Assembly: GCA_016789905.1 (NCBI GenBank)
Contig: JAEUQC010000063.1
Location: forward strand, 1 to 64,000
Direction: 5' to 3'
Source: Bryobacterales bacterium
GTDB lineage: Bacteria; Acidobacteriota; Terriglobia; Bryobacterales; Bryobacteraceae
DNA length: 64,000 nucleotides
Made by a program: the position numbers and the translations under genes. Shown here in pieces: positions 1 through 64,000 of the stretch (the first letter of the stretch is position 1; the number at the start of each line of letters is the position of its first letter). The notes below the pieces were generated by a model. That model ran no database searches, was not told the DNA's origin, and was given only the letters and a program-made list of their open reading frames with translations.

Positions 1-229
1 GTGCGCGCCTGATGGTCGTGGACTGTACTCGTCGGTGCGTTCGTTTGACCGGAGGGTACCGGGTTTCGCAACTGGCGAGGGGCCGGGCTTGATGGGTGTG
101 AACGGTACGCGTCGGGGTAGCGCACCGACCGCGGTCAAGCAGCTGCTGGCGCGGGGGGCGTGCGGCTGGCGCGGGTCCGGGCTTGATGGACATGCACGAG
201 CCGGGGCTGAGACGCTGCTGGCGCGAGGG
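1..229. repeat. Degenerate tandem repeat, about three imperfect units
   Basis: Three imperfect GC-rich copies begin near 1, 83 and 175. Each opens with a form of GGGCTTGATGG and runs to a CTGGCG-type end; the middle copy is the longest and the third has an internal deletion. The copy nearest the short gene at 230-394 shares the CGCCAGC...GCGCCAGCAG pattern that surrounds that gene's stop codon, so the array may derive from its 3' end. No coding function is claimed; the array may continue left of the window. Confidence 0.45.
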
Positions 230-394
230 TTAGGCGCGGCTGGCGAGCGTCCGCATCTGGGCTAGAGCGGATTCGTGGGCCTTCGTCTGCGGTTCCGGTG
301 CCTTCTCGGCCAGCGCGAGCTGCAGGTTCAGATTCAACAGGTCGACCTGGAATGAGAAGCCGCTGGTGTCTTTCGGGTCAATGTTGGTTTGCAT
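230..394 (-). CDS. Short hypothetical protein, 54 aa
   Basis: The ATG at 392-394 is preceded by GGAG with a 6-nt spacer (AGTATCGGAGACGACC then ATG), a good ribosome binding site, and the frame closes with TAA at 230-232. The product begins MQTNIDPKDTSGFSFQVDLL and ends in TLASRA. It is soluble-looking, has no cysteine, and holds a leucine/asparagine-rich amphipathic stretch around residues 18-30. No family is recognised. It stands alone: a terminator-like hairpin lies upstream on the same strand (489-509) and degenerate repeats follow its stop. The strong start signal is the main reason to believe it. Confidence 0.5.
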   Translation of the reverse strand: MQTNIDPKDTSGFSFQVDLLNLNLQLALAEKAPEPQTKAHESALAQMRTLASRA

Positions 395-886
395 GGTCGT
401 CTCCGATACTGTCTTTTCGGTTCGGCGAATGGGTTCTTGAGGAAATATTTTGGTGACAATTTTTCGTCATCTGGCGGCGAAAAAGAATCGGGCCGGCTGA
501 GCCGGCCCGTTAGTTGTACTGCCTAGAGAGGGAACGAAACGAGGTCAACAACTACGTGAACCGGATCGAACTGCATAATCCGTAGATGAATCCAGGCTTT
601 AGGCTCAAGAGAATGGTTGGGTGGGAGGGAGAGGAGGGAAACGACGAGGGAATTGGGAATGGAAGTGTGCTGCTGGGGGTTGTTACTGGAGGAGCAACCT
701 TGATTTCTTGAGCCCGTCCCGGTTTCATCACGCACTTTATAGAGCAACTGGTATGCCAAACTCCAGATCCGGCTAAGCTGAGCAAAAACACCATGCTTTA
801 CCCACGAATAGGGGAATAATTACCACTTTGGTACTAGGCATGGCTCCCAGATTGGGAATTCTTTCCAGAGTGAACCAAAAGAAAGA
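395..886. other. Mostly featureless intergenic stretch
   Basis: Apart from the hairpin at 489-509 nothing convincing is seen. Two overlapping minus-strand frames of 78-80 codons (523-759 and 552-794) have no ribosome binding site, low-complexity Ser/Pro/Leu translations and no recognisable motif, so they are not called. The stretch is less GC-rich than its surroundings. Confidence 0.4.
489..509 (-). terminator. Hairpin terminator, minus strand
   Basis: A perfect 9-bp stem (CGGGCCGGC / GCCGGCCCG) closes a TGA loop. Read on the minus strand it is followed by ATTCTTTTTCG, a U-rich tail. It would end transcription entering from the right, before the short gene at 230-394. No clear gene lies between it and the next terminator, so the transcript it ends is unknown. 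Confidence 0.6.
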
Positions 887-914
887 GCCCGCCGGGAAGC
901 GATCCGCGGCGGGC
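887..914 (-). terminator. Rho-independent terminator of the TolC-like gene
   Basis: An 8-bp stem (GCCCGCCG 887-894 with CGGCGGGC 907-914) and 12-nt loop lie 23 nt after the stop codon of the outer-membrane gene. On the minus strand the stem is followed by TCTTTCTTTTGG, a U-rich run. Confidence 0.75.
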
Positions 915-936
915 CCTGGGATTAGATGCGAATTGG

Positions 937-2817
937 CTATTGAACGGCAGGAATCGCGGATGGCGGCCGGGAGACGGAGCCTTTCAATGCTTCATCGATT
1001 TGAATGGAGTTGGCAACGAGAGTTTGGCCGGTAGAACGCTCCAATTCATTGCGGGCGCGGGCGTAGGTGCTGAGGGCGGCGACTTCGGAGGCCTGGGCGG
1101 CGGTAAGGTCGCGTTGGGCCTGGATGACGAAGAAGATGGTGGAGGCGCCGAGAGCATACTTCTTCTGTTCCGCGTCAAGGGTCTGCTCCTGGAGAACGCG
1201 GTTCTTGACCGAGGTCTGATAGCGGGCGCGGGCCTGTTGGACACTGATCAAGGCGTTTTGCACTTCGACGCGAACCTGATTGAGAGTCTGCTGGAGGCGG
1301 ATCTCGCTTTGGCGGAGGCTCAATTGGTCACGGACCATATCGGCCTGCGCACCGCGGTTGCGGAGCGGGATATTGAGGCTGACGCCGACGCTGTAATCCG
1401 GGAAGTTGCGGCGGAAGACCTGACCGAGGGCGGTGCCATATCCGCCGAGGAAGAACCCGTCGACGTTGGCCGGATTGCGGGGCGGGCTGACGGAGCCGAC
1501 CGGGGCGCCGGGAACGGGCGGGATGGGCTGCGTGTTCAGAATACCGGAAAGGCCGTTGTTGCGGAGGTCAACGAAGGCGTCGACGCTGGGCAAGAGGGCG
1601 TTCCTGGAGCCCTTCAGGCCGATTTTGGAACTCTCGATGTTAATGCGGGCCTGTTCGAGTTCGGGGCGACCGTTGATGGCCTTTCCGACGAGGTCCTGCA
1701 CCGGTTCCACTGCCTCGTTGTCGGGCATACGAATCTTGTCGGTGGGAATGATATGGGCTTCGGCGAGGCCGGGGCTGGCCACGCCGGTGCGGCTGAGGGC
1801 GTTCTTTAGGACGGTCTCCTGCTGGAGGAGATTCGTTTCCGAGATGGTGAGGTCCTGCTGGCTGCGGGCCACTTCGGCTTCGGCGCGAATGATCTCGATT
1901 GGGGCGAGGGTGCCGATTTCGACCTGCTTTTTGTTGTCGTCGTAAAGTTTCTGGTTCAGTGCGAGAGCCTGGCGTTTGACCTGGACATCTTCGTTGGCGC
2001 TGACGAGGTCCCAGTAAAGGGAGATGACCGAGGAGACGGTGGTGATGACCTGCTGTTGAAAGACGAGTTCGGAAACTTTGATGTTGTTGCGGGAAACGCG
2101 GATGTTGCGGTTGTTAACGGCGGTGCCGAAGCCTTGCAGGAGGCGCTGGGTGACGTTGAGTGAGGCGTTGACGGACTTGGAGGGGTTGAAGTCGTTACGT
2201 CCGGAGTTCTGAGCGAGCAGGTTGTTATTGAAGCCGAAAGAGGCGGTGGTGCCGGTGAGGAAGCTTTGGGAAACGCCGTAGTTGGCGAGGGTGCGCTGGT
2301 TGATGAGCGAACTGGTGCCGGTGACGAAAGTGTTGGTTTGGGGGATGGTTTGATGGCCCCAACTCATGGTGCCAGTGAAAACGGGGTCGAGGTTCTGGCC
2401 AGCCACTGCCTGGCCGGTTTGTGCGGCGGCGGCGCCGAGTTGGGCGCCGGCGGCGCCTTGGCCGGTGGTGGCGTTGGAGACGCCGCCCGCGGAGCCGACG
2501 CGGGCAGAGCCGCCTGCGCTGGCGCGTTGGAGTTCGGCTTCCGAAATGCGGGGCCCGTAGCGTTGCAGCTCAATATCGAGGTTGTTTTCAAGCGCCAGCG
2601 AGATGGCGTCCTGGAGCGAGAGGTAGAGTTTGCCGGCGCGCATCAATTGATCGAGGCGGGAGGAGTTTCCCAGATGAATGGGCGCGACATCTTTCCAGGA
2701 GTAGGGATCGGTGATGTTATTCCACCAGCCGGAAACTCCGGTGCGAGACTGGGCCGGCAGTGCCGGGGCTAGGACGAGAAGCGAACAGAGAAGACTTGTG
2801 AGTTGTTTTGCATTCAT
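937..2817 (-). CDS. TolC-family outer-membrane efflux/export channel, 626 aa
   Basis: The protein has a Sec signal peptide (MNAKQLTSLLCSLLVLAPAL, cleavage near PAQS) followed by long heptad-like helices that repeat as two halves, as in TolC/OEP proteins of tripartite efflux or type I secretion systems. It is longer than Escherichia coli TolC because of Gly/Ala-rich and loop insertions (for example a GGSARVGSAGG stretch and a 40-residue Pro/Gly segment in the second half). The frame stays open 44 codons further upstream, but the ATG at 2815-2817 is chosen because it begins the signal peptide. No inner-membrane pump or membrane-fusion partner is adjacent, so the exported substrate cannot be inferred. 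A terminator follows at 887-914. Confidence 0.88.
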   Translation of the reverse strand: MNAKQLTSLLCSLLVLAPALPAQSRTGVSGWWNNITDPYSWKDVAPIHLGNSSRLDQLMRAGKLYLSLQDAISLALENNLDIELQRYGPRISEAELQRASAGGSARVGSAGGVSNATTGQGAAGAQLGAAAAQTGQAVAGQNLDPVFTGTMSWGHQTIPQTNTFVTGTSSLINQRTLANYGVSQSFLTGTTASFGFNNNLLAQNSGRNDFNPSKSVNASLNVTQRLLQGFGTAVNNRNIRVSRNNIKVSELVFQQQVITTVSSVISLYWDLVSANEDVQVKRQALALNQKLYDDNKKQVEIGTLAPIEIIRAEAEVARSQQDLTISETNLLQQETVLKNALSRTGVASPGLAEAHIIPTDKIRMPDNEAVEPVQDLVGKAINGRPELEQARINIESSKIGLKGSRNALLPSVDAFVDLRNNGLSGILNTQPIPPVPGAPVGSVSPPRNPANVDGFFLGGYGTALGQVFRRNFPDYSVGVSLNIPLRNRGAQADMVRDQLSLRQSEIRLQQTLNQVRVEVQNALISVQQARARYQTSVKNRVLQEQTLDAEQKKYALGASTIFFVIQAQRDLTAAQASEVAALSTYARARNELERSTGQTLVANSIQIDEALKGSVSRPPSAIPAVQ

Positions 2818-2971
2818 ACCAGAGAGCTTTCCGATTACAGAGCCAGACGCAGACTGGACGCCCGATGTTCCACGTTTTCTCCATGATATCGCAGGGTTTA
2901 GGGCATTTCTCGCTCTTTCTTTGTTCGCTTTCGGGAATCTTCGAGCCATTCGCGTCCGGCTGCGGACAAAT

Positions 2972-2980
2972 TGCTATATT
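2972..2980 (+). promoter_or_regulatory. Extended -10 element for pyrE, probably leaderless
   Basis: TGCTATATT is an extended -10 (TGn plus TATATT at 2975-2980). Only nine bases (GGGCAACGG) separate it from the pyrE ATG at 2990, and no purine-rich ribosome binding site fits in that gap. Transcription should start at or within about 3 nt of the start codon. Confidence 0.5.
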
Positions 2981-2989
2981 GGGCAACGG

Positions 2990-3583
2990 ATGTCCACAAT
3001 CGACCCCGTTCTCAACGTGTTTGAACAGACCGGCGCGTACCTGCAAGGTCATTTTCGGCTGACCAGCGGCCTACATAGCCCGGCGTATCTGCAATGCGCG
3101 AAAGTGCTTCAATATCCGGTACACGCCGAGGCATTCGGCCGAGCGCTTTCGCTGCGTTTTCGTGAAATGGCGAATGGCGAGGCGATCCCGCTGGTGGCCT
3201 CGCCGGCGGTGGGCGGATTGATCATCGGCCATGAGGTGGCGCGAGCGCTGGGAGCGCGGTTCCAGTTCACCGAGCGGGACGGGGCGGGAAAGATGACGCT
3301 GCGCCGCGGATTCGAGGTGATGGCCGGGGAGACGGCGGTGGTGGTGGAGGATGTTGTCACCACGGGCGGCAGTTCGCGCGAGGTGATTGACCTGCTGCGG
3401 GATCATGGTGTCCGCGTGATTGGGGCCGGGTCGATTATCGACCGTTCGGGCGGGCAGGCCGATATTGGCGTGGCGCGAGTGGCGCTGGCGACCTTGTCGG
3501 TGACGACGTGGGCGCCGGAGATATGCCCGTTGTGCCGCGAAGGATCGGTGGCGGTGAAGCCCGGCTCGCGCAATGCCGGATAG
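2990..3583 (+). CDS. pyrE: Orotate phosphoribosyltransferase, 197 aa
   Basis: Catalyses orotate + PRPP to orotidine 5'-monophosphate in de novo pyrimidine synthesis, in the cytoplasm. The PRPP-binding signature VVVEDVVTTGGS is intact around residues 120-131, and the N-terminal TSGLHSPAYLQCAKV segment is typical of the family. A C-terminal CPLC pair (ICPLCREG) is present, as in many bacterial PyrE proteins. The frame is open far upstream (to 2711) into the divergent TolC gene, but the ATG at 2990 gives the normal family length and directly follows an extended -10. Its last 11 nt overlap the start of truA, so the two are co-transcribed. Confidence 0.93.
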   Translation: MSTIDPVLNVFEQTGAYLQGHFRLTSGLHSPAYLQCAKVLQYPVHAEAFGRALSLRFREMANGEAIPLVASPAVGGLIIGHEVARALGARFQFTERDGAGKMTLRRGFEVMAGETAVVVEDVVTTGGSSREVIDLLRDHGVRVIGAGSIIDRSGGQADIGVARVALATLSVTTWAPEICPLCREGSVAVKPGSRNAG

Positions 3584-4334
3584 CGCGCCGGAGCGGCGGA
3601 TTCGGATGACCGTCGCCTACGACGGCACGCCGTTTCACGGCTGGCAGGTGCAGCCTGGGCAGATCACAATTCAAAGCGAATTGCAGCGGGCGTTTTTGGC
3701 GATCACACGAATGCCGATTGTGGTGCAGGGCAGCGGCCGGACCGACGCGGGAGTTCATGCGTTGGCGCAGGTGGCGGCGTTCACGACGAGAAGCCGGATT
3801 CCGATTGCAAATCTGGCGCGGGCGATGAACCACTTGTTGCCGGGAGCGATTCGCGTGACCAGCGTGGAAGAGGTCCCGCTTGCGTTTCATGCGCAATGGG
3901 ATGCGAAATCGAAGTTGTATGAGTATCGCATTTACCGCGATGAGATCTGCTCGCCGTTTGAGCGTCCGTATGTACACCATTTTCCATTTCCGTTGGACGA
4001 CGAAAAGGTGATTGACGCGGCGCCGGTGTTTGAAGGCGAGCATGATTTTTCAGCGTTCGCGGCGAAAGATGAGCGCTACGGGCCGGGCTATTCACAGGTC
4101 CGCACCATTTATGCTTCGGTGGCGAGGCGGGAGGGGCCACGGCTGATTTACCGGGTGCGCGGGAGCGGATTTTTGAAACACATGGTGCGGAACCTTGTGG
4201 GAACGCTACTTGAGGTGGGACGGGGAAATATGGGGAAGGAAGATGTGCGAGGGTTGTTGCAGGGGGCGGCGCGATCGGCATCGGGGCCGACGGCACCGGC
4301 GTGCGGGCTGTTTCTGGTGGAGGTCACCTACTGA
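3573..4334 (+). CDS. truA: tRNA pseudouridine(38-40) synthase, 253 aa
   Basis: Isomerises uridines 38-40 in the anticodon stem-loop of tRNAs. The catalytic motif GRTDAGVHA is intact, with the nucleophilic aspartate at about residue 58. The N-terminal RMTVAYDGTPFHGWQ and the C-terminal FLKHMVRNLVGTLLEVG blocks are characteristic of TruA. The start overlaps the end of pyrE by 11 nt, implying translational coupling. The stop lies 2 nt before the next gene's ATG, so the operon continues into the secreted propeller protein. Confidence 0.95.
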   Translation: MPDSAPERRIRMTVAYDGTPFHGWQVQPGQITIQSELQRAFLAITRMPIVVQGSGRTDAGVHALAQVAAFTTRSRIPIANLARAMNHLLPGAIRVTSVEEVPLAFHAQWDAKSKLYEYRIYRDEICSPFERPYVHHFPFPLDDEKVIDAAPVFEGEHDFSAFAAKDERYGPGYSQVRTIYASVARREGPRLIYRVRGSGFLKHMVRNLVGTLLEVGRGNMGKEDVRGLLQGAARSASGPTAPACGLFLVEVTY

Positions 4335-4336
4335 AC

Positions 4337-5521
4337 ATGCGGATTAGCCGGCGCGCGCTGATGGCGTTGGCCCGACGGTCGCCACGGTTCTTTTTTACGG
4401 CGCGCGGGAATGCGGGCGTGCGCAATACGGGCAGCCGGCTGGGTGCGCAGTGCATGGATGGGAGCGGGCTGCGGTTTCTGGACTTTCACTTGCCGAATCA
4501 TATCGGCTGGCTGCCGTACTGCTTCTTTCGCGATGGGCGGCGGGCGGTGCTGCTATCGATGGAGTTGATTCCGAATTGGCAGACGATGCCGTTTGATGAG
4601 TATTACCCGAAGAGCAAGACGCATCTTTGGCTTTACGACAGCTTGAGCGGGAAGCGGGAAGAGATTGGGACGCGGGAGCGGCTGAGCAACTTCGTGGCGC
4701 CGTGCTTGCTGATGCCGGGCGAGGAACGTCTGGCCGTGACGGTGATGATGGATGGCAAGACGCGGCTGTACACGATGGACCTGGATGGGCGGAATGCGCG
4801 GCCGGTGTCGGCGGCGGGAGAGAATGTGTATGGCGTGAGCTTATCGCCAGATGGGCGGCGGTTTGCCTATCATGCCGATTACCGGATTGTGACGATTGGG
4901 GCGGACGGGAGTGATCGCCGCGGGGTGCATGGGGCGAAGGGGCAGTTGCTTTTCGGGACGACTTGGTCACCGGATGGGGAGTGGGTGCTGTATCAGAATT
5001 GCACGCCGCGGACGGACCCTGGGCACGACTGGTCCGACATTTGGGTGGGGCGGCCGGATGGATCGGAGAATCGGGCGCTGACCACGGGAAATGCGGCGTG
5101 GTTTGGGGCTTCCTATGGGCCGCGGCATAACCCTGGGAGCGGATCGAATATGCCGCAGTGGACGCGGCATGGGATTGTGTTTGTGGAGCGGAGCGAAGGG
5201 GCGAGCACGCCGTGGCAGTTTCAGCCGCAGCGGAAAGATACGGACCACTTCAATCGCGACTATCTGCCGGGGGAGGCGCGGGGCGGGACGCGGATCGCTT
5301 TGTTGGACCCTTTTTCACGGGAACGGCGTGGAGTAACCGACTTTGTGGAGGGGTGTTGGGACTTTCGTCCGGCGCCATCGGCGGATGGGGATTGGGTGTT
5401 GTTTTGCAGGGCGGAGGTTGGCGTGAATCCGGCGATCTGGGTGGCGCGGATTGATGGGAGGGGGGCGCGGTTTTTGAATTCTGGGTTTCGCGGGCAGGGG
5501 GCGGATCATCCGCGGTGGTAG
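4337..5521 (+). CDS. Exported TolB-like (PD40) beta-propeller protein, 394 aa
   Basis: The N-terminus MRISRRALMALARRSPRFFF carries a twin-arginine-like signal. The body repeats WD40/PD40 blades, visible as LSPDGRRFAYHADYRIVTIG, WSPDGEWVLYQN and a related APSADGDWVLFCR. Such propellers are usually periplasmic or surface binding scaffolds, and some act in oligosaccharide or oligogalacturonate handling (the layout resembles oligogalacturonate-lyase-type propellers, inference only). The frame extends upstream to 4301 inside truA, but the ATG at 4337, 2 nt after the truA stop, begins the signal sequence. No terminator is obvious downstream. Confidence 0.75.
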   Translation: MRISRRALMALARRSPRFFFTARGNAGVRNTGSRLGAQCMDGSGLRFLDFHLPNHIGWLPYCFFRDGRRAVLLSMELIPNWQTMPFDEYYPKSKTHLWLYDSLSGKREEIGTRERLSNFVAPCLLMPGEERLAVTVMMDGKTRLYTMDLDGRNARPVSAAGENVYGVSLSPDGRRFAYHADYRIVTIGADGSDRRGVHGAKGQLLFGTTWSPDGEWVLYQNCTPRTDPGHDWSDIWVGRPDGSENRALTTGNAAWFGASYGPRHNPGSGSNMPQWTRHGIVFVERSEGASTPWQFQPQRKDTDHFNRDYLPGEARGGTRIALLDPFSRERRGVTDFVEGCWDFRPAPSADGDWVLFCRAEVGVNPAIWVARIDGRGARFLNSGFRGQGADHPRW

Positions 5522-5698
5522 GGGTGTTGTTGTGAAGGCCGGGCTGAGGCAGCGAGCGAATCACAATTAGATTAACGCGATTCTGGGCGGATCGATGGCT
5601 GCCGAACGGCGGAGCGCCAGAATTGCTATGGTCACCGAGCGGATCATGCAGGTCAGTGGGAGGGCAGGGCAACCACGCTGGATGACGTGGGTTCAGCC

Positions 5699-7531
5699 CT
5701 AACGTTGAAGGTCCCTGGGTAGTACCAGCGCACTGAGTCTCTCTGTGGCTAATCTAACAGGCTCAGGCGGATCTCCGTGAGGCAGATAAAACGAGGATAC
5801 CGACCGGTTGAAACCCGTACGCATCCGATCGGCTTCGAAATCCATGCCAAAGTACGACGAGCCGCTCTCCGATGCTCCATTCGATTCGAAACATAGTCTC
5901 AGCTTCGTCTCCGCGTCCCAAAGACTCGTTATGAAAAGAGCGACTGCAGTGAAGCGGTCATGAAAGTTCCATAGTGAGAGCGTTGGTTTTAGAGGACGGC
6001 CCCGCGGGGTCGTCTGCCAAACATCATCGCGAAACATTTCTAATAGAAGCGATGACTCTTCAAGCATCGCATGCAGCTCCTTGGCCCTCGGCGTCAAGGT
6101 AAGACGGACACACGTGCCTGTTAGTTCTCGATGGATCAAACCCTTCAGACTTGCGTACTCCATCAGTTCGTTAAACACAAACTCATCGAAAGCGGATCCC
6201 AATAACCGCGCAAAGGACTCCGAGATACGGTTTTCGAGAGCCGTTTCATGATTGCTGTGCTGCAGGTACTTCAAGATGTACAACAGCAGCATATCTGAAG
6301 AAGGTGCGCGAGTATTGTAAAGGAGATTAACTAGACACGTTCTCCTTTGTGGGTACACCTCTCCATCGCCCACGCCCATCGCTCGAACGACGGCAGCTTG
6401 GCTCACGGCAAAATTGAACTGCTCCACCATAAAAGACGGACTCCACTCTTGGCCCTTCTGCAGCCATCGACGATTACAAACAATGTACTGAAAGGTCTCG
6501 AGTGAAGTACGCAGGTTGTAATTGTTCAGGCGAACAAACCTCGTCGAGTAACGGTTGCCAAGAGCCTCCCCGATTGCGTTCAGGACATTTAGGGCATCAT
6601 CGTTCCGAGAAGGGTCACGCAAATGCGCATAGTCATCGTGCCTGTATACCGCTTCGAAGCGGGTCTTGAAGATGTCAAACAAACTAACTGGCTCTGAAAA
6701 GTCAAGTTCCCTGAATTCCGTTGTTGAGACTTGTTCGAGTTGGGAAGCCCAGATATGGGTCTCCGGCCGTAGTGCTATGAGTAGTATGACCGGAATCCGT
6801 CGGCGACCTGCGGTATTCATCAGGCATGCCCGCGTTTCGAGTGAATTAATAATGGCAGCACGGCGCAATTCGTCGGCCTTCATTTCCAGATCGTCGATAA
6901 TAAGAACGATTCTGTCAAGCGCGGGATTCCTTGATGCAAAATACTTGAGGGCGACCTGGGAAACCGGATATGCACTCTCAGGTTTTTTGGTTAGCGCAAC
7001 CATCCGATCAACATCCGACAGCGTGAGATCAAGTGTAGGGTCATTGAGGAGGTCGGGTGATGTTTCAGAGACGAAAATCGTAATATTGATGAGATCTTCT
7101 TCCGTGTATTGCTTGCTACTGCCTTTGGCCAGCCACACAGCTTCCTGGAAGACAGCGGCCATTTGATTGCGCATATCGGTCTCCGTTGAAATGTGCCGCT
7201 GATTGAATGAGAACGGAACAAAGAGCGTACCGGATGAAATCGCCGGGGAGCGATTGATTTTAAAGGTATGCCGCAGAATCGTTGACTTGCCGATTCCAGT
7301 CGCACCCACTAGGAACGCTGCAGCACTGGATTGACTTGAACAATAGGAGATCAGTTGTTCTTCCAGGACGGAGTTGGTCACATAACAATCGCTGCCGAGC
7401 GAGTACCGTTCTGGGTCCTCGCTTTGGAGAAGGTGATCAAAAGTCCTCTTCAGTGTTCGATACAGATCGTTCGGTTCAGTAGCCGCTGATGTCTGGGCGA
7501 GTTGTGTGGCCGTGTTTGGTCGTTCCCGCAT
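5699..7531 (-). CDS. P-loop NTPase (AAA/STAND-like) of a two-gene cassette, 610 aa
   Basis: Walker A is GATGIGKST at residues 76-84 and Walker B is IVLIIDD at 208-214. A sensor-like strand, VILLIALRPE, follows at about 248-257 with a downstream arginine. A segment near 440-490 (EYASLKGLIHRE...LTLTPRAKEL) looks like a winged helix. There is no membrane segment and no recognised effector domain; the last 120 residues are of unknown type. The architecture resembles STAND or conflict-system ATPases, but no subfamily can be named. The ATG is 1 nt after the stop of the upstream membrane-protein gene, so the two form a tight pair. Base composition is clearly less GC-rich than the flanks, with many A/T-ending codons, which suggests horizontal acquisition. 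Confidence 0.75.
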   Translation of the reverse strand: MRERPNTATQLAQTSAATEPNDLYRTLKRTFDHLLQSEDPERYSLGSDCYVTNSVLEEQLISYCSSQSSAAAFLVGATGIGKSTILRHTFKINRSPAISSGTLFVPFSFNQRHISTETDMRNQMAAVFQEAVWLAKGSSKQYTEEDLINITIFVSETSPDLLNDPTLDLTLSDVDRMVALTKKPESAYPVSQVALKYFASRNPALDRIVLIIDDLEMKADELRRAAIINSLETRACLMNTAGRRRIPVILLIALRPETHIWASQLEQVSTTEFRELDFSEPVSLFDIFKTRFEAVYRHDDYAHLRDPSRNDDALNVLNAIGEALGNRYSTRFVRLNNYNLRTSLETFQYIVCNRRWLQKGQEWSPSFMVEQFNFAVSQAAVVRAMGVGDGEVYPQRRTCLVNLLYNTRAPSSDMLLLYILKYLQHSNHETALENRISESFARLLGSAFDEFVFNELMEYASLKGLIHRELTGTCVRLTLTPRAKELHAMLEESSLLLEMFRDDVWQTTPRGRPLKPTLSLWNFHDRFTAVALFITSLWDAETKLRLCFESNGASESGSSYFGMDFEADRMRTGFNRSVSSFYLPHGDPPEPVRLATERLSALVLPRDLQR

Positions 7532-7532
7532 G

Positions 7533-7931
7533 TTAGAACCAAATCTTGTATAACGCTACCGCCGTCGGGACCGTCGAAATCAGAAAGCCTGCCCCGGCGC
7601 GGGCGTTGAGCGCGGAATCAATGAATAGCGTCGTCGCGTCGGTCAATGAGATTTTCGCTCCACTTAGAACATGTCTGTCAATTGCGCGTTCACACCCGAT
7701 ATAACAACTGTTATGATACTCACTCCAGTGATGTCTCTGAGAAGGGAGATTACATTCATAAGTAGGTAATGTATCCATGGATGAATGGACCTGCGAAAAA
7801 ACGCAATCGACGTTGGAGGTTACGGCACGCATGTTATGCAGCTCAGAACGACGGCGTTTCGTCCAGTAGAAATCCCAGGCTGGAACGGCTATCCAAGCGG
7901 CAAGTACAAGGCAAGAAAGCGCAAGTTTCAT
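7533..7931 (-). CDS. Small Cys-containing membrane protein paired with the NTPase, 132 aa
   Basis: It starts MKLALSCLVLAAWIAVPAWD, a single hydrophobic helix (signal anchor) followed by the basic TKRRR. The middle portion has four spaced cysteines (VDC, YEC, NSC, IGC) and several histidines, and the C-terminus ends with a hydrophobic stretch (FLISTVPTAVALYKIWF) that could be a second membrane helix. No family is recognised. The frame extends to 8000, but the ATG at 7931 opens the hydrophobic helix. Its TAA ends 1 nt before the NTPase ATG, implying co-translation. Codon use is AT-richer than the surrounding genes, like its partner. Confidence 0.6.
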   Translation of the reverse strand: MKLALSCLVLAAWIAVPAWDFYWTKRRRSELHNMRAVTSNVDCVFSQVHSSMDTLPTYECNLPSQRHHWSEYHNSCYIGCERAIDRHVLSGAKISLTDATTLFIDSALNARAGAGFLISTVPTAVALYKIWF

Positions 7932-8609
7932 GGAAGAGTAATCCCGTCTCGTGGTTCGAAACCAACGGGTTCGCTCCGGCTGGCCACCGGCGAAACCCAA
8001 ACAAGTTTATATCACAGATCACAAGAGTGAACATATTTTCCAATGGGTACTTTGGCGTGTCGAGGATCGAACGGTCTGGGCATCAGCAGGGTACTGTGCT
8101 GGAAGTCCTTCCACCCGTGATCCTATTTCTGGCTGTTTAGGCGTCGAACTTGCGAGACGCCGGTGTAGGCTGAAACTGACGGGGATGAAATACGAACTGG
8201 ATTCTTTGGAGTTTGCCCTCTTCTGGTGATCCGGGATCGCTCGGCGGGGCAGGGGCAAACCTGGACGAATGACCTACGGAGGGCGCGTTCAGTTCGAATG
8301 GAGCCCCGCCGGTTACGGTGATCTCGGTACGTTCGCTGAGCTATTTCATCCACTTTCTTACGAAGTGCGGTTTGTTGAATGTGTTGTTCGAGTCATGCAA
8401 CTGCGGCTTAGTGGTGTCAATGCACCGTCGAAGGAGACGAACTTGGACATGGTTTCTCTCCTTATCCTCGCTGGCACACGCGTGCTTGCAGGCCTCGTTC
8501 CACGCAATGGTTGTAGAACTCGGCCCGAATCGGCAATTGCACTTGGCGGGTGGCACAGTGAAGTGGGGATTTACGTACAGCGGGGCGGGCGGTGTTTGCG
8601 GCGCACGGA
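7932..8609. other. Low-GC intergenic stretch with no firm gene
   Basis: This 678-base gap between the NTPase cassette and the propeller gene holds short overlapping frames on both strands with no family signal. The one notable element is the 30-codon minus-strand frame at 8358-8450 with a strong ribosome binding site. The composition matches the cassette rather than the core genes, so it may be decayed remnant DNA of the same insertion. No tRNA, terminal repeat or integrase is visible. Confidence 0.4.
8358..8450 (-). CDS. Possible 30-aa micro-ORF with strong ribosome binding site
   Basis: An ATG at 8448-8450 is preceded by AAGGAG with a 7-nt spacer (AAGGAGAGAAACC then ATG). The frame reads MSKFVSFDGALTPLSRSCMT and continues ten more codons to TAA at 8358-8360. 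The translation initiation signal is better than that of most genes here, but the product is tiny, matches no family known to me, and its second half is Thr/Ser/Arg-rich. It may be the surviving start of a decayed gene. Confidence 0.22.
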   Translation of the reverse strand: MSKFVSFDGALTPLSRSCMTRTTHSTNRTS

Positions 8610-9821
8610 TTAGGCGTGGGAGAGGGAATAGCAGACGAGCTTGGCTTGGTCGCGCATGAAGAGGCGTCCGTTGGCGATGACGGGGAGCGTCCAGAGTGGA
8701 TAATCGCCGCGCCCGAATTCGAAGCGGGAGATCTCTTTGTAGGCCGATGGCGTGGCTTCGGCCAAGGCCATTGTGCCGGTTTCGCCCTGCAGGTAGAGCA
8801 GACCGTCGGCGAGGATCACTTGTCCTTTTCCCACGCTGCGGTCACGCCAGGCGACTTCGCCGGTCATCCAATCCATGGCCGTGAGAATGCCGCTGGAGAA
8901 GCCGTAGAGATGCTTTTCCTTCAACACGCTGGAGCCGTAGTGGTTCCGCATGTCCTTGTTGAAATAGACCTCGGTGGCGTTGACGCGGTCGCCTTCGGCG
9001 GTGAGCTTTAGCAGGGCGCAGCCGGTGCCGTAATCGGTGCTGAGGAAGACGTGGCCATCGTGATAAATGGGCGTGGCGACGTTGGCGACGCGGTTGGCTA
9101 CCTTGGCGTACTTCCACATCACCCAGCCGTTGGCGGCATTGATGCCGACGGCTCCTTTGGACGTGAGGGCGACGATGTGGCGCTGGCCGCCAAAATCAAA
9201 AGCGATGGCGGAGCTGTAACCGGCGGCGTCTTCACCAGCCGAGCCCCAGAGCGGTCTGCCGGTTTTCTTGTCGAGGGCAACAAGAGAACGATCCTTGCCG
9301 CCCGGGGTGACGATGAGACGCGGGCCGTCGATCAGGGGCGACTCGCTCAGGCCCCAGTTGATTTGCGACCCCTTGTAGTCGCGGAGGATGTTGCCTTCCC
9401 AGTTCTTCTTGCCGTTGGCGGCGGCGAGCGAGACGAGCGTTCCATCGGCGGAGAGCGAGTACACGGTGTCGCCATCGACGGTGGGAGTGCCTCGCGGGCC
9501 GGGGCCGCGATCCTGCGGAAAGGCCTCGCCGGCGGCGGTTTCCCAGAGCGTTTTGCCGGTGGAGGCGTCGAGCGCCATCACCCATTGCTTGCCCTGCTTC
9601 TGGCCTTGGGTGAAGAGCTTGCCGTTCGAGACGGCGACCGACGAATAGCCTTCGCCGAGCGAGTCGGCGCGCCAGAGCTGCGTTGGACCTTTGGCGGGCC
9701 ACTGGCGCAGCAGGCCCGTTTCGGCGGTGCGGCCATCGCGGGCCACGCCGCGCCACTGGGGCCAATCGGCGGCGGTGGCCGCGGTGGCAATGAGTCCGGC
9801 AAAGCTTCGGCGGGAAAGCAT
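8610..9821 (-). CDS. Exported PQQ-like beta-propeller (BamB-like) protein, 403 aa
   Basis: The N-terminus MLSRRSFAGLIATAATAADW is a Tat-type signal. The rest is an eight-bladed quinoprotein-like propeller: blades end in patterns such as ALDASTGKTLWE, ALDKKTGRPLWG, and AMDWMTGEVAWR. The fold is shared by BamB and by PQQ enzymes, but quinone-binding catalytic residues are not evident, so a scaffold or substrate-binding role is likelier. An AAGGAG sequence sits 9 nt before the ATG, overlapping the stop of the upstream gene at 9828, so the gene is probably co-transcribed with it. Confidence 0.8.
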   Translation of the reverse strand: MLSRRSFAGLIATAATAADWPQWRGVARDGRTAETGLLRQWPAKGPTQLWRADSLGEGYSSVAVSNGKLFTQGQKQGKQWVMALDASTGKTLWETAAGEAFPQDRGPGPRGTPTVDGDTVYSLSADGTLVSLAAANGKKNWEGNILRDYKGSQINWGLSESPLIDGPRLIVTPGGKDRSLVALDKKTGRPLWGSAGEDAAGYSSAIAFDFGGQRHIVALTSKGAVGINAANGWVMWKYAKVANRVANVATPIYHDGHVFLSTDYGTGCALLKLTAEGDRVNATEVYFNKDMRNHYGSSVLKEKHLYGFSSGILTAMDWMTGEVAWRDRSVGKGQVILADGLLYLQGETGTMALAEATPSAYKEISRFEFGRGDYPLWTLPVIANGRLFMRDQAKLVCYSLSHA

Positions 9822-9827
9822 CGTTGT

Positions 9828-10334
9828 CTACTCCTTGGTGATCGCCTTAATCATCGCCTGAAAGGCGGCTTCATTGGCGGCGACCGTTTTCGACGGGCCG
9901 GTGAACTTAAAGAACACCGCGCCTTTGGGCGCTTCGACGATGGCGCCGACGAGGCGGAAGCCGGGCTTATCCACTTTGGATTGGGACATGGGGCCGCCGG
10001 CGGCGCCGTAGGTTCCAGAGACATCAATCATGGTGACGGCCATGCCGGCGACGGTGGTTTTGCTGGTTCTGGGAGCGCCGGTTTTTTGCGGGAACTGGCC
10101 GATCCAACGGTCAACATTGGCCTGCACGCCGCCGCCCTGGCCGGGGCCGAAATAGAAGACAGCCACCTCACCGGCTTCCTTGTCGCCGGTGGCGGCGGGG
10201 GCGGCGTAAGTTACCTCCCGCATGGGGCGGGCCGGGGAGACTTTCCAGGCGGCCGGGGCCTTCCACTTCACGCCGGAAGCGCTTTCGGCGAGCAGGGAGA
10301 GCGCGCCCATGAACACAAGCAAAAGAATACGCAT
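9828..10334 (-). CDS. Small exported protein of unknown function, 168 aa
   Basis: A Sec signal peptide (MRILLLVFMGALSLLAESAS) is followed by a domain opening VKWKAPAAWKVSPARPMREV and containing GEVAVFYFGPGQGG and VDRWIGQF. This layout (substrate-like W..P..W, then a FYFG..GG loop) recurs in small exported Acidobacteria and Planctomycetes proteins with no assigned role. It lies 7 nt upstream of the Tat propeller gene, so they probably act together in the periplasm. A TACACT hexamer is 6 nt before the ATG and no Shine-Dalgarno is seen. Confidence 0.65.
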   Translation of the reverse strand: MRILLLVFMGALSLLAESASGVKWKAPAAWKVSPARPMREVTYAAPAATGDKEAGEVAVFYFGPGQGGGVQANVDRWIGQFPQKTGAPRTSKTTVAGMAVTMIDVSGTYGAAGGPMSQSKVDKPGFRLVGAIVEAPKGAVFFKFTGPSKTVAANEAAFQAMIKAITKE

Positions 10335-10340
10335 CTCTTC

Positions 10341-10346
10341 AGTGTA
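10341..10346 (-). promoter_or_regulatory. -10-like TACACT, leaderless candidate
   Basis: Read on the minus strand, TACACT is followed by GAAGAG and then the ATG at 10334. A 6-nt gap places the transcription start on the start codon itself. The same hexamer occurs 8 nt before the ATG at 25542. Confidence 0.4.
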
Positions 10347-10370
10347 CAGACGCCGCCGGCCGGGGAATGG

Positions 10371-12053
10371 TTAGCGAAAGCCGAAGGCGGCGATGGGAAT
10401 TCCTAGCGGGCGCGGGTCTCCGTTTTTGGGGCGGAAGGGCGGGTCCACCGTGAAGACGACATCGACGTTGCCTTCGGGGCCGGGGGGCATTTCGAATTTC
10501 TCGGTTGTCCAGCCGTTCCGGGTGAATTCGCGGGTGCCGAGGTCGTGGCCGGCCACGTTGACGTTCAGCGTAGATTTGCCGACGGCGAGAATGTAATCGG
10601 GCCCGACGTTGACGGTGACCTGGAACTCATTTGCGCCGGCGGGGCGGCGGACGCGAGCGAGGGCGCGGGGCATGGTCCAGCGGTAGTTGCCTTCGCGCTG
10701 ATACCAGCCCTGGGCGAGTTGCCAGACGGGGGTGAGGCGCGTCATTTCGACGAAAGGCGCGTCACCGAGGGCGGCGGTGCGGCGCATGGTGTAGAGCTTC
10801 TTGAGCGGACCGTCCCAACTCAACATGGCAAGGGTCGCCTCCGGACGGGGCTCCTTGTGATCGGCGTCTTCGAGATAGATGAGCTCGATGTCGTCACGGT
10901 CAAAGGTATAGCGGAGGGCGCCTTCAACGCCCCAGCGGCGAAGGCTGGCGGGGGCGCTGTCGACCAGTACCGTATCGATATCCTTGGCGTTGTTGGCGAG
11001 GTCGGCAAGGGAGAAGACGTAGGCGGCCGTTTCTTCGGCTTCGGCCAGAGTGGCGCGGCGCATGTGGCGCATTTCGGCGTAGTTGAAGCCGAGCCAGACG
11101 GCGAGCGGGGCGGCGAGCCACTTCCAGCCGACGCGTTCAGAGAGGGCGGCGACGGCGACGGCGAGGCCGGCGAGCGGGAGATATAGATACGCCCCGAAGC
11201 GGCGGCCGGGGACGAGGAGCATGGGCGCGAGCCAGAGCGAGCCGGCGAGCAGGCCCCACCAGAGGCGGCGGTCGCGGATCCACATTGGCAAGAGCGCCAA
11301 GCCGAAGCCGGCGTGGCGGACGAGGAGGATATGCGAGGCGTAGTAATCGAGCGTTTGCCAGAGCGTGAGCGGGGTTAGGCGGAGACCGTAATCGCCGCCG
11401 CGGCCGCCCTGGGAGAACAGCGCCTGGACGGCGAACCAGAGGGCGCCGGCGAAGTGCCAGAGCAGGTTTTTCCAGGCCTTTTCGGCGAGGAGGAATTCGT
11501 AGGCCAGCAGGATGGCGGGGACGGCGACGGCGAGTTCCTTCGACTTGTAGGCGAGCCAAAAACAGAGCAGGCTGAGCCAGCGGCGTTTGTCGATCCAGAG
11601 CAGAACGGAGAGCAGCGAGAAGACGGCGCAAAGAACGTCGAAGACGTACATGGGCTTCCAATAGGCGTCGAAGACGGCCATGTGGAAGGCGAAGAAAATG
11701 ACGCCGATGGCGCGGGCGGGCCAGGAAAAATTCAGGCGCAGCAGGAGGCGCCAGAGGAGCGCGAGATTAACCAGATGCAACGCGTGGAGCACGGCGACAT
11801 AGGGGCGAAAGTCGAGCGAGGCGGTGTGGCCGAGGACCCAGAAATAGAAATGCCCGAGAGGGCGGAAGTTGGTGGAATAGAACTGCGGTGTGACGAGGCC
11901 GATGAGAAAACTTTTCAACTCGGCGTGGCGCGTCCAGGCGAGATTGTCGAGATCATCGGCGGAAAAGAAGCCCTTGTAGGCGCCCTTGCTGGCCACATAG
12001 AACAGCCAGATGATGAGGGCGAAGAAGCCGGGCGTGGCCCAACGCTTGTTCAT
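10371..12053 (-). CDS. Polytopic membrane protein, glycosyltransferase-like (GT-C/PMT type), 560 aa
   Basis: About ten hydrophobic segments occupy residues 10-350, followed by a soluble C-terminal domain of about 200 residues. Between the first helices the loop FFSADDLDNLAWTR carries the DD pair expected of GT-C fold lipid-linked sugar transferases, and RPLGHFYF and a SKELAV motif follow. The C-terminal part looks like a beta-sandwich (NEFQVTVNVGPDYILAVG). The acceptor is unknown. Its start overlaps the end of the dehydratase gene by 4 nt (12050-12053). The N-terminal half is clearly related to the truncated gene at 63357-64000. Confidence 0.65.
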   Translation of the reverse strand: MNKRWATPGFFALIIWLFYVASKGAYKGFFSADDLDNLAWTRHAELKSFLIGLVTPQFYSTNFRPLGHFYFWVLGHTASLDFRPYVAVLHALHLVNLALLWRLLLRLNFSWPARAIGVIFFAFHMAVFDAYWKPMYVFDVLCAVFSLLSVLLWIDKRRWLSLLCFWLAYKSKELAVAVPAILLAYEFLLAEKAWKNLLWHFAGALWFAVQALFSQGGRGGDYGLRLTPLTLWQTLDYYASHILLVRHAGFGLALLPMWIRDRRLWWGLLAGSLWLAPMLLVPGRRFGAYLYLPLAGLAVAVAALSERVGWKWLAAPLAVWLGFNYAEMRHMRRATLAEAEETAAYVFSLADLANNAKDIDTVLVDSAPASLRRWGVEGALRYTFDRDDIELIYLEDADHKEPRPEATLAMLSWDGPLKKLYTMRRTAALGDAPFVEMTRLTPVWQLAQGWYQREGNYRWTMPRALARVRRPAGANEFQVTVNVGPDYILAVGKSTLNVNVAGHDLGTREFTRNGWTTEKFEMPPGPEGNVDVVFTVDPPFRPKNGDPRPLGIPIAAFGFR

Positions 12054-13759
12054 TCCTTGGGCTTCTCAGCGTGAAGGAAATCGAAATCGCAGCCGAGGTG
12101 GGCCTGGGTGACGTGATCGAGAAAGAGCTTGCCGTAGCCACGGGTGTAGGCGGGCGGTGGCAGGGGCCGCGCGCGCAGGCGGCGTTCGATTTCTGCGTCA
12201 TCGACATGGAGCGTCAATTGGCGCGCTTCGACATCGAGCGTGATGGTGTCACCTGTTTCGACGATGCTTAACGGGCCGCCGATGGCCGATTCCGGCGAAA
12301 CGTGGAGGACGACGGTGCCGAAGCTGGTGCCGCTCATACGCGCGTCGGAGATGCGGACGCAATCCTTGACGCCTTTTTCGAGCAACACTTTTGGCATGGG
12401 GATGTGGCCCCATTCGGGGAAGCCGGGCGCGCCTTTGGGGCCGCCGTTTTTCATGACGAGAACGGTGTTGGCATCGACAGGCAGATCCATGGAATCGATG
12501 GAATCGTGCATCTGCTGGTAAGTTTCAAACACGTAGGCGGGGCCGGTGTGTTTGCAGAGTTCAGGAGAGGCGGCGGTCTGTTTAAAGACAGCGCCATCGG
12601 GGGCGAGATTGCCGCGGAGGATTACCGTACCGCCTTCAGGATGGAGCGGCGCATTGAGGGCGCGGATGACGTCGCGATTGTGGCAGGGCGCGTTGGCGAC
12701 GTTTTGCTCGACGGTTTTGCCGTTGACGGTGACGCACTCGCGGTGGAGCAGCGGGAGCAGTTCGCGCATGACGGCGGGGAGGCCGCCGGCGTAGAAGAAA
12801 TCTTCCATGAGGTGCTGGCCGCTGGGGCGAACGTTGACAAGGAAGGGCGTGCGGCGGGAGACGTGATCGAAATCGTCGAGGACGAGACCGAGACCGAGAC
12901 GGCCGGCGATGGCAAGGAGATGGACGACGGCATTGGTGGAGCCGCCGATGGCCATATCGACCGCCATGGCGTTTTCGAAGGCCTGGCGGGTCATGACGCG
13001 GGAGGGGCGCATGTCTTCGGCCACCATTTCGACGGCGCGTTTGCCGGAGAGTTCGGCGAGGGCGGCGCGGCGGGAATCGACGGCGGGGATGGCGGCGTTG
13101 TTGGGAAGCGTCATGCCGAGCGCTTCGGCCATGGAGGCCATGGTTGACGCAGTGCCCATGACGGTGCAGTGGCCGGCGGAACGGACCATGCAGCCTTCTA
13201 TTTCCTGGAGCTCTTCGGCGCCGATTTGGCCGATGCGATGGAGGTCGAAAATTTTGCGGCCGTCGGTGCCGGTGCCGAAGGGAGTGTTCTTGTAGTTGCC
13301 GGAGAGGGTTGGGCCGCCGGTGACAACGATGGCGGGAATATCGGCGGAGGCGGCGCCCATGAGCATGGCGGGGGTGGTTTTGTCGCAGCCGCAGAGGAGG
13401 ACCACGGCGTCAACGGGATTGGCGCGGATGGACTCTTCGACATCCATGGCCATGAGGTTGCGGAAGAGCATGGTGGTGGGCTTCATGAACTGTTCGCCCA
13501 GGGAGATGACGGGGAATTCGAGCGGGAAGCCGCCGGCCTCCCAGACGCCGCGTTTGACCGCTTCAGCAAGGCCACGCAGATGGGCGTTGCAGTTGTTCAA
13601 TTCGCTGTAGGAATTGCAGATGCCGATAACGGGTTTGCCGAAGAAAATTTCGCGGCTGAAACCCATGGACCGCAAGTTGGCGCGGCGCGAAAAGTTGTAG
13701 TATTCCTTGCCGTTGAACCAGGTGTAACTGCGAAGCTTGGTGGGGTCGATCGTGGACAT
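12050..13759 (-). CDS. IlvD/Edd-family dehydratase, probably sugar-acid (arabinonate/xylonate type), 569 aa
   Basis: Dehydrates a 2,3-dihydroxy acid to a 2-keto-3-deoxy acid using a [2Fe-2S] cluster and Mg2+. Cluster cysteines are visible at about 57 (NNCNAH), 125 (CGCDKTTPAM) and 198 (RSAGHCTVMG). The catalytic-serine block ISDARMSGTSFG and the C-terminal YGKLFLDHVTQAHLGCDFDF resemble the pentonate dehydratase branch more than biosynthetic IlvD, though dihydroxy-acid dehydratase cannot be excluded. The gene heads an operon with the membrane protein (4-nt overlap). A CATAAT -10-like hexamer inside an inverted repeat lies just upstream (13762-13784). Confidence 0.85.
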   Translation of the reverse strand: MSTIDPTKLRSYTWFNGKEYYNFSRRANLRSMGFSREIFFGKPVIGICNSYSELNNCNAHLRGLAEAVKRGVWEAGGFPLEFPVISLGEQFMKPTTMLFRNLMAMDVEESIRANPVDAVVLLCGCDKTTPAMLMGAASADIPAIVVTGGPTLSGNYKNTPFGTGTDGRKIFDLHRIGQIGAEELQEIEGCMVRSAGHCTVMGTASTMASMAEALGMTLPNNAAIPAVDSRRAALAELSGKRAVEMVAEDMRPSRVMTRQAFENAMAVDMAIGGSTNAVVHLLAIAGRLGLGLVLDDFDHVSRRTPFLVNVRPSGQHLMEDFFYAGGLPAVMRELLPLLHRECVTVNGKTVEQNVANAPCHNRDVIRALNAPLHPEGGTVILRGNLAPDGAVFKQTAASPELCKHTGPAYVFETYQQMHDSIDSMDLPVDANTVLVMKNGGPKGAPGFPEWGHIPMPKVLLEKGVKDCVRISDARMSGTSFGTVVLHVSPESAIGGPLSIVETGDTITLDVEARQLTLHVDDAEIERRLRARPLPPPAYTRGYGKLFLDHVTQAHLGCDFDFLHAEKPKE

Positions 13760-13761
13760 GT

Positions 13762-13784
13762 GAAGCCGTTATTATGACGGCTTC
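13762..13784 (-). promoter_or_regulatory. Inverted repeat overlapping a -10 hexamer before the dehydratase
   Basis: GAAGCCGT (13762-13769) and ACGGCTTC (13777-13784) form a perfect 8-bp inverted repeat with a 7-nt spacer. The spacer contains CATAAT on the minus strand (13771-13776), placed 11 nt before the ATG at 13759. The arrangement suggests an operator sitting on the promoter of the dehydratase operon. Confidence 0.45.
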
Positions 13785-13797
13785 GGCCCGTGTGGTG

Positions 13798-14007
13798 CTA
13801 CTCCACCGAAAACTTTGTGCCGTGCTTGGGAGGTTCGGCCATGGCGGCGATCTGTTCATCGAGCATGGCGCGGAGGCCTTTGAGGATCTCCAAACGGGCG
13901 GCGCGAAAGTGCTGGCTGACCTCTTCGGAAGGTCCCAATTTCCTGGCGAATTCGGTGACGATAGGCCCAACACCCATGCATCCGCAATTGCAATTCTTTT
14001 CGCTCAC
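13798..14007 (-). CDS. Small Cys-rich protein linked to the ArsA-type ATPase, 69 aa
   Basis: The N-terminus MSEKNCNCGCMGVGP holds three closely spaced cysteines, a likely metal or FeS ligand set. The remainder is a predicted two-helix domain (VTEFARKLGPSEEVSQHFRA, then a long charged helix) with a short disordered tail. No enzyme family is recognised. The ATG overlaps the ATPase stop in an ATGA arrangement (14004-14007), so translation is coupled and a partner role for the ATPase (cofactor or substrate carrier) is a reasonable inference. Confidence 0.7.
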   Translation of the reverse strand: MSEKNCNCGCMGVGPIVTEFARKLGPSEEVSQHFRAARLEILKGLRAMLDEQIAAMAEPPKHGTKFSVE

Positions 14008-15194
14008 GCTACCTCCCGCAGTTCTACGACCAGCGTCTTGTCCTCAAATTTAGCACGCACGGGCTGCATGGCTGCCATGGATGTGGGCAGACCAACGTGG
14101 CGGCGCAAGGTGCCGACTTCGATCACCAACTCGTCCCCTTTTTTGAAAAGGCCCACTTCGCCTTTGGCGGCGAAGGGCATGGCAACGCGGACCTGATAGG
14201 CACCATCGACGCGGCCGAAAGAGTAGGGGCGTTCGGAACGGGTGACGGCGGCGGGGTTTTCATCGGGCGCGTAGAGCACGGAGGCGAGTTTTTCCAGGCG
14301 ATCCAGGCCCATGACTTCATCCTGGAACATGGGGACGCGGCGGACGGGAACGGGGTTGAAATAGGTCTCCACTTCGCCCAGTATTTCCTGTTGCGCGTCG
14401 CGCCAGCGGCCGAAGTAGGAGTCACTAGCTTCGGCGGGGAGAACGCGGTTGACAACGATTGTGTCAACGGTGAGACCGTGGAGCGAGAAATAGACGAAGG
14501 CCCGCTGCGTTTCGCGGAGGACCATACGCTCAGGGTTCGATACAAGGCGGACGCTGGTGAGTTGGGGATCTTCGAGAATGGTGTCGATGCCTTCGATTTT
14601 TTCGAAGAGATCCTTGATGTTGGCGAAGTAGGAATCCGACGGGAGTTCGACGGGGGAGACGCGATTGGCTAGGGGGCGGACGGCGTTGAAGACTTTGCGC
14701 TCCATGGGGAAGACGTGTTTCATGTACCAATCGAGCGTGGTGGGCATGGAGATGAAACGGAGCGATTCGGCGGTGGGAGCGCAATCGAGCACGATGGCGT
14801 CGTAGGTGTTGCCCTTGCGGTACTGGTTTACGTACATCATGGCGCTGAGTTCTTCCATGCCGGGAAGAATGGCCATCTCCTCGGCTTCCACGTCTCCGAG
14901 GCCGCTGGTGCGCAGGACGGTGGTGATGTAGCCGGAGATCTCGCGCCAATGGCGTTTGATTTCAAGCTGGATATTGACTTCCTGGATGTCGAGGTTTGGG
15001 GTGACGGTGAGCGGGTCGGCGGTGCGGGCGTCGAAAAGGCCGGCCTTGAGGGCGAAGGAATCGGCGAGCGAGTGGGCCGGGTCCACACTCATCACCAAGG
15101 TCTTCAAACCCTGGCGCGCCAATTGCAATCCGGTGGCGGCGGCCACACTGGTTTTTCCAACACCACCCTTACCGCTGTAGAGCAGAATTCGCAT
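14004..15194 (-). CDS. ArsA/GET3-family ATPase with C-terminal HSP20-like domain, 396 aa
   Basis: The deviant Walker A YSGKGGVGKTS is at residues 6-16, followed by switch region SVDPAHSLADSF and the VLDCAPTAESLRF Walker B-type block. It has one ATPase unit rather than the tandem repeat of plasmid ArsA. The last 90 residues (PYSFGRVDGAYQVRVAMPFA to the end) form a beta-rich alpha-crystallin-like domain known from bacterial ArsA/TRC40 relatives. No arsenite-efflux genes are near, so a role in targeting or client delivery is likelier than arsenic resistance. The gene overlaps the photolyase gene by 26 nt upstream and the small Cys protein by 4 nt downstream. Confidence 0.88.
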   Translation of the reverse strand: MRILLYSGKGGVGKTSVAAATGLQLARQGLKTLVMSVDPAHSLADSFALKAGLFDARTADPLTVTPNLDIQEVNIQLEIKRHWREISGYITTVLRTSGLGDVEAEEMAILPGMEELSAMMYVNQYRKGNTYDAIVLDCAPTAESLRFISMPTTLDWYMKHVFPMERKVFNAVRPLANRVSPVELPSDSYFANIKDLFEKIEGIDTILEDPQLTSVRLVSNPERMVLRETQRAFVYFSLHGLTVDTIVVNRVLPAEASDSYFGRWRDAQQEILGEVETYFNPVPVRRVPMFQDEVMGLDRLEKLASVLYAPDENPAAVTRSERPYSFGRVDGAYQVRVAMPFAAKGEVGLFKKGDELVIEVGTLRRHVGLPTSMAAMQPVRAKFEDKTLVVELREVA

Positions 15195-16644
15195 TTCGTG
15201 CCTTCAGATTCTTGATTTGCATTAGCATTCGCGGGTTCTTAGCGAGCTTGTCCTGATGCTTGTCCAGGAAGCCCCAGTACATTTCCGTGATGGGACAGGA
15301 GTCCGGTTTGTACTGGCAACCCTTGCAGTAGTTCGACATGCGGTCGATATACTTGCCGCTGGCAACATAGGGTTTCGAGCCCATGATACCGCCGTCGGCG
15401 TATTGGGACATGCCGAGCGTGTTGGGGAGTTCCACCCATTCGACGGCGTCGACGTACATGGCGAGATACCATTCATGGACCTGCTTGGGATCGATGCCGG
15501 CGAGGAGACAGTAAAGTCCGGTGACCATGAGACGCTGGATGTGGTGCGCGTAGCCGAAATCGAGCGACTGGGTGATGGTTTGATGGAGGCAATTCATGTC
15601 GGTTTTGCCGGTCCAGAAGAAGCGGGGCAGGGGAGCGGCGGCGCCTAATTCATTGCGCTCCAGATAGGCGGGCATTTGCGTCCAATAGATGCCACGCACA
15701 AATTCCCGCCAGCCAAGTATTTGGCGGATGAAACCTTCGACGGAGGCGAGGGGCGCGGCGCCGGAATGGTAGGCGGCTTCGGCCGCGGCGATGACGCGGC
15801 GCGGGTCGAGGAGTTTAAGATTTAAGGCGGCGGCCAGCCGCGAATGGAAGAGCCAGGGCTCTTCGGTCCACATTGCGTCCTGATAGGGTCCGAACCAGGG
15901 AAGGCGATGCTCGATGAAATCAACAAGCGCGGCTTCGGCTTCGACGGGGGTAACGGGCCAATCGAAGCCGGCCAGGAGACCTGGGTGGCGGCCAAAGCGG
16001 GTGTCGACCAAATCGATGATTTCTCGGGTGGTGCGATCGGGTTTGAAAGGGATGGGCGAGGCAATTCCAATGGGACCTTCGGCGGGGAAGTGTTCGCGGT
16101 TCTCCTTGTCCAGATTCCATTCGCCGCCAATGGGCCGCGCGCCATCCATTAAGACGCCATGTCGGCGGCGCATTTCGCGGTAGAAATACTCCATGCGGAG
16201 TTGGACGCGACCCTCGGCGTGGGCGCGGAAATCGTCGACGGTGGAAAGAAAATGGCGATCTGGCCGGATATCGAGCGGGATACCGGCTTGGCTGGCGGCA
16301 AGGCGAAGTTCCTCGCGGACGCGATAATCGCCGGGCTCGACAACGACCAGGGTGGAAGGTTTGTACTGTTCAATCGAGCGCAACAGTTCGCCACGGAGGG
16401 AGTGCGAGTTGGAACGGTCCTCAAGGCGGCGATAGGCGACGCAGAAGCCGCGCTGGGTGATGCGCTGTTCATAGTGGCGCATGGCGCTAAGGAACAGGGC
16501 AATGCGCGATTTGTTGGACCAGACGTGAGTGGACTCTTCGGCCACTTCGGCCATCCAGACCGCGTCTTTATTGCGGTCGAAGCCGTCATACACCGCCGAG
16601 TTGTCATTGAGCTGATCCCCCAGGACAATGACTAAATTCCTCAT
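15169..16644 (-). CDS. FeS-type cryptochrome/photolyase (PhrB-like), 491 aa
   Basis: Belongs to the bacterial FeS cryptochrome/photolyase group, which repairs (6-4) photoproducts or senses light with FAD, a lumazine antenna and a [4Fe-4S] cluster. The N-terminus MRNLVIVLGDQLNDNS is typical. Candidate cluster cysteines are at about 352 (MNCLHQT), 440 and 443 (YCKGC) and 450 (DSCPIT). The FAD region LDFGYAHHIQRLMVTG is intact. Length is normal for the family. It is the first gene of an overlapping operon with the ArsA-type ATPase (26-nt overlap) and small Cys protein. A TGACA-N4-TGTCA palindrome lies about 50 nt upstream. Confidence 0.92.
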   Translation of the reverse strand: MRNLVIVLGDQLNDNSAVYDGFDRNKDAVWMAEVAEESTHVWSNKSRIALFLSAMRHYEQRITQRGFCVAYRRLEDRSNSHSLRGELLRSIEQYKPSTLVVVEPGDYRVREELRLAASQAGIPLDIRPDRHFLSTVDDFRAHAEGRVQLRMEYFYREMRRRHGVLMDGARPIGGEWNLDKENREHFPAEGPIGIASPIPFKPDRTTREIIDLVDTRFGRHPGLLAGFDWPVTPVEAEAALVDFIEHRLPWFGPYQDAMWTEEPWLFHSRLAAALNLKLLDPRRVIAAAEAAYHSGAAPLASVEGFIRQILGWREFVRGIYWTQMPAYLERNELGAAAPLPRFFWTGKTDMNCLHQTITQSLDFGYAHHIQRLMVTGLYCLLAGIDPKQVHEWYLAMYVDAVEWVELPNTLGMSQYADGGIMGSKPYVASGKYIDRMSNYCKGCQYKPDSCPITEMYWGFLDKHQDKLAKNPRMLMQIKNLKARNANSALQR

Positions 16645-16692
16645 ATTTGGAAAGATGCACGTGTTCTGGCGGTGGTGTTATCTTTTTACGGT

Positions 16693-16706
16693 TGACAAAT
16701 CTGTCA
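16693..16706. promoter_or_regulatory. Palindrome between divergent photolyase and oxidoreductase genes
   Basis: TGACA (16693-16697), AATC, TGTCA (16702-16706) is a perfect 5-bp inverted repeat with a 4-nt spacer in the 73-base gap between divergent starts (16644 minus, 16718 plus). It includes a consensus-like TTGACA. The symmetry is that of a dimeric repressor or activator site. Which gene it serves cannot be decided. Confidence 0.35.
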
Positions 16707-16717
16707 TTCTGAAGAAC

Positions 16718-17707
16718 ATGCCAAGACGTCTGCGCTGGGGCATTCTAAGCTCCTCGAAATTTGCCCGAACCAAAGTGATTCCGGCGCTTTTACGCGCCGA
16801 AGGGGTGGAAGTAGCCGCAATCGCTTCGCGTGACCTGGCGACGGCGAGGACGCACGCGGAGAGCTTTGGAATTCCGGCGGCCTATGGATCGTATGAGGAG
16901 TTGCTGGCCGATCCGGCGATTGATGTGATCTACAACCCGTTGCCGAATCACCTGCACGTGCCGTGGTCGGTGCTGGCGGCGCGGGCAGGGAAGCACGTGT
17001 TGTGCGAGAAGCCGCTGGGGATGAACGCGGGTGAGGTGGACGAATTGATGGCGGCGCGGGACGCGGCGGGGGTAGTTATTGGAGAGGCGTTCATGGTGGC
17101 AACCCATCCGCAATGGGTGTGGACGCGGGAGGCGGTGGCGCAGGGGCGAATTGGCGAGTTGCGGGCGGTGCAGGGTTTTTTCAGCTACACGAACGTGGAC
17201 CCGAAGAACATCCGCAACCAGGCGGAGATTGGCGGCGGCGCGATGATGGACATTGGCTGCTACACGATCTTCACGCCGCGCTTTGTGCTGGGGCGAGATC
17301 CGGTTCGCGTGTGCGGGCAGATTGAGCGCGATCCGCAGTTCCAGACCGACCGGTTGGCGTCGGCGATGCTGGACTTCGGCGACGTGCAATGCCAGTTTAT
17401 TTGCGGGACGCAAACGAACCCATATCAGCGGATGCATTTTCACGGAGCGAAGGGGCGGATTGAAGTAGAAATTCCGTTTAACGCACCGCCGGACAAACCG
17501 ACGCAGGTATTCTACGAAGCCGGCGCGGGCGTGCAGACAGAGACCTTCGCGGTTTGTGATCAGTACACGATTGAAGGGGAAGCGTTCAGCGCAGCGGTGC
17601 GCGGCGCGGGCCCGGTTCCGTGTTCGCTGGAAATGGCGAAGGGGAATATGCGGACGATTGACGCGGTGTTTCAATCGGCGCGGGAGAACCGGTGGGTGGC
17701 GTTATAG
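16718..17707 (+). CDS. Gfo/Idh/MocA-family NAD(P)-dependent oxidoreductase, 329 aa
   Basis: Residues 1-120 form a Rossmann domain (RRLRWGILSSSKFARTKVIP, then VAAIASRD) and the HVLCEKPLGMN block supplies the conserved EKP lysine. The C-terminal substrate domain contains GGGAMMDIGCYTI, the usual D-x2-x-H-like region with cysteine-tyrosine here. The closest functional classes by motif are sugar dehydrogenases or anhydrofructose reductases; the substrate is not resolvable. The frame opens at 16628, but the ATG at 16718 starts the Rossmann strand directly. It converges on the propeller gene at 17719 with only 11 nt between stops. Confidence 0.87.
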   Translation: MPRRLRWGILSSSKFARTKVIPALLRAEGVEVAAIASRDLATARTHAESFGIPAAYGSYEELLADPAIDVIYNPLPNHLHVPWSVLAARAGKHVLCEKPLGMNAGEVDELMAARDAAGVVIGEAFMVATHPQWVWTREAVAQGRIGELRAVQGFFSYTNVDPKNIRNQAEIGGGAMMDIGCYTIFTPRFVLGRDPVRVCGQIERDPQFQTDRLASAMLDFGDVQCQFICGTQTNPYQRMHFHGAKGRIEVEIPFNAPPDKPTQVFYEAGAGVQTETFAVCDQYTIEGEAFSAAVRGAGPVPCSLEMAKGNMRTIDAVFQSARENRWVAL

Positions 17708-17718
17708 GGCGAGGCCGG

Positions 17719-18483
17719 CTAATCGATGCGGCAGATGTAGCCGGAGGCGGGGCTATCGTTTGGCACGCCGGGCGGCGCGATGCCGGCGTCGCAATAGTAT
17801 AAATGGCCGTTGTGGAGGCACATGCCATGCGGGTCGGGATCGTCTTTGGCGAGGGTGATGATTTCCAGAATTTCGCCATTGGTGGCGTTGAGTTTGTGAA
17901 TGACGCGGTCCGAGGAGAACATGCACCAGAGGGCGTTGGGCGGGTCCCAGGCGAGACCGTGGGAGCGGCCGAGCGTGACGGGAATGTCATGGACTGGCGT
18001 GAACTTGCCGTCGCGCACATCGACTTTGGCGAGACGTGTGAAGCGGTGGGAGGCCATCCACAAATGGCCGTCGACGTATTCGAGACCGTGGACACCGCCG
18101 CCGCCGTTGGGGATGGGCCATTCGGCGACGGTATCACCCGTTCGCGGATCCACTTTCAAGATGGCGCCGGTGGGGTGGTCAGTAGATTTCTTGCTGCGGC
18201 CCAGAGCGAAGCCGTTGGCGGCCATCCACAGGTAGCCGCCGCCGAACGCCATGCCGCTGGTGTTGGAGGACGCGGTTTCGATTTTGCGCTTCACCTTGCC
18301 GGACTTCCAGTCGAGCAAGTAGGCTGTGTCGGTGGTCTGTTCGCCCACCCACACACCTTCCGGTGAGGCTTCCAGTGCGTTGGGAAATCCGTCTGGCGAT
18401 TTGAAGAGGCGGACTACTTTGGCTTTGCGGGAAGGCACGGCGGCGGGAAGGGCGAGGCCGGCGAGGAAGGAGCGTCGAAGCAC
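17719..18483 (-). CDS. Exported SMP-30/NHL-like propeller protein, 254 aa
   Basis: A Tat-like signal (MLRRSFLAGLALPAAVPS) precedes a six-bladed propeller with blades such as NALEASPEGVWVGEQTTDTA, GMAFGGGYLWMAANG and GLEYVDGHLWMASH. This YncE/strictosidine-synthase-like fold is used for lactone hydrolysis or as a scaffold; no clear metal triad is seen. Its ATG overlaps the last base of the upstream oxidase gene (18483), so it is translated with the hydroxy-acid oxidase and probably acts in the same periplasmic pathway. Confidence 0.72.
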   Translation of the reverse strand: MLRRSFLAGLALPAAVPSRKAKVVRLFKSPDGFPNALEASPEGVWVGEQTTDTAYLLDWKSGKVKRKIETASSNTSGMAFGGGYLWMAANGFALGRSKKSTDHPTGAILKVDPRTGDTVAEWPIPNGGGGVHGLEYVDGHLWMASHRFTRLAKVDVRDGKFTPVHDIPVTLGRSHGLAWDPPNALWCMFSSDRVIHKLNATNGEILEIITLAKDDPDPHGMCLHNGHLYYCDAGIAPPGVPNDSPASGYICRID

Positions 18484-19667
18484 TAGGCACCTCCGCGGAG
18501 GCGGACCAAACTCTTGTCGATGGAGCGAAGATTGGGAACACCGGCCAGGCCCATGTTCAACGCGAGTTCGGTATGCAGAAGATGAATGACCCGTTCGACG
18601 CCGGCCTGGCCGAAGCAGGCCATGCCGTAGAGATAGGGGCGGGCGATGCAGACCGCCGTCGCGCCGAGCGCCAAGGCTTTTAGAATATCGGTGCCTCGGC
18701 GGATGCCGCCATCCATGAGCACCGGAATGCGGCCGTTCACGGCTTTGACCACTTCTGGAAGCGCTTCAATGGTGCCGCCGACTTGATCCTGCTGGCGGGC
18801 GCCGTGATTCGAAACGATGCAGGCTTTGGCGCCGTATTGGACACAGCGGTCGCCGTCTTCGGCGGTCATAATGCCTTTTACGACAACGGGCAGGGAAGTG
18901 GCGGCACACAGCTCCTGCAAGGTTTCCCAGGTGGGAAGCGGGTTGGGCTTGGTCGGAAGAATGCCCGCCTTCCACGGAGTTTTTGCTTCGGGCAGGCGGC
19001 CCTGCGCATCGCGCTTGGGCAGGCCCGTTTCACACCACGAGCGCTCCAGTTTGTTATGGATTTCGCGCTCGCGCTGGGAGACGTGCATAATGTCGACAGT
19101 GAAGCAGATGCCCTTGCAGCCCTGCGCTTCCAGTTTGCGGACGAAGGAGCGGGTCTGCGCTTTGTTGGTGAGAATGCCGCCGGTGGTCAACTGCCACCAG
19201 TTTTCGGCGGCGGTGCCTTCCTGCAGCGTGGTTTCGATGCCGCCGTTGGTGATATGGAGCGTTTTCGATTTGCCGGCGGCGCGGGAGACTTCCAGTTCGC
19301 CGCCGGGGAAGAAGCAGTTCTTGCCGCCGGCCGGGTCGAAAAGGATCGGGTAGTTGAGCTTCATGCCGAGCAGGGTGAGGGAAGTGTCGATTTTGTGCGT
19401 GTCGACGAGCATACGCGGACGGATGATGATGCGCTTGAAGCCTTCGCGGTTGTCGTGAAGCGCCTGTTCGTCTTCGCTGCCACCCTCCAGATAGTCCCAT
19501 GCCACCGGGTCCAGCTTCTTCTTCGCCAGCGCAGCGAAATCGAAGACATTCACCGGGTCCATCACACTGGCCTCCTGGGCCAGGGCGGCGAACGGCGCCG
19601 CGCCGAAAATGCCCGCCAGTTGGCGGAAGGCGGATCTGCGTCCAATTTGCATAGAGCGCGATTCCAT
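18483..19667 (-). CDS. FMN-dependent alpha-hydroxy-acid oxidase/dehydrogenase, exported, 394 aa
   Basis: Oxidises an L-2-hydroxy acid (lactate/glycolate type) with FMN. FMN and substrate motifs are VVVKGIMTAEDG, the catalytic-histidine block SNHGARQQD and DGGIRRGTDILKALALGA. The segment that usually reads WFQLY in this family reads WWQLTTGG, so a conserved active-site tyrosine appears to be threonine. A Tat signal (GRRSAFRQLAGIFGAAPFA) sends the protein to the periplasm, unusual for this family. The ATG at 19667 has GGAG 11 nt upstream; a second ATG at 19652 is possible. It is followed by the propeller gene and preceded by a GlcG-like gene. Confidence 0.85.
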   Translation of the reverse strand: MESRSMQIGRRSAFRQLAGIFGAAPFAALAQEASVMDPVNVFDFAALAKKKLDPVAWDYLEGGSEDEQALHDNREGFKRIIIRPRMLVDTHKIDTSLTLLGMKLNYPILFDPAGGKNCFFPGGELEVSRAAGKSKTLHITNGGIETTLQEGTAAENWWQLTTGGILTNKAQTRSFVRKLEAQGCKGICFTVDIMHVSQREREIHNKLERSWCETGLPKRDAQGRLPEAKTPWKAGILPTKPNPLPTWETLQELCAATSLPVVVKGIMTAEDGDRCVQYGAKACIVSNHGARQQDQVGGTIEALPEVVKAVNGRIPVLMDGGIRRGTDILKALALGATAVCIARPYLYGMACFGQAGVERVIHLLHTELALNMGLAGVPNLRSIDKSLVRLRGGA

Positions 19668-19700
19668 CACAAACCGCGCTCCAAGGCAAGCACGCGGGAG

Positions 19701-20453
19701 TTAGTAACCGGAGCTATTGGCTTCCTGGCCAATCAGGACGCCGTTGCGATAGGTGGCGATGCACAGCGGGTGGGTGAAAACGCCGGCACCGTCGACGGAG
19801 CTGTATTTGATGTCGTCGGCGAGGGCGCCGCCGGCGGGATTGAGCCCGGCTAAGTGGCGGACGCGCTTTGCCACTTCATGATCGGCGCAGGAGGTGTCGC
19901 CGCTGATGCCGAGACCTCCGATGATCTTGCCGGCTTTGTAAATGGGCAGGCCGCCTCCGAAGAAGATAAGGCCACCGGCGATTTTGCCGGTGTTTTTATT
20001 GGCATTATCTGGAGAGGCGAGGGCACCGGCATCGAAGAGGTTGGATTGGCCGAGGCTCCACAGCGAGTGCCCCGGTTGGGTGAAGGTGTAGAGGCGGGCG
20101 GTGGAAAGGGCGAAGTCGTCGAGGGAGAACGCGTTGGCGGTGTAGGCCTTGGCTTTTGCAATGGCCTGGCTGCCGGGCCAGACCTGCGAGGGATCGTTGG
20201 TGGAGGTGACGGCGGCGCAAACCTCGCCGTCGCGATTCACGACCGCGGCCCACATACGGGCGCCATTGAAGAGCCCGCCGATTTGGCCGCCGGCGCCGCC
20301 AAGAGCGGCTGGAACCGTGTTCAAACCGTTTAGGTGAGCCTTGAGCTGGGAGGCGGTTGGCAGGTCGCGGCAAGCGGCGCGCCGGTCATCATCGGCCGAA
20401 GCGAGCGGGGCCGCCGCCAGACACAAGGCTAGCAAGGGAAGTGCGTGTTTCAT
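19701..20453 (-). CDS. GlcG/HbpS-family (DUF336) exported protein, 250 aa
   Basis: A Sec signal peptide (MKHALPLLALCLAAAPLASA) precedes one GlcG/HbpS domain, with the typical GGLPIYKAGKIIGGLGISG turn and the D-E pair of ADHEVAKRV. Members bind haem or cobalamin-like ligands or act beside glycolate oxidase (GlcG of the glc operon). Here it lies 33 nt upstream of an FMN hydroxy-acid oxidase, which repeats the glc association. An AGGA ribosome binding site stands 10 nt before the ATG. A terminator hairpin lies upstream at 20489-20511, so this gene should begin its own transcript. Confidence 0.82.
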   Translation of the reverse strand: MKHALPLLALCLAAAPLASADDDRRAACRDLPTASQLKAHLNGLNTVPAALGGAGGQIGGLFNGARMWAAVVNRDGEVCAAVTSTNDPSQVWPGSQAIAKAKAYTANAFSLDDFALSTARLYTFTQPGHSLWSLGQSNLFDAGALASPDNANKNTGKIAGGLIFFGGGLPIYKAGKIIGGLGISGDTSCADHEVAKRVRHLAGLNPAGGALADDIKYSSVDGAGVFTHPLCIATYRNGVLIGQEANSSGY

Positions 20454-20488
20454 AGTGGTTCCGTCCTGAGGTCTGAAGTTGAACTAAG

Positions 20489-20511
20489 GGCCCGGATCTA
20501 GCATCCGGGCC
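20489..20511 (-). terminator. Hairpin terminator after the YncE-phosphoesterase gene
   Basis: GGCCCGGAT (20489-20497), loop CTAGC, ATCCGGGCC (20503-20511) is a perfect 9-bp stem located about 40 nt beyond the stop of the gene ending at 20550. On the minus strand it is followed by CTTAGTTC, only a weak U-tract, so it may work with Rho. Confidence 0.5.
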
Positions 20512-20549
20512 ATGCGGGTACGCTATCACGACCGGGGACGGGTTTGGGC

Positions 20550-23006
20550 TCAGTAGCGGAAATGGAAGGACCGCACGGGGAGAGGCATGGCCGAGCGGGC
20601 GCCCCGGACGGACTTCCAGATGATTTCGTTAAGGGCGAATTCGGGAGCGCGGTCGAAATCGGAAAAGTCCATTTCTTCGGAGGCTTTTGCGCCCCAGGCG
20701 AGGGCGGTGTTCTTGGCATTCACATCGACTTCAGGGCCGACGTGGGAGTAGGGCGCAAGGTCCGGCGCGGTGCCGAAGGCGGCGTACATGGGAGTGGCGG
20801 CGGCGTCGTATTGCGTCATGGGAGGCAGGCCAAGCAGGAGTTCCATGGTGCGCAACATGGAGGAGGTGGTGTAGAGCGTGGAATCCACCGTGCCGCGCTT
20901 GATGTAGGGGGAGATGACAAGGCCGGTGGTGCGGCGGGAATCGACGTGATCGGGGCCGTTCTGGGCGTCGTCTTCGATGATGAAGATGGCGGTTTGCGGC
21001 CAATATTTCGAGTGGGAGACGCGGTCGACGAGTTGGCCGACGGCCCAGTCGTTATTGGCGACGGCGGCGGAGGGCGTTGGCGCGCCGGCGCGGGTGCCCT
21101 GAGTGTGGTTTTCTCCCAGGCTCATGACGATGAAATTGGGAAGGCGTTTCAGCGGGTCGGGGGAATCGAATTCGGCTTCGAACCTGTCGAATTCTTCGAA
21201 GAAAGCGCGGACGTTGTCGGTATCGCGCATGCCGGGCAAACGGAACTTCGGAGCGACATGGCCGACGAGGCCGCCGACGCCGGGAGCGGCGTCCATCTGG
21301 TCGCCTTCGCTGACGCGCTGGGCGTATTCACCGTAGGAGCGATAGGTGAGGCCTTTCTTGGCGGCGAGATCCCACATGTGACCGGAGGCGGGTGTGTTCG
21401 CGGGCCCATTCACGGCGGCGGAGATGCCGCCGTATTGCGGGGGCCAGCGCTTTTCGTTGAAGTCTGTGGCGTAGGCGGAGTTGGACCAGGAGTGACCGTC
21501 GACGGATACTTCGCCATCGCAGTAGAGGTTATCGAAGAGCACGAACTGTTCGGCGAGGCGGTGCTGGTTTGGGGTGACTTTGCGGCCGAAGATGGTCAAG
21601 CGCGGGTCACCGTTGCCTTTGGCGATGTCGCCGAAAACCTGGTCGTAGGTGCGGTTTTCCTTGATGATGTAGATGACGTGTTTGATGGGCGAGCCTTCGC
21701 CTACCTGCGGCGGGACAACGGAAGGGCCGCTGACGGGCGGTTTGGCGCGCGTGAGCATTTGATCGTTGTAAGGACAATTGGCCATGGCTTCGCGGGTGTA
21801 GGCCTTGATCTGGCTTTTCAGGTTGCCCAAGGGGATGACGCTTACGGAGCCTTTTTGGAGGGCGCCGACGTGGCGTGATCCGGCGCCGGGCACGGCGAGG
21901 GGGCTGGTGGGGCCGTCGATATTCGAATAGCCGCCCATGCCTTTTGCGGCGCCGACGTAGAGCGATTTGCCGTCGGGGGAAACGGCGAGCGCGGCCGGGT
22001 ACCACGCGGTGGGAATGAAGCCTTCCACGTGGGAGACTTCTTCTTCGCCGATGTTGATGACGGCGACGTTGTTGTTGTCGCCATTGGCGACGAATAGCAG
22101 CTTCTGCGCCGGGTCGAGCGCGAGCGCATTCGGGGTGGAGCCGACGGGCGCCATTTTGTACATGGCCGTGGAGATCACTTCGATGGGGCGCAGTTGTTTG
22201 GTGTCGACGACGTAGACGGAGTTTTCATTGGAACAGGCGACATAGAGGCGACCGTCGCGGGCGAGCACCATATCGTTCGGGTTGCGGCCCACCTTGATGG
22301 TGGCTTTCACTTTCTGCGTGGCGGTGTCGAGCACGGTTATGGAGTCGCTGGCCCAGTTGGAAACGTAGAGCGTGGCGCCGGAAGGGTCGATGACGACATC
22401 GTAGGGATGAATCTCGGTTGGCAATTCGGCCAGGCGTTCGCCTGAATTGGTGTCGAAGGCTACGACGTGGCCGCGCACGGCCTTGGTGTGGCGGTTGGCG
22501 GCGTAGAGAATGGGCAGTTTGGGATGATGCGCAAGGCCGGACCAGTAGATCTGATTTTGCGGCAGATGATGCTTGAACTGTTTTGCGGGCTGGTCGCTCA
22601 ACTTGCCATTGGCGTAGGTGAATCCGTAGACCGGGGCGACGGTGGGGTTCTGCCTGGATTCGGCGTTGCCGCCGGAGATGTAGAGCGTCTTTCCGTCGGG
22701 AGCCCAGGCCATGCCGAACCAGGCGGATTTGAGCGGGGTGCGTTGGGTGATCTCGACGTTCTTGGGATCGATGACCAACAGGCCATGCGGGTTGTAGCCG
22801 GAATGGAGGGCGACGATCTGGTTATCGCTTGGCGCGGTGGTGAGGTTCAGCACATAGTCAGCGGTGACGACGTGTTTGCCGGCGGGTGTGATTTTCCAGC
22901 CGTTGGGCAGATTGGCGGCGGGCTGGGCCACTAACGTAGCGGCGGCGAGGAGAAATAGCGGAACGCGCACGCATACTACTCTGCCGGTGGAATGTGTCGT
23001 CTTCAT
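20550..23006 (-). CDS. YncE-type propeller fused to phosphoesterase domain, exported, 818 aa
   Basis: A signal peptide (RVPLFLLAAATLVAQPAA) follows the ATG at 23006. The N-terminal half is a seven-bladed YVTN propeller (for example GMAWAPDGKTLYISGG, DPSGATLYVSNWASDSI, LAVSPDGKSLYVGAAKGMGG). The C-terminal half from about residue 435 is an alkaline-phosphatase-superfamily phosphoesterase of the phospholipase C/acid phosphatase type (HVIYIIKENRTYDQVFGD, then DNLYCDGEVSVDGHSWSN and IFIIEDDAQNGPDHVD). This bifunctional architecture is known from soil bacteria, with an inferred role in phosphate release. The frame opens 90 codons earlier inside the esterase gene, but that part is proline/serine-rich antisense of it. 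Confidence 0.87.
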   Translation of the reverse strand: MKTTHSTGRVVCVRVPLFLLAAATLVAQPAANLPNGWKITPAGKHVVTADYVLNLTTAPSDNQIVALHSGYNPHGLLVIDPKNVEITQRTPLKSAWFGMAWAPDGKTLYISGGNAESRQNPTVAPVYGFTYANGKLSDQPAKQFKHHLPQNQIYWSGLAHHPKLPILYAANRHTKAVRGHVVAFDTNSGERLAELPTEIHPYDVVIDPSGATLYVSNWASDSITVLDTATQKVKATIKVGRNPNDMVLARDGRLYVACSNENSVYVVDTKQLRPIEVISTAMYKMAPVGSTPNALALDPAQKLLFVANGDNNNVAVINIGEEEVSHVEGFIPTAWYPAALAVSPDGKSLYVGAAKGMGGYSNIDGPTSPLAVPGAGSRHVGALQKGSVSVIPLGNLKSQIKAYTREAMANCPYNDQMLTRAKPPVSGPSVVPPQVGEGSPIKHVIYIIKENRTYDQVFGDIAKGNGDPRLTIFGRKVTPNQHRLAEQFVLFDNLYCDGEVSVDGHSWSNSAYATDFNEKRWPPQYGGISAAVNGPANTPASGHMWDLAAKKGLTYRSYGEYAQRVSEGDQMDAAPGVGGLVGHVAPKFRLPGMRDTDNVRAFFEEFDRFEAEFDSPDPLKRLPNFIVMSLGENHTQGTRAGAPTPSAAVANNDWAVGQLVDRVSHSKYWPQTAIFIIEDDAQNGPDHVDSRRTTGLVISPYIKRGTVDSTLYTTSSMLRTMELLLGLPPMTQYDAAATPMYAAFGTAPDLAPYSHVGPEVDVNAKNTALAWGAKASEEMDFSDFDRAPEFALNEIIWKSVRGARSAMPLPVRSFHFRY

Positions 23007-23022
23007 TGCAGGTTGCCTACTC

Positions 23023-24108
23023 TCAAAATAATTTGGTTGCGAATTCGCGCAGGTGGAGGCGCCAGACCTGCCAGTCGTGGAGGCCGGGACTGGGGAACCA
23101 GACGTGCCTGACTCCACCAGCGTCGAGCGCCTTGTGCATTGCTTCATTTGCAGGATACAGGAAATCTTCGGTCCCGCAGCCGATCCAGAGGAGCTTGAGC
23201 TGTTTGTTGGCCGATGCGGCATCGGCGAACACGCCGCCGAAGGAACTGGCGAGCGAGAAATTGCGAGCGCCGGCACCGCTGAAACTGCCGATATAGGCGA
23301 AACGATCGAGGCGGCCGAGGCCTATCTGCATCGCCTGGCCGCCGCCCATGGAGAGGCCGGCGATGGCGCGGTGGTGGCGCTCCGGGCGGGTTCGATAGGC
23401 CCGATCGATCTCCGGGATCAGGTCGTTCACGACTACTTCGCTGAACTTCTCGTTTCCCGCGCCGGCATAGCCGGTCTCCATGACGACGAGCATCGGTTTG
23501 ATTTGGCGCGCGGCGAGGAGATTGTCGAGGATGAAATTGACGCGTCCTTGGGCCGTCCAGCCGCGTTCGCTTTCTCCCGAGCCGTGCTGCAAGTATAGGA
23601 CGGGGAAGCGCGTCATTCCCGAGGTGTCGTAGCCGGGAGGCGTATAAACAAAGGCGCGGCGCATGAGGCCCGTGATTCGAGAGCGGTACCAATGCATCCG
23701 GACATTGCCGTGCGGCACGTCTTTGGGCTCATAGAAATCGAGTGTTGCGTCCGGAACGTCGATGCCGCTCGATTGGCGTCCCCAGCCGAAATAGGTCTCG
23801 GAAGCGGGGTCGTTCATTGGCACGCCGTCCACCAGAAACCAGTAGTAGTGAAAGCCCGGCTGCACGGGCCCGATGGTGGCGGACCACACGCCTTCGGCGG
23901 TGCGCGTCATCTCAAACGGGCCTTTGCCTAACCCATTGGCTCCGCCGCCCGGCATGACTTGCACTTTTTGGGCGGTGGGGATCTTTACCTGGAATGTCAC
24001 TCGCCGGTCCGGGTGCACTTGCGGATAGGCGGCGCCACGAACGTTCGACGTGGCCGGGGTTTGCGCTAGCAGGCCTAGCGTTGCCAAGGCGGCCAGGACC
24101 GCTCGCAT
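23023..24108 (-). CDS. Exported CE1-type esterase with N-terminal E-set domain, 361 aa
   Basis: A signal peptide (MRAVLAALATLGLLAQTPAT) leads to a CBM48/E-set immunoglobulin-like domain (residues 30-125, GVWSATIGPVQPGFHYYWF) and an alpha/beta-hydrolase of the feruloyl/acetyl esterase family. The nucleophile elbow is GLSMGGGQAM, the acid likely lies near GCGTEDFLYP and the histidine is in LHDWQVW. HGSGESERGW is the oxyanion-side block. Such two-domain esterases deacylate plant xylan or other polysaccharides. Its ATG shares one base with the stop of the upstream TolB-like gene (24108); the next gene begins 17 nt after its stop. Confidence 0.88.
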   Translation of the reverse strand: MRAVLAALATLGLLAQTPATSNVRGAAYPQVHPDRRVTFQVKIPTAQKVQVMPGGGANGLGKGPFEMTRTAEGVWSATIGPVQPGFHYYWFLVDGVPMNDPASETYFGWGRQSSGIDVPDATLDFYEPKDVPHGNVRMHWYRSRITGLMRRAFVYTPPGYDTSGMTRFPVLYLQHGSGESERGWTAQGRVNFILDNLLAARQIKPMLVVMETGYAGAGNEKFSEVVVNDLIPEIDRAYRTRPERHHRAIAGLSMGGGQAMQIGLGRLDRFAYIGSFSGAGARNFSLASSFGGVFADAASANKQLKLLWIGCGTEDFLYPANEAMHKALDAGGVRHVWFPSPGLHDWQVWRLHLREFATKLF

Positions 24109-25505
24109 TACTGGAGCCCTTCGGCGATGCCGTCGCCGTTCGTGTCGGGAAAGTTGACCAGGAAAATCTGGCGGAAGTCCTGGCCGCCGGCGTCCTTCAC
24201 CAGCTTGCCTTCGGCGTCGTAGGTGGGCACGCGCCGATTGAAGGCCAACCGCTGCCCGTCACGGGACCAGACCAACGCTTCCGCGGCGGGCACGCCGGCG
24301 CCATGGCGGGTCAGCCATCGCATCTTGCCGAAGTCCGGGCCCGCTTTTACGCAGATAGTCGCCACGCCGTTATCGGCTTGCACGGCGATGGAGTTGCCCG
24401 AGGGGTGCCAGCGCAAACCACCGGTTGTTCCACCGGGGATGCGGGACACCTGAATTGGGCGCATCTGGGGATCCGCGGCCAGGTCCGAACCCAGTGAGTT
24501 CACGATGAACACCTGGCGCGAGCCATCCGGGGCGGAGGCGAAAAAGCCGATGCGTGTGCCGTCGAGCGAGCCCCGCACAATGCCAGAAGCCGGCGTGGAA
24601 GTGAGCCTGCGAATGCGAGTTCCCGCTGGGGGCGCCATGTACCTTGTTTTCGTTCCGGAGTCGGCGGTTGTAATGTCGACATTGGCTGGCACGTCAACGA
24701 CGAACAGCGAAGAAATGACGCGCCCGTCGGTCTCCTTCACGTTTCCGATGAAGGCGCGCATGAGCCCTTCGGCGCCGACCCAGGAATCGTCGGCGGCCCG
24801 CTCCAGGTCACCTGGTTTTGACGACGCCGGCGGAACGACGGGCACCAGAAGCGCGGCCATGTGGGAAGCGCCGCAGGGAGCGTTGTCGCTGGGCACCATG
24901 AAGCCGATTGTGCGGCCGTATTGGGTCAATAAAAAATCGTCGTAGGTGAAGCCGACGCGCTTTCCGTTTGCCGTGTACTCATGCCGGTGCGACCCGCCGC
25001 GCAGCGCCCCTTTGGGCGTTACGTCACTCTTTACATCGCGACAATCCAGGAAGCGAATATCACCAGCGCCGTCGCCAGTGGCCACGCCGCCGTGCCGGTT
25101 GGTGGCGCCGTAAAAGCCCAGTTCGGCGGTTTCGCTGAGTAATGGGCCGTGGATGAAGACGATCTCATCGGAGACCGGGCTATACGATGCGGCACCAAGG
25201 CCCGGGGCCTGCCGCGCACCGAAGACCGATGGGGGCGCGTACACCAGATTTTCCAGGCCCGTGGTAACGGAGGCCTTCATGATGGTAGTGCCGTTTCCGA
25301 TTCCGGTTCCGAAGGTGTCGCGGGTATCGTAGACCAGGAAGCGGCCATCGCGAGAGAAGTTGTCGTTGTTATCGAGCAGTTTGCTGATGGGTGAGGCGGT
25401 CAATTGCCATTCACCGCCATCGGTTTGGGCGATCCCGGAAGAACCGATGAGCAGCAGCGCCAAACCCGCCGCCAGACAGGGCCGAAACAAGTGTGTCGTA
25501 ATCAT
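24108..25505 (-). CDS. Exported TolB/PD40-like protein, 465 aa
   Basis: It begins MITTHLFRPCLAAGLALLLI, a signal peptide, followed by repeated PD40-type blades (LLDNNDNFSRDGRFLVYDTR, SYSPVSDEIVFIHG, GSLDGTRIGFFASAPDG, LVWSRDGQRLAFNRR). A calcium-binding-like DTNGDG motif lies at the C-terminus. Function is unknown; such propellers commonly bind carbohydrates or proteins outside the cytoplasm. The ATG at 25505 sits 8 nt after TAGGAT on the minus strand. It is divergent from the gene at 25542 and heads a tightly joined operon with the esterase. Confidence 0.72.
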   Translation of the reverse strand: MITTHLFRPCLAAGLALLLIGSSGIAQTDGGEWQLTASPISKLLDNNDNFSRDGRFLVYDTRDTFGTGIGNGTTIMKASVTTGLENLVYAPPSVFGARQAPGLGAASYSPVSDEIVFIHGPLLSETAELGFYGATNRHGGVATGDGAGDIRFLDCRDVKSDVTPKGALRGGSHRHEYTANGKRVGFTYDDFLLTQYGRTIGFMVPSDNAPCGASHMAALLVPVVPPASSKPGDLERAADDSWVGAEGLMRAFIGNVKETDGRVISSLFVVDVPANVDITTADSGTKTRYMAPPAGTRIRRLTSTPASGIVRGSLDGTRIGFFASAPDGSRQVFIVNSLGSDLAADPQMRPIQVSRIPGGTTGGLRWHPSGNSIAVQADNGVATICVKAGPDFGKMRWLTRHGAGVPAAEALVWSRDGQRLAFNRRVPTYDAEGKLVKDAGGQDFRQIFLVNFPDTNGDGIAEGLQ

Positions 25506-25513
25506 CGCCACGT

Positions 25514-25533
25514 ATCCTAACGCACCGTACACT
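25514..25533. promoter_or_regulatory. Divergent pair of -10-like hexamers, leaderless candidates
   Basis: On the minus strand TAGGAT (25514-25519) is 8 nt before the ATG at 25505. On the plus strand TACACT (25528-25533) is 8 nt before the ATG at 25542. The two start codons are only 36 nt apart, so the promoters overlap and their -35 regions lie within each other's transcribed DNA. No ribosome binding site fits for the plus-strand gene. Confidence 0.42.
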
Positions 25534-25541
25534 GAAATGGA

Positions 25542-26057
25542 ATGCACCGGCTTCTATTCGTCTTATTGTCGCTGACGGTTTCCGCGCTCGACATAGGGGA
25601 GAAGCTTCCCCCAATGAAGGGCGAGTTTCTGACGGGCCGGGACGCCACCCTGCCCGGCGCGGCCAATGGGCGGCCGGCGTTGATTGCCGTCGGCTTCACT
25701 TATAAATCCCGTTTCGCCGTGGAGGAGTGGGTGAAGCGGTTCCGCGCCGATTTCGACAGGGAACCGGGAGTCACGTTTTATGAGGTTCCCATGATTGGCG
25801 GCATGGGGGTGATGGGCAAATGGTTCATCAACAGCGGCATGAAGCGCGGGACGCCGAAGGCAAACCACGAGAATGTGATCACCGTTTACGGCGGCGGCGC
25901 GGGGGAATGGAAAAAGCGTTTGGGTTATCGTGAGGAGGACGCCGCCTACCTGTTGCTGATTGATAAGACCGGCGCGGTGGCCTGGAAGTACACGGGGCTT
26001 TATGACGCGGCGCAGTACCCCGCGCTGGCGGCGAAGGTGAAAGCGCTGCTGCCTTAG
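25542..26057 (+). CDS. Exported thioredoxin-like/ATP10-like protein, 171 aa
   Basis: A short signal peptide (MHRLLFVLLSLTVSA) is followed by a thioredoxin-like fold: PALIAVGFTYKSRFAVEEWV takes the place of the first strand and helix, and the YLLLIDKTGAVAWKYTGLYD block matches the penultimate beta-hairpin. There is no CxxC redox pair, so disulfide chemistry is unlikely. The layout resembles the mitochondrial ATP10-type family, which is otherwise uncharacterised in bacteria. Its end overlaps the convergent gene at 26054 by 4 nt. Confidence 0.6.
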   Translation: MHRLLFVLLSLTVSALDIGEKLPPMKGEFLTGRDATLPGAANGRPALIAVGFTYKSRFAVEEWVKRFRADFDREPGVTFYEVPMIGGMGVMGKWFINSGMKRGTPKANHENVITVYGGGAGEWKKRLGYREEDAAYLLLIDKTGAVAWKYTGLYDAAQYPALAAKVKALLP

Positions 26058-27256
26058 CTCCACCCTTCCGTGCAGAAGTGGGAAGAGGCGGAGACCTGAT
26101 AACGAACACGCGCCAGTTCCGGCGTGTCGAGCTTTTTGTGGCCCTGAAACCTCGATTCCAAGGAGAAATCCAACATGCCGCTGGTAAGCAGTGTTCGCTC
26201 CACCGGGTATGGCGGCCGGCCGGTTTCAAACATCTCCTCGATCTTTTTGGTCAGGCAGCCGAAATGGTGGTGGGGCCGTCCGTTCTGCAGGTTCATCAGG
26301 ACGGAGAATGGCTGGGCGGTTCCGTCAAGGTCAATGGCGATGGTGAAGTCCTCCACCATGCCTGTCATGAGGAAGGCCGCCGCCTGGAGCCCGTCAGAGT
26401 AGTCAATGACGAACACGGAAGGGTTCTTCACCAGTGCCTTCGCGTCGCCGGGTTTCCGGGTGTTGCTCTTCGTCAGCGCCTGATCAAACAATCGGCGCGC
26501 CCAACTGTTGTTGGAAATATAGCTCCAGCAGGCGTCTCCCTCAAAACACTGGACGCTGCGCACACCGGTCTCGCCGCCGCGGCGGCGCTCCGTCAGGCAC
26601 TGCAGTGCTTCCAACAAATGGAACCCATAGATGTCGAGGCCGGAATAGGAAATGGCAACGGCTTTGTTTTGCCGCACTCCGAAGGGCGCGTCGATGGAAG
26701 GAATGCGCATGGCCACCGGAACCGAAGAGCCGGCCAGCATGGGGAACTTCATTTCGCGAGAGATTTCCACCATCCGCTTAGCCTGCCGCCAGTTGAACGA
26801 CAGGTGCTTGTCGTTGAAGACGGGAACGGAGCGGCCGCTTTGGCGGAAAACGTCGGTGATCTTCAGGAACATTTCGAAGCGCGGATATAGCCTCTGCTCT
26901 TTGTCGTTGAACGGATAGTCGCCATGCTCGCCGATCAGGATGACGCCGTCGACGGCGAGTTTGTCGCCGCCGAGGGTCAAGGCGTCCATCACTGTGCGGT
27001 AGACCGGGACACCGAACTTCTTTGCCCGTTCGCGGCTCATGTCGGCCTTCGGAACCTGTTCGGTGAACATGGAGACGATTTTCGAGCGCGGATACGGGGG
27101 CTTTTCGTCCTGTTTGTAGCCTTCCAGATACTTGCCGATGATCACGTCGGCATGGGAACCGGGGCGATATTCGGTGATAATTGCCGCGATTCGTTTCGGC
27201 GCGGCGGCGGCGAGAAGCGGGGAGGCGGCGGTGGAGAGAAAGGCGCGTCGATGCAT
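26054..27256 (-). CDS. Tat-secreted protein of unknown function, 400 aa
   Basis: MHRRAFLSTAASPLLAAAAP is a Tat signal. The mature part opens with a Rossmann-like KRIAAIITEYRPGSHADVII, then has ILIGEHGDYPFND and VPVFNDKHLSFNWRQAKRMV. Two histidine-rich spots (RPHHHFG and HGDYP) could bind metal. Homologues of this layout occur in Acidobacteria and Planctomycetes without an assigned reaction. It is a single-gene unit: it converges on the ATP10-like gene and diverges from the RNA-binding protein gene. An inverted repeat lies just upstream (27265-27285). Confidence 0.6.
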   Translation of the reverse strand: MHRRAFLSTAASPLLAAAAPKRIAAIITEYRPGSHADVIIGKYLEGYKQDEKPPYPRSKIVSMFTEQVPKADMSRERAKKFGVPVYRTVMDALTLGGDKLAVDGVILIGEHGDYPFNDKEQRLYPRFEMFLKITDVFRQSGRSVPVFNDKHLSFNWRQAKRMVEISREMKFPMLAGSSVPVAMRIPSIDAPFGVRQNKAVAISYSGLDIYGFHLLEALQCLTERRRGGETGVRSVQCFEGDACWSYISNNSWARRLFDQALTKSNTRKPGDAKALVKNPSVFVIDYSDGLQAAAFLMTGMVEDFTIAIDLDGTAQPFSVLMNLQNGRPHHHFGCLTKKIEEMFETGRPPYPVERTLLTSGMLDFSLESRFQGHKKLDTPELARVRYQVSASSHFCTEGWS

Positions 27257-27264
27257 TTTAGTTA

Positions 27265-27285
27265 ATCTGGTTCAGCCTACCAGAT
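27265..27285 (-). promoter_or_regulatory. Inverted repeat upstream of the Tat-secreted protein
   Basis: ATCTGGT (27265-27271) and ACCAGAT (27279-27285) form a perfect 7-bp inverted repeat with a 7-nt spacer, 9 nt from the ATG at 27256. It could be an operator or a 5' leader hairpin that masks the start. Confidence 0.35.
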
Positions 27286-27405
27286 GTGCTAGAGTTAATG
27301 CAGAGTTTGACAGTCTACTAGTTTTGGCAATTTTCGATAGATCGGTTTTACCGTCCTTGTCTAATCCTGCTCAATTCGTTGGTCTGCAAATCACAAGGAC
27401 AAAAC

Positions 27406-27723
27406 ATGAAGAATATTTTTGTGGGCAACCTGAGCTTCAGCGCTACCGAAGGCGCGATTCGCTCGCTCTTTGAACAGTACGGTCAAGTGGATCGCGTTAG
27501 TGTGGTCACCGATCGTGACACGGGCCAATCCCGTGGGTTCGGCTTCGTCGAAATGCCGAACAACTCTGAAGGCGACCAAGCCATCAATGAACTGAACGGA
27601 CAGGAACTGGAAGGCCGCGCGATCAACGTGAACGAAGCGCGCCCGAAAGAAGACCGTGGCGGCGGTGGTGGACGCGGCGGATACGGCGGCGGCGGCGGAC
27701 AACGCCGTGGCAACCGCTACTAA
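27406..27723 (+). CDS. RRM-type glycine-rich RNA-binding protein, 105 aa
   Basis: One RNA-recognition motif fills residues 1-80: RNP2 is IFVGNL (4-9) and RNP1 is RGFGFVEM (43-50). A Gly/Arg-rich tail of about 22 residues follows. Bacterial proteins of this type are small cytoplasmic RNA chaperones, often cold-inducible. AAGGA stands 7 nt before the ATG at 27406; the frame extends 9 codons upstream but lacks a start signal there. A 149-base leader region separates it from the divergent gene and includes a TTGACA at 27307-27312. A strong bidirectional terminator follows. Confidence 0.93.
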   Translation: MKNIFVGNLSFSATEGAIRSLFEQYGQVDRVSVVTDRDTGQSRGFGFVEMPNNSEGDQAINELNGQELEGRAINVNEARPKEDRGGGGGRGGYGGGGGQRRGNRY

Positions 27724-27742
27724 CCATTTGGAACAAGTTGCG

Positions 27743-27770
27743 AAAAGCGGCGCCTTCGGGCGCCGCTTTT
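27743..27770. terminator. Bidirectional terminator with UUCG tetraloop
   Basis: GCGGCGCC (27747-27754), loop TTCG, GGCGCCGC (27759-27766) is a perfect 8-bp stem flanked by AAAA on the left and TTTT on the right. It sits between the stops of the convergent RRM gene (27723) and nitronate monooxygenase gene (27778) and can end both transcripts. Confidence 0.93.
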
Positions 27771-27777
27771 CCTTTTG

Positions 27778-28716
27778 CTAGCGCAAATTGGCGAGAGCAA
27801 CTTCATACTCGGCAGCTAACCGGGCCACCAGCGCCGCCGCCGGAACCGTCGCTTTCACGGCGCCGATTCCCTGGCCGCTGCCCCAGATGTCCTTCCAGAC
27901 GCGAATTTCCCTATCGCCGCCGGAACTAAAATCCATCTTTTGGGGGTCGCCCTCGGGCAGGTTATCCGGGTTCATGCCGGCGGCCGCAATGGAGGGCCGC
28001 AGGTAGTTCCCATGCACGCCGGTGAATAGATTGGTATAGACGATATCCGCCGAAGTGGAATCGGCGATCATCTGTTTGTAGGCCGCCGCCGCCCGCGCCT
28101 CATCGGTGGCGATAAAGGCCGAGCCAATGTAAGCCAGATCGGCGCCCATGGCCAGCGCTCCCAATACGGACGCGCCGGTGGCGATGGCGCCGGAAAGCGC
28201 CAATATCCCATCGAACCACTCGCGGATTTCGCTTACCAGCGCGAATGGCGATATTGTCCCCGCATGGCCGCCCGCGCCGGCGGCAACGGCGATTAATCCC
28301 GTGGCGCCTTTCTCAATCGCTTTGCGCGCAAAACGGTTGTGAATGACGTCGTGCAGTGTGATTCCGCCGTAGGCGCGCACGGCCTGGTTCACGTCCTCGC
28401 GCGCGCCCAGGGAGGTGATGACAATCGGCACCTTCCACTTCACGCAGAGCTCCAGATCCTGTTCCAATCGCTCATTGCTTTTGTGCACAATCAGGTTCAC
28501 GGCGAAGGGCGCCGCCGGTTGAGCGGCCAGTGTCACGGTCAACTCATGAAGCCATTCGTCCAACTGCGAAAGTGGGCGAGCGTTCAGAGAAGGGAACGAG
28601 CCAATGACTCCCGCGCGGCACTGCGCCAGGACAAGCGCCGGATTAGAGATCAAGAACAACGGCGCGCCAACCACCGGGATGCGGAGCCGATCCCGGAATG
28701 GCAGCGGCGGACGCAT
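27778..28716 (-). CDS. Nitronate monooxygenase-type FMN protein, 312 aa
   Basis: A TIM-barrel of the 2-nitropropane dioxygenase/enoyl-reductase family: RIPVVGAPLFLISNPALVLA at the N-terminus, AAGAGGHAGTISPFALV carrying the family histidine, and the FMN phosphate region ASVLGALAMGADLAYIGSAF. It oxidises alkyl nitronates or protects against propionate 3-nitronate. The ATG at 28716 opens the barrel; 12 upstream codons lie in the end of the MerC-like gene. It is the last gene of the metal-uptake operon, 5 nt after the MerC-like stop, probably by read-through rather than shared function. Confidence 0.85.
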   Translation of the reverse strand: MRPPLPFRDRLRIPVVGAPLFLISNPALVLAQCRAGVIGSFPSLNARPLSQLDEWLHELTVTLAAQPAAPFAVNLIVHKSNERLEQDLELCVKWKVPIVITSLGAREDVNQAVRAYGGITLHDVIHNRFARKAIEKGATGLIAVAAGAGGHAGTISPFALVSEIREWFDGILALSGAIATGASVLGALAMGADLAYIGSAFIATDEARAAAAYKQMIADSTSADIVYTNLFTGVHGNYLRPSIAAAGMNPDNLPEGDPQKMDFSSGGDREIRVWKDIWGSGQGIGAVKATVPAAALVARLAAEYEVALANLR

Positions 28717-28721
28717 GGGGG

Positions 28722-29126
28722 CTAGTGCGTGTGCACGTGGCAGCAAGCGCACAGGCGCAAGTTGCGGAAATGCGCGGCGGCAACGGAGAACCCGCCAGCG
28801 GTCATGAACCAGGCTTCGTTATAGGGAAAGTCAAACCACGTCAATTTCGCCGCGGCGAAGAACACCAAGCCCATGCCAAACAGGAACAAAGACTGCGGAT
28901 TGCGATGCTTGACGAAGCTCTTAATGAGGCGCCAGGAACCAAGAATGAAAGTACATCCCAGGATGGCCCATTCGAATTCGGGACCGGCTATCCAGGAGAG
29001 GCCGGAGGCCGTCAGCAGACTCATCGCAATTGGCAGCACCGCGCAGTGGATGGCGCAACCGATCGACAACACCATCCCATAGCGATCCAACTCAACGCCG
29101 CTAACTTCGTTTTTTTCTGCCGACAT
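28722..29126 (-). CDS. MerC-like membrane protein, 134 aa
   Basis: Four hydrophobic helices with the MerC-type signature GCAIHCAVLP in the first one; the two cysteines are positioned to bind a thiophilic or transition metal. The C-terminus LCACCHVHTH adds a CxCCxHxH metal cluster. MerC proteins import Hg(II) in mer operons, but related chromosomal copies appear with zinc-uptake genes. Here no merA, merP or merR is present, and the gene follows an ABC permease on the same strand, so zinc or another divalent metal is a better guess. AATAAT stands 11 nt before the ATG. Confidence 0.8.
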   Translation of the reverse strand: MSAEKNEVSGVELDRYGMVLSIGCAIHCAVLPIAMSLLTASGLSWIAGPEFEWAILGCTFILGSWRLIKSFVKHRNPQSLFLFGMGLVFFAAAKLTWFDFPYNEAWFMTAGGFSVAAAHFRNLRLCACCHVHTH

Positions 29127-29151
29127 ATTCAAGTTCTATTATTTGATAACA
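29127..29151 (-). promoter_or_regulatory. AT-rich promoter/operator before the MerC-like gene
   Basis: On the minus strand the run TGTTATCAAATAATAGAAC is strikingly AT-rich for this genome. It contains AATAAT (29138-29143) exactly 11 nt before the ATG, and an imperfect dyad GTTnT...AnAAC. The dyad has some likeness to a Zur/Fur-type box, but this is weak. Confidence 0.35.
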
Positions 29152-29179
29152 CTCTCTCACGTGCAAAAGCAAGTGGGTA

Positions 29180-30451
29180 TTACAGACGAACGCTCAAACC
29201 GTCGGACAACGTGTTGCGATAGGCCTTCCACGCGGGAATGAAACCGATAATGAGACCAGCCACGGCCACCGCGCCCAGGTAAATCCAACCAGTGGAGGTG
29301 GGCGGCTGGATGGGCACGTACAGGCCGAAGTGCTGTTCGACAATTGGCTGGAAAGTGACGCTCAAAACGTAGACCAACGCAACGCCGAGCACACAGCCGG
29401 CGATGCTCAGCAGGAACGATTCGAGCACGAGGAGCGAGATGATTTTGAACGGTCCGGCGCCGATGGCCCGTAGGATTGCCATTTCCCGCCGCCGTTCGTT
29501 GAGCGATGTATAGAGCGAAACGAGCATGCCGAGCAGGCCAACGATGATGACGAAAAACGTGACCACGGTCAGCGCGTCTTCGGCGTAGCCAATGGTACGC
29601 CACAACTCCTGCAGTGTAAGGCCGGGAATGATGGCCTGCATCGGTTCTTCGGCGTAGGTGGAGATTTCGCGCTGCAGGCGCAGAGTGTCGATACGTGATT
29701 TGCTGCGCAGCAGAAACGATGTGATCTGGTCGATCTTCACCGTTTGTTTGGTGATCTTTTCGGCGGGCACTTCTTCGCCGGGCATGGGGGGCGCGCCGTC
29801 GGTCCAGTCAATGTGAACCGCGGAAATGCCCTCCAGCGGGATGTAGAGAGAGCGGTCCACTGGGGTGGCGGTCTTGGTTAAAACGCCGGAGACGGTAAAC
29901 GGTTTATCCTTATGGTCAAGAATGCCGCGCCCGGCGGCGGCGGCCACGCCGTGCGTGATGACGATTTTGTCACCGGTCTTGTAGCCAAGCGTTTTGGCCA
30001 CGTCGGAGCCGAGGGCCACTTCGAAGACGTCCTGCGGCAGGCGGCCGGAATCGAAAGTGATGGAGCGGTCGCGCCGGAAGCGGTAGTGCTTGTAGAAGTT
30101 TTCGTCGGTGCCAACGACGCGGAAGCCGCGGTGGCTGTCGCCAAGCGAGTAGGGAATGGTCCAAGCGACGGCCGGATGGTTTTTCCAGTGCTCGTAGGTC
30201 TGGTAGGTGATGTTGTTGGTTGCGGCGCCGATGCGAAACACCGAGTACAGCAGCAACTGGAGTGAGCCGCCGCGGGCGCCGACAATGAGATCCGTTTGGC
30301 TGATGGTGTTGGCAAAACTTTCGCGTGCGCCGACGCGGACGTTTTCCACACCGATCAGCAGCGCGATGCTGAGCCCAATGGAGAAGACTGTGAGCGCCGT
30401 GGTGAGCACGCGGTTCTTCAGCGAATGATAGGCGAGAGAAAGGAGAACCAT
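29180..30451 (-). CDS. MacB/FtsX-type ABC transporter permease, 423 aa
   Basis: One N-terminal membrane helix (residues 15-35, LTTALTVFSIGLSIALLIG), a periplasmic MacB core domain of about 250 residues, then three FtsX helices near 295-415 with the coupling segment ERRREMAILRAIGAGPFKII. This is the standard type VII ABC topology (MacB/LolCE), which works on periplasmic or outer-membrane substrates rather than classic import. It starts 3 nt after the ATPase gene stop (30455). Together with the DUF2796 protein it matches a zinc-linked cluster described in Vibrio cholerae (Zrg). Confidence 0.88.
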   Translation of the reverse strand: MVLLSLAYHSLKNRVLTTALTVFSIGLSIALLIGVENVRVGARESFANTISQTDLIVGARGGSLQLLLYSVFRIGAATNNITYQTYEHWKNHPAVAWTIPYSLGDSHRGFRVVGTDENFYKHYRFRRDRSITFDSGRLPQDVFEVALGSDVAKTLGYKTGDKIVITHGVAAAAGRGILDHKDKPFTVSGVLTKTATPVDRSLYIPLEGISAVHIDWTDGAPPMPGEEVPAEKITKQTVKIDQITSFLLRSKSRIDTLRLQREISTYAEEPMQAIIPGLTLQELWRTIGYAEDALTVVTFFVIIVGLLGMLVSLYTSLNERRREMAILRAIGAGPFKIISLLVLESFLLSIAGCVLGVALVYVLSVTFQPIVEQHFGLYVPIQPPTSTGWIYLGAVAVAGLIIGFIPAWKAYRNTLSDGLSVRL

Positions 30452-30454
30452 GCG

Positions 30455-31147
30455 TTAGGCCCCCGCCCTATTGATGTCCGGCAAGGACAATTGCCGGTCG
30501 AAGAGATGCATGAGCGAACGGTCGTGGCTGACGAAGAGGAGCGTGGAGCCGGCCGCGGCGCAGGATTCAAACAACAACTCCAGGAATTTCTCGCGATGGT
30601 CGTAGTCTAGAGAGGATGTTGGTTCGTCGGCGATGATGAGTTCCGGCGTGCCGAGCAGGGAACGCGCCGCCGCCACACGCTGCTGCTGGCCCACGCTTAG
30701 GTTCGTCACCCGCTTCGTCAGTAGCTCGTCAATCCCGAGCCGCTGGGCCACCGCGTGTGCGCCCTGTTCCAGCGGCACTCCCTTTAGGCGGGCGCGGCGT
30801 TCCGCGCTTAGCCGGCAGGGCAGGGTGATGTTCTCCATCACGGACAAGTAGGGAATCAGATTGAAAAGCTGAAAGATGTAGCCCAGGTGCGAACCGCGGA
30901 AGGCGTCGCGCTGGGAACCGGATAGTTTTGCGATATCCCTGCCCAGCACTTCCACGCCACCCGAATAGCCGGCTAAAACACCCGCCATCACGCCCAGCAG
31001 CGTCGTTTTGCCACTGCCGCTTGGGCCAAATAGAAAAACCCGTTCTTTCGCCTCCACGCGAAAACTGGGAATATCCAGAACGGTGGGACCCTTGCCGTAG
31101 GCGAAGCGAACGTCTGTCAGTTGAATCGCCGGCGCTGTCCCGCTCAT
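30455..31147 (-). CDS. ABC transporter ATP-binding protein (LolD/MacB class), 230 aa
   Basis: Complete nucleotide-binding domain: Walker A GPSGSGKTT, signature LSVGQQQRVAAARSLL, Walker B LIIADEPTSSLD and the H-loop LLFVSHDRSL. Length is normal for LolD-type stand-alone ATPases. Its first codons overlap the stop of the DUF2796 gene by 4 nt (31144-31147), and its own stop is 3 nt before the permease, so all three are translationally coupled. It energises the MacB-type permease encoded next. Confidence 0.93.
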   Translation of the reverse strand: MSGTAPAIQLTDVRFAYGKGPTVLDIPSFRVEAKERVFLFGPSGSGKTTLLGVMAGVLAGYSGGVEVLGRDIAKLSGSQRDAFRGSHLGYIFQLFNLIPYLSVMENITLPCRLSAERRARLKGVPLEQGAHAVAQRLGIDELLTKRVTNLSVGQQQRVAAARSLLGTPELIIADEPTSSLDYDHREKFLELLFESCAAAGSTLLFVSHDRSLMHLFDRQLSLPDINRAGA

Positions 31148-31686
31148 TTCGCGATCTTCAGAACACCCTTGTCGTTTTCGACATCCGCGCTGGCCTGCTG
31201 GTCACCGACGAGTAATGCGACTTCCACATCGTGAATCTTTGGAAACACCTTCATGAATCCGAACCGGATTTCCAGGCCGCTGAGCGGTTTCGCGCAGGCG
31301 ACATCGAACTCGGCATGCACTTCGGAGTGCTGTTCCTGCTTGGCGCCCTTCTGTTTGGCATCGTGATGCTCCGCTTCGAGCTTGGCGGACTTATTCGTCA
31401 CTTTGCACGCGGCGGCGGCAGGCAGAATCACCATTTCGGCGAAGCGTGCCTTCAGAGTGTTCAAAGCCGCCGCAACCTTCGCTTTGTCGGCCGCTGTTTT
31501 CGCTTCATACTCGAAACCAACGACACCATCGGCGGGCGACTCAAATTCGATCACACCCTTCGGACTGCCCTTTGCCGTTTCAAAGGCAATATTCACTTTC
31601 GCCGACCCGTGCTCATGCGCCTTGCGGCTGCGGGTCTGGGCGGGAAGCGCAACGCTGACAGCAAGCAGAACAAGCGCGAAACGCAT
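31144..31686 (-). CDS. His-rich DUF2796 (ZrgA-like) periplasmic metal-binding protein, 180 aa
   Basis: A signal peptide (MRFALVLLAVSVALPAQT) precedes RKAHEHGSAKVNIAFE, the hallmark AHEHG start of DUF2796. A second histidine cluster (EAEHHDAKQ...EQHSEVHAEF) is the likely metal-loading loop. In Vibrio cholerae the DUF2796 protein ZrgA is Zur-regulated and supports zinc uptake; that is established for the family, while zinc as the ligand here is inference. It lies between the DUF3299 gene (5 nt) and the ABC ATPase (4-nt overlap). Confidence 0.85.
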   Translation of the reverse strand: MRFALVLLAVSVALPAQTRSRKAHEHGSAKVNIAFETAKGSPKGVIEFESPADGVVGFEYEAKTAADKAKVAAALNTLKARFAEMVILPAAAACKVTNKSAKLEAEHHDAKQKGAKQEQHSEVHAEFDVACAKPLSGLEIRFGFMKVFPKIHDVEVALLVGDQQASADVENDKGVLKIAK

Positions 31687-31691
31687 AAAGT

Positions 31692-32213
31692 TTATTCGTC
31701 CTTGTAGGGTTCAATCTGCATGCCCGTCAACTGGAAACCAACGTCTCCGTACGGGCTCTTCACGGTAGCAATCTGCAACTTCCCTTGCACCCACACCGGA
31801 TCCCAGAAGCTCATCTTCACCTTCTTCTGGCTGTTCATTTTTACTTGCACGATCTGATTCGGCGGCGGGGGCGGCGTGTGGATACACGCGCCAACGTAGG
31901 GCACCAGAAGGAACTCGCTCACAATCTCCGAATCGTCTTCGAGCGGCACCATGTAGCCGGGAATTTTCACCGTCTTTCCATCCAGCGCCTTCAGCGAGGG
32001 CGAAATTTTTCCCGTGCGGTAGTTCAATTCGCGCAACATGCGCCAGTCCATTTTCGCGGCCGGTTCTTCCGCCGCGTAGGCGGCCTGCACAAGTCCTGCC
32101 GGCGAAGCAGGTTGACTCTCGGAGCTGAAATCCTGTCGCGCCATGTCCCGGTTCACCACGTAAACCATTACCGAAAACATCAACGCGAGGATGACACCGT
32201 GTACGAATTTCAT
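31692..32213 (-). CDS. DUF3299 exported protein heading the metal operon, 173 aa
   Basis: A signal-anchor helix (residues 5-20) is followed by a DUF3299 domain, with the typical GYMVPLEDDSEIVSEFLLVP, GACIHTPPPPPNQIV and SPYGDVGFQLTG blocks. The conserved cysteine-histidine (ACIHTPPPP) could hold a metal. The role is unknown, but the gene family regularly accompanies DUF2796, ABC and MerC-like genes. AGGAG 7 nt before the ATG is one of the clearest ribosome binding sites here. It is the first gene of the operon that runs to 27778. A paralogue is at 59041-59562. Confidence 0.85.
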   Translation of the reverse strand: MKFVHGVILALMFSVMVYVVNRDMARQDFSSESQPASPAGLVQAAYAAEEPAAKMDWRMLRELNYRTGKISPSLKALDGKTVKIPGYMVPLEDDSEIVSEFLLVPYVGACIHTPPPPPNQIVQVKMNSQKKVKMSFWDPVWVQGKLQIATVKSPYGDVGFQLTGMQIEPYKDE

Positions 32214-32290
32214 GCTGGGTCTCCTGGAATGAACAACCCCTAGTCTCTCACGTTCCCGCCGCGTCCCGCAAAGCGAGACAATAGAGCAAC

Positions 32291-33049
32291 ATGCGCTGGG
32301 TAGCGGTTCTTCCTCTCATAATGATGCCGGTTTTTTGCTGTGAGTTACGCGTATTGACCTGGAACATCCATCACGGCGAAGGCGTGGACGGCAAACTCGA
32401 CCTGCCGCGTGTCGGACGCGTCATTCGCGATGCGCGTCCGGACATTGTAGCGCTGCAGGAAGTGGACGTGCGGACGGAGCGGATCAAGGGCCGTGATACT
32501 GTTCGGGAACTCGAACGGCTGACGGGGATGCGCGGTGTTTTTGGCGCGTCCATGCCCTTCCAGGGCGGCGGCTATGGCAATGCCATTCTGGTGAACGGGA
32601 CTCTGTTGGGCTCGCGCGTCTTTCCCATCGGCGCTTCGCCGGGGAACGAACCGCGGTCAATCCTGATGACGGAGATGCGCCCGTACCGATGCTCGCTGGA
32701 CATCGCGTTCCTCTCCACGCATTTTGACCACAAGAGCGAGGAGGACCGCATGGCCGGGGCTGGCGTCGCCAACCTTCCCATCGGGCTGCCAGCGATTCTG
32801 GCGGGAGATCTGAACGCCCCTCCGGACGATCTTGTAATCGGCACCCTGATGCAGCAGTGGGCCAGCGCCACCAAGGGACCCGGCTATGCGACGATCCCGG
32901 TGGAGACGCCGAAGCGCCAAATTGACTACATTTTGTTTCGCCCCGCCAAGCGATGGGCCGTGGTCAGCGCGCAGGTGATGGACGAGCCGGTGGCCAGTGA
33001 CCATCGCCCGCTGCTGGCGACGCTCCGGCTACTGCCAGGCGAAGAGTAG
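32291..33049 (+). CDS. Exported endonuclease/exonuclease/phosphatase-fold protein, 252 aa
   Basis: A signal peptide (MRWVAVLPLIMMPVFC) precedes an EEP domain with all metal/phosphate motifs: LTWNIHHGEG, ALQEVD, FLSTHFDH, AGDLNAPP and a terminal SDHRPL. The fold cleaves phosphodiesters in nucleic acids, lipids or nucleotides; its export suggests extracellular phosphate or nucleic-acid scavenging. The 3' end overlaps the convergent COX3-like gene by 21 nt. GACAAT lies 8 nt before the ATG and no ribosome binding site is seen. Confidence 0.88.
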   Translation: MRWVAVLPLIMMPVFCCELRVLTWNIHHGEGVDGKLDLPRVGRVIRDARPDIVALQEVDVRTERIKGRDTVRELERLTGMRGVFGASMPFQGGGYGNAILVNGTLLGSRVFPIGASPGNEPRSILMTEMRPYRCSLDIAFLSTHFDHKSEEDRMAGAGVANLPIGLPAILAGDLNAPPDDLVIGTLMQQWASATKGPGYATIPVETPKRQIDYILFRPAKRWAVVSAQVMDEPVASDHRPLLATLRLLPGEE

Positions 33050-33622
33050 AATCACCAGCCCCACCCAAACGACGCCCATGAAGTGCCAGTAGGTTGCCGT
33101 GTTCCTGGCCGCCGCCCGATGCCGGCGCAGGGGCTGCTCCTCGCCGTCGGCCAAATCCCGCGCTCGCCGGATTAACCAGTACATGCCGCCCAGCCCGCCC
33201 AATAGATGGAACGCATGGATTCCGGAAAAGACATAGTACATGGAGCCGCGCGGGTTGCCGACTACGTAGACGCCTTGCTGTGCCAGGTCCCGGCATCCGA
33301 GCGCCTGCATCAGCAGGAACACTCCGCCCAAGCCGAGCGTTAGCCAGAGGCCCATCCGGTATGGCGCCAAGCGCGCCATACGCAAATCTCGCCGTGCCCA
33401 TTGGAGCGTGACACTGCTGAGCGCCATTACCGCGGTGGACACCCAGAACCACCAGCTTAAGTGCACATCCGCCTGTCCTGGCCGGTCCTGAATGGCAAAC
33501 GCGTAGGCCACGGCCAGCGCGACGAAGAAAGAGCCAATGGCGGCCAGCACCAGCACCATGCCAAACATGCCAAGACTCATCTTGGATTTCTGGTCGGACG
33601 CTTCAATGTAGGAAGGATTCAC
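33029..33622 (-). CDS. Haem-copper oxidase subunit III (COX3-like), 197 aa
   Basis: Five hydrophobic helices with the family motifs SGIHAFHLLGG and YWHFMGVVWVGL near the C-terminus. COX3 stabilises the catalytic subunit I of cytochrome c oxidases. No subunit I or II gene is in the window, so this is an orphan copy. The apparent start is GTG at 33622; a methionine 14 codons later (MSLGMFGM) is an alternative. A small palindrome TATCCT-TAC-AGGATA covers the start region. It overlaps the nuclease-fold gene tail to tail by 21 nt. Confidence 0.85.
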   Translation of the reverse strand: MNPSYIEASDQKSKMSLGMFGMVLVLAAIGSFFVALAVAYAFAIQDRPGQADVHLSWWFWVSTAVMALSSVTLQWARRDLRMARLAPYRMGLWLTLGLGGVFLLMQALGCRDLAQQGVYVVGNPRGSMYYVFSGIHAFHLLGGLGGMYWLIRRARDLADGEEQPLRRHRAAARNTATYWHFMGVVWVGLVILLFAWQ

Positions 33623-33679
33623 TATCCTTACAGGATACGGCCACTTGCCGGATTCGTTGGAACTCGGCTAGTTTGAATC

Positions 33680-35962
33680 ATGGTACGCAGCCTGCTTCTT
33701 GGGATCGTTCTGCTTTCGCTCAATCTCGCGGCACAGAACAAGAAAAGCCCGATCGATAAGTTCCGCCAGTTGGAAGAGATCCTTCCGACGCCGAATGAAT
33801 ACCGCACCGCCTCCGGCGCTCCAGGCCACAAATACTGGCAACAGCGGGCCGATTATTCGATCGACGTAGAGTTGGACGATCTAAACCAGAAGATCATCGG
33901 GCGCGCCGCCATTACCTACCACAACAACTCGCCGGACACCCTGACCTATCTTTGGCTTCAACTTGACCAGAACATCTGGGAGCCCCATTCGGACACCGAT
34001 CTGACGGCCACCGCACCGGATTGGAAAAAATTTCCGCTTCCTACGTTCCGGCGATTTATGGATGATCCGTTCGCCGGGGGATACCGCATTGGTCCCGTAA
34101 AAGACGCGACAGGCAAGGAGCTGAATAAACACATCAACCGGACGATGATGCGGGTGGACCTGCCCGCGCCATTGCCCAGCGGCAAGTCCTTCGTCTTCTC
34201 GCTCGATTGGGATTACAAGATCAACAACTCCAAACGAGTCAGCGGCCGGACGGGCGCCGAGTTCTTCCCCAAAGACAACAATTGGCTCTACGAAATTGCC
34301 CAGTGGTTCCCGCGCATGGCTGCTTATAACGACGTGAGCGGCTGGCAGCACAAACAGTTTCTTGGCACCGGTGAATTCACGCTTGAGTTTGGAGACTACA
34401 AGGTGCGAATCACCGCGCCGAACGACCACATTGTGGCCTCCACCGGAGTGCTGCAGAATCCGGAACAGGTGCTGACGCCGCTGCAGCGCCAACGTCTGGC
34501 CGTGGCCAGGACTGCCACAAAGCCGGTGATGATTGTCACCGAAGCCGAAGCCACCGCCAACGAAAAGTCAAAACCCACGGGCAAGAAGACCTGGATTTTC
34601 CACGCCGAAAACGTGCGGGATTTTGCATTCGCGTCGTCCCGAAAATTCGCCTGGGACGCGCAGGGCCACAACATGAACGGCAAGACGATCATGGCCATGT
34701 CGTATTACCCCAAGGAGGGCAACCCGCTGTGGGAACGCTATTCCACTCATGCCATCATTCATACGCTGAACATCTACTCGCGCTACACGTTTGAGTATCC
34801 CTACCCGATCGCCATTAGCGTGAACGGCCCCGTGGGCGGCATGGAGTATCCGATGATTTGCTTCAACGGCCCGCGGCCAAAGGACGACAAAACCTATTCG
34901 GCCCGCACGAAGTATGGGTTAATCAGCGTGGTCATCCACGAAGTGGGCCACAACTATTTCCCCATGATTGTTAACAACGACGAGCGCCAGTGGACATGGC
35001 TCGATGAAGGAATCAACTCGTTCCTTCAGTACCTGGCCGAGGTGGAATGGGAGGATAACTATCCGTCGCGCCGAGGCGATCCGGCCAAGATCGTTGAATA
35101 CATGAAGGGCGAAGGGCACGACCCGATCATGACGAACTCGGAGTCCATCGTTGACCTGGGCGGCAATGCCTATCACAAGACCGCCACGGCGCTGAACATC
35201 TTGCGAGAAACGGTGCTGGGCCGGGAACGATTCGACTTTGCCTTCAAAGAATATGCCCGTCGCTGGATGTTTAAACGGCCCATGCCGGCGGACTTCTTCC
35301 GCACGCTGGAGGACGCAAGCGGAACCGATCTCGATTGGTTCTGGAAGGGCTGGTTCTATACGACCGATATTGTGGACATCTCGATTGACGAGGTGAAGCT
35401 GTACTCGGTAGACACGCAGAATCCGGAGATCGAAAAACCTCTTTCGAAGAAGGAAAAAGAAGCGGAACCGGTCACGCTCTCCGCCCAGCGGAACAAGCCG
35501 ATCCGCAAGCGCGTGGAAGACTTTCCGGAACTCGCTGATTTCTACAACAAATTCGATGAGTTCACCGTTTTGCCCTCGGAAAAGAAGGCCTTTGAGGCCT
35601 TCACTAAGCAGTTCGAAGAGGACGAGAGGAAGCTCTTTGATCCTTCGATGAGCTTTTACTCGGTGTCGCTGAAAAACATTGGCGGACTAGTGATGCCGGT
35701 AATATTGCGAGTGGAATTCGCCGACGGAACGCAGGAAGAACTCCGCATTGCCGCGGAGATTTGGCGGCGGAACAACCTGCAGGTGGAGAAGATCATCGCC
35801 ACCCGTAAGGAGATCAAGTCGATTGCGCTCGACCCCAATCTGGAAACCGCGGATGCCGATACGTCCAACAACTACTGGCCGCGCCGCGCCGTTAAATCGA
35901 AGTTCCAGATATTCAAAGAGGATCGCGACAAGGTAAACCCGATGCGCGAATTGAAGAAGTAG
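33680..35962 (+). CDS. M1-family zinc metallopeptidase, exported, 760 aa
   Basis: The signal peptide is MVRSLLLGIVLLSLNLAAQ. The gluzincin zinc site is HEVGH at residues 420-424 with the third ligand glutamate at 443 (WLDEG), exactly 18 residues later. A GGMEYPM block upstream stands for the exopeptidase GAMEN motif. The N-terminal beta-saddle domain and the C-terminal helical part are both present, with a basic linker near 590. It probably trims peptides in the periplasm. Its stop shares a base with the GTG of the next gene. Confidence 0.93.
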   Translation: MVRSLLLGIVLLSLNLAAQNKKSPIDKFRQLEEILPTPNEYRTASGAPGHKYWQQRADYSIDVELDDLNQKIIGRAAITYHNNSPDTLTYLWLQLDQNIWEPHSDTDLTATAPDWKKFPLPTFRRFMDDPFAGGYRIGPVKDATGKELNKHINRTMMRVDLPAPLPSGKSFVFSLDWDYKINNSKRVSGRTGAEFFPKDNNWLYEIAQWFPRMAAYNDVSGWQHKQFLGTGEFTLEFGDYKVRITAPNDHIVASTGVLQNPEQVLTPLQRQRLAVARTATKPVMIVTEAEATANEKSKPTGKKTWIFHAENVRDFAFASSRKFAWDAQGHNMNGKTIMAMSYYPKEGNPLWERYSTHAIIHTLNIYSRYTFEYPYPIAISVNGPVGGMEYPMICFNGPRPKDDKTYSARTKYGLISVVIHEVGHNYFPMIVNNDERQWTWLDEGINSFLQYLAEVEWEDNYPSRRGDPAKIVEYMKGEGHDPIMTNSESIVDLGGNAYHKTATALNILRETVLGRERFDFAFKEYARRWMFKRPMPADFFRTLEDASGTDLDWFWKGWFYTTDIVDISIDEVKLYSVDTQNPEIEKPLSKKEKEAEPVTLSAQRNKPIRKRVEDFPELADFYNKFDEFTVLPSEKKAFEAFTKQFEEDERKLFDPSMSFYSVSLKNIGGLVMPVILRVEFADGTQEELRIAAEIWRRNNLQVEKIIATRKEIKSIALDPNLETADADTSNNYWPRRAVKSKFQIFKEDRDKVNPMRELKK

Positions 35963-36420
35963 TGCGGCTGCTGGTTGGGCTGTGTTTGTGCGCTTCGTTG
36001 GAGGCACACAAGTTCCACTACAGTCGCACGGAGATCAACTGGAACACGGCGGCGCGAAGGGTGGAGATCATCGCCACGCTGCACGCCGATGACATCGAGA
36101 CCCGCCTGCGACAGTCCCATGCGCAACTGGAACTGGATAGAGACAAGCGGGCTGAGAAGCTCGTTTGCGCCTACACCGCTGGGGCGCTCGCGTTGGGTGC
36201 GTTGCGCCCGCGTTGTATCGGCATGAAGGTGGGCCGTGATTATGTTGACGTTTATCTGGAAGCCGCCGTGGAAGCGCCTCCGAAGGTTTTGACGAATCGG
36301 ATCCTCATTGAGAATCTGCCGGATCAACGCAACGACGTGGAACTGAGAAAGGACGGTAAACTGCTCGGCCCGCGCATTCAATTCAATACTTCTGAAACCC
36401 GCAAGGAAGTTCGCTGGTAA
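35962..36420 (+). CDS. DUF6702-like exported protein, 152 aa
   Basis: GTG start sharing one base with the peptidase stop. A short hydrophobic leader (LLVGLCLCASLEA) is followed by HKFHYSRTEINWNTAARRVE, the histidine-bearing opening of a family found beside M1 peptidases in Bacteroidetes and Acidobacteria. The fold is probably a small beta-sandwich; no enzymatic motif is seen. The direct coupling to the peptidase suggests a partner or secretion accessory for it. Confidence 0.7.
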   Translation: MRLLVGLCLCASLEAHKFHYSRTEINWNTAARRVEIIATLHADDIETRLRQSHAQLELDRDKRAEKLVCAYTAGALALGALRPRCIGMKVGRDYVDVYLEAAVEAPPKVLTNRILIENLPDQRNDVELRKDGKLLGPRIQFNTSETRKEVRW

Positions 36421-36426
36421 CGTCGA

Positions 36427-36432
36427 TATAAT
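36427..36432 (+). promoter_or_regulatory. Consensus -10 TATAAT, leaderless candidate
   Basis: A perfect TATAAT ends 10 nt before the ATG at 36443. The intervening GGCGCTCGTT has no ribosome binding site. There is no good -35 at 17 nt. Confidence 0.45.
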
Positions 36433-36442
36433 GGCGCTCGTT

Positions 36443-38374
36443 ATGCGCTATAGCCTGTTGTTCCTACTTTCCGCGGCTCTGCAAGCCCAGAATGCGACCA
36501 CCGCCGGCCGCTTCCATGTCGAACATCCGACGCTCATGAATCTTGGGTTTGAATGGGCCATCACCGGCGACGCCAATCGCAATGCCACTGTCGATGTGAC
36601 GTTTCGCGCCGTTGGCGAGTCCGGTTGGCGCCCGGCCATGCCGCTTGTCCGTGTCGGCGGTGAGAATATTTACCGCCGCCGGGAGAATCTTGACTACACC
36701 GTCCCCGATGGCTTTGCCGGGAGCATCCTGAATCTTCGGCCGGGCACCGAATACGAGTGCCGGTTTGTGCTGAAGGATGCGGACGGCGCGACCGGCCAAA
36801 CGACGCATACGGTAAAGGTCAAGACCCGCACGGAGCCGATGCCATACGCGGGCGGTCAGATCCGCCACGTCTATTCGCCGGAGTATAAAGGGCCCAAGGT
36901 GGAACCGCATTTCACTAGCGTTTTGCAGGCCTACTACGGCGCCGGGCTTGGTGACTGGTCTGTCGTGTGGGAGCGCCGCGCTCAACCGGGAGATACAATT
37001 CTGGTTCATGCCGGTATCTATCGTCCCGAGCGTTTGAACTATGTCGACCCCATGATGACGCCATTCGATGGGTCTATGTCGCTAACCCTGAAAGGGACTC
37101 CTGAAAAGCCGATTACCATCAAATCCGCGGGCGATGGGCAGGTCATCTTCGACGGCGATGGGAACCACTCGATGTTCGACGTTACCGCGTCGCGCTATCA
37201 CATCTTTGATGGCATCACCATTCGCAATACTGATATCGGCATTCAGGCCGGGCAGAAGGAAGTGCTGGGCGCTGTTGGGCTGACGGTCAAGAACTGCCGC
37301 TTTGAAAACGTCGGTTTCGGGATCTGGACAGAGTATGCCGGATCGTCGGATTTCTACATCGCCGACAATCTAATTCTCGGACGCGAAGACCGCTTCCAAC
37401 TCAATGGCTGGACCGGATTCATGTGGCAGCCCATCGGCAACTACGGTTCTCATCAGCTCAAGAGTTACTACGGAATAAAAGTCTATGGCCCGGGGCACGT
37501 TATCGCTCATAACGCGATTGCGTATTTCCACGATGCCATCGGCATCTCAACCTATGGCACGCCGCCCTCCGACCCCGAAATGCGCGCCTCGTCCATTGAC
37601 ATTTACAACAACGACTTTCACATGTGCAATGACGACTATGTGGAAACCGACGGCGGTGTCCACAACGTACGCGTGATGAACAATCGCGGAGTGAACGCTT
37701 TCCACGGAGGCTATAGTTCACAGCCGACGTTTGGCGGGCCAATTTACTTCATCGGCAACATCCTTTATCACACCACTTCGTCCACCAGTTTCAAATTTTC
37801 GGCTCATCCGGCGGGGTTGTTCGTTTACCACAACACGATCATCAATGAACATCTGGTGGGCGAACCGTACTCGAACGCCCACTGGCGCAACAATCTGATC
37901 CTCAGCAAGAATAGCGGCGGCGGCGTGATGACCTGGGCGAATGCCACGGACGCGTATTCATCGGACTACAACGGCTTCCGGCCGAACCGGAATGGCGCGC
38001 CGCAATACCGCTTTTTCGCTCCGCCGAAAGGGCAGAAGGTCTATGAAACGAAACCGGAGATGTGGAAGTCGTTCGCCTCGTTGAAGGAGTTGGCGGCCGC
38101 GACTGGCCAGGAGACGCACGGAGTAGAAATCGACTACGACATTTTTGAGAACCTGTCGCCGCCGACGGCCACGGACCGCCACAAGGTCTATCATTCGATG
38201 GACCTGAACTTCCAATTGAAGTCCGCCAGCAAGGCCGTGGACGCCGGTGTGGTCATCCCCACTGTGAACGACAACTACACGGGCAAGGCTCCGGATCTTG
38301 GCGCGCTGGAGACGGGCCGGCCGGAGACCAAGTGGGGCCCGCGGTGGATTGCCTGGGCCCCGTTCTACCGCTAG
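36443..38374 (+). CDS. Exported right-handed beta-helix protein, 643 aa
   Basis: A signal peptide (MRYSLLFLLSAALQAQ) leads to a fibronectin-like N-terminal domain (residues 20-130) and then parallel beta-helix repeats, seen as IFDGITIRNTDIGIQAG, VKNCRFENVGFGIW, IDIYNNDFHMCND and FVYHNTIINEH. The fold is that of pectate lyase-like and other polysaccharide-active proteins; no catalytic set can be assigned. A frame start 12 nt earlier overlaps the TATAAT, so the ATG at 36443 is preferred. The stop adjoins a long palindrome (38374-38408). Confidence 0.8.
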   Translation: MRYSLLFLLSAALQAQNATTAGRFHVEHPTLMNLGFEWAITGDANRNATVDVTFRAVGESGWRPAMPLVRVGGENIYRRRENLDYTVPDGFAGSILNLRPGTEYECRFVLKDADGATGQTTHTVKVKTRTEPMPYAGGQIRHVYSPEYKGPKVEPHFTSVLQAYYGAGLGDWSVVWERRAQPGDTILVHAGIYRPERLNYVDPMMTPFDGSMSLTLKGTPEKPITIKSAGDGQVIFDGDGNHSMFDVTASRYHIFDGITIRNTDIGIQAGQKEVLGAVGLTVKNCRFENVGFGIWTEYAGSSDFYIADNLILGREDRFQLNGWTGFMWQPIGNYGSHQLKSYYGIKVYGPGHVIAHNAIAYFHDAIGISTYGTPPSDPEMRASSIDIYNNDFHMCNDDYVETDGGVHNVRVMNNRGVNAFHGGYSSQPTFGGPIYFIGNILYHTTSSTSFKFSAHPAGLFVYHNTIINEHLVGEPYSNAHWRNNLILSKNSGGGVMTWANATDAYSSDYNGFRPNRNGAPQYRFFAPPKGQKVYETKPEMWKSFASLKELAAATGQETHGVEIDYDIFENLSPPTATDRHKVYHSMDLNFQLKSASKAVDAGVVIPTVNDNYTGKAPDLGALETGRPETKWGPRWIAWAPFYR

Positions 38375-38408
38375 CAAAATAATTGGTGCCTGGCACCAAT
38401 TATTTTGC
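38374..38408. repeat. Perfect 17-bp palindrome between convergent genes, copy 1
   Basis: GCAAAATAATTGGTGCC, central T, then its exact complement GGCACCAATTATTTTGC. Transcribed either way it gives a stem with A- and U-rich lower part, fitting a bidirectional terminator for the beta-helix gene (stop 38372-38374) and the TonB receptor (stop 38437). Its core AATTGGTGCC-T-GGCACCAATT recurs at 44738-44758. A second small hairpin (GCGGGG...CCCCGC, 38407-38429) overlaps its right end. Confidence 0.8.
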
Positions 38409-38436
38409 GGGGCGGAGTGCTAGCCCCGCAGCCAAA

Positions 38437-41400
38437 CTAGAATTGATACTTCAGCGCTAACTGAATCACCCGCGGAGATCCGGCGGACGTGATGCGGCCG
38501 AACGCCGCCGCAGCGCGGTTCGCGTTTGGGTTGCCCAGGTTCACGCGGTTCAGCGCGTTGAACGTCTCCATCCGAAACTGCATTTTGTGACGCTCAGTGA
38601 CCGGGATATTTTTGAAAAGCCCGAAGTCCACGTTTACATCGCCCGGTCCACGCATGATGTTCCGGCCAGCGGTGCCGTAGGTGCCCACTGCGTTGAACGC
38701 GAAAGCATCAATGTTGAAGAAACGATCGACAAGCTGGCCAGTTGGCCGCCCGGTGTCGAGGTACGGATTGCCCACCAGATCGGCACGGTCCTGATTTACT
38801 CCGGTGAAAGAGTTGTCCCTGCCCGAGACTACCGTAAACGTTGTACCGCTTTGCAGCGACAGAATGCCATTCATGTCCCATCCGCCGGCCAGGTATTTGA
38901 CTAGCGCAATCCGCTCCTTCAGGCGCGGCAGTTCATAGACGAACGAACCGACAAAACGGTGCGGAATATCCAGGTTGGAAAGCCCGCGATTGAAGCGCTG
39001 ATCAAACGGATTCGGGGAAACAGTGCCGTCGCCGGAAGCATCGTCGATCATCTTCGACCATGTGTAGGAGGCCATCAGTGAGTAGCCCCTTGTGAACCGC
39101 TTGTTCACCGAAACCTGCATGGAATTGTAGTTCGAATTCCCGTCGCTCTTCTGCAGCGCGACGGTGCCGAAATCCGGAGCAAACAGGCGCCGGGCGTTGG
39201 TGTTGGCCGTCGTCGCACCGGTGCGGAATACCGCGGGATTGCCTTCAATTTGGTTGAACAAATGCGTACCCTTGCTGCCCACGTAGGCCAACGTGCCCAC
39301 CCAGGAACCGAAGAACTCGCGCTGCAGGTTGAAGTTCCACTGCTGCATGTAGCCGTTGCTGAAATCGGCGTTGTAGGGCATCATTGTCAACGGCCGGATG
39401 AAGCGGTACGTCCTGCGCGCGTCGGCGGTGGCGGGCGCGGTGAAAGGCCATGGATTGCCTGTATTGGCGTAGGGGTTTTCTACGCTTGGAGGTGCGTCGA
39501 AGGTGAACTTCGCCGCAAATGGCTGCGAGTTCGATGGCTGGTTGTTGGCCTGCTGGCGGATTTGAGACCAGAACACGCCGTAGCCGCCGCGGACGCTGAG
39601 TTTGCCCTTGCCGGAAGGGTCCCAGGCGAAACCGAAGCGCGGCGCCAGGCGGTTGTATTTGGCCTCCATCGCGGAGAAGGGAACTCCCGTGTCGCCGGGG
39701 AACACGACGCCAGCGGGCGCTGTCGGAAACACGGTGCTCTGTTGGCCCGGACGGAACTGGCTGAAGCGGTTGTCGGAATCGGTGAACGGCAGGAATGGGT
39801 CATAGCGAAGACCCAGGTTCAGCGTCAGCCGCGGCTTCACTTTCCAATCGTCCTGCGCGAACAGGCCCCATTCCTTCTGGCGGGGCTGGTTCACCAGCAG
39901 CGAACCTTGCCGGAAATTGAACACCCGGCCCAGAATCAAATCCGCCGCGGAATCGCCGGTGATCTGGCCGTTGAAGACGAGTGCCGGGTCGCCTTCGAAG
40001 AACTCCGACAAGTCCAACTGGGATAGCCGAACACTTCCGCCAACCTTCAGGAAGTGGGCGCCTTTGTTCCAGTTCAGCCGTTCACTAATTTCAAAGTTCC
40101 GGCGGAAGTGTTGGAGCGGATAACGCGTGAAAGCATTGAAGCGCCCGTTGACATTGGTGCTAATCGCATAGGGTATGTCGGATTCGGTGAATGGGCGCGT
40201 GAACTTGGCTCCGAAGTCGTTCCAGTTTTTGTTCCCCGGAACTACGGATAGCTGCCGGCGGTCGATGTCGTTGAACGTGAATTGGAAGCTATTGAGAAGC
40301 GTAGGGCTGAGGATGTGGGTGTCGGAAAGCGACAGGTTGTAGTTGCTGTACTTGATGTTGGCGAACAGGTTGGGCAGGTTGCCAGGCACCTCCTGAAACG
40401 CTTCATCGTTGATCAGGAACCGTCCGCTTACGCGGTTGGCCGAACTAAGCTGATGGTCGATTTTGAAGATTGTATTGTCCTGGTCGTTGGACTGCTGGCT
40501 GGCGAAGCTAAACAGTCCGTCCGCGCGGTTGGGCAGCGGCACGAATGCGTCCAGGAACTTGATGGACGGCTGGGAAATGCGACTCGCCGGGATCGTGCGG
40601 TTGGGGAAGGGCTGGTTGTTGTTCGCCGGGTCCGTGATGGCACGCGCGAGACCGGAAAAGTTTCCTTGGCGCTCTGCCGCCGACGGTACGTTGGCCGTCT
40701 GCGCGCCAGGCGCGGACCGGTCTCGCGTACCTTGGTAGCTCACGAAGAAGAACGTCTTGTCCCGCACGATTCGGCCGCCAAACGTTCCGCCAAACTGGTT
40801 CCGTTTGAATGGCGGCACTGTGTTTGAAAAAAAGTTGCGCGCGTTCAGCTTTTCGTTGCGCAGGAATTCGAACAGGCTCCCGTGCCAATCGTTGGTGCCG
40901 CTCCTGGTCACTGCGTTCATTAACGCGCCGGCGTTGCGTCCGTATTCGGCCGAGTAGGCGTTGGTGTTGATGGAAAACTCTTCCAGCGCGTCGGGCGGAG
41001 GAAAAACGGCAGGGGAATTAAAGTACGGGTCGTGATTGTCGCCGCCATCGAGCACGTAGTTGTTCCCGTTTTGCCGGCTGCCGTTGATGGAGATCGTGTT
41101 GTTCTGTCCTTGCCCGCGGTCGGCTACGGCGCCCGCGCCCGGAACCAGTCGCTGGAGGTCCAGCGCGTTGCGCCCGTTCAGTGGCAACTCGATAATTCGT
41201 TTCGAGTCGATCACTTCCTTCAGCGTTCCCGTTCGCGTTTCCACCTGGACGCTCTCCGCCTCCACGGTTACGCTTTCGGCCACATCGCCGATTTGCAGTG
41301 TAATCGGCACCTGCCGGTTTTCGTCCACCTGCACGCGAATCCCAGTCTGTACGAATTTCTTAAAGCCTTGCCGTTCGGCGGAAATGGAGTAGGCGCCAAT

Positions 41401-41598
41401 GGGAAGCTGTGTGGCGACGTAGTCACCGCGTTCATTGCTGACAACGCTTCGCACTTGCCCTGTCTCCACCTGCAGAATCCGCACCGTTGTGCCTGGTATT
41501 AGGCTGCCGCTCGCATCCGTCACAGTTCCGTAGATCGTCACACTCCCCTGCGCCAGCAAGCTGGCGGCTGCTATTAGACCGAAAAAAAGAAGCTTCAT
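38437..41598 (-). CDS. Oar-like TonB-dependent receptor, 1053 aa
   Basis: After a signal peptide comes a carboxypeptidase-regulatory-like beta-sandwich (VTIYGTVTDASGSLIPGTTV to about residue 105), a plug domain (RIIELPLNGRNALDLQRLVP) and a 22-stranded barrel ending in the usual aromatic residue (LALKYQF). This architecture is abundant in Acidobacteria and imports oligosaccharides or other large substrates across the outer membrane. Long Gln/Asn-rich loops (RQQANNQPSNSQP) are external. It stands alone: no SusD-like partner or TonB box regulator is nearby. TAGACT is 9 nt before the ATG. Confidence 0.93.
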   Translation of the reverse strand: MKLLFFGLIAAASLLAQGSVTIYGTVTDASGSLIPGTTVRILQVETGQVRSVVSNERGDYVATQLPIGAYSISAERQGFKKFVQTGIRVQVDENRQVPITLQIGDVAESVTVEAESVQVETRTGTLKEVIDSKRIIELPLNGRNALDLQRLVPGAGAVADRGQGQNNTISINGSRQNGNNYVLDGGDNHDPYFNSPAVFPPPDALEEFSINTNAYSAEYGRNAGALMNAVTRSGTNDWHGSLFEFLRNEKLNARNFFSNTVPPFKRNQFGGTFGGRIVRDKTFFFVSYQGTRDRSAPGAQTANVPSAAERQGNFSGLARAITDPANNNQPFPNRTIPASRISQPSIKFLDAFVPLPNRADGLFSFASQQSNDQDNTIFKIDHQLSSANRVSGRFLINDEAFQEVPGNLPNLFANIKYSNYNLSLSDTHILSPTLLNSFQFTFNDIDRRQLSVVPGNKNWNDFGAKFTRPFTESDIPYAISTNVNGRFNAFTRYPLQHFRRNFEISERLNWNKGAHFLKVGGSVRLSQLDLSEFFEGDPALVFNGQITGDSAADLILGRVFNFRQGSLLVNQPRQKEWGLFAQDDWKVKPRLTLNLGLRYDPFLPFTDSDNRFSQFRPGQQSTVFPTAPAGVVFPGDTGVPFSAMEAKYNRLAPRFGFAWDPSGKGKLSVRGGYGVFWSQIRQQANNQPSNSQPFAAKFTFDAPPSVENPYANTGNPWPFTAPATADARRTYRFIRPLTMMPYNADFSNGYMQQWNFNLQREFFGSWVGTLAYVGSKGTHLFNQIEGNPAVFRTGATTANTNARRLFAPDFGTVALQKSDGNSNYNSMQVSVNKRFTRGYSLMASYTWSKMIDDASGDGTVSPNPFDQRFNRGLSNLDIPHRFVGSFVYELPRLKERIALVKYLAGGWDMNGILSLQSGTTFTVVSGRDNSFTGVNQDRADLVGNPYLDTGRPTGQLVDRFFNIDAFAFNAVGTYGTAGRNIMRGPGDVNVDFGLFKNIPVTERHKMQFRMETFNALNRVNLGNPNANRAAAAFGRITSAGSPRVIQLALKYQF

Positions 41599-41607
41599 GT
41601 TGCCGCC

Positions 41608-41613
41608 AGTCTA
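41608..41613 (-). promoter_or_regulatory. -10-like TAGACT before the TonB receptor
   Basis: On the minus strand TAGACT is followed by GGCGGCAAC and the ATG at 41598. The 9-nt gap leaves a leader of only a few bases. Confidence 0.35.
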
Positions 41614-41642
41614 TCAACTCCATCGCCTGGCGGCGCGGCGTG

Positions 41643-42680
41643 CTACGGCAGAACCACCATCCCCCACGGCGATCCGGTCAGTGCTATTTTCTTCGTTACC
41701 GTCTTGCCGGCCAGGTCGATCACTGACAAATCGTTAGATGGCCCGTTTGCGCTATAGAGGGTCTTTCCATCCGGAGAAAGAGCAATTCCCCATGGGCGTT
41801 GCCCGACCTCGAATGAACTCTCGACTTTTCGCGCCGCCGTGTCTAGAATGAAGACCTTTTTTCCTCGCCCCGTGCTCACGTAGAGCTTCGAAGCATCCTT
41901 GCTCAGCAGCACCGCCATCGGCTTCACCACACCTGCTTCGCCCAGCGCAATCGTCTCCACCACGGCGTTCTTCTCCACATCCACGTAGACCACAGTTCCA
42001 TCGTTTTCTGCGTTGACCCACACATGCTTCCCGTCCGGCATCCATGCAATAGTACGCGGCCGCCGCCCCACTTTCAGCTTGTTCACCACCTTTTGCGTGG
42101 CCGTATCGATCTTGTAGATCATCCCCGCGTCTTCCGATGTGGCATAGACGTACTTGCCATCCGGACTCATCCTCACGCCTTCCGGTTCCTCGCCTGTGGG
42201 CAGTGTCGCCACGATCTTTTCTGTCGACAGGTCCAGGATCGACACGCCCGCTACATCTTCATTGGAGACGTAAAGGAACTTCCCATCGGCTGTAATGTCG
42301 AACTCTTCCGGATCGCTCCCGCTCTTCAACATTTTCACCACTCTGCCTTGCGCGATGTCGTATACTCCGATGCCATCCGCGCTCTTGTCCGGCGGCGGCA
42401 AGGTGCTTTCATCCACGCCCGGCCCGGCGATGGGCGACCCGCTGAGCGCCACGTAGATCAACTTCCCGTCCGGACTCGCATGGATCCCACGAGGGCGTTT
42501 CCCCAGCGGCACTGTCGCCACCACTTCATGTGTCGCCGAGTCAATCACGCTGAGGTCGCCAGACCGTTCGTTGGTGACATAGATCCGGTATCCGCCCGCC
42601 GGCTTCTCCCCCGCCTTCTCGGGAGCTTTCGCGCAGCCGCCCAAAAATGCCAACAAAATTGCCACAAATCCGTAACGCAT
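41643..42680 (-). CDS. YVTN beta-propeller lipoprotein, 345 aa
   Basis: The lipobox AFLGGC anchors it to a membrane. Seven YVTN/YncE blades are visible, for example IYVTNERSGDLSVIDSATHE, ASPDGKLIYVALSG, SPDGKYVYATSEDAGMIYKI and LSPDGKTLYSANGPSNDLSV. Such propellers often bind metal or partner redox proteins in quinoprotein and surface-layer contexts. It follows the cupredoxin-like gene with 1 nt between, and the dihaem peroxidase lies upstream, so it belongs to a three-gene envelope redox operon. Confidence 0.85.
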   Translation of the reverse strand: MRYGFVAILLAFLGGCAKAPEKAGEKPAGGYRIYVTNERSGDLSVIDSATHEVVATVPLGKRPRGIHASPDGKLIYVALSGSPIAGPGVDESTLPPPDKSADGIGVYDIAQGRVVKMLKSGSDPEEFDITADGKFLYVSNEDVAGVSILDLSTEKIVATLPTGEEPEGVRMSPDGKYVYATSEDAGMIYKIDTATQKVVNKLKVGRRPRTIAWMPDGKHVWVNAENDGTVVYVDVEKNAVVETIALGEAGVVKPMAVLLSKDASKLYVSTGRGKKVFILDTAARKVESSFEVGQRPWGIALSPDGKTLYSANGPSNDLSVIDLAGKTVTKKIALTGSPWGMVVLP

Positions 42681-42681
42681 C

Positions 42682-43395
42682 TCAGTTTCCCTTCAATGTA
42701 AATGTCATCTCGTGGGACGCCGACGCCGCTAGCGTCACGGTCTGCTCCTGGCCCCCCAGCACGGAATCCCAAACCGCTACCGTATATGTTCCCGGCGGCA
42801 CATTGCGAATCGCGAATTCCCCGCCTTCTCCGGTCACGGTGAAGTAGGGATGATCCACCACGCCGATCCATGCTCGCATCCAGCTATGCACATTGCACTT
42901 CACTGGGATCATGATCTCCGGCACGGCGAACTTCCGCGACAATGGCGGGTCCTCCGGCGCCTGACTTTGGTTCCAGTCCCGGTTCTTCTGCGGCTGCGGA
43001 TGAATGTTGTGCGTCACCGGGTCGGAGTTGGTCACCTTGAGCGGCTGCCCCGCCTGCATTCCAATCACCCGTGGTGAAAACCAGCAACCCTTTTGGTCGA
43101 TCACCACCGGCTCCGACGGTACAGCGAACTTCTTTCCTTCCAGACCCGTCTTTAGATACACAAACACGTTTCTCATGCCGGGCTTCTCCGTGATCGAACC
43201 TGCAGCGTACAGTTTCGCGCATTGCGGATCGCTGTCCAACGAAATGACCTTTGCCGGCGGCAGCTTTCCATCCACTCGAATGCTCCCTCGGATCACACCC
43301 GCCGTGGCTTTGTCGGCCTCGAAATAAACTGGCTCCGGCGGAGGCGCCGGCGCGCACGCCGTTAGCAGCAAGAGCAGTGGAATCAGTAGCAGCAC
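42682..43395 (-). CDS. Cupredoxin-like lipoprotein, 237 aa
   Basis: GTG start. The lipobox is LLLLLTAC. The domain carries a likely type 1 copper ligand set: histidine in NSDPVTHNIHPQP and C-x2-H-x2-M in KCNVHSWM. A carboxypeptidase-regulatory-like turn (GGEFAIRNVPPGTYTVAVWD) closes the domain. It should shuttle electrons at the membrane, plausibly to or from the dihaem peroxidase encoded upstream (43408). TAAACT lies 6 nt before the GTG. Confidence 0.75.
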   Translation of the reverse strand: MLLLIPLLLLLTACAPAPPPEPVYFEADKATAGVIRGSIRVDGKLPPAKVISLDSDPQCAKLYAAGSITEKPGMRNVFVYLKTGLEGKKFAVPSEPVVIDQKGCWFSPRVIGMQAGQPLKVTNSDPVTHNIHPQPQKNRDWNQSQAPEDPPLSRKFAVPEIMIPVKCNVHSWMRAWIGVVDHPYFTVTGEGGEFAIRNVPPGTYTVAVWDSVLGGQEQTVTLAASASHEMTFTLKGN

Positions 43396-43401
43396 GTGTC
43401 C

Positions 43402-43407
43402 AGTTTA
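43402..43407 (-). promoter_or_regulatory. -10-like TAAACT before the cupredoxin-like gene
   Basis: On the minus strand TAAACT is followed by GGACAC and the GTG at 43395, a 6-nt gap. It lies between the peroxidase stop and this gene, so it would be an internal operon promoter. Confidence 0.3.
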
Positions 43408-44433
43408 TTACTGAACGCGTGCCAACTCACCGGTCAACGATTCCAGGAATGCCACCAAATCCTCCCGGTCCCTTCCCGTCAACGCCAGCGGCCTTACCTC
43501 TTTGTCCAAATACGGATTGGAACTGCCCCCTCCGGCGTAGAAATCCACCACCGCGCGCAGCGTCTTCAGACTCCCGTCATGCATATACGGCCCTGTCTGC
43601 GCGACGTTTCGCAGCGACGGAGTCTTGAAAGCGCCCTTATCGCTTTCCACTTTTGTCTCCGCGAACCGTCCCAAGTCCACCAACTCCCCTTCCGGGCTCA
43701 GACCCGCGCCAACGTTGTGAAATTTCCCGTCGCTGAAAACAGCCTCCTTCGTACCTGCTGTATGGCAAGCCGCGCAGTTTCCCCTCTCTCTGTCCAGAAA
43801 AATCGCCATTCCGCGCGCCGCCGGCGCGGAGAGGGCGGCCTTGTTGCCGCCGTAAAAATACTGGTCGAACGGAGAGTTGCCTGTAACCACTGTCCGCTCA
43901 TACGCCGCGATGGCCCGCTGGATGTGGAGCATGGTGATCGCGCCTTCGCCAAACGCTTTGGCGAAAAGTGTTCGATATTCCGCGTCTCCCTGCACGCGTC
44001 TCACGCATTCTGCGTGCGGCAGATTCATCTCAATCGGATTCGCGATTGGCCCGGCGGCTTGTTCCTCTAATGATGCCGCCCGTCCATCCCAAAACTGTCG
44101 CGGGCTGTACGCCGCGTTCAATACCGTCGGGGCGTTCCGGTTACCCGTCTGCTGACGCACGCCCACCGCCGTCTTTCGCGAATCCCCGAACCCCTTTTCC
44201 GGATCGTGACACGATGCGCAGGATACCGTTCCATCGGCCGAAAGCCGCGGATCGAAATATAGCTTCTTGCCGAGCGCCACCGTTTCCTCCGTTAGCGGAT
44301 TCTCTTCCGGCGCCGGCACGGCAGGCAGGCCCAACGGCGCGATCACATTGACCGGCTTGCCTATCGGCTTCAAACCGGCCGTCTTGGTGCACGCTCCCAG
44401 CAGCACAACTCCCACAATCAGCATCAATCGCAT
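43408..44433 (-). CDS. Dihaem cytochrome-c peroxidase/MauG-family lipoprotein, 341 aa
   Basis: The lipobox is VVLLGAC. Two c-haem sites are CASCHDPEKGF and CAACHTAG, and the GPYMHDGSLKTL block carries the distal-site region typical of bacterial CcpA/MauG enzymes. These reduce peroxide or carry out oxidative chemistry on partner proteins in the periplasm. The TTG frame begins 9 nt earlier, but the ATG at 44433 is better placed (CATAAT 11 nt upstream). It leads an operon with the cupredoxin-like and YVTN lipoproteins, and is divergent from a small cytochrome gene. Confidence 0.9.
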   Translation of the reverse strand: MRLMLIVGVVLLGACTKTAGLKPIGKPVNVIAPLGLPAVPAPEENPLTEETVALGKKLYFDPRLSADGTVSCASCHDPEKGFGDSRKTAVGVRQQTGNRNAPTVLNAAYSPRQFWDGRAASLEEQAAGPIANPIEMNLPHAECVRRVQGDAEYRTLFAKAFGEGAITMLHIQRAIAAYERTVVTGNSPFDQYFYGGNKAALSAPAARGMAIFLDRERGNCAACHTAGTKEAVFSDGKFHNVGAGLSPEGELVDLGRFAETKVESDKGAFKTPSLRNVAQTGPYMHDGSLKTLRAVVDFYAGGGSSNPYLDKEVRPLALTGRDREDLVAFLESLTGELARVQ

Positions 44434-44444
44434 AGATCGCAACC

Positions 44445-44450
44445 ATTATG
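44445..44450 (-). promoter_or_regulatory. -10-like CATAAT before the peroxidase
   Basis: CATAAT on the minus strand is exactly 11 nt before the ATG at 44433, the same hexamer and spacing as before the dehydratase at 13759. Confidence 0.42.
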
Positions 44451-44478
44451 ACCTGCGAGACAATGGAGCGAAAGCCGC

Positions 44479-44739
44479 ATGCGCCGTCTTATCCTACTGC
44501 CAATTTGCCTGCTTCTTCTCATCGCCGATGACAGCAAGAAACTGCCCGACGGCCCGGGCCGCAAGACCACCGAACGGCTTTGCGGCGCGTGTCACGGCTT
44601 CGGGAACTTCATTAAGCGCCGCGAGACGCGCGACGGCTGGAACGCCATCATTGAGGACATGATCCGCCGCGGCGCCATGGGCCAGGACGAGGAATGGGCC
44701 GAGGTATCCGACTACCTCTACGCCCAATTCCCAAAATAA
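44479..44739 (+). CDS. Small exported monohaem cytochrome c, 86 aa
   Basis: A signal peptide (MRRLILLPICLLLLIA) precedes a single haem-binding motif CGACHGFG in a compact class I-like domain ending in DYLYAQFPK. It resembles the small cytochromes that accompany quinoproteins and probably accepts electrons in the periplasm. GGAG is 10 nt before the ATG. It diverges from the peroxidase, and its stop codon is part of the palindrome at 44738-44758. Confidence 0.82.
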   Translation: MRRLILLPICLLLLIADDSKKLPDGPGRKTTERLCGACHGFGNFIKRRETRDGWNAIIEDMIRRGAMGQDEEWAEVSDYLYAQFPK

Positions 44740-44758
44740 TTGGTGCCTGGCACCAATT
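44738..44758. repeat. Palindrome AATTGGTGCC-T-GGCACCAATT, copy 2
   Basis: The 21-base core is identical to that at 38381-38401. Its left end overlaps the stop codon of the plus-strand cytochrome gene (44737-44739) and its right end touches the stop of the minus-strand gene (44758). On the plus strand it is followed by TAATCTTTTTG, so it can act as a terminator. It is the second case of this palindrome between convergent genes. Confidence 0.8.
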
Positions 44759-46626
44759 TAATCTTTTTGCAGGTCGCGCCAGACCACGGTGGACCGGCCA
44801 TCTCTATCCGCGCCGGCCACTCGCAGTCGATATTTCCCGGGCTTGTCCAATTGGAAGCGCACCGTTTCTCCTGGCGGAATGATTCGCATGTCCTCTTCGG
44901 CCGGTCCGTACAGTTCCCAGTAGAAACGGGCATTCCGGTACACGCCTGCTGCGTCTGCCCCGGTTGTATAGTACAGATCCGCCTCGCTCCACGCCCGCCC
45001 TGTGTACCAGCCGTTCGGACCGCTCATCAGTTTCACTTCGATGGCTGGTCCCCCGTCTCGCCGCGCCACTCCACGCGCCTTTTCATCGATCCGCACCACC
45101 CGCTCATAACCCGCCGTCGACAGCGCCGGCAGATCCCACAACACATCGAACCGCACCCCTTCGCGCATCGCCTTTTCCATTTCCAACAGCGCCGCCGTCA
45201 TCACCTCACCGTACGTTACCCCGAACTGATTCTTCCGCTCCCGATGCAACTCGGTCAGTCCCCACAGCAGTCCTTTCCCCTGATGCACATGCCCGTAGTT
45301 GTAACCCGCCGGGATCACAATCGCCAACGATGCGCGTGGCGCCGGTGCTACGCGCGGATGCGCCTTTGCATGTGCCCGCAAATGACGGGCATGGGAAAGC
45401 ACCTCTCCAAACGGCACACATGCCAACTGATAGTTGTCCCAGAAATAGAACCGCGTCGCTCCATCGTCGTACGCTCTTGTCAGCCAATACGGTGCGTCGG
45501 CCCGTTCCACGGCCCCATAGATGCTAATCCCCCACTCCTTCCCTGTAACTCGGGCCGCGCCCCGCAGAAATCCGAAAATTAACGACGGCAGTACGTTCGG
45601 AGCCAATGGAAATCGCGTGCCGAACGACATATTCAGCTCTGGCACTGTCCGCCACGTTCCAATGCGCCCGGCCGGTTCCCACACAAACGCCGCCGCTTTC
45701 TGTGTCAATTCATACCCAGCCGCGGCCTCCATCGTCTCCCAGCTATACAGGTTCTCTTGCGCAATCGATAGCGAACCAAGGTTCACATCCTTGCGCGCCT
45801 TTAGCATTTTCATTAACGCCGAGGTGTTCCGTGCTTCCGACGCCGCGAAGTGCTCCCGGAAGGCTTCAAAAGCTACCTGTGGAGTGACGGCCTTTCGATA
45901 CGCCGGGTCCTTAACCATTCTCGGGCGCAATACATGGTCCCTGGTTCCCACTGCTGGCTCGTCCAGAAAAATGACCGGGCCCAGGTACTGCGGCCGGTAG
46001 AGCATCTCCGGGTAGGGCAGGGAAGCCGGGCCCCAATAAAACAGGCCCAAACGTTCCGCCCACTCTGCCTGTTCCGTATCCGCATGAACGCACGAAACGC
46101 CGGCCTCAGCCATCAACTTGTAGTCGGATTCCACCATCCGCACATATTCATACTCGCTGGTATCGTAGCGACGCGTCTCATCTTTCTGCCTTCGGTTGTA
46201 GGCTGGGCCAACCAGAATATCGGGCTGCAAAAAAACGGTTTCCGCCGCAACCGGCAGCGCCACGTCTTTTTCGCCGACACGCTGATAGACATGTCCTAAA
46301 ACGGTTACTCTCTCCGCTTCCGCCAGGGGCAGAAGCGACGCCCAGCCACCTAACGATGGCAGCACCGCTGCTCCTGAAACCGGATGTTTGAACTCTCGCG
46401 CCGGCCCTGTTCCTTCCTGCAGCAAGTACCGCGCTCCCCGCACCCAATGAACCGCGAACCTGCCACCGGCGCGTTTCTCGGCGGCCAACGAAACTCGCGG
46501 CCCATCGACCGTCAGAACGAGCGAGGAAAGCGTAGCGCCTTCGTCAAGTGGCCGGTATTCGGCCGCGAACACGCCGACGGACAGCAGCAGAAAACTACTG
46601 GCTCGCGTGACAAACATCGCATCCAT
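44758..46626 (-). CDS. Exported protein of unknown function, hydrolase-like, 622 aa
   Basis: A signal peptide (FVTRASSFLLLSVGVFAAE) is followed by an N-terminal beta domain and a middle region that looks like a TIM barrel (MAEAGVSCVHADTEQAEWAE, ENLYSWETMEAAAGYEL, AFVWEPAGRIGTWRT) rich in Trp, Glu and Asp, then a terminal beta-sandwich ending in STVVWRDLQKD. A glycoside hydrolase role is possible but no catalytic pair can be named. GAGG 6 nt upstream favours the ATG at 46626. The start overlaps the end of the pentahaem cytochrome gene by 32 nt, so the two are one transcript. Confidence 0.6.
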   Translation of the reverse strand: MDAMFVTRASSFLLLSVGVFAAEYRPLDEGATLSSLVLTVDGPRVSLAAEKRAGGRFAVHWVRGARYLLQEGTGPAREFKHPVSGAAVLPSLGGWASLLPLAEAERVTVLGHVYQRVGEKDVALPVAAETVFLQPDILVGPAYNRRQKDETRRYDTSEYEYVRMVESDYKLMAEAGVSCVHADTEQAEWAERLGLFYWGPASLPYPEMLYRPQYLGPVIFLDEPAVGTRDHVLRPRMVKDPAYRKAVTPQVAFEAFREHFAASEARNTSALMKMLKARKDVNLGSLSIAQENLYSWETMEAAAGYELTQKAAAFVWEPAGRIGTWRTVPELNMSFGTRFPLAPNVLPSLIFGFLRGAARVTGKEWGISIYGAVERADAPYWLTRAYDDGATRFYFWDNYQLACVPFGEVLSHARHLRAHAKAHPRVAPAPRASLAIVIPAGYNYGHVHQGKGLLWGLTELHRERKNQFGVTYGEVMTAALLEMEKAMREGVRFDVLWDLPALSTAGYERVVRIDEKARGVARRDGGPAIEVKLMSGPNGWYTGRAWSEADLYYTTGADAAGVYRNARFYWELYGPAEEDMRIIPPGETVRFQLDKPGKYRLRVAGADRDGRSTVVWRDLQKD

Positions 46627-47119
46627 TAGGGGCCTCGTGTTTCGCATGGCAGGCCATGCAAGTCTGCATCGATAACGACTTCTCTTGGAACAATATGTCC
46701 CGCTTCCCCACGTCTCCGTGGCACTCAGCGCACTCTGTTTTCGCCACCTTCACATGTACCGAATGGTTGAACCAAACGATGTCGGGGTTCTTGTACACGC
46801 GAGCCCAGGGCACGGGTTCCTTCTTAGCGGCAAATGCGGCCAGTTTCTGTATCTCTGCGCTTTCCTTTTTCACCGTCGCGTGGCACCCCATGCACATCGT
46901 CTCCTTCGGAAACGTGGCGGCAAATCCATCCCCAGGCATGGTGTGGCAGTTGGCACACTTCATACCCATAGCCACATGGGTTTTGTGGCTATAGGCAATC
47001 GGTTGCGCCACAGGGTCTCCCGGCAGCTTTTCTTCCTTCGGCTTGTACTCTTTTTCCTGCGCCGTTAATGACAACGCCGCCACCAGCAAAACGCTACAAC
47101 GAAAACGCAATGTACTCAT
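46595..47119 (-). CDS. Exported pentahaem cytochrome c, 174 aa
   Basis: A signal peptide (MSTLRFRCSVLLVAALSL) precedes five CxxCH sites: CANCH, CMGCH, CAECH, CMACH and CDVCH, in about 120 residues. Extra histidines (SHKTHVAMG, FNHSVHVKV) are likely distal ligands, as in class III/c7 cytochromes and respiratory multihaem proteins. It starts inside the last 26 nt of the quinoprotein gene, which points to direct electron transfer from that enzyme. Confidence 0.9.
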   Translation of the reverse strand: MSTLRFRCSVLLVAALSLTAQEKEYKPKEEKLPGDPVAQPIAYSHKTHVAMGMKCANCHTMPGDGFAATFPKETMCMGCHATVKKESAEIQKLAAFAAKKEPVPWARVYKNPDIVWFNHSVHVKVAKTECAECHGDVGKRDILFQEKSLSMQTCMACHAKHEAPNGCDVCHASQ

Positions 47120-48944
47120 CGTGTGCCTTTGATCCGTTCTTGCCACCGGCCGCCGCGATCACCACGAACTGCTTCCCATTGGCCTCATAAGTCATCGGCG
47201 TCGCGAATCCGCCGGCCGGCAACTCATACTCCCAGACTACCTTCCCGGTGTCGGAGTCAAACGCCCGCATCATCCGGTCGAATGTCCCAGCCATAAACAC
47301 CAGGCCCCCCGCCGTGCAGATGCTGCCACCGTTCGACGGCGTGCCCGTCTTTGGAACGCCTCGCTTTTTCAACTCCGGGAACTCGCCGTTCACTACCCGC
47401 CAAGCAAAGTCACCCTTGTTCGCGTCAATTGCCGTCATGTAGCCCCAGGGTGGCTTGATTCCCGGATAGCCCTCCTGGTCCTGCAGCGCCACGCGCTTGC
47501 TCAACGCATATTCCACATTCATGCCCGGCTCGGCGTTCTTGAACGCAATCACGTTCGTCGTTTCATCTGAATTTACAAACACGCGGTTCCGCTTGGGATC
47601 AAAGCAACAGCCGCCCCAAAGAGCCCCTCCCCGAAACCCCGGATGCACGATGCCGCCCGTCATTGGCGCCGGATGATACAGTCCGCCAAACTCTGCCTTG
47701 TCCACCTGGGCTTTCACAAACGCGTGGGCTTCCGGGCTGATGTCAGTGATCCACTCCCGCTTAAACCCCTGCCGCGAAACCGGTGGCGGCTTCAGCGGAT
47801 GCGGCTGCGTTTTCGACAGCACTTCCCCCGGCATTTTTGATGCTGGGATCGGCCGTTCCTCCACACCGTAGATCGGTTTTCCCGTGTCCCGATCCAAGAA
47901 AAACAGGTACGCCTGCTTGGTCGGCTGCACCACGGCGTCCATCGTCTTGCCGTCCTTCTTCATCGTGATCAACGCCGGTTGCGCCGGCATGTCGTAATCC
48001 CAGATGTCGTGGTGAACGATCTGGTAATGCCACTTCTTCTTGCCCGTCAATGCGTCCAACGCCACCACGCAATTTCCATACAGGTTGTCGCCGATCCGGT
48101 TCCCCGCCCAGTAGTCAAAGCTCGGCGATCCAATGCCGGCGTACACCACGCCGCGCTTTTCGTCCACGCTCATTCCCGCCCAGTTATTCGTTCCGCCCGT
48201 GTACTTCCACGATTCGCCGGACCAAGTCTCGTGTCCCGGTTCGCCCGGCTTGGGTATTGTGTGGAATATCCATCGCCGCGTACCCGTCTTGGCGTCCCAG
48301 CCGCGTATGTGGCCAGGCGCCTCCGGATAGGGTCCCTCGCCGCCGCCCCCGCCCGTTATCACCACGTCCTTGTAGACCACTACCGGGCTTGAATGCTTGA
48401 ATGTCAGCTTGGCCATGTCATGATCGAAGCTCTCCTTCAGGTCGATCATGCCGCCCTTGCCGAATCCCGTTACCGGCTTGCCCGTCTTTGCTTCCAGCGC
48501 CCAAAGCTGGTCGCGATAGGCATGGAAGATTCGTTTGTCCTCTCCAGCCTCCCAATAGGTAACCGCGCGGGAAATGCCAGGTGCACGCCGGGAGGGCGCG
48601 CCGGACCCCGCCTCCGCGGGATCGAAGGTCCACAGAAGTTTGCCCGTCGCCGCCTCCACCGCCTGCACTTTGTTGCGTGCCGTCGTCAGGTACATCACGC
48701 CGTCCACCACAATCGGCGTACACTCAATCACCGTTGCCGGCCGCGCGCTGGCGTCGCCGGTTTTGTGTGTCCACGCGACTTTCAACTGCGCCACATTGCC
48801 TTTCGTCAACTGTGCGCACGGGGAATATCGGGATGCGCCGGCGTCTCCGCCGTAGTGGTTCCACTCTTTGGCGCGTGCCGCCGGCGCGGCCGCGCCCAAC
48901 ACGGCACTCGCGGCCGTCTGCTGCAAAAACTGTCGGCGATTCAT
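47094..48944 (-). CDS. PQQ-type quinoprotein dehydrogenase, Tat-exported, 616 aa
   Basis: A Tat signal (MNRRQFLQQTAASAVLGA) leads to an eight-bladed PQQ propeller that begins NHYGGDAGASRYSPCAQLTK, the hallmark of membrane-glucose-dehydrogenase-like quinoproteins. Later blocks NNWAGMSVDEKRGVVYAG, VHHDIWDYDMPAQPALI and GTPSNGGSICTAGGLVFMAG also fit. No haem domain is fused; the pentahaem cytochrome encoded downstream probably replaces it. The frame extends 67 codons upstream, but the ATG at 48944 begins the signal and has TATATT 7 nt before it. The substrate (sugar or alcohol) is unknown. Confidence 0.87.
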   Translation of the reverse strand: MNRRQFLQQTAASAVLGAAAPAARAKEWNHYGGDAGASRYSPCAQLTKGNVAQLKVAWTHKTGDASARPATVIECTPIVVDGVMYLTTARNKVQAVEAATGKLLWTFDPAEAGSGAPSRRAPGISRAVTYWEAGEDKRIFHAYRDQLWALEAKTGKPVTGFGKGGMIDLKESFDHDMAKLTFKHSSPVVVYKDVVITGGGGGEGPYPEAPGHIRGWDAKTGTRRWIFHTIPKPGEPGHETWSGESWKYTGGTNNWAGMSVDEKRGVVYAGIGSPSFDYWAGNRIGDNLYGNCVVALDALTGKKKWHYQIVHHDIWDYDMPAQPALITMKKDGKTMDAVVQPTKQAYLFFLDRDTGKPIYGVEERPIPASKMPGEVLSKTQPHPLKPPPVSRQGFKREWITDISPEAHAFVKAQVDKAEFGGLYHPAPMTGGIVHPGFRGGALWGGCCFDPKRNRVFVNSDETTNVIAFKNAEPGMNVEYALSKRVALQDQEGYPGIKPPWGYMTAIDANKGDFAWRVVNGEFPELKKRGVPKTGTPSNGGSICTAGGLVFMAGTFDRMMRAFDSDTGKVVWEYELPAGGFATPMTYEANGKQFVVIAAAGGKNGSKAHDEYIAFSL

Positions 48945-48951
48945 CGGTCCG

Positions 48952-48957
48952 AATATA
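48952..48957 (-). promoter_or_regulatory. -10-like TATATT before the quinoprotein
   Basis: On the minus strand TATATT is followed by CGGACCG and the ATG at 48944. A 7-nt gap implies transcription starting on the initiation codon. It would separate the redox cluster from the ABC operon upstream. Confidence 0.45.
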
Positions 48958-48964
48958 TCAAACG

Positions 48965-50047
48965 CTACTCGGCGCCGTAATTGATTTCCAGCCGCCGCGC
49001 TGCCTGCATTGCCGCAAACAGCACCAGCCCCGTCAGCGTCAATAGCCCCGCCACGGATATCCAAACCGCGGTGGGCGCCGCCGGCGCCAGCAGCATCTTC
49101 AGCACTGCCGGCATCTCGGTGGGCAATGGGACGGGCACCGGGCAAAGCGATTGCAGGTAATGCAGCACGCTCAGCTTCTGCATGACGTCAGGCAGGAATC
49201 CGTTGATTGATTCCCACACCAATATCACAATCGCCGGAATGATCGGATTGCGCAGCAATAATCCCGACGCCAGAAATACACTGCCATATCCGACACAGCC
49301 CAGCGCCGCCGCCGCTGCGTACCAGAAAGCGTGTTCCGTGCCTATGGTCTGCCAAAAAGTCTGCACCTCAACGCTGTCATGCGGCAACACCATCGCAAGG
49401 AAGCTCAGCATTGCGCCGCCCCCAAATATCACAGCCGCGGCAATCAACCCAGCCAGATACTTGCCCAGCAACAATACCTCGCGCTTCACGGGCGCCAGAA
49501 ACCAGAAGTGCAGCGATCTATCCAGCATTTCTCCGCGAAAAAGATTGATAAAGATTCCCAGGCACCCGAAAAAAATTCCCAGGCGCAGGTAGAAATACTG
49601 GAACATCCCGGCATACACTCGCCGGTCGTCTTCGAAATTCATCAATACCCGCGCATTTCGCGACACCAGCTTCCCGTCTTCAAACCGCAAGTCCACACGT
49701 CGCTTTCCGTCGAAATACATCATGTAGCGCCGGACCTCCGGCTGTTTGTCGGCGGGGTCGTCGTCGCGCCTCGCCCTGCGCTTTCGCGTCTGGTCCGTCA
49801 CCGGCTTGCCCACCAGCGCCAGCACTTGTTCATCTGTCATTCCGGATTGCGCCTGGTCCAGCAACTCCGCCTTTACACCACGCTCTCCGCCCCAACGTTT
49901 CACCTTCAACTGAGCGTCAATCGCATGGCCCAGGAAGATCACGGTAGGGAATAGCGCCAGTAAATACACCCAAAACGAGCGTCGCGAAAAGAACACCCGT
50001 CCCAGTTCCATCTTCGCGATCACCCAGATCTGCGACAACGGCGTCAT
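48965..50047 (-). CDS. ABC-2-type exporter permease with periplasmic insertion, 360 aa
   Basis: One helix near residues 27-45, then an extracytoplasmic insertion of about 110 residues, then five to six helices to the C-terminus, an ABC-2-like topology. The insertion contains GMTDEQVLALVGKPVTDQTR, which resembles the BamE/SmpA sequence motif, and an RFEDGKLVSRN hairpin of the same type. It overlaps the ATPase gene by 4 nt (50044-50047), so the pair forms one exporter. Substrate unknown. Confidence 0.82.
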   Translation of the reverse strand: MTPLSQIWVIAKMELGRVFFSRRSFWVYLLALFPTVIFLGHAIDAQLKVKRWGGERGVKAELLDQAQSGMTDEQVLALVGKPVTDQTRKRRARRDDDPADKQPEVRRYMMYFDGKRRVDLRFEDGKLVSRNARVLMNFEDDRRVYAGMFQYFYLRLGIFFGCLGIFINLFRGEMLDRSLHFWFLAPVKREVLLLGKYLAGLIAAAVIFGGGAMLSFLAMVLPHDSVEVQTFWQTIGTEHAFWYAAAAALGCVGYGSVFLASGLLLRNPIIPAIVILVWESINGFLPDVMQKLSVLHYLQSLCPVPVPLPTEMPAVLKMLLAPAAPTAVWISVAGLLTLTGLVLFAAMQAARRLEINYGAE

Positions 50048-50976
50048 CGTCCCCCTCCAATCAGGTACTCATAAAGCGCATCCACGTTCTCATCGGTCGG
50101 GATCACACCGTCAATGTCGATTCCGCTCAACGCAATCCGCTCCAGAGCCGTCGCGAACGCCTCCCGGTTGCGAGTCAACACCAGCAATCCTTGCCCCTCC
50201 GGAGCCAACCTAATCTCCGAAATGTGGGTCTCGGCGAATAATAACGACGCTACTCGCGATGCTTCTTTGCAATGCAGGAGATATTGGCTCGGGTGCTCGT
50301 GGATTTCTTCGCGCACGCTCTTAATCTGTCCCTCGGCGACGATCATTCCATTCGCGATCAAAATGACTTGATCCGAAAAAACATCCACTTCCTGCAACAC
50401 ATGGCTTGAAAGCACGACATGTCTTCCTCCGGCCGCATACTCGCGGAAGAGCGCGATGGTCTCCGCCCGCACCAGCGGGTCCAATCCGTTTAACGGCTCA
50501 TCAAGAATCAGCACCAACGGATCATGTGCAATCGATTGCGCCAGCCGGATTCGTTGGCGCATCCCCTTGGAGTACCCCGCCACCTTTCGCTTTGCTGCCG
50601 CCGTCAGGCCGACGCGTTCAATCGCCTGCCAAGTTCGCTTCTCCGCTTCGGCCGTGGAAAAGCCGTGCAGCAATAATCCGGAATTGATGAAGTCGAACCC
50701 GGTCGCCCCACGCGGCCCCGCGTCGTACTGTGTCGCGTACCCGAGGATTTTCATCAGCTTTTCCGGCGCGAATGGCGATATTCCTCGAACCTGAATCACC
50801 CCGGCGTTCGGATGAACCAGCCCCGTCATCAAGTTCATCAGCGTAGTCTTCCCGCTGCCGTTGGGGCCCACCAAGCTCGTAATTCCCGGCGGGATATGCA
50901 GGTCCACGCGGTTCACGCCCAGAACCTCGCCGTAGAATTTACTCACGTTGTCGAACACGATCTCCGGGGTGCTCAC
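50044..50976 (-). CDS. ABC exporter ATP-binding protein, 310 aa
   Basis: Walker A GPNGSGKTT, signature YSKGMRQRIRLAQ, Walker B VLILDEPLNGLDP and H-loop VLSSHVLQEV are all intact; a C-terminal extension of about 80 residues is typical of ABC-2 drug/antibiotic-type ATPases. The frame continues upstream to 51057, but GGAGG stands 7 nt before a GTG at 50976, and this GTG overlaps the stop of the previous permease in a GTGA arrangement. That start is therefore chosen. Confidence 0.92.
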   Translation of the reverse strand: MSTPEIVFDNVSKFYGEVLGVNRVDLHIPPGITSLVGPNGSGKTTLMNLMTGLVHPNAGVIQVRGISPFAPEKLMKILGYATQYDAGPRGATGFDFINSGLLLHGFSTAEAEKRTWQAIERVGLTAAAKRKVAGYSKGMRQRIRLAQSIAHDPLVLILDEPLNGLDPLVRAETIALFREYAAGGRHVVLSSHVLQEVDVFSDQVILIANGMIVAEGQIKSVREEIHEHPSQYLLHCKEASRVASLLFAETHISEIRLAPEGQGLLVLTRNREAFATALERIALSGIDIDGVIPTDENVDALYEYLIGGGR

Positions 50977-51836
50977 TTCACCACCTCCACCGCGCGCAGC
51001 TTCCTTGCCAATAACGCCAGCAGGCCTGCCCCCAGTGCGCCAATAAACACGGCGCACTCCAGCACACCCGGTTTTTCATCCGGGATCGCCAAATCCAGCA
51101 TTCCCGCCCACACCGTGTTCATCGCGTAGCCAACGTTGAACACGCTTGCCCATTCTACGCGAAACACTGAATTCACCATCTCCGACGCTCCGGCCAGCAG
51201 GAAGAAAAACGCGAGTACCAACGCTCCTGCCACGACGCGCCACTTCACATAAGCCGAACACGTCATCGCCACCAGGCTGACGGTTACGATATACAAGGCA
51301 AACCCAAAGAAAATTGCCGCGCCCAGGTACCAGTTATTCCAGAACCAGTCGCCACCCGCAATTCCTGCCTGCATTCCAAAAAGCAGCATTCCAGGAACAA
51401 TCGTCACCAGGGAGAGCAGCCCAAGCAGAACGATCATACGGGACAGAATGTAATCCCCGCGCGTCAATGGTCTGGAAAAATACAGCGGCAGCGCATTGTT
51501 CGACAGGTCCGGCGCAATCAATCCTGGGCCCGCCACTGACGCCAGGATCAACGCATAGCCGCTCTGCACTTTCATGAAAACCGAAAAGAATTTTCCATTG
51601 ATTGCCAGGAACTTCTTGAATCCAGTGTCAAAACCCTGCCACAACTCGGAGTGATTCGCCAAGTAGACGAAAGTTGCGCAAAGCAGCGGCCAGAACATGG
51701 AGACAACCAGCAGGATAAGAACGAATTTTTGTTCCACCATTCGCGCCCAGGAAAATCGCGGCATCACCATCAGCCTTTCCAGGTGACTGGTCAACCCGCC
51801 CTCGTAACGCTGATATCCGCGTCTATAAACGGCCAT
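50973..51836 (-). CDS. ABC-2-type transporter permease, 287 aa
   Basis: Six hydrophobic segments, the first at about 37-57, with a conserved cytoplasmic N-terminus (MAVYRRGYQRYEGGLTSHLE). The loop LPLYFSRPLTRGDYILSRMI is the coupling region of this permease family. GGAGG 9 nt before the ATG at 51836 fixes the start; the frame goes on upstream into the ATPase gene. It overlaps the ATPase upstream by 14 nt and the next ATPase downstream by 4 nt. Confidence 0.85.
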   Translation of the reverse strand: MAVYRRGYQRYEGGLTSHLERLMVMPRFSWARMVEQKFVLILLVVSMFWPLLCATFVYLANHSELWQGFDTGFKKFLAINGKFFSVFMKVQSGYALILASVAGPGLIAPDLSNNALPLYFSRPLTRGDYILSRMIVLLGLLSLVTIVPGMLLFGMQAGIAGGDWFWNNWYLGAAIFFGFALYIVTVSLVAMTCSAYVKWRVVAGALVLAFFFLLAGASEMVNSVFRVEWASVFNVGYAMNTVWAGMLDLAIPDEKPGVLECAVFIGALGAGLLALLARKLRAVEVVK

Positions 51837-52806
51837 GTGCCGGTACCTCCGCCGCGGGCGCGCCGCCAGGTGTTTGCCGAATGTGACCAACGGCCTTTAG
51901 GAAAATCTCTTCCAGCGTATCCTTCCGATGCGTTAACTTACGCACCTGCAAACGTTCCCGTGCCGCCAATCGCCACAGGGAACCGATCTCCACGGACGCC
52001 GGCAAAACAATGCGCCATTCGCCAGGCGCCTCGCTTACGCCTTCCGCACCGATCTCCTGTAGCGCTGCCGCCAATCCGCGATCATCGCCAGCCACGTCCA
52101 ACTGCACAAAGCGCCGGTTCGACTTTCGCTCCGCCTCCAGGTCCGCCTGATGCACGATCGAGCCTTCTTTCAATATCACCACCTCATCGCACACCAGTTC
52201 CACATCGGTCAACAAATGCGAACAAAGCAGCACATTCATCCCATGCTGCTCCTTCATTTCCTTGATCAATTGGAGCATCCGCTGCCGGGCCGCCGGATCC
52301 AGTCCATTCGTCGGCTCATCCAGGATCACTAGCTCCGGCCCATGCACAATCGCCTGCGCCAGTTTCGCCATCTGTTTCATGCCCAGTGAGTAAGTGCCGA
52401 TCTGCCGGTACCTGGATTCACCGAGCCCCACATGAAACAGTACTTCGTGTGCCTTTTCCAGCGCGGCCGCCCTTGGCAATCCCGAAATCTCCGCCATTAA
52501 ACGCAGAAACGCCACCGCTGTCATGTTGCCGATGAACGAGTCGTTCTCCGGCATGTAGCCGATCCGCGCCTTTACCTCCCTTGCCTGCGCGTGGCAATCG
52601 AATCCCAGTATTCTCGCTCGTCCCGCTGACGGCTTGTGAAAGCCCAACAACGTCTGAATTAGCGTCGATTTTCCTGCGCCGTTTGGTCCTAACAGCCCGA
52701 TCGCTTTCCCGGCCCCAGACTCGCCGAGGCGGCAGGAGATCCCTTTCAGAATCTCCCGCCGCCCCAGGTTCACTCGCAGTGAATCGACTTCAATAACTGG
52801 ACTCAT
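51823..52806 (-). CDS. ABC exporter ATP-binding protein, 327 aa
   Basis: Walker A GPNGAGKST, signature YSLGMKQMAKLAQ, Walker B LVILDEPTNGLDP and H-loop LLCSHLLTDV. A C-terminal domain (residues 225-327) is typical of CcmA/NatA-type ATPases. It works with the permease encoded next. Its first four bases overlap the stop of the FecR-type gene (52803-52806), so it belongs to the sigma-factor operon. Confidence 0.92.
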   Translation of the reverse strand: MSPVIEVDSLRVNLGRREILKGISCRLGESGAGKAIGLLGPNGAGKSTLIQTLLGFHKPSAGRARILGFDCHAQAREVKARIGYMPENDSFIGNMTAVAFLRLMAEISGLPRAAALEKAHEVLFHVGLGESRYRQIGTYSLGMKQMAKLAQAIVHGPELVILDEPTNGLDPAARQRMLQLIKEMKEQHGMNVLLCSHLLTDVELVCDEVVILKEGSIVHQADLEAERKSNRRFVQLDVAGDDRGLAAALQEIGAEGVSEAPGEWRIVLPASVEIGSLWRLAARERLQVRKLTHRKDTLEEIFLKAVGHIRQTPGGAPAAEVPAHGRL

Positions 52807-55121
52807 TTCCCCCGCTTCCCGCCAACGCCCGCATTCATCATCGTATCTAGCATAAGACTCGTTAAACGAGTACGAGATGCGACCTGAATTCGTTCCGTTT
52901 CTCCGTTGAAAGTAATCAACGAAGGTTCCCGAACCGCCAGGAACTGCTGGAATTGCTTAGAGGAATGGAACGAGGACAGCATTCCCGCCGCCGGACCCAG
53001 GTTCAGCCACACGAAGCCCGAAGTCTGCACGCCGGTCAACGTCGGCATCTGCCCTTTGAATGCTGTTGAACGTATGAGCGGGAATCCGCCGCCGCGTGTC
53101 GCAATTGCCCGTATCGCCACCGCCCGGTCCGCCGACAGAATCCAGTACCCTCGGTCGAAGGTCCAGTGGAATCCGAATCCGGAGAGTGTCAGCGAATGCC
53201 ACACTCGCCCTTCCACCGACTCCTGTTTCAAAACCACCTTGCGCTCTGCCGGCGCCTCCCGGTTGTAGGCTTCCGTTAGCCGGGCAATCGTCGCGTTTAG
53301 GGTGGCGGGCTGATACACCTCCACCGCCGCCACGAAGCCCGGAATCGGTATGGTCGCCGTCTCCACCGATAGCGTAAAGTCCGTCCCCAGCGCTGCCGCA
53401 ATATCGTTCACCGGGTTGACGCCAGTCTTCGCCTCGATTTCCCGTAAGTGCGCGCCGAATCCCGGCGCAAGCGCCATCATGTCCTCCATGATTTGCCGCG
53501 GATTCCGCGTCGCCGCGGAGAACACCGCTAGCGCATCCGCCGATGCGTACTCAGCCGAACCCGCCGAACCTGGCGCAGCCAGCCACGCCGCCATTCCCGC
53601 CCGAGGGCCGTTGAACAAAAGCGTTGCTTCGTTTTCCTCCACGCCTTGCACGGTTCGCTGCTCCGCAAAGGCAAACCGGATGTTCTGCACGTTCTTGCCC
53701 ATCACGGTGAGGTCCGCGCCTAGCAACCACTTCACGCCTCGTGCATACCGCTTGCTCAACTCCTGGCCAAACGGCGTCGCCGCGCCTTGACCCAATTGAC
53801 CGGCCAGTAGATTCAAGTGAGAGACGGTATCGCTCACCATCAAAATTCCCTTGTCGATCCGGTAGGCTCCCCCGGCAGCCAGAAGTTTCGTCATCTCCGC
53901 CGCCAACGCCCTCTCCTGGCCCGCCTTCACTTCCGCAATCAGCAACGGCACGTTGGATTTCACCAGCATGAACGCCAACTCGTCTCCAATCATGGGCGAC
54001 AGCACGCGCGCCCTCTCAATCAACACCTTCATCTGCGCCGCGTTTTGTGATCCCCACCATTCGCGTAGCACTTCGTTGTCCTGCGAACGCTGTTCGATCA
54101 GGCTCACCGCCGTTGTCATCGTCGGTCCCAGGTTTGGGATCGCACCGTAAATCTGCACGTCCGGAGGCAGCATCGAGACCGCTCGGGCCGCGGTCCGCGT
54201 CGACTGCGACGGAAGTTGCTTTTCAATCGACGCCAATTCCGTCAACAGCGCGAAGTGTTTTTCCTTTTCGTCGCTCCAGGCCACCGCGTCCCTTACCGAG
54301 ACTTTGCTGAGCGCCGCCGCGGTTGTCGTCTGCTCTCCCGGCTTGAGCAGCTTCTGCGTCCCCGGTTGCGTCACCGCCACCGATCCTTCCACGACCCCCA
54401 CCAATGAACCCGCCGTACCGGCGGAAACAGTGAAAATTGTCCCCTTTACCGCCGCTTCGGAATCCCGCGTGACCACTTTCAAATACCCATCGCGCTGCTT
54501 GGCGGCGCGGACAATGATGTCTCCCCGTTCCAGCAAAATCGTAGTTCCGCTGCGCTCGGCTTTCACCGAAAGTTCCGTGCGTTCATTCACTTCAACCAGA
54601 GATCCGTCAGCCAGGCGGAATCGAGCCCGCGCGCCGGCCGCTGTACGTACCACTTCGCCGTCGCCAATCGCCGCCCCCGCATCGAGTGAGGCTGCGTTCA
54701 ACGCATACACGGCACCCGATGACGCGGCTAGCGTCGCCCGCGGACCCGACGGTGCAAGTGCTTGGTCGATATACCCGCGACCCAGGAACAGGCTCACTGC
54801 CGCGATACCTGCCGCAATGACCCATTTCGGAACCGTAATCTTACGCTTCGGCGCTGCTGCCGGCGTCATTGGCACCACGTCAGCACCATTAAATACACGC
54901 CGGCACCCGGCGCAGCGCGTCAGGTGGTCCTCCAACAGCATCCGCTGATTCTCGGTTAGTTCACCGTTCCGGTAGGCATCGAATTCGCCCCGAAACTGGG
55001 CGCACGCCGGACCTGCCGAAAGGTTGTTCCATACGCGCTCCCGCGCCGCGTTTACCGTCGCTGGCGCCGGCTCTTCCTGCCGCATGTCATTCAATAATTG
55101 ATCGAGTTCCTGTTCGTTCAT
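52803..55121 (-). CDS. Zinc-finger/FecR-type membrane regulator, probable anti-sigma factor, 772 aa
   Basis: Residues 1-80 form an anti-sigma zinc-finger (HLTRCAGC, the H-x3-C-x2-C part of a ZAS/zf-HC2 domain). One membrane helix follows near 100-118 (WVIAAGIAAVSLFLG), then a FecR domain (GSLVEVNERTELSVKAERSG, AVKGTIFTVSAG) in the periplasm. The remaining 450 residues are an unassigned periplasmic region, much longer than usual anti-sigma factors. AAGGA is 8 nt before the ATG. It lies 18 nt after the ECF sigma gene and probably restrains it. Confidence 0.82.
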   Translation of the reverse strand: MNEQELDQLLNDMRQEEPAPATVNAARERVWNNLSAGPACAQFRGEFDAYRNGELTENQRMLLEDHLTRCAGCRRVFNGADVVPMTPAAAPKRKITVPKWVIAAGIAAVSLFLGRGYIDQALAPSGPRATLAASSGAVYALNAASLDAGAAIGDGEVVRTAAGARARFRLADGSLVEVNERTELSVKAERSGTTILLERGDIIVRAAKQRDGYLKVVTRDSEAAVKGTIFTVSAGTAGSLVGVVEGSVAVTQPGTQKLLKPGEQTTTAAALSKVSVRDAVAWSDEKEKHFALLTELASIEKQLPSQSTRTAARAVSMLPPDVQIYGAIPNLGPTMTTAVSLIEQRSQDNEVLREWWGSQNAAQMKVLIERARVLSPMIGDELAFMLVKSNVPLLIAEVKAGQERALAAEMTKLLAAGGAYRIDKGILMVSDTVSHLNLLAGQLGQGAATPFGQELSKRYARGVKWLLGADLTVMGKNVQNIRFAFAEQRTVQGVEENEATLLFNGPRAGMAAWLAAPGSAGSAEYASADALAVFSAATRNPRQIMEDMMALAPGFGAHLREIEAKTGVNPVNDIAAALGTDFTLSVETATIPIPGFVAAVEVYQPATLNATIARLTEAYNREAPAERKVVLKQESVEGRVWHSLTLSGFGFHWTFDRGYWILSADRAVAIRAIATRGGGFPLIRSTAFKGQMPTLTGVQTSGFVWLNLGPAAGMLSSFHSSKQFQQFLAVREPSLITFNGETERIQVASRTRLTSLMLDTMMNAGVGGKRGK

Positions 55122-55139
55122 GGCGGTGGTCCTTTCCTT

Positions 55140-55655
55140 TCAGCGATTCATCCAAACCAACAGATCCTGGCGTACCCGGTGCAGCCGGCTGGCCACCGTG
55201 CCGCGTTCAATCCCAAACATGGCGGCCAGCTCTTCGTACGAAAACCCGTCCAAATTCCGTAGCGTAAACAATTGCGCATCTTCCGGGTCGAGCTTTGCCA
55301 GCGCCCGGCGCAGCGACTCCTTCAACAGCGCGTCCTTAGCCGGTGACGTCCGTTCCGGACTCGTATCCAGCGACGTCTCCCGCGCCGATTGTTTTCGCCG
55401 CAATATGTCGATGGCGGCGTTCGTGGCCGCGCGCCGCAGGTAGTGTTCCGCGGTTTGCGTTAATTCCAAAGCCGAGTGATTCATCAGCCGGAGGAAGACG
55501 GTTTGCATTGCGTCCTCCGCATCGGCGTCGTTTCCAGTCACGCGCAGCGCCGTCCGGTAAACGGCTGTTGCGTGTTTCTCGTAGAGTTCTTGAAAAGTTG
55601 GTGGCAGCGGCAATGCGTGGGGTCCCGCTGTTAATGCTAGCCCGATAGATGCCAT
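55140..55655 (-). CDS. ECF RNA polymerase sigma factor, 171 aa
   Basis: Region 2 (ELYEKHATAVYRTALRVTGN to VFLRLMNHS) includes the -10 recognition helix, and region 4 (LDPEDAQLFTLRNLDGFSYE, then MFGIERGTVASRLHRVRQDL) carries the -35 helix-turn-helix. Length is normal for ECF factors. The frame extends far upstream to 56030, but the ATG at 55655 gives the family start; the upstream part is antisense of the flavocytochrome. It is the first gene of an operon that includes its likely anti-sigma factor and two ABC exporters. Confidence 0.9.
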   Translation of the reverse strand: MASIGLALTAGPHALPLPPTFQELYEKHATAVYRTALRVTGNDADAEDAMQTVFLRLMNHSALELTQTAEHYLRRAATNAAIDILRRKQSARETSLDTSPERTSPAKDALLKESLRRALAKLDPEDAQLFTLRNLDGFSYEELAAMFGIERGTVASRLHRVRQDLLVWMNR

Positions 55656-55815
55656 GTTCGTCGTCTCATCTATGCAAACGCACCCTCCGTCCGTTTTCTT
55701 CCAAAAATTTTGCTGCGGGGGAAAATGTCCCTTTTCTACGGCACAGGAGTCGCTATGCATGTCAACATGGAGCCCGCCGAACCCCCATAACTGCATATAT
55801 AGTAAAAGCAAATTT

Positions 55816-57540
55816 ATGACAAAGCCCCGTCTCGCTCTTGTCGTCTGCTTGCTCTCTTCACTCGCCGCCGCCGAAAGGCCCGGCCTTGTCATCGTCGGCG
55901 CTGGCATCTCTGGCCTCTCCGCGGCTCTCGAAGGCGCCCGCGCAGGTCTCCAGGTCACAGTAGTTGAAATCAACACCGTCCCTGGTGGCCATGCTGTGAT
56001 CTCTTCCGGTGGTCTACTCCTTGTCGGCACGCCACTTCAAGCGAAAAACAACATCATTGACACCCCCGCGCACGCCGAACGTGACTTTCTCGCCTGGGGC
56101 GAAGACGCGAACCGCGACTGGGTCCGCTACTACACCCGAAACTCCAAAACCGAAATCCACGATTGGATGACGGCCCTCGGCACCGAGTTCGTTGGCGTCA
56201 GCGTCAACGGCGCAGGCAGCACCCTTGCCCGCTTCCACATGCCGCGCCAACAGGGCATTGGCCTCGTACTCCCGGTTTATCGCGAAATCCTCCGCCGGGG
56301 CGACATACAGTTTCTCTTCGCCCATCGCGCTACCGGTCTAGCCACCAAAGACGGCCGCGTCACCGGTGTCCATCTCGAAGACCTTCGCGGGAACAGGAAG
56401 TTCACCCTCGAAGCTGCTAACGTCCTCATCAGCACCGGTGGCTTCGGCGCCGATCTCGACCTTGTCCGCCTCTCCTGGCCAAAGAAAGTCCCCCTTCCCG
56501 AACGCCTCCTTGCCGGTGGCGGCTTCTTCGCCAATGGCTCCGGCATGAACATTGTCCGCGACGCCGGCGGCGCCGCTGTCTCCCTCGATCATCAGTGGAA
56601 CTATGCCACCGGCCTTCCCGATCCTTTTGATCCAACCGGCCAACGCGGCTTCTTCACCGTCGCCATGAATGCCATCTGGGTCAACGCCCAGGGTAAGCGG
56701 TTCGCCCTCGAACAGCACGAACCCAAAGTCACCATTCCGGTGGTCGCCGCCCAACGGCCCGCTCGCTTCTGGTCCATATTTGACTCCGAAGGTTTCAAAT
56801 CGTTTCGCATCGTCCATGCCGGCTTCGGTGCCGACCGCCACGAAGAGGTCCTGAAGACTCTTCCGAAAGCCGATTCACTCGCTCAACTCGCCCAACTCGC
56901 GGGCCTCCCCGCTGACGCGCTCACTGAAACGGTCAACCGCTACAACACCATGGCGGCTATCGGCGAGGACACGGAGTTCCACCGTCGTGGTCCGCTCAAA
57001 CCCATCGCCCAACCGCCCTTCTACGCCGCGCCGATGTTCGTCCTCATCCGCAAGAGCATGGGCGGAATTCATGTCGATGCCAACTGCCGCGTTCTCAATG
57101 CCAGCGGCCAGCCCATCCCAGGTCTCTACGCCTCCGGTGAAGCCACCGGCTTCGGCGGAATCAATGGAAAGAACGGTATGGAAGGCGCTTTCCTCGGACC
57201 CTCTATCTTAATGGGCCGCGTCGCCGCCCAAGCCATTGCTAAAGCCTCCCAGTCGAAGCCCGCGACTGCGCAACTGGCAGCCCTCCGCCAGACTCCGCCC
57301 CCCTCCAACCCCAAACATGCCGCCCAGTGCGCCGGTTGCCACGATGTCCCCGCTCTCATCAAGGAAAAGCGCGCTGGCTACTGGCATTTCGAAAACTCCC
57401 ACCAGCTAGTCCTCAATCGAAAGTTCAACTGCCTTGAATGCCATGCCGAAATGCTCCCCTTCAAAATGGAGACACACAAGATCGACCGGCACTTACAAAT
57501 CAATGCCTGCCAGCGTTGCCACGTCAACTTAACCCGCTAG
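55816..57540 (+). CDS. Exported flavocytochrome c: FAD fumarate-reductase-like domain with C-terminal trihaem tail, 574 aa
   Basis: A signal peptide (MTKPRLALVVCLLSSLAAAE) precedes the FAD-binding GLVIVGAGISGLSAALEGAR and the family block FGGINGKNGMEGAFLGPSIL. The C-terminal 70 residues contain three c-haem motifs, CAGCH, CLECH and CQRCH. In Shewanella-type fumarate reductases the haem domain is N-terminal, so the order is reversed here. It probably reduces or oxidises a small organic acid or related substrate in the periplasm. The ATG at 55816 follows TATATA by 14 nt; the frame opens 54 codons earlier. Its 3' end overlaps the PhoD gene by 12 nt. Confidence 0.88.
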   Translation: MTKPRLALVVCLLSSLAAAERPGLVIVGAGISGLSAALEGARAGLQVTVVEINTVPGGHAVISSGGLLLVGTPLQAKNNIIDTPAHAERDFLAWGEDANRDWVRYYTRNSKTEIHDWMTALGTEFVGVSVNGAGSTLARFHMPRQQGIGLVLPVYREILRRGDIQFLFAHRATGLATKDGRVTGVHLEDLRGNRKFTLEAANVLISTGGFGADLDLVRLSWPKKVPLPERLLAGGGFFANGSGMNIVRDAGGAAVSLDHQWNYATGLPDPFDPTGQRGFFTVAMNAIWVNAQGKRFALEQHEPKVTIPVVAAQRPARFWSIFDSEGFKSFRIVHAGFGADRHEEVLKTLPKADSLAQLAQLAGLPADALTETVNRYNTMAAIGEDTEFHRRGPLKPIAQPPFYAAPMFVLIRKSMGGIHVDANCRVLNASGQPIPGLYASGEATGFGGINGKNGMEGAFLGPSILMGRVAAQAIAKASQSKPATAQLAALRQTPPPSNPKHAAQCAGCHDVPALIKEKRAGYWHFENSHQLVLNRKFNCLECHAEMLPFKMETHKIDRHLQINACQRCHVNLTR

Positions 57541-59034
57541 CTTCTTTTCATACAATACGGCTCCATTCAGATCCCGTAACTTCACGGTCATCCCGCCGTC
57601 TTCATTGATCTCCACTTCTCCAAAAAACTGCAACCCAGCCGCCGGTCCCACCGCCGCCTGTCCCGGCCCCGGATGCTTCTTAAACATCACTTGCGGCCCG
57701 AATGTATTGTCCAATACCCCCGGCCCAAACGACCCCGCGTTCAGTGGCCCGCTCACAAACTCCCAGAACGGCGAAAAGTCCGTAAATACCGCCTTCGAAG
57801 GGTCATAGTAATGTGCTGCGGTATAGTGGACGTCCGCCGTCAGCCACACCACATTCTTGACGTTTCGAATCCCCTTCAAGAGGCGGGAAAGCTCCAATTC
57901 CCGTCCTAACGGCGGGCCATCCCCATTGGCAGTCGCCTCAAACATCGACCGCCCTGCCACATCCTTCCCGTCAGCCACCAGCAGCCCCAGCGGCATGTCC
58001 GAAGCAATCACCTTCCACTTCGCCTTGCTCGCCCGCAATCCATCCAGCAGCCATCCCATCTGCGGCGCTCCCAGGAAATCGGTGTCCGATCCCTCCCGCT
58101 CCTGCCGGTTGTAGGTGTTCGGTCCACGATACGACCGCATATCGATCACAAACACATCCAGCATTGGTCCGTATGGAATGTGCCGGTAGATCCTTTCTGT
58201 TTCCAGCGAGTGATACCGGATCGGCGCATACTCCAGAAACGCCCGCTTCCCGCGCGCTGCCAGCAGTGCGACACTCTTTTCCGTATATTTATCATCCCCA
58301 GTCAACGACTTGGATGCACTCCAGTTATTCAACACCTCATGGTCGTCCCACTGCCATATCTGGGGCACTTCCGCCTGGAACTTTCGTAAGTTATCATCCA
58401 ACAGGTTGTACTTATACGCCCCGCGGAACTCCGCCAAAGTCTCGGCGACCTTTGACTTCTCCTCCGTCACGAGATTCTTCCAGATGCCCCCATCCGGCAA
58501 CTTCATCTCCCCTGGCACCGGACCATCGGCATAAATCGTATCGCCGGAATGAATGAAGAAATCCGGCCGCAGTTGCCGCATCGTCTCGTAGATCTTCATG
58601 CCGCCAAATGCCGGGTTGATCCCCCAGCCTTGCCCCACCGTATCGCCAGACCAGCAGAACCGCACGGCTCGCTTCCCCGCCGGGGCCGGACGAAAGCGCC
58701 CCCGCGCCGGCGCCGAATCCGCCCCGCCGAGTCCCAGGTCCCGGAACACCACTTCATACTCAATCTCCGCGCCCGGCCCCCATCCGCCAATGTCCACGCG
58801 ACCTGTAAAATCGGTGACTTCCAGACAGTGCGGGCCCATTACCTCAGTCCACGGCGCCCCGGCGCGCCGCTCTCTCCATCGCACGATCATCCGGCTCGGC
58901 CCGTCCGCGCGGCTCCAAATTAATGCTTGCGTGGCGGTAACATCCCCAGCCGTCACTCCCTGGCCCAGTGCCGGCCGCCGCCCCCGGATCATCGCAGGCG
59001 CCGCCTGCAGTAACTGCCGTCTTGACCAATTCAT
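57529..59034 (-). CDS. PhoD-family alkaline phosphatase/phosphodiesterase, Tat-exported, 501 aa
   Basis: A Tat signal (NWSRRQLLQAAPAMI) is followed by the N-terminal beta-sandwich and the metallophosphatase core. Metal motifs are WSGDTVG, FFIHSGDTIYADG, QWDDHEVLNNW and TADVHYTAAHYY. Length fits Bacillus PhoD-like enzymes, which use Ca and Fe. It releases phosphate from phosphodiesters in the periplasm. GGAGAGG is 10 nt before the ATG. The DUF3299 gene ends 7 nt upstream, so the two are probably one transcript. Confidence 0.88.
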   Translation of the reverse strand: MNWSRRQLLQAAPAMIRGRRPALGQGVTAGDVTATQALIWSRADGPSRMIVRWRERRAGAPWTEVMGPHCLEVTDFTGRVDIGGWGPGAEIEYEVVFRDLGLGGADSAPARGRFRPAPAGKRAVRFCWSGDTVGQGWGINPAFGGMKIYETMRQLRPDFFIHSGDTIYADGPVPGEMKLPDGGIWKNLVTEEKSKVAETLAEFRGAYKYNLLDDNLRKFQAEVPQIWQWDDHEVLNNWSASKSLTGDDKYTEKSVALLAARGKRAFLEYAPIRYHSLETERIYRHIPYGPMLDVFVIDMRSYRGPNTYNRQEREGSDTDFLGAPQMGWLLDGLRASKAKWKVIASDMPLGLLVADGKDVAGRSMFEATANGDGPPLGRELELSRLLKGIRNVKNVVWLTADVHYTAAHYYDPSKAVFTDFSPFWEFVSGPLNAGSFGPGVLDNTFGPQVMFKKHPGPGQAAVGPAAGLQFFGEVEINEDGGMTVKLRDLNGAVLYEKKLAG

Positions 59035-59040
59035 GACTCG

Positions 59041-59562
59041 TTAACCTCTCCGCCGCAATTCAACCACGCCTAACTTATACCCTACAGTCCCGTAAGGACT
59101 CTCCGTCGATCCAATCTCTAATTTCCCGCACGCCCAGACCGAGTAAATCAACTCCACTTTTGCCGGACGTCCCGTCGACATCGTCGCATACACAATCTGG
59201 TTTCCTGGCGGCGCCGGCGTGTGTACGCACGCCCCCGCCGTCGGCACCAGCAGAAACTCGTTTACTTCCTGAAACCCATCATCCAGCGGCACCATGTACC
59301 CTGCAATTTTCACGTTCGTGCCAGCGATCATTTCCAACAACGGCGACGCCACTCCTGTCCGCGTATCCAGCCCCCGCAATACGTTCCACTCCACTTCGGC
59401 GAATCCATCTTTCTCCGCCGGCGCCGCCTCCGCCGTTTCCGCCGCCGTTACCTTCGGCCTCGCCACATGGATCGTCTTCGGCTGTTCTTCCACCGGCACC
59501 ATCTTCGGCCCACAGGAACTCAGCACCACGCCCAGCGCGCTCAGTATCTCTCTCCGTCGCAT
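59041..59562 (-). CDS. DUF3299 lipoprotein, paralogue of 31692-32213, 173 aa
   Basis: The lipobox-like VVLSSCG follows a short hydrophobic leader. The DUF3299 blocks GYMVPLDDGFQEVNEFLLVP, GACVHTPAPPGNQIV and SPYGTVGYKLG match the paralogue at 31692-32213 closely. Here the neighbours are phosphoesterases rather than metal transporters, which argues against a role restricted to zinc uptake. AGGA lies about 9 nt upstream of the ATG. Confidence 0.82.
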   Translation of the reverse strand: MRRREILSALGVVLSSCGPKMVPVEEQPKTIHVARPKVTAAETAEAAPAEKDGFAEVEWNVLRGLDTRTGVASPLLEMIAGTNVKIAGYMVPLDDGFQEVNEFLLVPTAGACVHTPAPPGNQIVYATMSTGRPAKVELIYSVWACGKLEIGSTESPYGTVGYKLGVVELRRRG

Positions 59563-59601
59563 TCCTCTGTTCCTACTCTACCCTTCTGCCGATAAAAAGA
59601 A

Positions 59602-60714
59602 ATGCGCCGCCGCCAAGCCGTCGCCCTTCTCGGCGCCCTCGGTCTCCCCACCGCTCCCGGTCCGTTCCTCGCCGAACCTTATCTCAATGCGGGCCCTCAC
59701 CCGGCTGACCCTACCCGACTCACCCTTCTCTTCCATGCCCTCGAAAACACCGGACCCTACATGGTTCGTACCATTCGCCAGCAAACTCCTGCCATCGCCA
59801 ACGGCCAGGTCTACACCGCCACGCTTTCGAATCTCACCCCTGGAGAGACCTTCCCCTACCAAATCGCCGATGAAAGCGGCCCTCTCCTCCACGCAACCGC
59901 AAAATCTCTGCCCGCTAAATCCCAACCCTTCCGCATGGTACTCTTCGGCGACTCCGGCCAACAAACACCCGCCCTCAAAGCCATCGCCGCCCTTGCTGAA
60001 GCCCAGAATCCGGACGTCTTTCTCCACCTGGGTGATATCGCCTACCCCAACGGAACCCCCGCCCAATACCGCGCGAACTTCTTCCCCATCTATCGCTTCC
60101 TTCGCACCCGCCCGTCGTTCTCCGTCCCCGGCAATCATGACATCGACGCCTCCACCGCGTGGTACGACTACTGGTCCCAGCCCCGCAACGGCCCAGGCAA
60201 TAACTTCAGCGTCGAACTCGGCGACACCCATTGGGCCATGCTCGACTCCAACACGCACGCCGACCTCAACGATCCCGCCTTCCACTGCTGGCTAGACCAG
60301 GATCTCAAAAACACCACCGCGCTATGGCGCTTTGTCGCCATCCACCATCCGCCGTTCACCTCCGGCGCGCACCACTTCGCCGAACAGCAGTCCCGCGCCC
60401 TTTGCCACATCTTCCAACAGAACAACGTCCACGCCGTCTTCTCCGGGCACGATCACAACTACCAACGTTCCCACCCGCTTCTTTACCGCAACGGCAACAT
60501 CGAAGTCACACCCTCCGGCATCCCCTACATCATCTCCGGCGGCGCCGGCGCCGACTTATCGGACGCAACAAACAATCCCCAGCCCTTTACCCGCATCGCC
60601 AAGACCGTTCATAGCTTCACCGTCCTTGACATTACAAACCGGAAACTGGAACTTAGGCAAATCGACTCTAACGGGCGGCAAATCGACTCACTTACTCTAA
60701 TTTCCCAAACATGA
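59602..60714 (+). CDS. Exported metallophosphoesterase, purple-acid-phosphatase-like, 370 aa
   Basis: A Tat-like signal (MRRRQAVALLGALG) precedes a fibronectin-like domain (residues 25-95) and the calcineurin-type core: MVLFGDSG, LHLGDIAY, PGNHD, HHPPF and FSGHDHNYQR. These supply a dinuclear metal site. It hydrolyses phosphate esters outside the cytoplasm. It is the third phosphatase-type gene in this 3-kb stretch. It overlaps the sialidase gene tail to tail by 23 nt. Confidence 0.87.
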   Translation: MRRRQAVALLGALGLPTAPGPFLAEPYLNAGPHPADPTRLTLLFHALENTGPYMVRTIRQQTPAIANGQVYTATLSNLTPGETFPYQIADESGPLLHATAKSLPAKSQPFRMVLFGDSGQQTPALKAIAALAEAQNPDVFLHLGDIAYPNGTPAQYRANFFPIYRFLRTRPSFSVPGNHDIDASTAWYDYWSQPRNGPGNNFSVELGDTHWAMLDSNTHADLNDPAFHCWLDQDLKNTTALWRFVAIHHPPFTSGAHHFAEQQSRALCHIFQQNNVHAVFSGHDHNYQRSHPLLYRNGNIEVTPSGIPYIISGGAGADLSDATNNPQPFTRIAKTVHSFTVLDITNRKLELRQIDSNGRQIDSLTLISQT

Positions 60715-62845
60715 TCCGTTCTTTCCTGCTCGGCGACGCGTCCCCCTGTGTCGCCGTCAGGAAGATCTCTCCCCGGTATTCATGGAACGACGGATACTGA
60801 AAGGACTTTTCGCTTTCAAACCGGTACTTTCGCGTCCATCGAACTCCATCGCGCGATACGTCAATATTGAACACAGACCGCGATACGCCCCCAATCCGCG
60901 TCGCCTCCTGCCAGCCCAAGTAGTAGACTCCGCCCACTTTCTCAAACGTTGGCTTCGAACTTCCCCCGTTCGAAACTCCCTCCCTGTACACCGGCGTGGT
61001 CCAGGTCCTGCCATCCGCGCTCGTGCTGAACATATAGTTTGTTGTCCCGCCGTCCTGCCTGCAAATCATCACCCACGTACCATCCGCCATCCGCTGAACC
61101 GCCCCCTCGGTCAACTTTTCCTTCACCGCCGGCACATGTCCCACCACCCGCATCGTATCGAACGCATCGTTCCACAAGCCCAGCCCATTTTGTCCGCCCG
61201 GGTAGTTATTCATCACCGCATAGGTCTTCCCATCGAACACCTTGAAGCCGTCAATGAAGTACAGGCCAAAGTCCTTCCGCTCCTGCGTTGACTCCGGCGC
61301 GTCGTCAAAGTATCGCCCTGGCTGCATATCGAATGTCCCCGCCGCCGTCTCAATCTTCACCCGCTCAATCGATGCGGCAAACGTCTGCCGCGCCAAATCG
61401 AAATCCCTATAGTAGGTCTGTGCTTCCCGCTTCTTCGGCGCCTCGCTGGCGAAATACACGCGCAGCGTTCCTGGCCCAACACGCAGAATCCGCGGCACAA
61501 AACACGCCCCTTCGGGCAACGTGTGATTCGAAAAAACGAGTCCGCCCCGCGCCACCGGAATGCGCTTCTCCACCGTCATCGTCGCCACCGAAACCACCGA
61601 CATCGTGCAGTAGACAAACGGCCACTCCGCGTTCTCCCCAGGTTGCACGTCGTTCGCCATGCCCACTACATAGGCCTTCCCGTCCACTATTACATACTCG
61701 GCGTCGTGCGCCCCCTTTACCTCCGGCCCCGTCACCGACACCAGTCGTGACATAACCCGATCCGCCGCCGCCTTCGGGTCCCAGGCGTCCAGACGATTCA
61801 CTAGTTGCCGCAGCCGTACCCGGCCCGAAACATGCCGCCCCGCCAGAACATCCTTCTCTGTAAATGTCGCCATCAAGATCTCGCCCGCCCCCGCCCGGTC
61901 CCGGTCATACACCACGCGAATCGTCCCGTCTTTGGCCTGAATGCCATCGGGATAAGAAACCCCCGTCCGCTCATCCAGCAGCAGTCCATCGCTCCAACTC
62001 TTCCCGTCATCACGAGAAACTTGCGCCGTCAAATGGCTCCGGCCTTTGAACTTGTAGTGGTTCACCAGCAATAGCCCGCCTGAGGACAGCCGCCGGACAA
62101 AAAACCTCGACCCCGGACTCGCGATCACACTCGCCCCCGGCGCCGTCCACGTCCGTCCCTTATCGGAAGAATAGCTCTCCCACAGAAATCCGCTCCCCGT
62201 CCGGATCAACATCCATAGCCGCTTGTCTCTCAACTCGACAATCATGTTCTCAAGTGCCCAATGCGGCGCTTGTAGCGATCCATGCAGCTTCCACGTCCGT
62301 CCCTTGTCCGTCGAAATCCCCACCCCCTGCAACTGCTTCGGCCCCGCAAACCACTCGAAGGTCCTCTCCGCCGCATGCGTCACCGGCATCACCCATTCGC
62401 CCGTCGACAGCACCGTCGGCTTGTTCATACGGAACGCCAGCGGCGCCTCGTCGAACCCCACTCGGAACTCTTCTCCAAACACCGGCGCCGCCGCGTCCGG
62501 CTTTTCGCAAATTCGCGCATAGACGCCATGCAGCCCTGTGTCACGGTTCCCGCGATTGAAGATGTACCAAAGCCGCCCACCCGGGTCGCGCCACAGCGTT
62601 GGGTCGAATGCCCGCGAACCATCGCGCGGCCCTGCCATCACCACCGGCGCGCCAAACGTCATGCCATCACCGTACGCCAGCAACACCGCATTTTCCGGCG
62701 CCGGTTCCTTCGACCCGCCCGAAAACCACGACACAAAAACTCGTCCCTTCGGCGTTCGTTCAACCCCCGGAATCCCCTGCCACGTCCGCGTCAGGTCCTC
62801 CCCGAACAGGCACACCGCAAAAGTCGCCAACAAAACCAGTCGCAT
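60692..62845 (-). CDS. Exported tandem sialidase/BNR-propeller protein, 717 aa
   Basis: A signal peptide (MRLVLLATFAVCLFGE) precedes two sialidase-like propellers. The first (about 20-340) has Asp-box repeats STDKGRTW, SSDKGRTW and SRDDGKSW; the second (about 380-717) has TSADGRTW and VSRDGVRW. Catalytic residues of true sialidases (Arg triad, Glu, Tyr) cannot be confirmed by eye. It may act on glycans with its phosphatase neighbours. GATAAT lies 11 nt before the ATG. Confidence 0.72.
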   Translation of the reverse strand: MRLVLLATFAVCLFGEDLTRTWQGIPGVERTPKGRVFVSWFSGGSKEPAPENAVLLAYGDGMTFGAPVVMAGPRDGSRAFDPTLWRDPGGRLWYIFNRGNRDTGLHGVYARICEKPDAAAPVFGEEFRVGFDEAPLAFRMNKPTVLSTGEWVMPVTHAAERTFEWFAGPKQLQGVGISTDKGRTWKLHGSLQAPHWALENMIVELRDKRLWMLIRTGSGFLWESYSSDKGRTWTAPGASVIASPGSRFFVRRLSSGGLLLVNHYKFKGRSHLTAQVSRDDGKSWSDGLLLDERTGVSYPDGIQAKDGTIRVVYDRDRAGAGEILMATFTEKDVLAGRHVSGRVRLRQLVNRLDAWDPKAAADRVMSRLVSVTGPEVKGAHDAEYVIVDGKAYVVGMANDVQPGENAEWPFVYCTMSVVSVATMTVEKRIPVARGGLVFSNHTLPEGACFVPRILRVGPGTLRVYFASEAPKKREAQTYYRDFDLARQTFAASIERVKIETAAGTFDMQPGRYFDDAPESTQERKDFGLYFIDGFKVFDGKTYAVMNNYPGGQNGLGLWNDAFDTMRVVGHVPAVKEKLTEGAVQRMADGTWVMICRQDGGTTNYMFSTSADGRTWTTPVYREGVSNGGSSKPTFEKVGGVYYLGWQEATRIGGVSRSVFNIDVSRDGVRWTRKYRFESEKSFQYPSFHEYRGEIFLTATQGDASPSRKERIMFGKLE

Positions 62846-62856
62846 AGCGAACTAAG

Positions 62857-62862
62857 ATTATC
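62857..62862 (-). promoter_or_regulatory. -10-like GATAAT before the sialidase-type gene
   Basis: GATAAT on the minus strand is exactly 11 nt before the ATG at 62845, repeating the spacing seen at 13759, 29126 and 44433. Confidence 0.42.
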
Positions 62863-62865
62863 ATC

Positions 62866-63249
62866 ATGAACTTCAGCGGCATCTGCCCCCTGTTGCAGGT
62901 CTTCGACATGCCTACCGCACTCGGCTTCTACGTAGGCATCCTCGAGTTCAAAGTCTTCGAGCAAACCCCTGACTGGGCGTGGCTCAAACGCGGCGAAACG
63001 GAACTGATGCTTAACACAGCGTACGAATCGCACGAACGTCCCCCCGCGCCAGACCCCGCCCGCCACGCCGCCCACGCCGACACCATTCTCTTCTTCGGTT
63101 GCCCCGACCCTGACTCCCTGTACACTCAACTCACCGCCAAGGGACTCCAACTCGATCCCCCAACGACCGCTCCCTATGGCATGCGCCAATTAAGTGTCTC
63201 CGATCCCGACGGCTATGCCCTCTGTTTCCAATGGCCTGTGTCCAACTAA
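62866..63249 (+). CDS. VOC-family (glyoxalase/bleomycin-resistance-like) protein, 127 aa
   Basis: Two beta-alpha-beta-beta-beta units: CPLLQVFDMPTALGFYVGIL with ELMLN, and HADTILFFGCPDPDSLYTQL with LSVSDPDGYALCFQWP. A metal-ligand pattern is partly present (C/D at the second unit, terminal SDPDGY). Members degrade or bind small molecules or detoxify drugs. The gene diverges from the sialidase gene; TAAGAT is 7 nt before the ATG. A GTAAGT-AGGCC-ACTTAC hairpin follows its stop at 63274-63290. Confidence 0.82.
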   Translation: MNFSGICPLLQVFDMPTALGFYVGILEFKVFEQTPDWAWLKRGETELMLNTAYESHERPPAPDPARHAAHADTILFFGCPDPDSLYTQLTAKGLQLDPPTTAPYGMRQLSVSDPDGYALCFQWPVSN

Positions 63250-63273
63250 CCCACCCGCTCCGCCACGGCCACT

Positions 63274-63290
63274 GTAAGTAGGCCACTTAC
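63274..63290. repeat. Small inverted repeat GTAAGT-N5-ACTTAC
   Basis: Perfect 6-bp arms with spacer AGGCC, in the gap between the VOC gene and the membrane-protein gene. There is no U-tract, so a terminator role is uncertain; an operator for the downstream gene is possible. Confidence 0.3.
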
Positions 63291-63356
63291 AAACGGCCCA
63301 TAACGTGCTCCGGTCCAGGTACCCGCCGTCCGCTCCCATCCCCTGGACAAGTCCCC

Positions 63357-64000
63357 ATGCCTCTCCGCCTCCTCCTAGGAGCCGCGCTGTACCTCCTCGC
63401 GTTTACTTACTCGTGCCTGACTAACTATTTTGACACCGACGACATGATGAATCTCTACGGCGCCTGGCATCGCTTCCCGGACCAGGTCCGTCCCGCGGGC
63501 GCGCTCTTCTATCGCATCGTCTTCGAAGCCGCCGGCTTCCACCCGATTGCCTTTCGCCTCACAGCATTCAGCTTCATCCTGTTTAACCTTGCCCTCCAAT
63601 TGCGCCTGCTCCAGCATCTCGGCCGCCATCCCGCCACCCTCGCCGCCGGCCTCCTGTTCGGGTGCTTCCAGGGCAGCATGTGGATGATTTACGCGAGCAG
63701 CGGCATGATCTACGATGTCCTCTGCGCCACGTTCCTCTACTCTGCCCTCCTGGTCGCCATTGAAAGACCGAACTGGTGGCCGGTCATCGCACTCCTTCAT
63801 GTAGGCGCCTTGAGTTCGAAGGAACTCGGCGTCTCCCTCCCAGGCCTGCTTCTGTTAATCCGTCCCCTCCGCCGCCATTCGCTTCTGGCAACCTCCGTCC
63901 TCTCGGCTGTTTTCGTCGCCCAGCGCTTCCTTATCCCAGGCCCCCTCACCGGTCACGAAGCCTACACCCCGGTTTTCACTGTCGCCCGCCTCCTTGAAAA
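63357..64000 (+). CDS. Polytopic membrane protein, partial (right edge), paralogue of 10371-12053
   Basis: The ATG at 63357 opens a frame that stays open to the window edge (214 codons). It encodes several hydrophobic helices. The loop TNYFDTDDMMNLYGAW, RPAGALFYR, IYDVLCATFLY and SSKELGVSLPG match the corresponding segments of the 560-aa protein at 10371-12053 (FFSADDLDNLAW, RPLGHFYF, VFDVLCAVF, KSKELAVAVP). A GT-C-type glycosyltransferase is the best guess. The C-terminal part lies beyond the window. Confidence 0.72.
   Translation, partial: MPLRLLLGAALYLLAFTYSCLTNYFDTDDMMNLYGAWHRFPDQVRPAGALFYRIVFEAAGFHPIAFRLTAFSFILFNLALQLRLLQHLGRHPATLAAGLLFGCFQGSMWMIYASSGMIYDVLCATFLYSALLVAIERPNWWPVIALLHVGALSSKELGVSLPGLLLLIRPLRRHSLLATSVLSAVFVAQRFLIPGPLTGHEAYTPVFTVARLLE

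Follow-up and report, generated by a model that had tools for sequence, protein, structure and literature searches.

Two copies of one palindrome between convergent genes

The window, i.e., the whole stretch of 64,000 nt that was analysed (Bryobacterales bacterium, assembly GCA_016789905.1, contig JAEUQC010000063.1), contains two exact copies of the 21-bp palindrome AATTGGTGCCTGGCACCAATT, at 38381-38401 and 44738-44758. Each is located between a pair of convergent genes, as a first, sequence-only reading of this DNA had claimed. There was no third copy in the window at up to three mismatches, and shuffled sequences never produced one (0/100), which excludes a chance origin of the 21-mer. The features at the two sites are as follows.

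36431..38374, plus strand: gene left of copy 1, 647 aa, with a weak beta-helix match just below the Pfam cut-off
38374..38408: copy 1, a perfect palindrome with 17 pairs on each side and arms of the AAAATAATT/AATTATTTT type
38385..38397: core of copy 1, GGTGCCTGGCACC, 13 bp
38437..41598, minus strand: gene right of copy 1, 1053 aa, TonB-dependent-receptor-like outer membrane protein
44479..44739, plus strand: gene left of copy 2, 86 aa, weakly cytochrome-c-like (NCBIfam SorB, below cut-off)
44733..44766: copy 2, a hybrid palindrome with left arm AAAATAATT and right arm AATTTAATCTTT (b-type)
44742..44754: core of copy 2, GGTGCCTGGCACC, 13 bp
44758..46647, minus strand: gene right of copy 2, 629 aa, whose last codons, AAA GAT TAA, form the b-type arm

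The last of these genes had no Pfam match at E 0.001, and Rfam gave nothing at the gathering threshold across 36000-47000. The 17 pairs on either side of the centre bear out the longer arms that had been noticed in copy 1. It had also been claimed that each copy is in contact with the stop codons of both neighbouring genes. This holds for copy 2, where the TAA of the left gene (44737-44739) lies within the arm and the final base of the 21-mer is also part of the stop of the right gene (44758-44760, minus strand). In copy 1 it holds for the left gene only, by the last base of its TAG (38372-38374), and the stop of the right gene starts at 38437, 28 bp past the arm. The orthologues of the gene left of copy 1 were compared at their 3' ends. 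Where this position was readable they continued into other sequence, in one relative (G008) a different palindrome was found there, and among the relatives compared there was no simple empty site.

Family size and distribution

The genome that contains the window (G000, 8.08 Mb in 216 contigs) has 37 copies of GGTGCCWGGCACC, the 13-bp core with A or T at the centre, and none of the reversed control. Allowing any centre (GGTGCCNGGCACC) the number rose to 39, again with no match to the reversed control; the two additional copies have a G/C centre and only 6 core pairs. A half-site pattern was found at 60 + 39 places vs. 3 + 1 for its control. We refer to the 37 perfect cores as S1 and to 27 imperfect cores, GGTGCCAAGC[A/G]CC, as S2. 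All but one of the latter (26/27) are GGTGCCAAGCGCC, and with a further copy at position 2114 of locus L217, outside the 27, the total for S2 is at least 27. Before placement was counted, 12 of the 77 raw groups were removed (2 duplicates from overlapping loci, 3 partial half-repeats in L015/L016 and 7 chance or half matches), and the copy at the C-terminus of murB, typed as “other”, was left out of both classes. The unit is a hairpin with the core GGTGCC-W-GGCACC and A+T-rich arms, ATTAAATT or AAATAATT. The sequence-only reading had supposed a dispersed family, which the 37 perfect and 27 imperfect copies in one genome confirm.

Extending the count to relatives, as had been suggested, S1 was found in five of 18 genomes of the same genus (G002 16, G004 57, G005 23, G008 21 and G011 40 copies) and was absent from the other 13. 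Among 42 more distant genomes, four had one copy each. In a five-gene protein tree of 17 genomes, the window's genome and the five S1-bearing genomes formed one clade (support 0.99), the sister of which, G003, has no GGTGCCWGGCACC genome-wide. A scan of the genomes of 84,980 species gave 61 stretches with the 21-mer, most of them in the assemblies of G004, G005 and G011 and in one further acidobacterial assembly (nzgw75), and the single stretches in other phyla had different arms. The arms were also different in G002 and G008, where one copy of each was viewed and the core was kept.

Placement relative to genes and possible termination

The genes were called with our own codon model and no published annotator was used. 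The 37 S1 copies were distributed as 15 between convergent genes, 15 between tandem genes and 7 within genes, with none between divergent genes, so that restriction to convergent pairs is ruled out. Intergenic positions of the same loci, taken as baseline, were 16.5% convergent, 52.8% tandem and 30.7% divergent. The binomial p is about 2e-5 for the excess of convergent positions and about as low for the lack of divergent ones. These values are rough, since the baseline was drawn from the loci of the copies and is autocorrelated, and some few copies lie close together. The enrichment between convergent genes, for which a test had been suggested, is present (15/30 vs. 16.5%), although tandem positions are equally frequent and 7/37 copies are intragenic. 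The more general association with gene ends was clear, with 20 of the 30 intergenic copies at 20 nt or less from a gene 3' end (baseline 15.5%) and 0/30 in divergent regions. The family is therefore neither confined to the two copies of the window nor scattered without regard to gene ends. In 18 of the 30 the stop codon of a neighbour overlaps the strictly paired palindrome, and in three of these the stops of both neighbours do; of 19 palindrome-associated stops listed, 18 are TAA and one is TAG. The 27 S2 copies were located at 12 convergent, 9 tandem, 2 divergent (one doublet) and 1 intragenic positions, with 3 at locus edges.

Terminator function of the palindromes is plausible, termination being inferred from position and structure. 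The predicted hairpin of copy 1 is strong on both strands (-22.9 kcal/mol on the plus and -22.4 on the minus strand, z about -6) and that of copy 2 is weak (-10.6, z -1.9, and -11.3, z -2.4, respectively). In a consensus terminator scan of 33000-47500 only copy 2 was flagged of the two, on the plus strand, and the 19 sites found in all were no excess over shuffled sequences (16.1, sd 3.9). One could propose that the palindromes are simply intrinsic terminators, immobile and made alike by selection. The bias to gene ends, the absence from divergent intergenic regions and the layout of A-tract, GC stem and T-tract would agree with this. However, the family is absent from 13/18 genus members, a stretch of 29-30 nt within a reading frame is identical to copies elsewhere, inverted copies surround a transposase gene and orthologous sites bear different cores (see below). 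The intragenic copies and the transposase flanks already rule out a plain terminator family as the sole cause, and we consider the immobile version extremely improbable. Hardly better are the chances of binding sites for a palindrome-reading protein, such as a nucleoid protein or a regulator, kept by selection. The perfect symmetry, and a core that recurs with other arms in other phyla, would be expected of such sites, but the position at 3' ends with none between divergent genes would not, nor would the paired doublets with their transposase unit or arms that have been copied together with the core.

The sequence-only reading had also considered the repeat perhaps mobile, REP- or MITE-like. 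The second suggestion failed: direct repeats just outside the paired arms measured 0–2 nt at the 37 S1 and 0 at the 27 S2 copies, which rules out a MITE with target-site duplication. The tags of known repeats were equally scarce. GTAG was found in the flanks of 1/37 S1 and 1/27 S2 copies and GTGG in 1 and 0, below nearby control windows, and CGTC in 4/37 and 4/27, below control values of 10.2 and 6.8.

A RAYT-type transposase gene flanked by the repeat

The REP-like suggestion was upheld by a gene for a RAYT-type Y1 protein of 227 aa (G000:C212:93745-94425) that is located between inverted S2 repeats with the arms of the family. The upstream flank reads CCCCAAACATTAAATT-GGTGCCAAGCGCC-TATTTAATG and the downstream flank, from the stop codon of the gene on, GATTAAATT-GGCGCTTGGCACC-ATTTTAATC. 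The protein matched Y1_Tnp of Pfam (PF01797, E 4e-15) and the NCBIfam model of REP-associated tyrosine transposases (E 9e-19), the latter with 67.8 bits, below the cut-off of 80. Its sole match in the PDB at E 0.001 was 4er8, named TnpArep (E 6e-5). The HUH and Y...NP residues (H60, H62, Y119, N123 and P124) were invariant in the six proteins aligned. Five further inverted S2 doublets, 77-194 bp apart, have the GGTGCC side outward, as does the RAYT unit, and there are three direct doublets, plus a pair at L217. We regard the link between this REP-like family and the RAYT as real. Perfect-core copies may also be substrates of the RAYT, although its own flanks bear the imperfect core.

Relatives of the RAYT at 56-58% identity were found as a second copy in G000 and in G003, G004 and G005. 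The matches in G011 were at 38-40%, and G002 and G008 had none in spite of their 16 and 21 S1 copies, in assemblies that are 62-83% complete. Genes of this type were matched in 13 of 19 genus members in one search and in 15 of 19 in another, including members without the repeat. The presence of a RAYT-like gene therefore fails as a predictor of the repeat, and G002 and G008 carry the repeat without a match to the RAYT of the window's genome. When 13 loci with the core from other lineages were scanned by tblastn with this RAYT, none had a match next to the core.

A transposase gene with inverted flanks and five inverted doublets 77-194 bp apart is the classic arrangement of REP/REPIN elements. 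Besides, Di Nocera 2013 (PMC3733652) already describes REPs located at the ends of convergent as well as tandem genes, and TAG stop codons that are supplied by GTAG REPs. The whole family might thus be the product of ordinary RAYT-mobilised insertion of short units, with the intragenic cases later trimmed by selection. Against this, the coding sites described below have little or no net change in length, four of five with zero and the fifth with +9 to 12 nt vs. a repeat of ~30 nt, and copy 2 accompanies a net loss of 168 bp in comparison with G003. Insertion alone we judge unlikely on these grounds.

The abundance of solitary perfect palindromes could have another origin, the collapse of inverted doublets, in which a deletion between two imperfect REPs joins their outer halves. 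Of the 74 arms of perfect copies, 69 begin with A, as do 26/27 outer arms of the imperfect ones, whereas only 10/27 of the imperfect inner arms do so (Fisher p 1.5e-8). One orthologous site differs by doublet vs. solo, and the same process, singles arising through deletion between REPs, is mentioned for Pseudomonas REPINs in PMC3116915. Nevertheless, G004, G005 and G011 have many perfect cores and, in the sampled loci, no GGTGCCAAGCGCC, and copying into genes is left unexplained. Collapse would seem a somewhat doubtful source of the perfect copies.

Copies in place of coding sequence

The seven intragenic S1 copies keep the reading frame open and encode the peptides IGARHHF, IGARHQF, KMVPGTI (twice), KLVPGTY, ILVPGTN and KLVPGTN. 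Four of them were compared with relatives, together with the half repeat at the C-terminus of murB. The remaining three (L007, L013 and L025) were left out; that of L007 is common to G004 and G011, without an outgroup. We used protein alignments within 12 residues of the site, with views of the residues and codons, and counted only the relatives that span it. The divergence of these relatives is considerable, with protein identities from about 58 to about 86%. At these five coding sites, in four genes with Pfam-supported names, the repeat stands in place of coding sequence of the relatives. The alignments were free of gaps with 16/16 relatives at the site in the middle of murB, with 16/16 at the murB C-terminus, with 17/17 spanning relatives (18 loci given) in the gene for a HemN-like radical SAM protein and with 15/15 (18 loci given) in a PQQ/cytochrome gene. 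In the fifth, a glycosyltransferase gene, the window's genome has four more amino acids than 14 and three more than 2 of the 16 spanning relatives (18 given).

The evidence differs among sites. At the PQQ/cytochrome site, the same repeat is present in decayed form in G004 and G005 and absent in the eight others viewed. The hemN-like case is the weakest, since near relatives already have GTGCCGGACACGG, from which the repeat could have arisen by a small number of substitutions. G003 is without the family but has a near match, GTGCCAGGCACGAGTTTAATCTC, at the murB C-terminus. We considered whether the b-type arm may have come from the 3' end of murB, but an old overwrite would equally explain the sequence in G003. 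Insertion followed by an equal deletion could account for any single coding site. Taken together, the alignments suggest that in several conserved genes the repeat copies overwrote existing sequence rather than being inserted.

Copy 2 of the window, at a gene end, was also compared. The orthologue of its left gene in G003 has 149 aa and a helix-hairpin-helix domain, and its stop overlaps that of the right gene; the extension is also found in G002, G004 and G005 (nucleotides, by inspection). In the window the left gene ends at 86 aa, with the TAA inside the palindrome and without the C-terminal helix-hairpin-helix domain. Between the last shared codons there are 39 bp vs. 207 in G003, i.e., a net loss of 168 bp, and copy 2 now ends both neighbouring genes. 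At L027, another site between convergent genes, the stop is about as far from a shared motif with the palindrome (45 nt) as without it (37 nt in G003).

Core switching at orthologous sites

A second pattern concerns the core. Next to the hemN-like gene, the window's genome shares an orthologous RAYT locus with G004 and G005 (blastn 74-76% over 2.3-3.3 kb). Both flanks of the RAYT have the core GGTGCCAAGCGCC in the window's genome and GTGTGTGACACGG in G004/G005, with the exception of one G005 flank that has GTGTTTGACACGG. The dispersed copies follow the same partition: the sampled loci of G000 gave 27 GGTGCCAAGCGCC and 0 GTGTGTGACACGG, and those of G004, G005 and G011 together 0 and 29, in a sample that is biased by the selection of loci through S1 or half-sites. 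At the site in the middle of murB, S1 of the window's genome is matched by a GTGTGTGACACGG core at the same codons in G004, G005 and G011; G002 and G003 have neither. Between like arms, the core of one intergenic site is GTGTGTGACACGG in G004 and GGTGCTTGGCAC in both G005 and G011. At most of the other sites compared, G004, G005 and G011 retain the same core.

Comparison with known systems

One of the closest described systems is TIRYT/TIRtron (PMC3733652), in which a Y1 transposase gene is located between inverted repeats without GTAG that are sometimes self-complementary and also occur as moderately abundant dispersed singles and dimers. According to that paper (PMC3733652), the TIRYT group with the sharpest definition is one of acidobacteria, and the inverted repeats of some TIRYTs share the motif GGGGWSAS. 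Our family does not have this motif, GGTGCCAG of the dispersed copies agreeing at 6/8 positions (by inspection) and GGTGCCAA of the RAYT flanks at 5/8. It differs also in its perfect palindromes (the Koribacter repeats being compared by description only), in its length-neutral copies within genes and in the different cores at orthologous sites. With REP/BIME and their RAYTs (PMC2817692) it shares the inverted repeats round the transposase, the doublets, what seems a mainly extragenic location (30/37 S1) and a cognate core that follows the transposase. However, it lacks the GT(A/G)G head of REPs described by Nunvar 2010 (PMC2817692), its 64 counted copies (in a genome of 216 contigs) may fall short of the usual over 100, and 37 of them are perfect rather than imperfect palindromes. 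REPINs (Bertels and Rainey 2011, PMC3116915) are similar in their inverted doublets with a spacer and in singles thought to be doublet-derived, but in our family the perfect copies are more often single than paired, and some of them are inside conserved genes. Elsewhere in the literature, PMC6006769 reports in its account of subclass 2.1 genes that REP-like sequences were not found nearby, a tool-based REP survey names three acidobacteria (PMC12306157), and the route of REP spread is called unresolved in a passage of PMC8266576. The core GGTGCCTGGCACC appeared in two papers, each of an unrelated subject as judged by title and abstract, and our searches of open-access papers gave no account of REPs that replace sequence without a change in length.

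The replacement of a short DNA stretch, as opposed to insertion, is a feature of short-patch double illegitimate recombination. The difference is that here the donor is one transposase-linked repeat family.

A proposed route of spread

The reading that we favor, with a probability of about 0.62, is that the palindromes belong to a REP-like family that is linked with a RAYT-type (HUH, Y1) transposase, and that the hairpins of this family would act as patches that overwrite DNA. The RAYT would make or handle single-stranded copies of the hairpin. Probably at the replication fork, these would pair through microhomology with single-stranded DNA and take the place of a patch of ~20-40 nt, with a variable deletion, instead of being inserted. 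When the core of the family changes, existing sites would be rewritten. Copies located elsewhere than just behind genes would be removed by selection; those just behind genes may survive because there they are usable as a stop codon and a two-way hairpin terminator. New in this proposal are two patterns, replacement and core switching, both well supported by the comparisons among genomes, and the mechanism is what we infer from them.

A more general version, that REP hairpins spread by search-and-replace, in which single-stranded copies made by the transposase overwrite 20-40 nt with no gain in length, even in essential reading frames, and old cores are rewritten with the preference of the transposase, we advance tentatively, as a possibility short of even odds. 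It would explain the length-neutral copies, the missing target duplications, the core switching and the perfect palindromes.

Length-neutral overwrites of conserved codons, together with cores that are in step with the flanks of the transposase, would point to a replacement route that is directly testable. If this is true, the overwriting of patches would be a way for bacterial proteins to gain short peptides encoded by repeats (such as KLVPGTN and IGARHQF) as well as new stop codons.

Related repeats in the genus and beyond

Sister repeat families, such as GGTGTCTGACACC, probably exist in three of the same-genus carriers, because GGTGNCWGNCACC far outnumbers the GGTGCC core there: the counts of GGTGNCWGNCACC against the core alone were 152 vs. 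57 in G004, 71 vs. 23 in G005 and 63 vs. 40 in G011. Some other RAYT (HUH/Y1 transposase) genes of these genomes have palindromes of their own (loci L071, L080 and L177). In two further carriers, G008 and G002, the family core lies between the arms TGTGGAAAA[G/C]T...A[C/G]TTTTCCACA (L037 and L039, both at 1507), which resemble DnaA boxes (TTWTNCACA). Outside the acidobacteria, 8 kb of Clostridiales DTU032 (L087) contain five GGTGCCWGGCACC cores, two of them followed by TAACTTATTAAGTTATCAACAC; the RAYT of the window's genome had no match within this stretch.

As to the window's own genes, an unlike palindrome, GTGTCAGGCAGTGTCACGCAGTGCCTGACAC, is found immediately 3' of the G008 orthologue (L214) of the copy-1 gene. 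The cytochrome-like product at copy 2 (44479-44739; 86 aa) is without the helix-hairpin-helix domain present in its 149-aa orthologue in the sister genome G003.

Repeat halves

Palindromes with one half in tandem repeat, at L015 (1472-1508), L143 (~4500-4545), L016 (2693-2712) and L110 (~4719), look like the product of slipped or template-switched copying. At the MurB C-terminus (L031, 3715), coding sequence coincides with the repeat half of the b-type (the second arm type) in G004, G005, G011 and the genome of the window. The same C-terminus in G003 (L241), a genome without GGTGCCWGGCACC, is a near-match to it. The b-type half at this position is either an old overwrite or else the origin of the arm.
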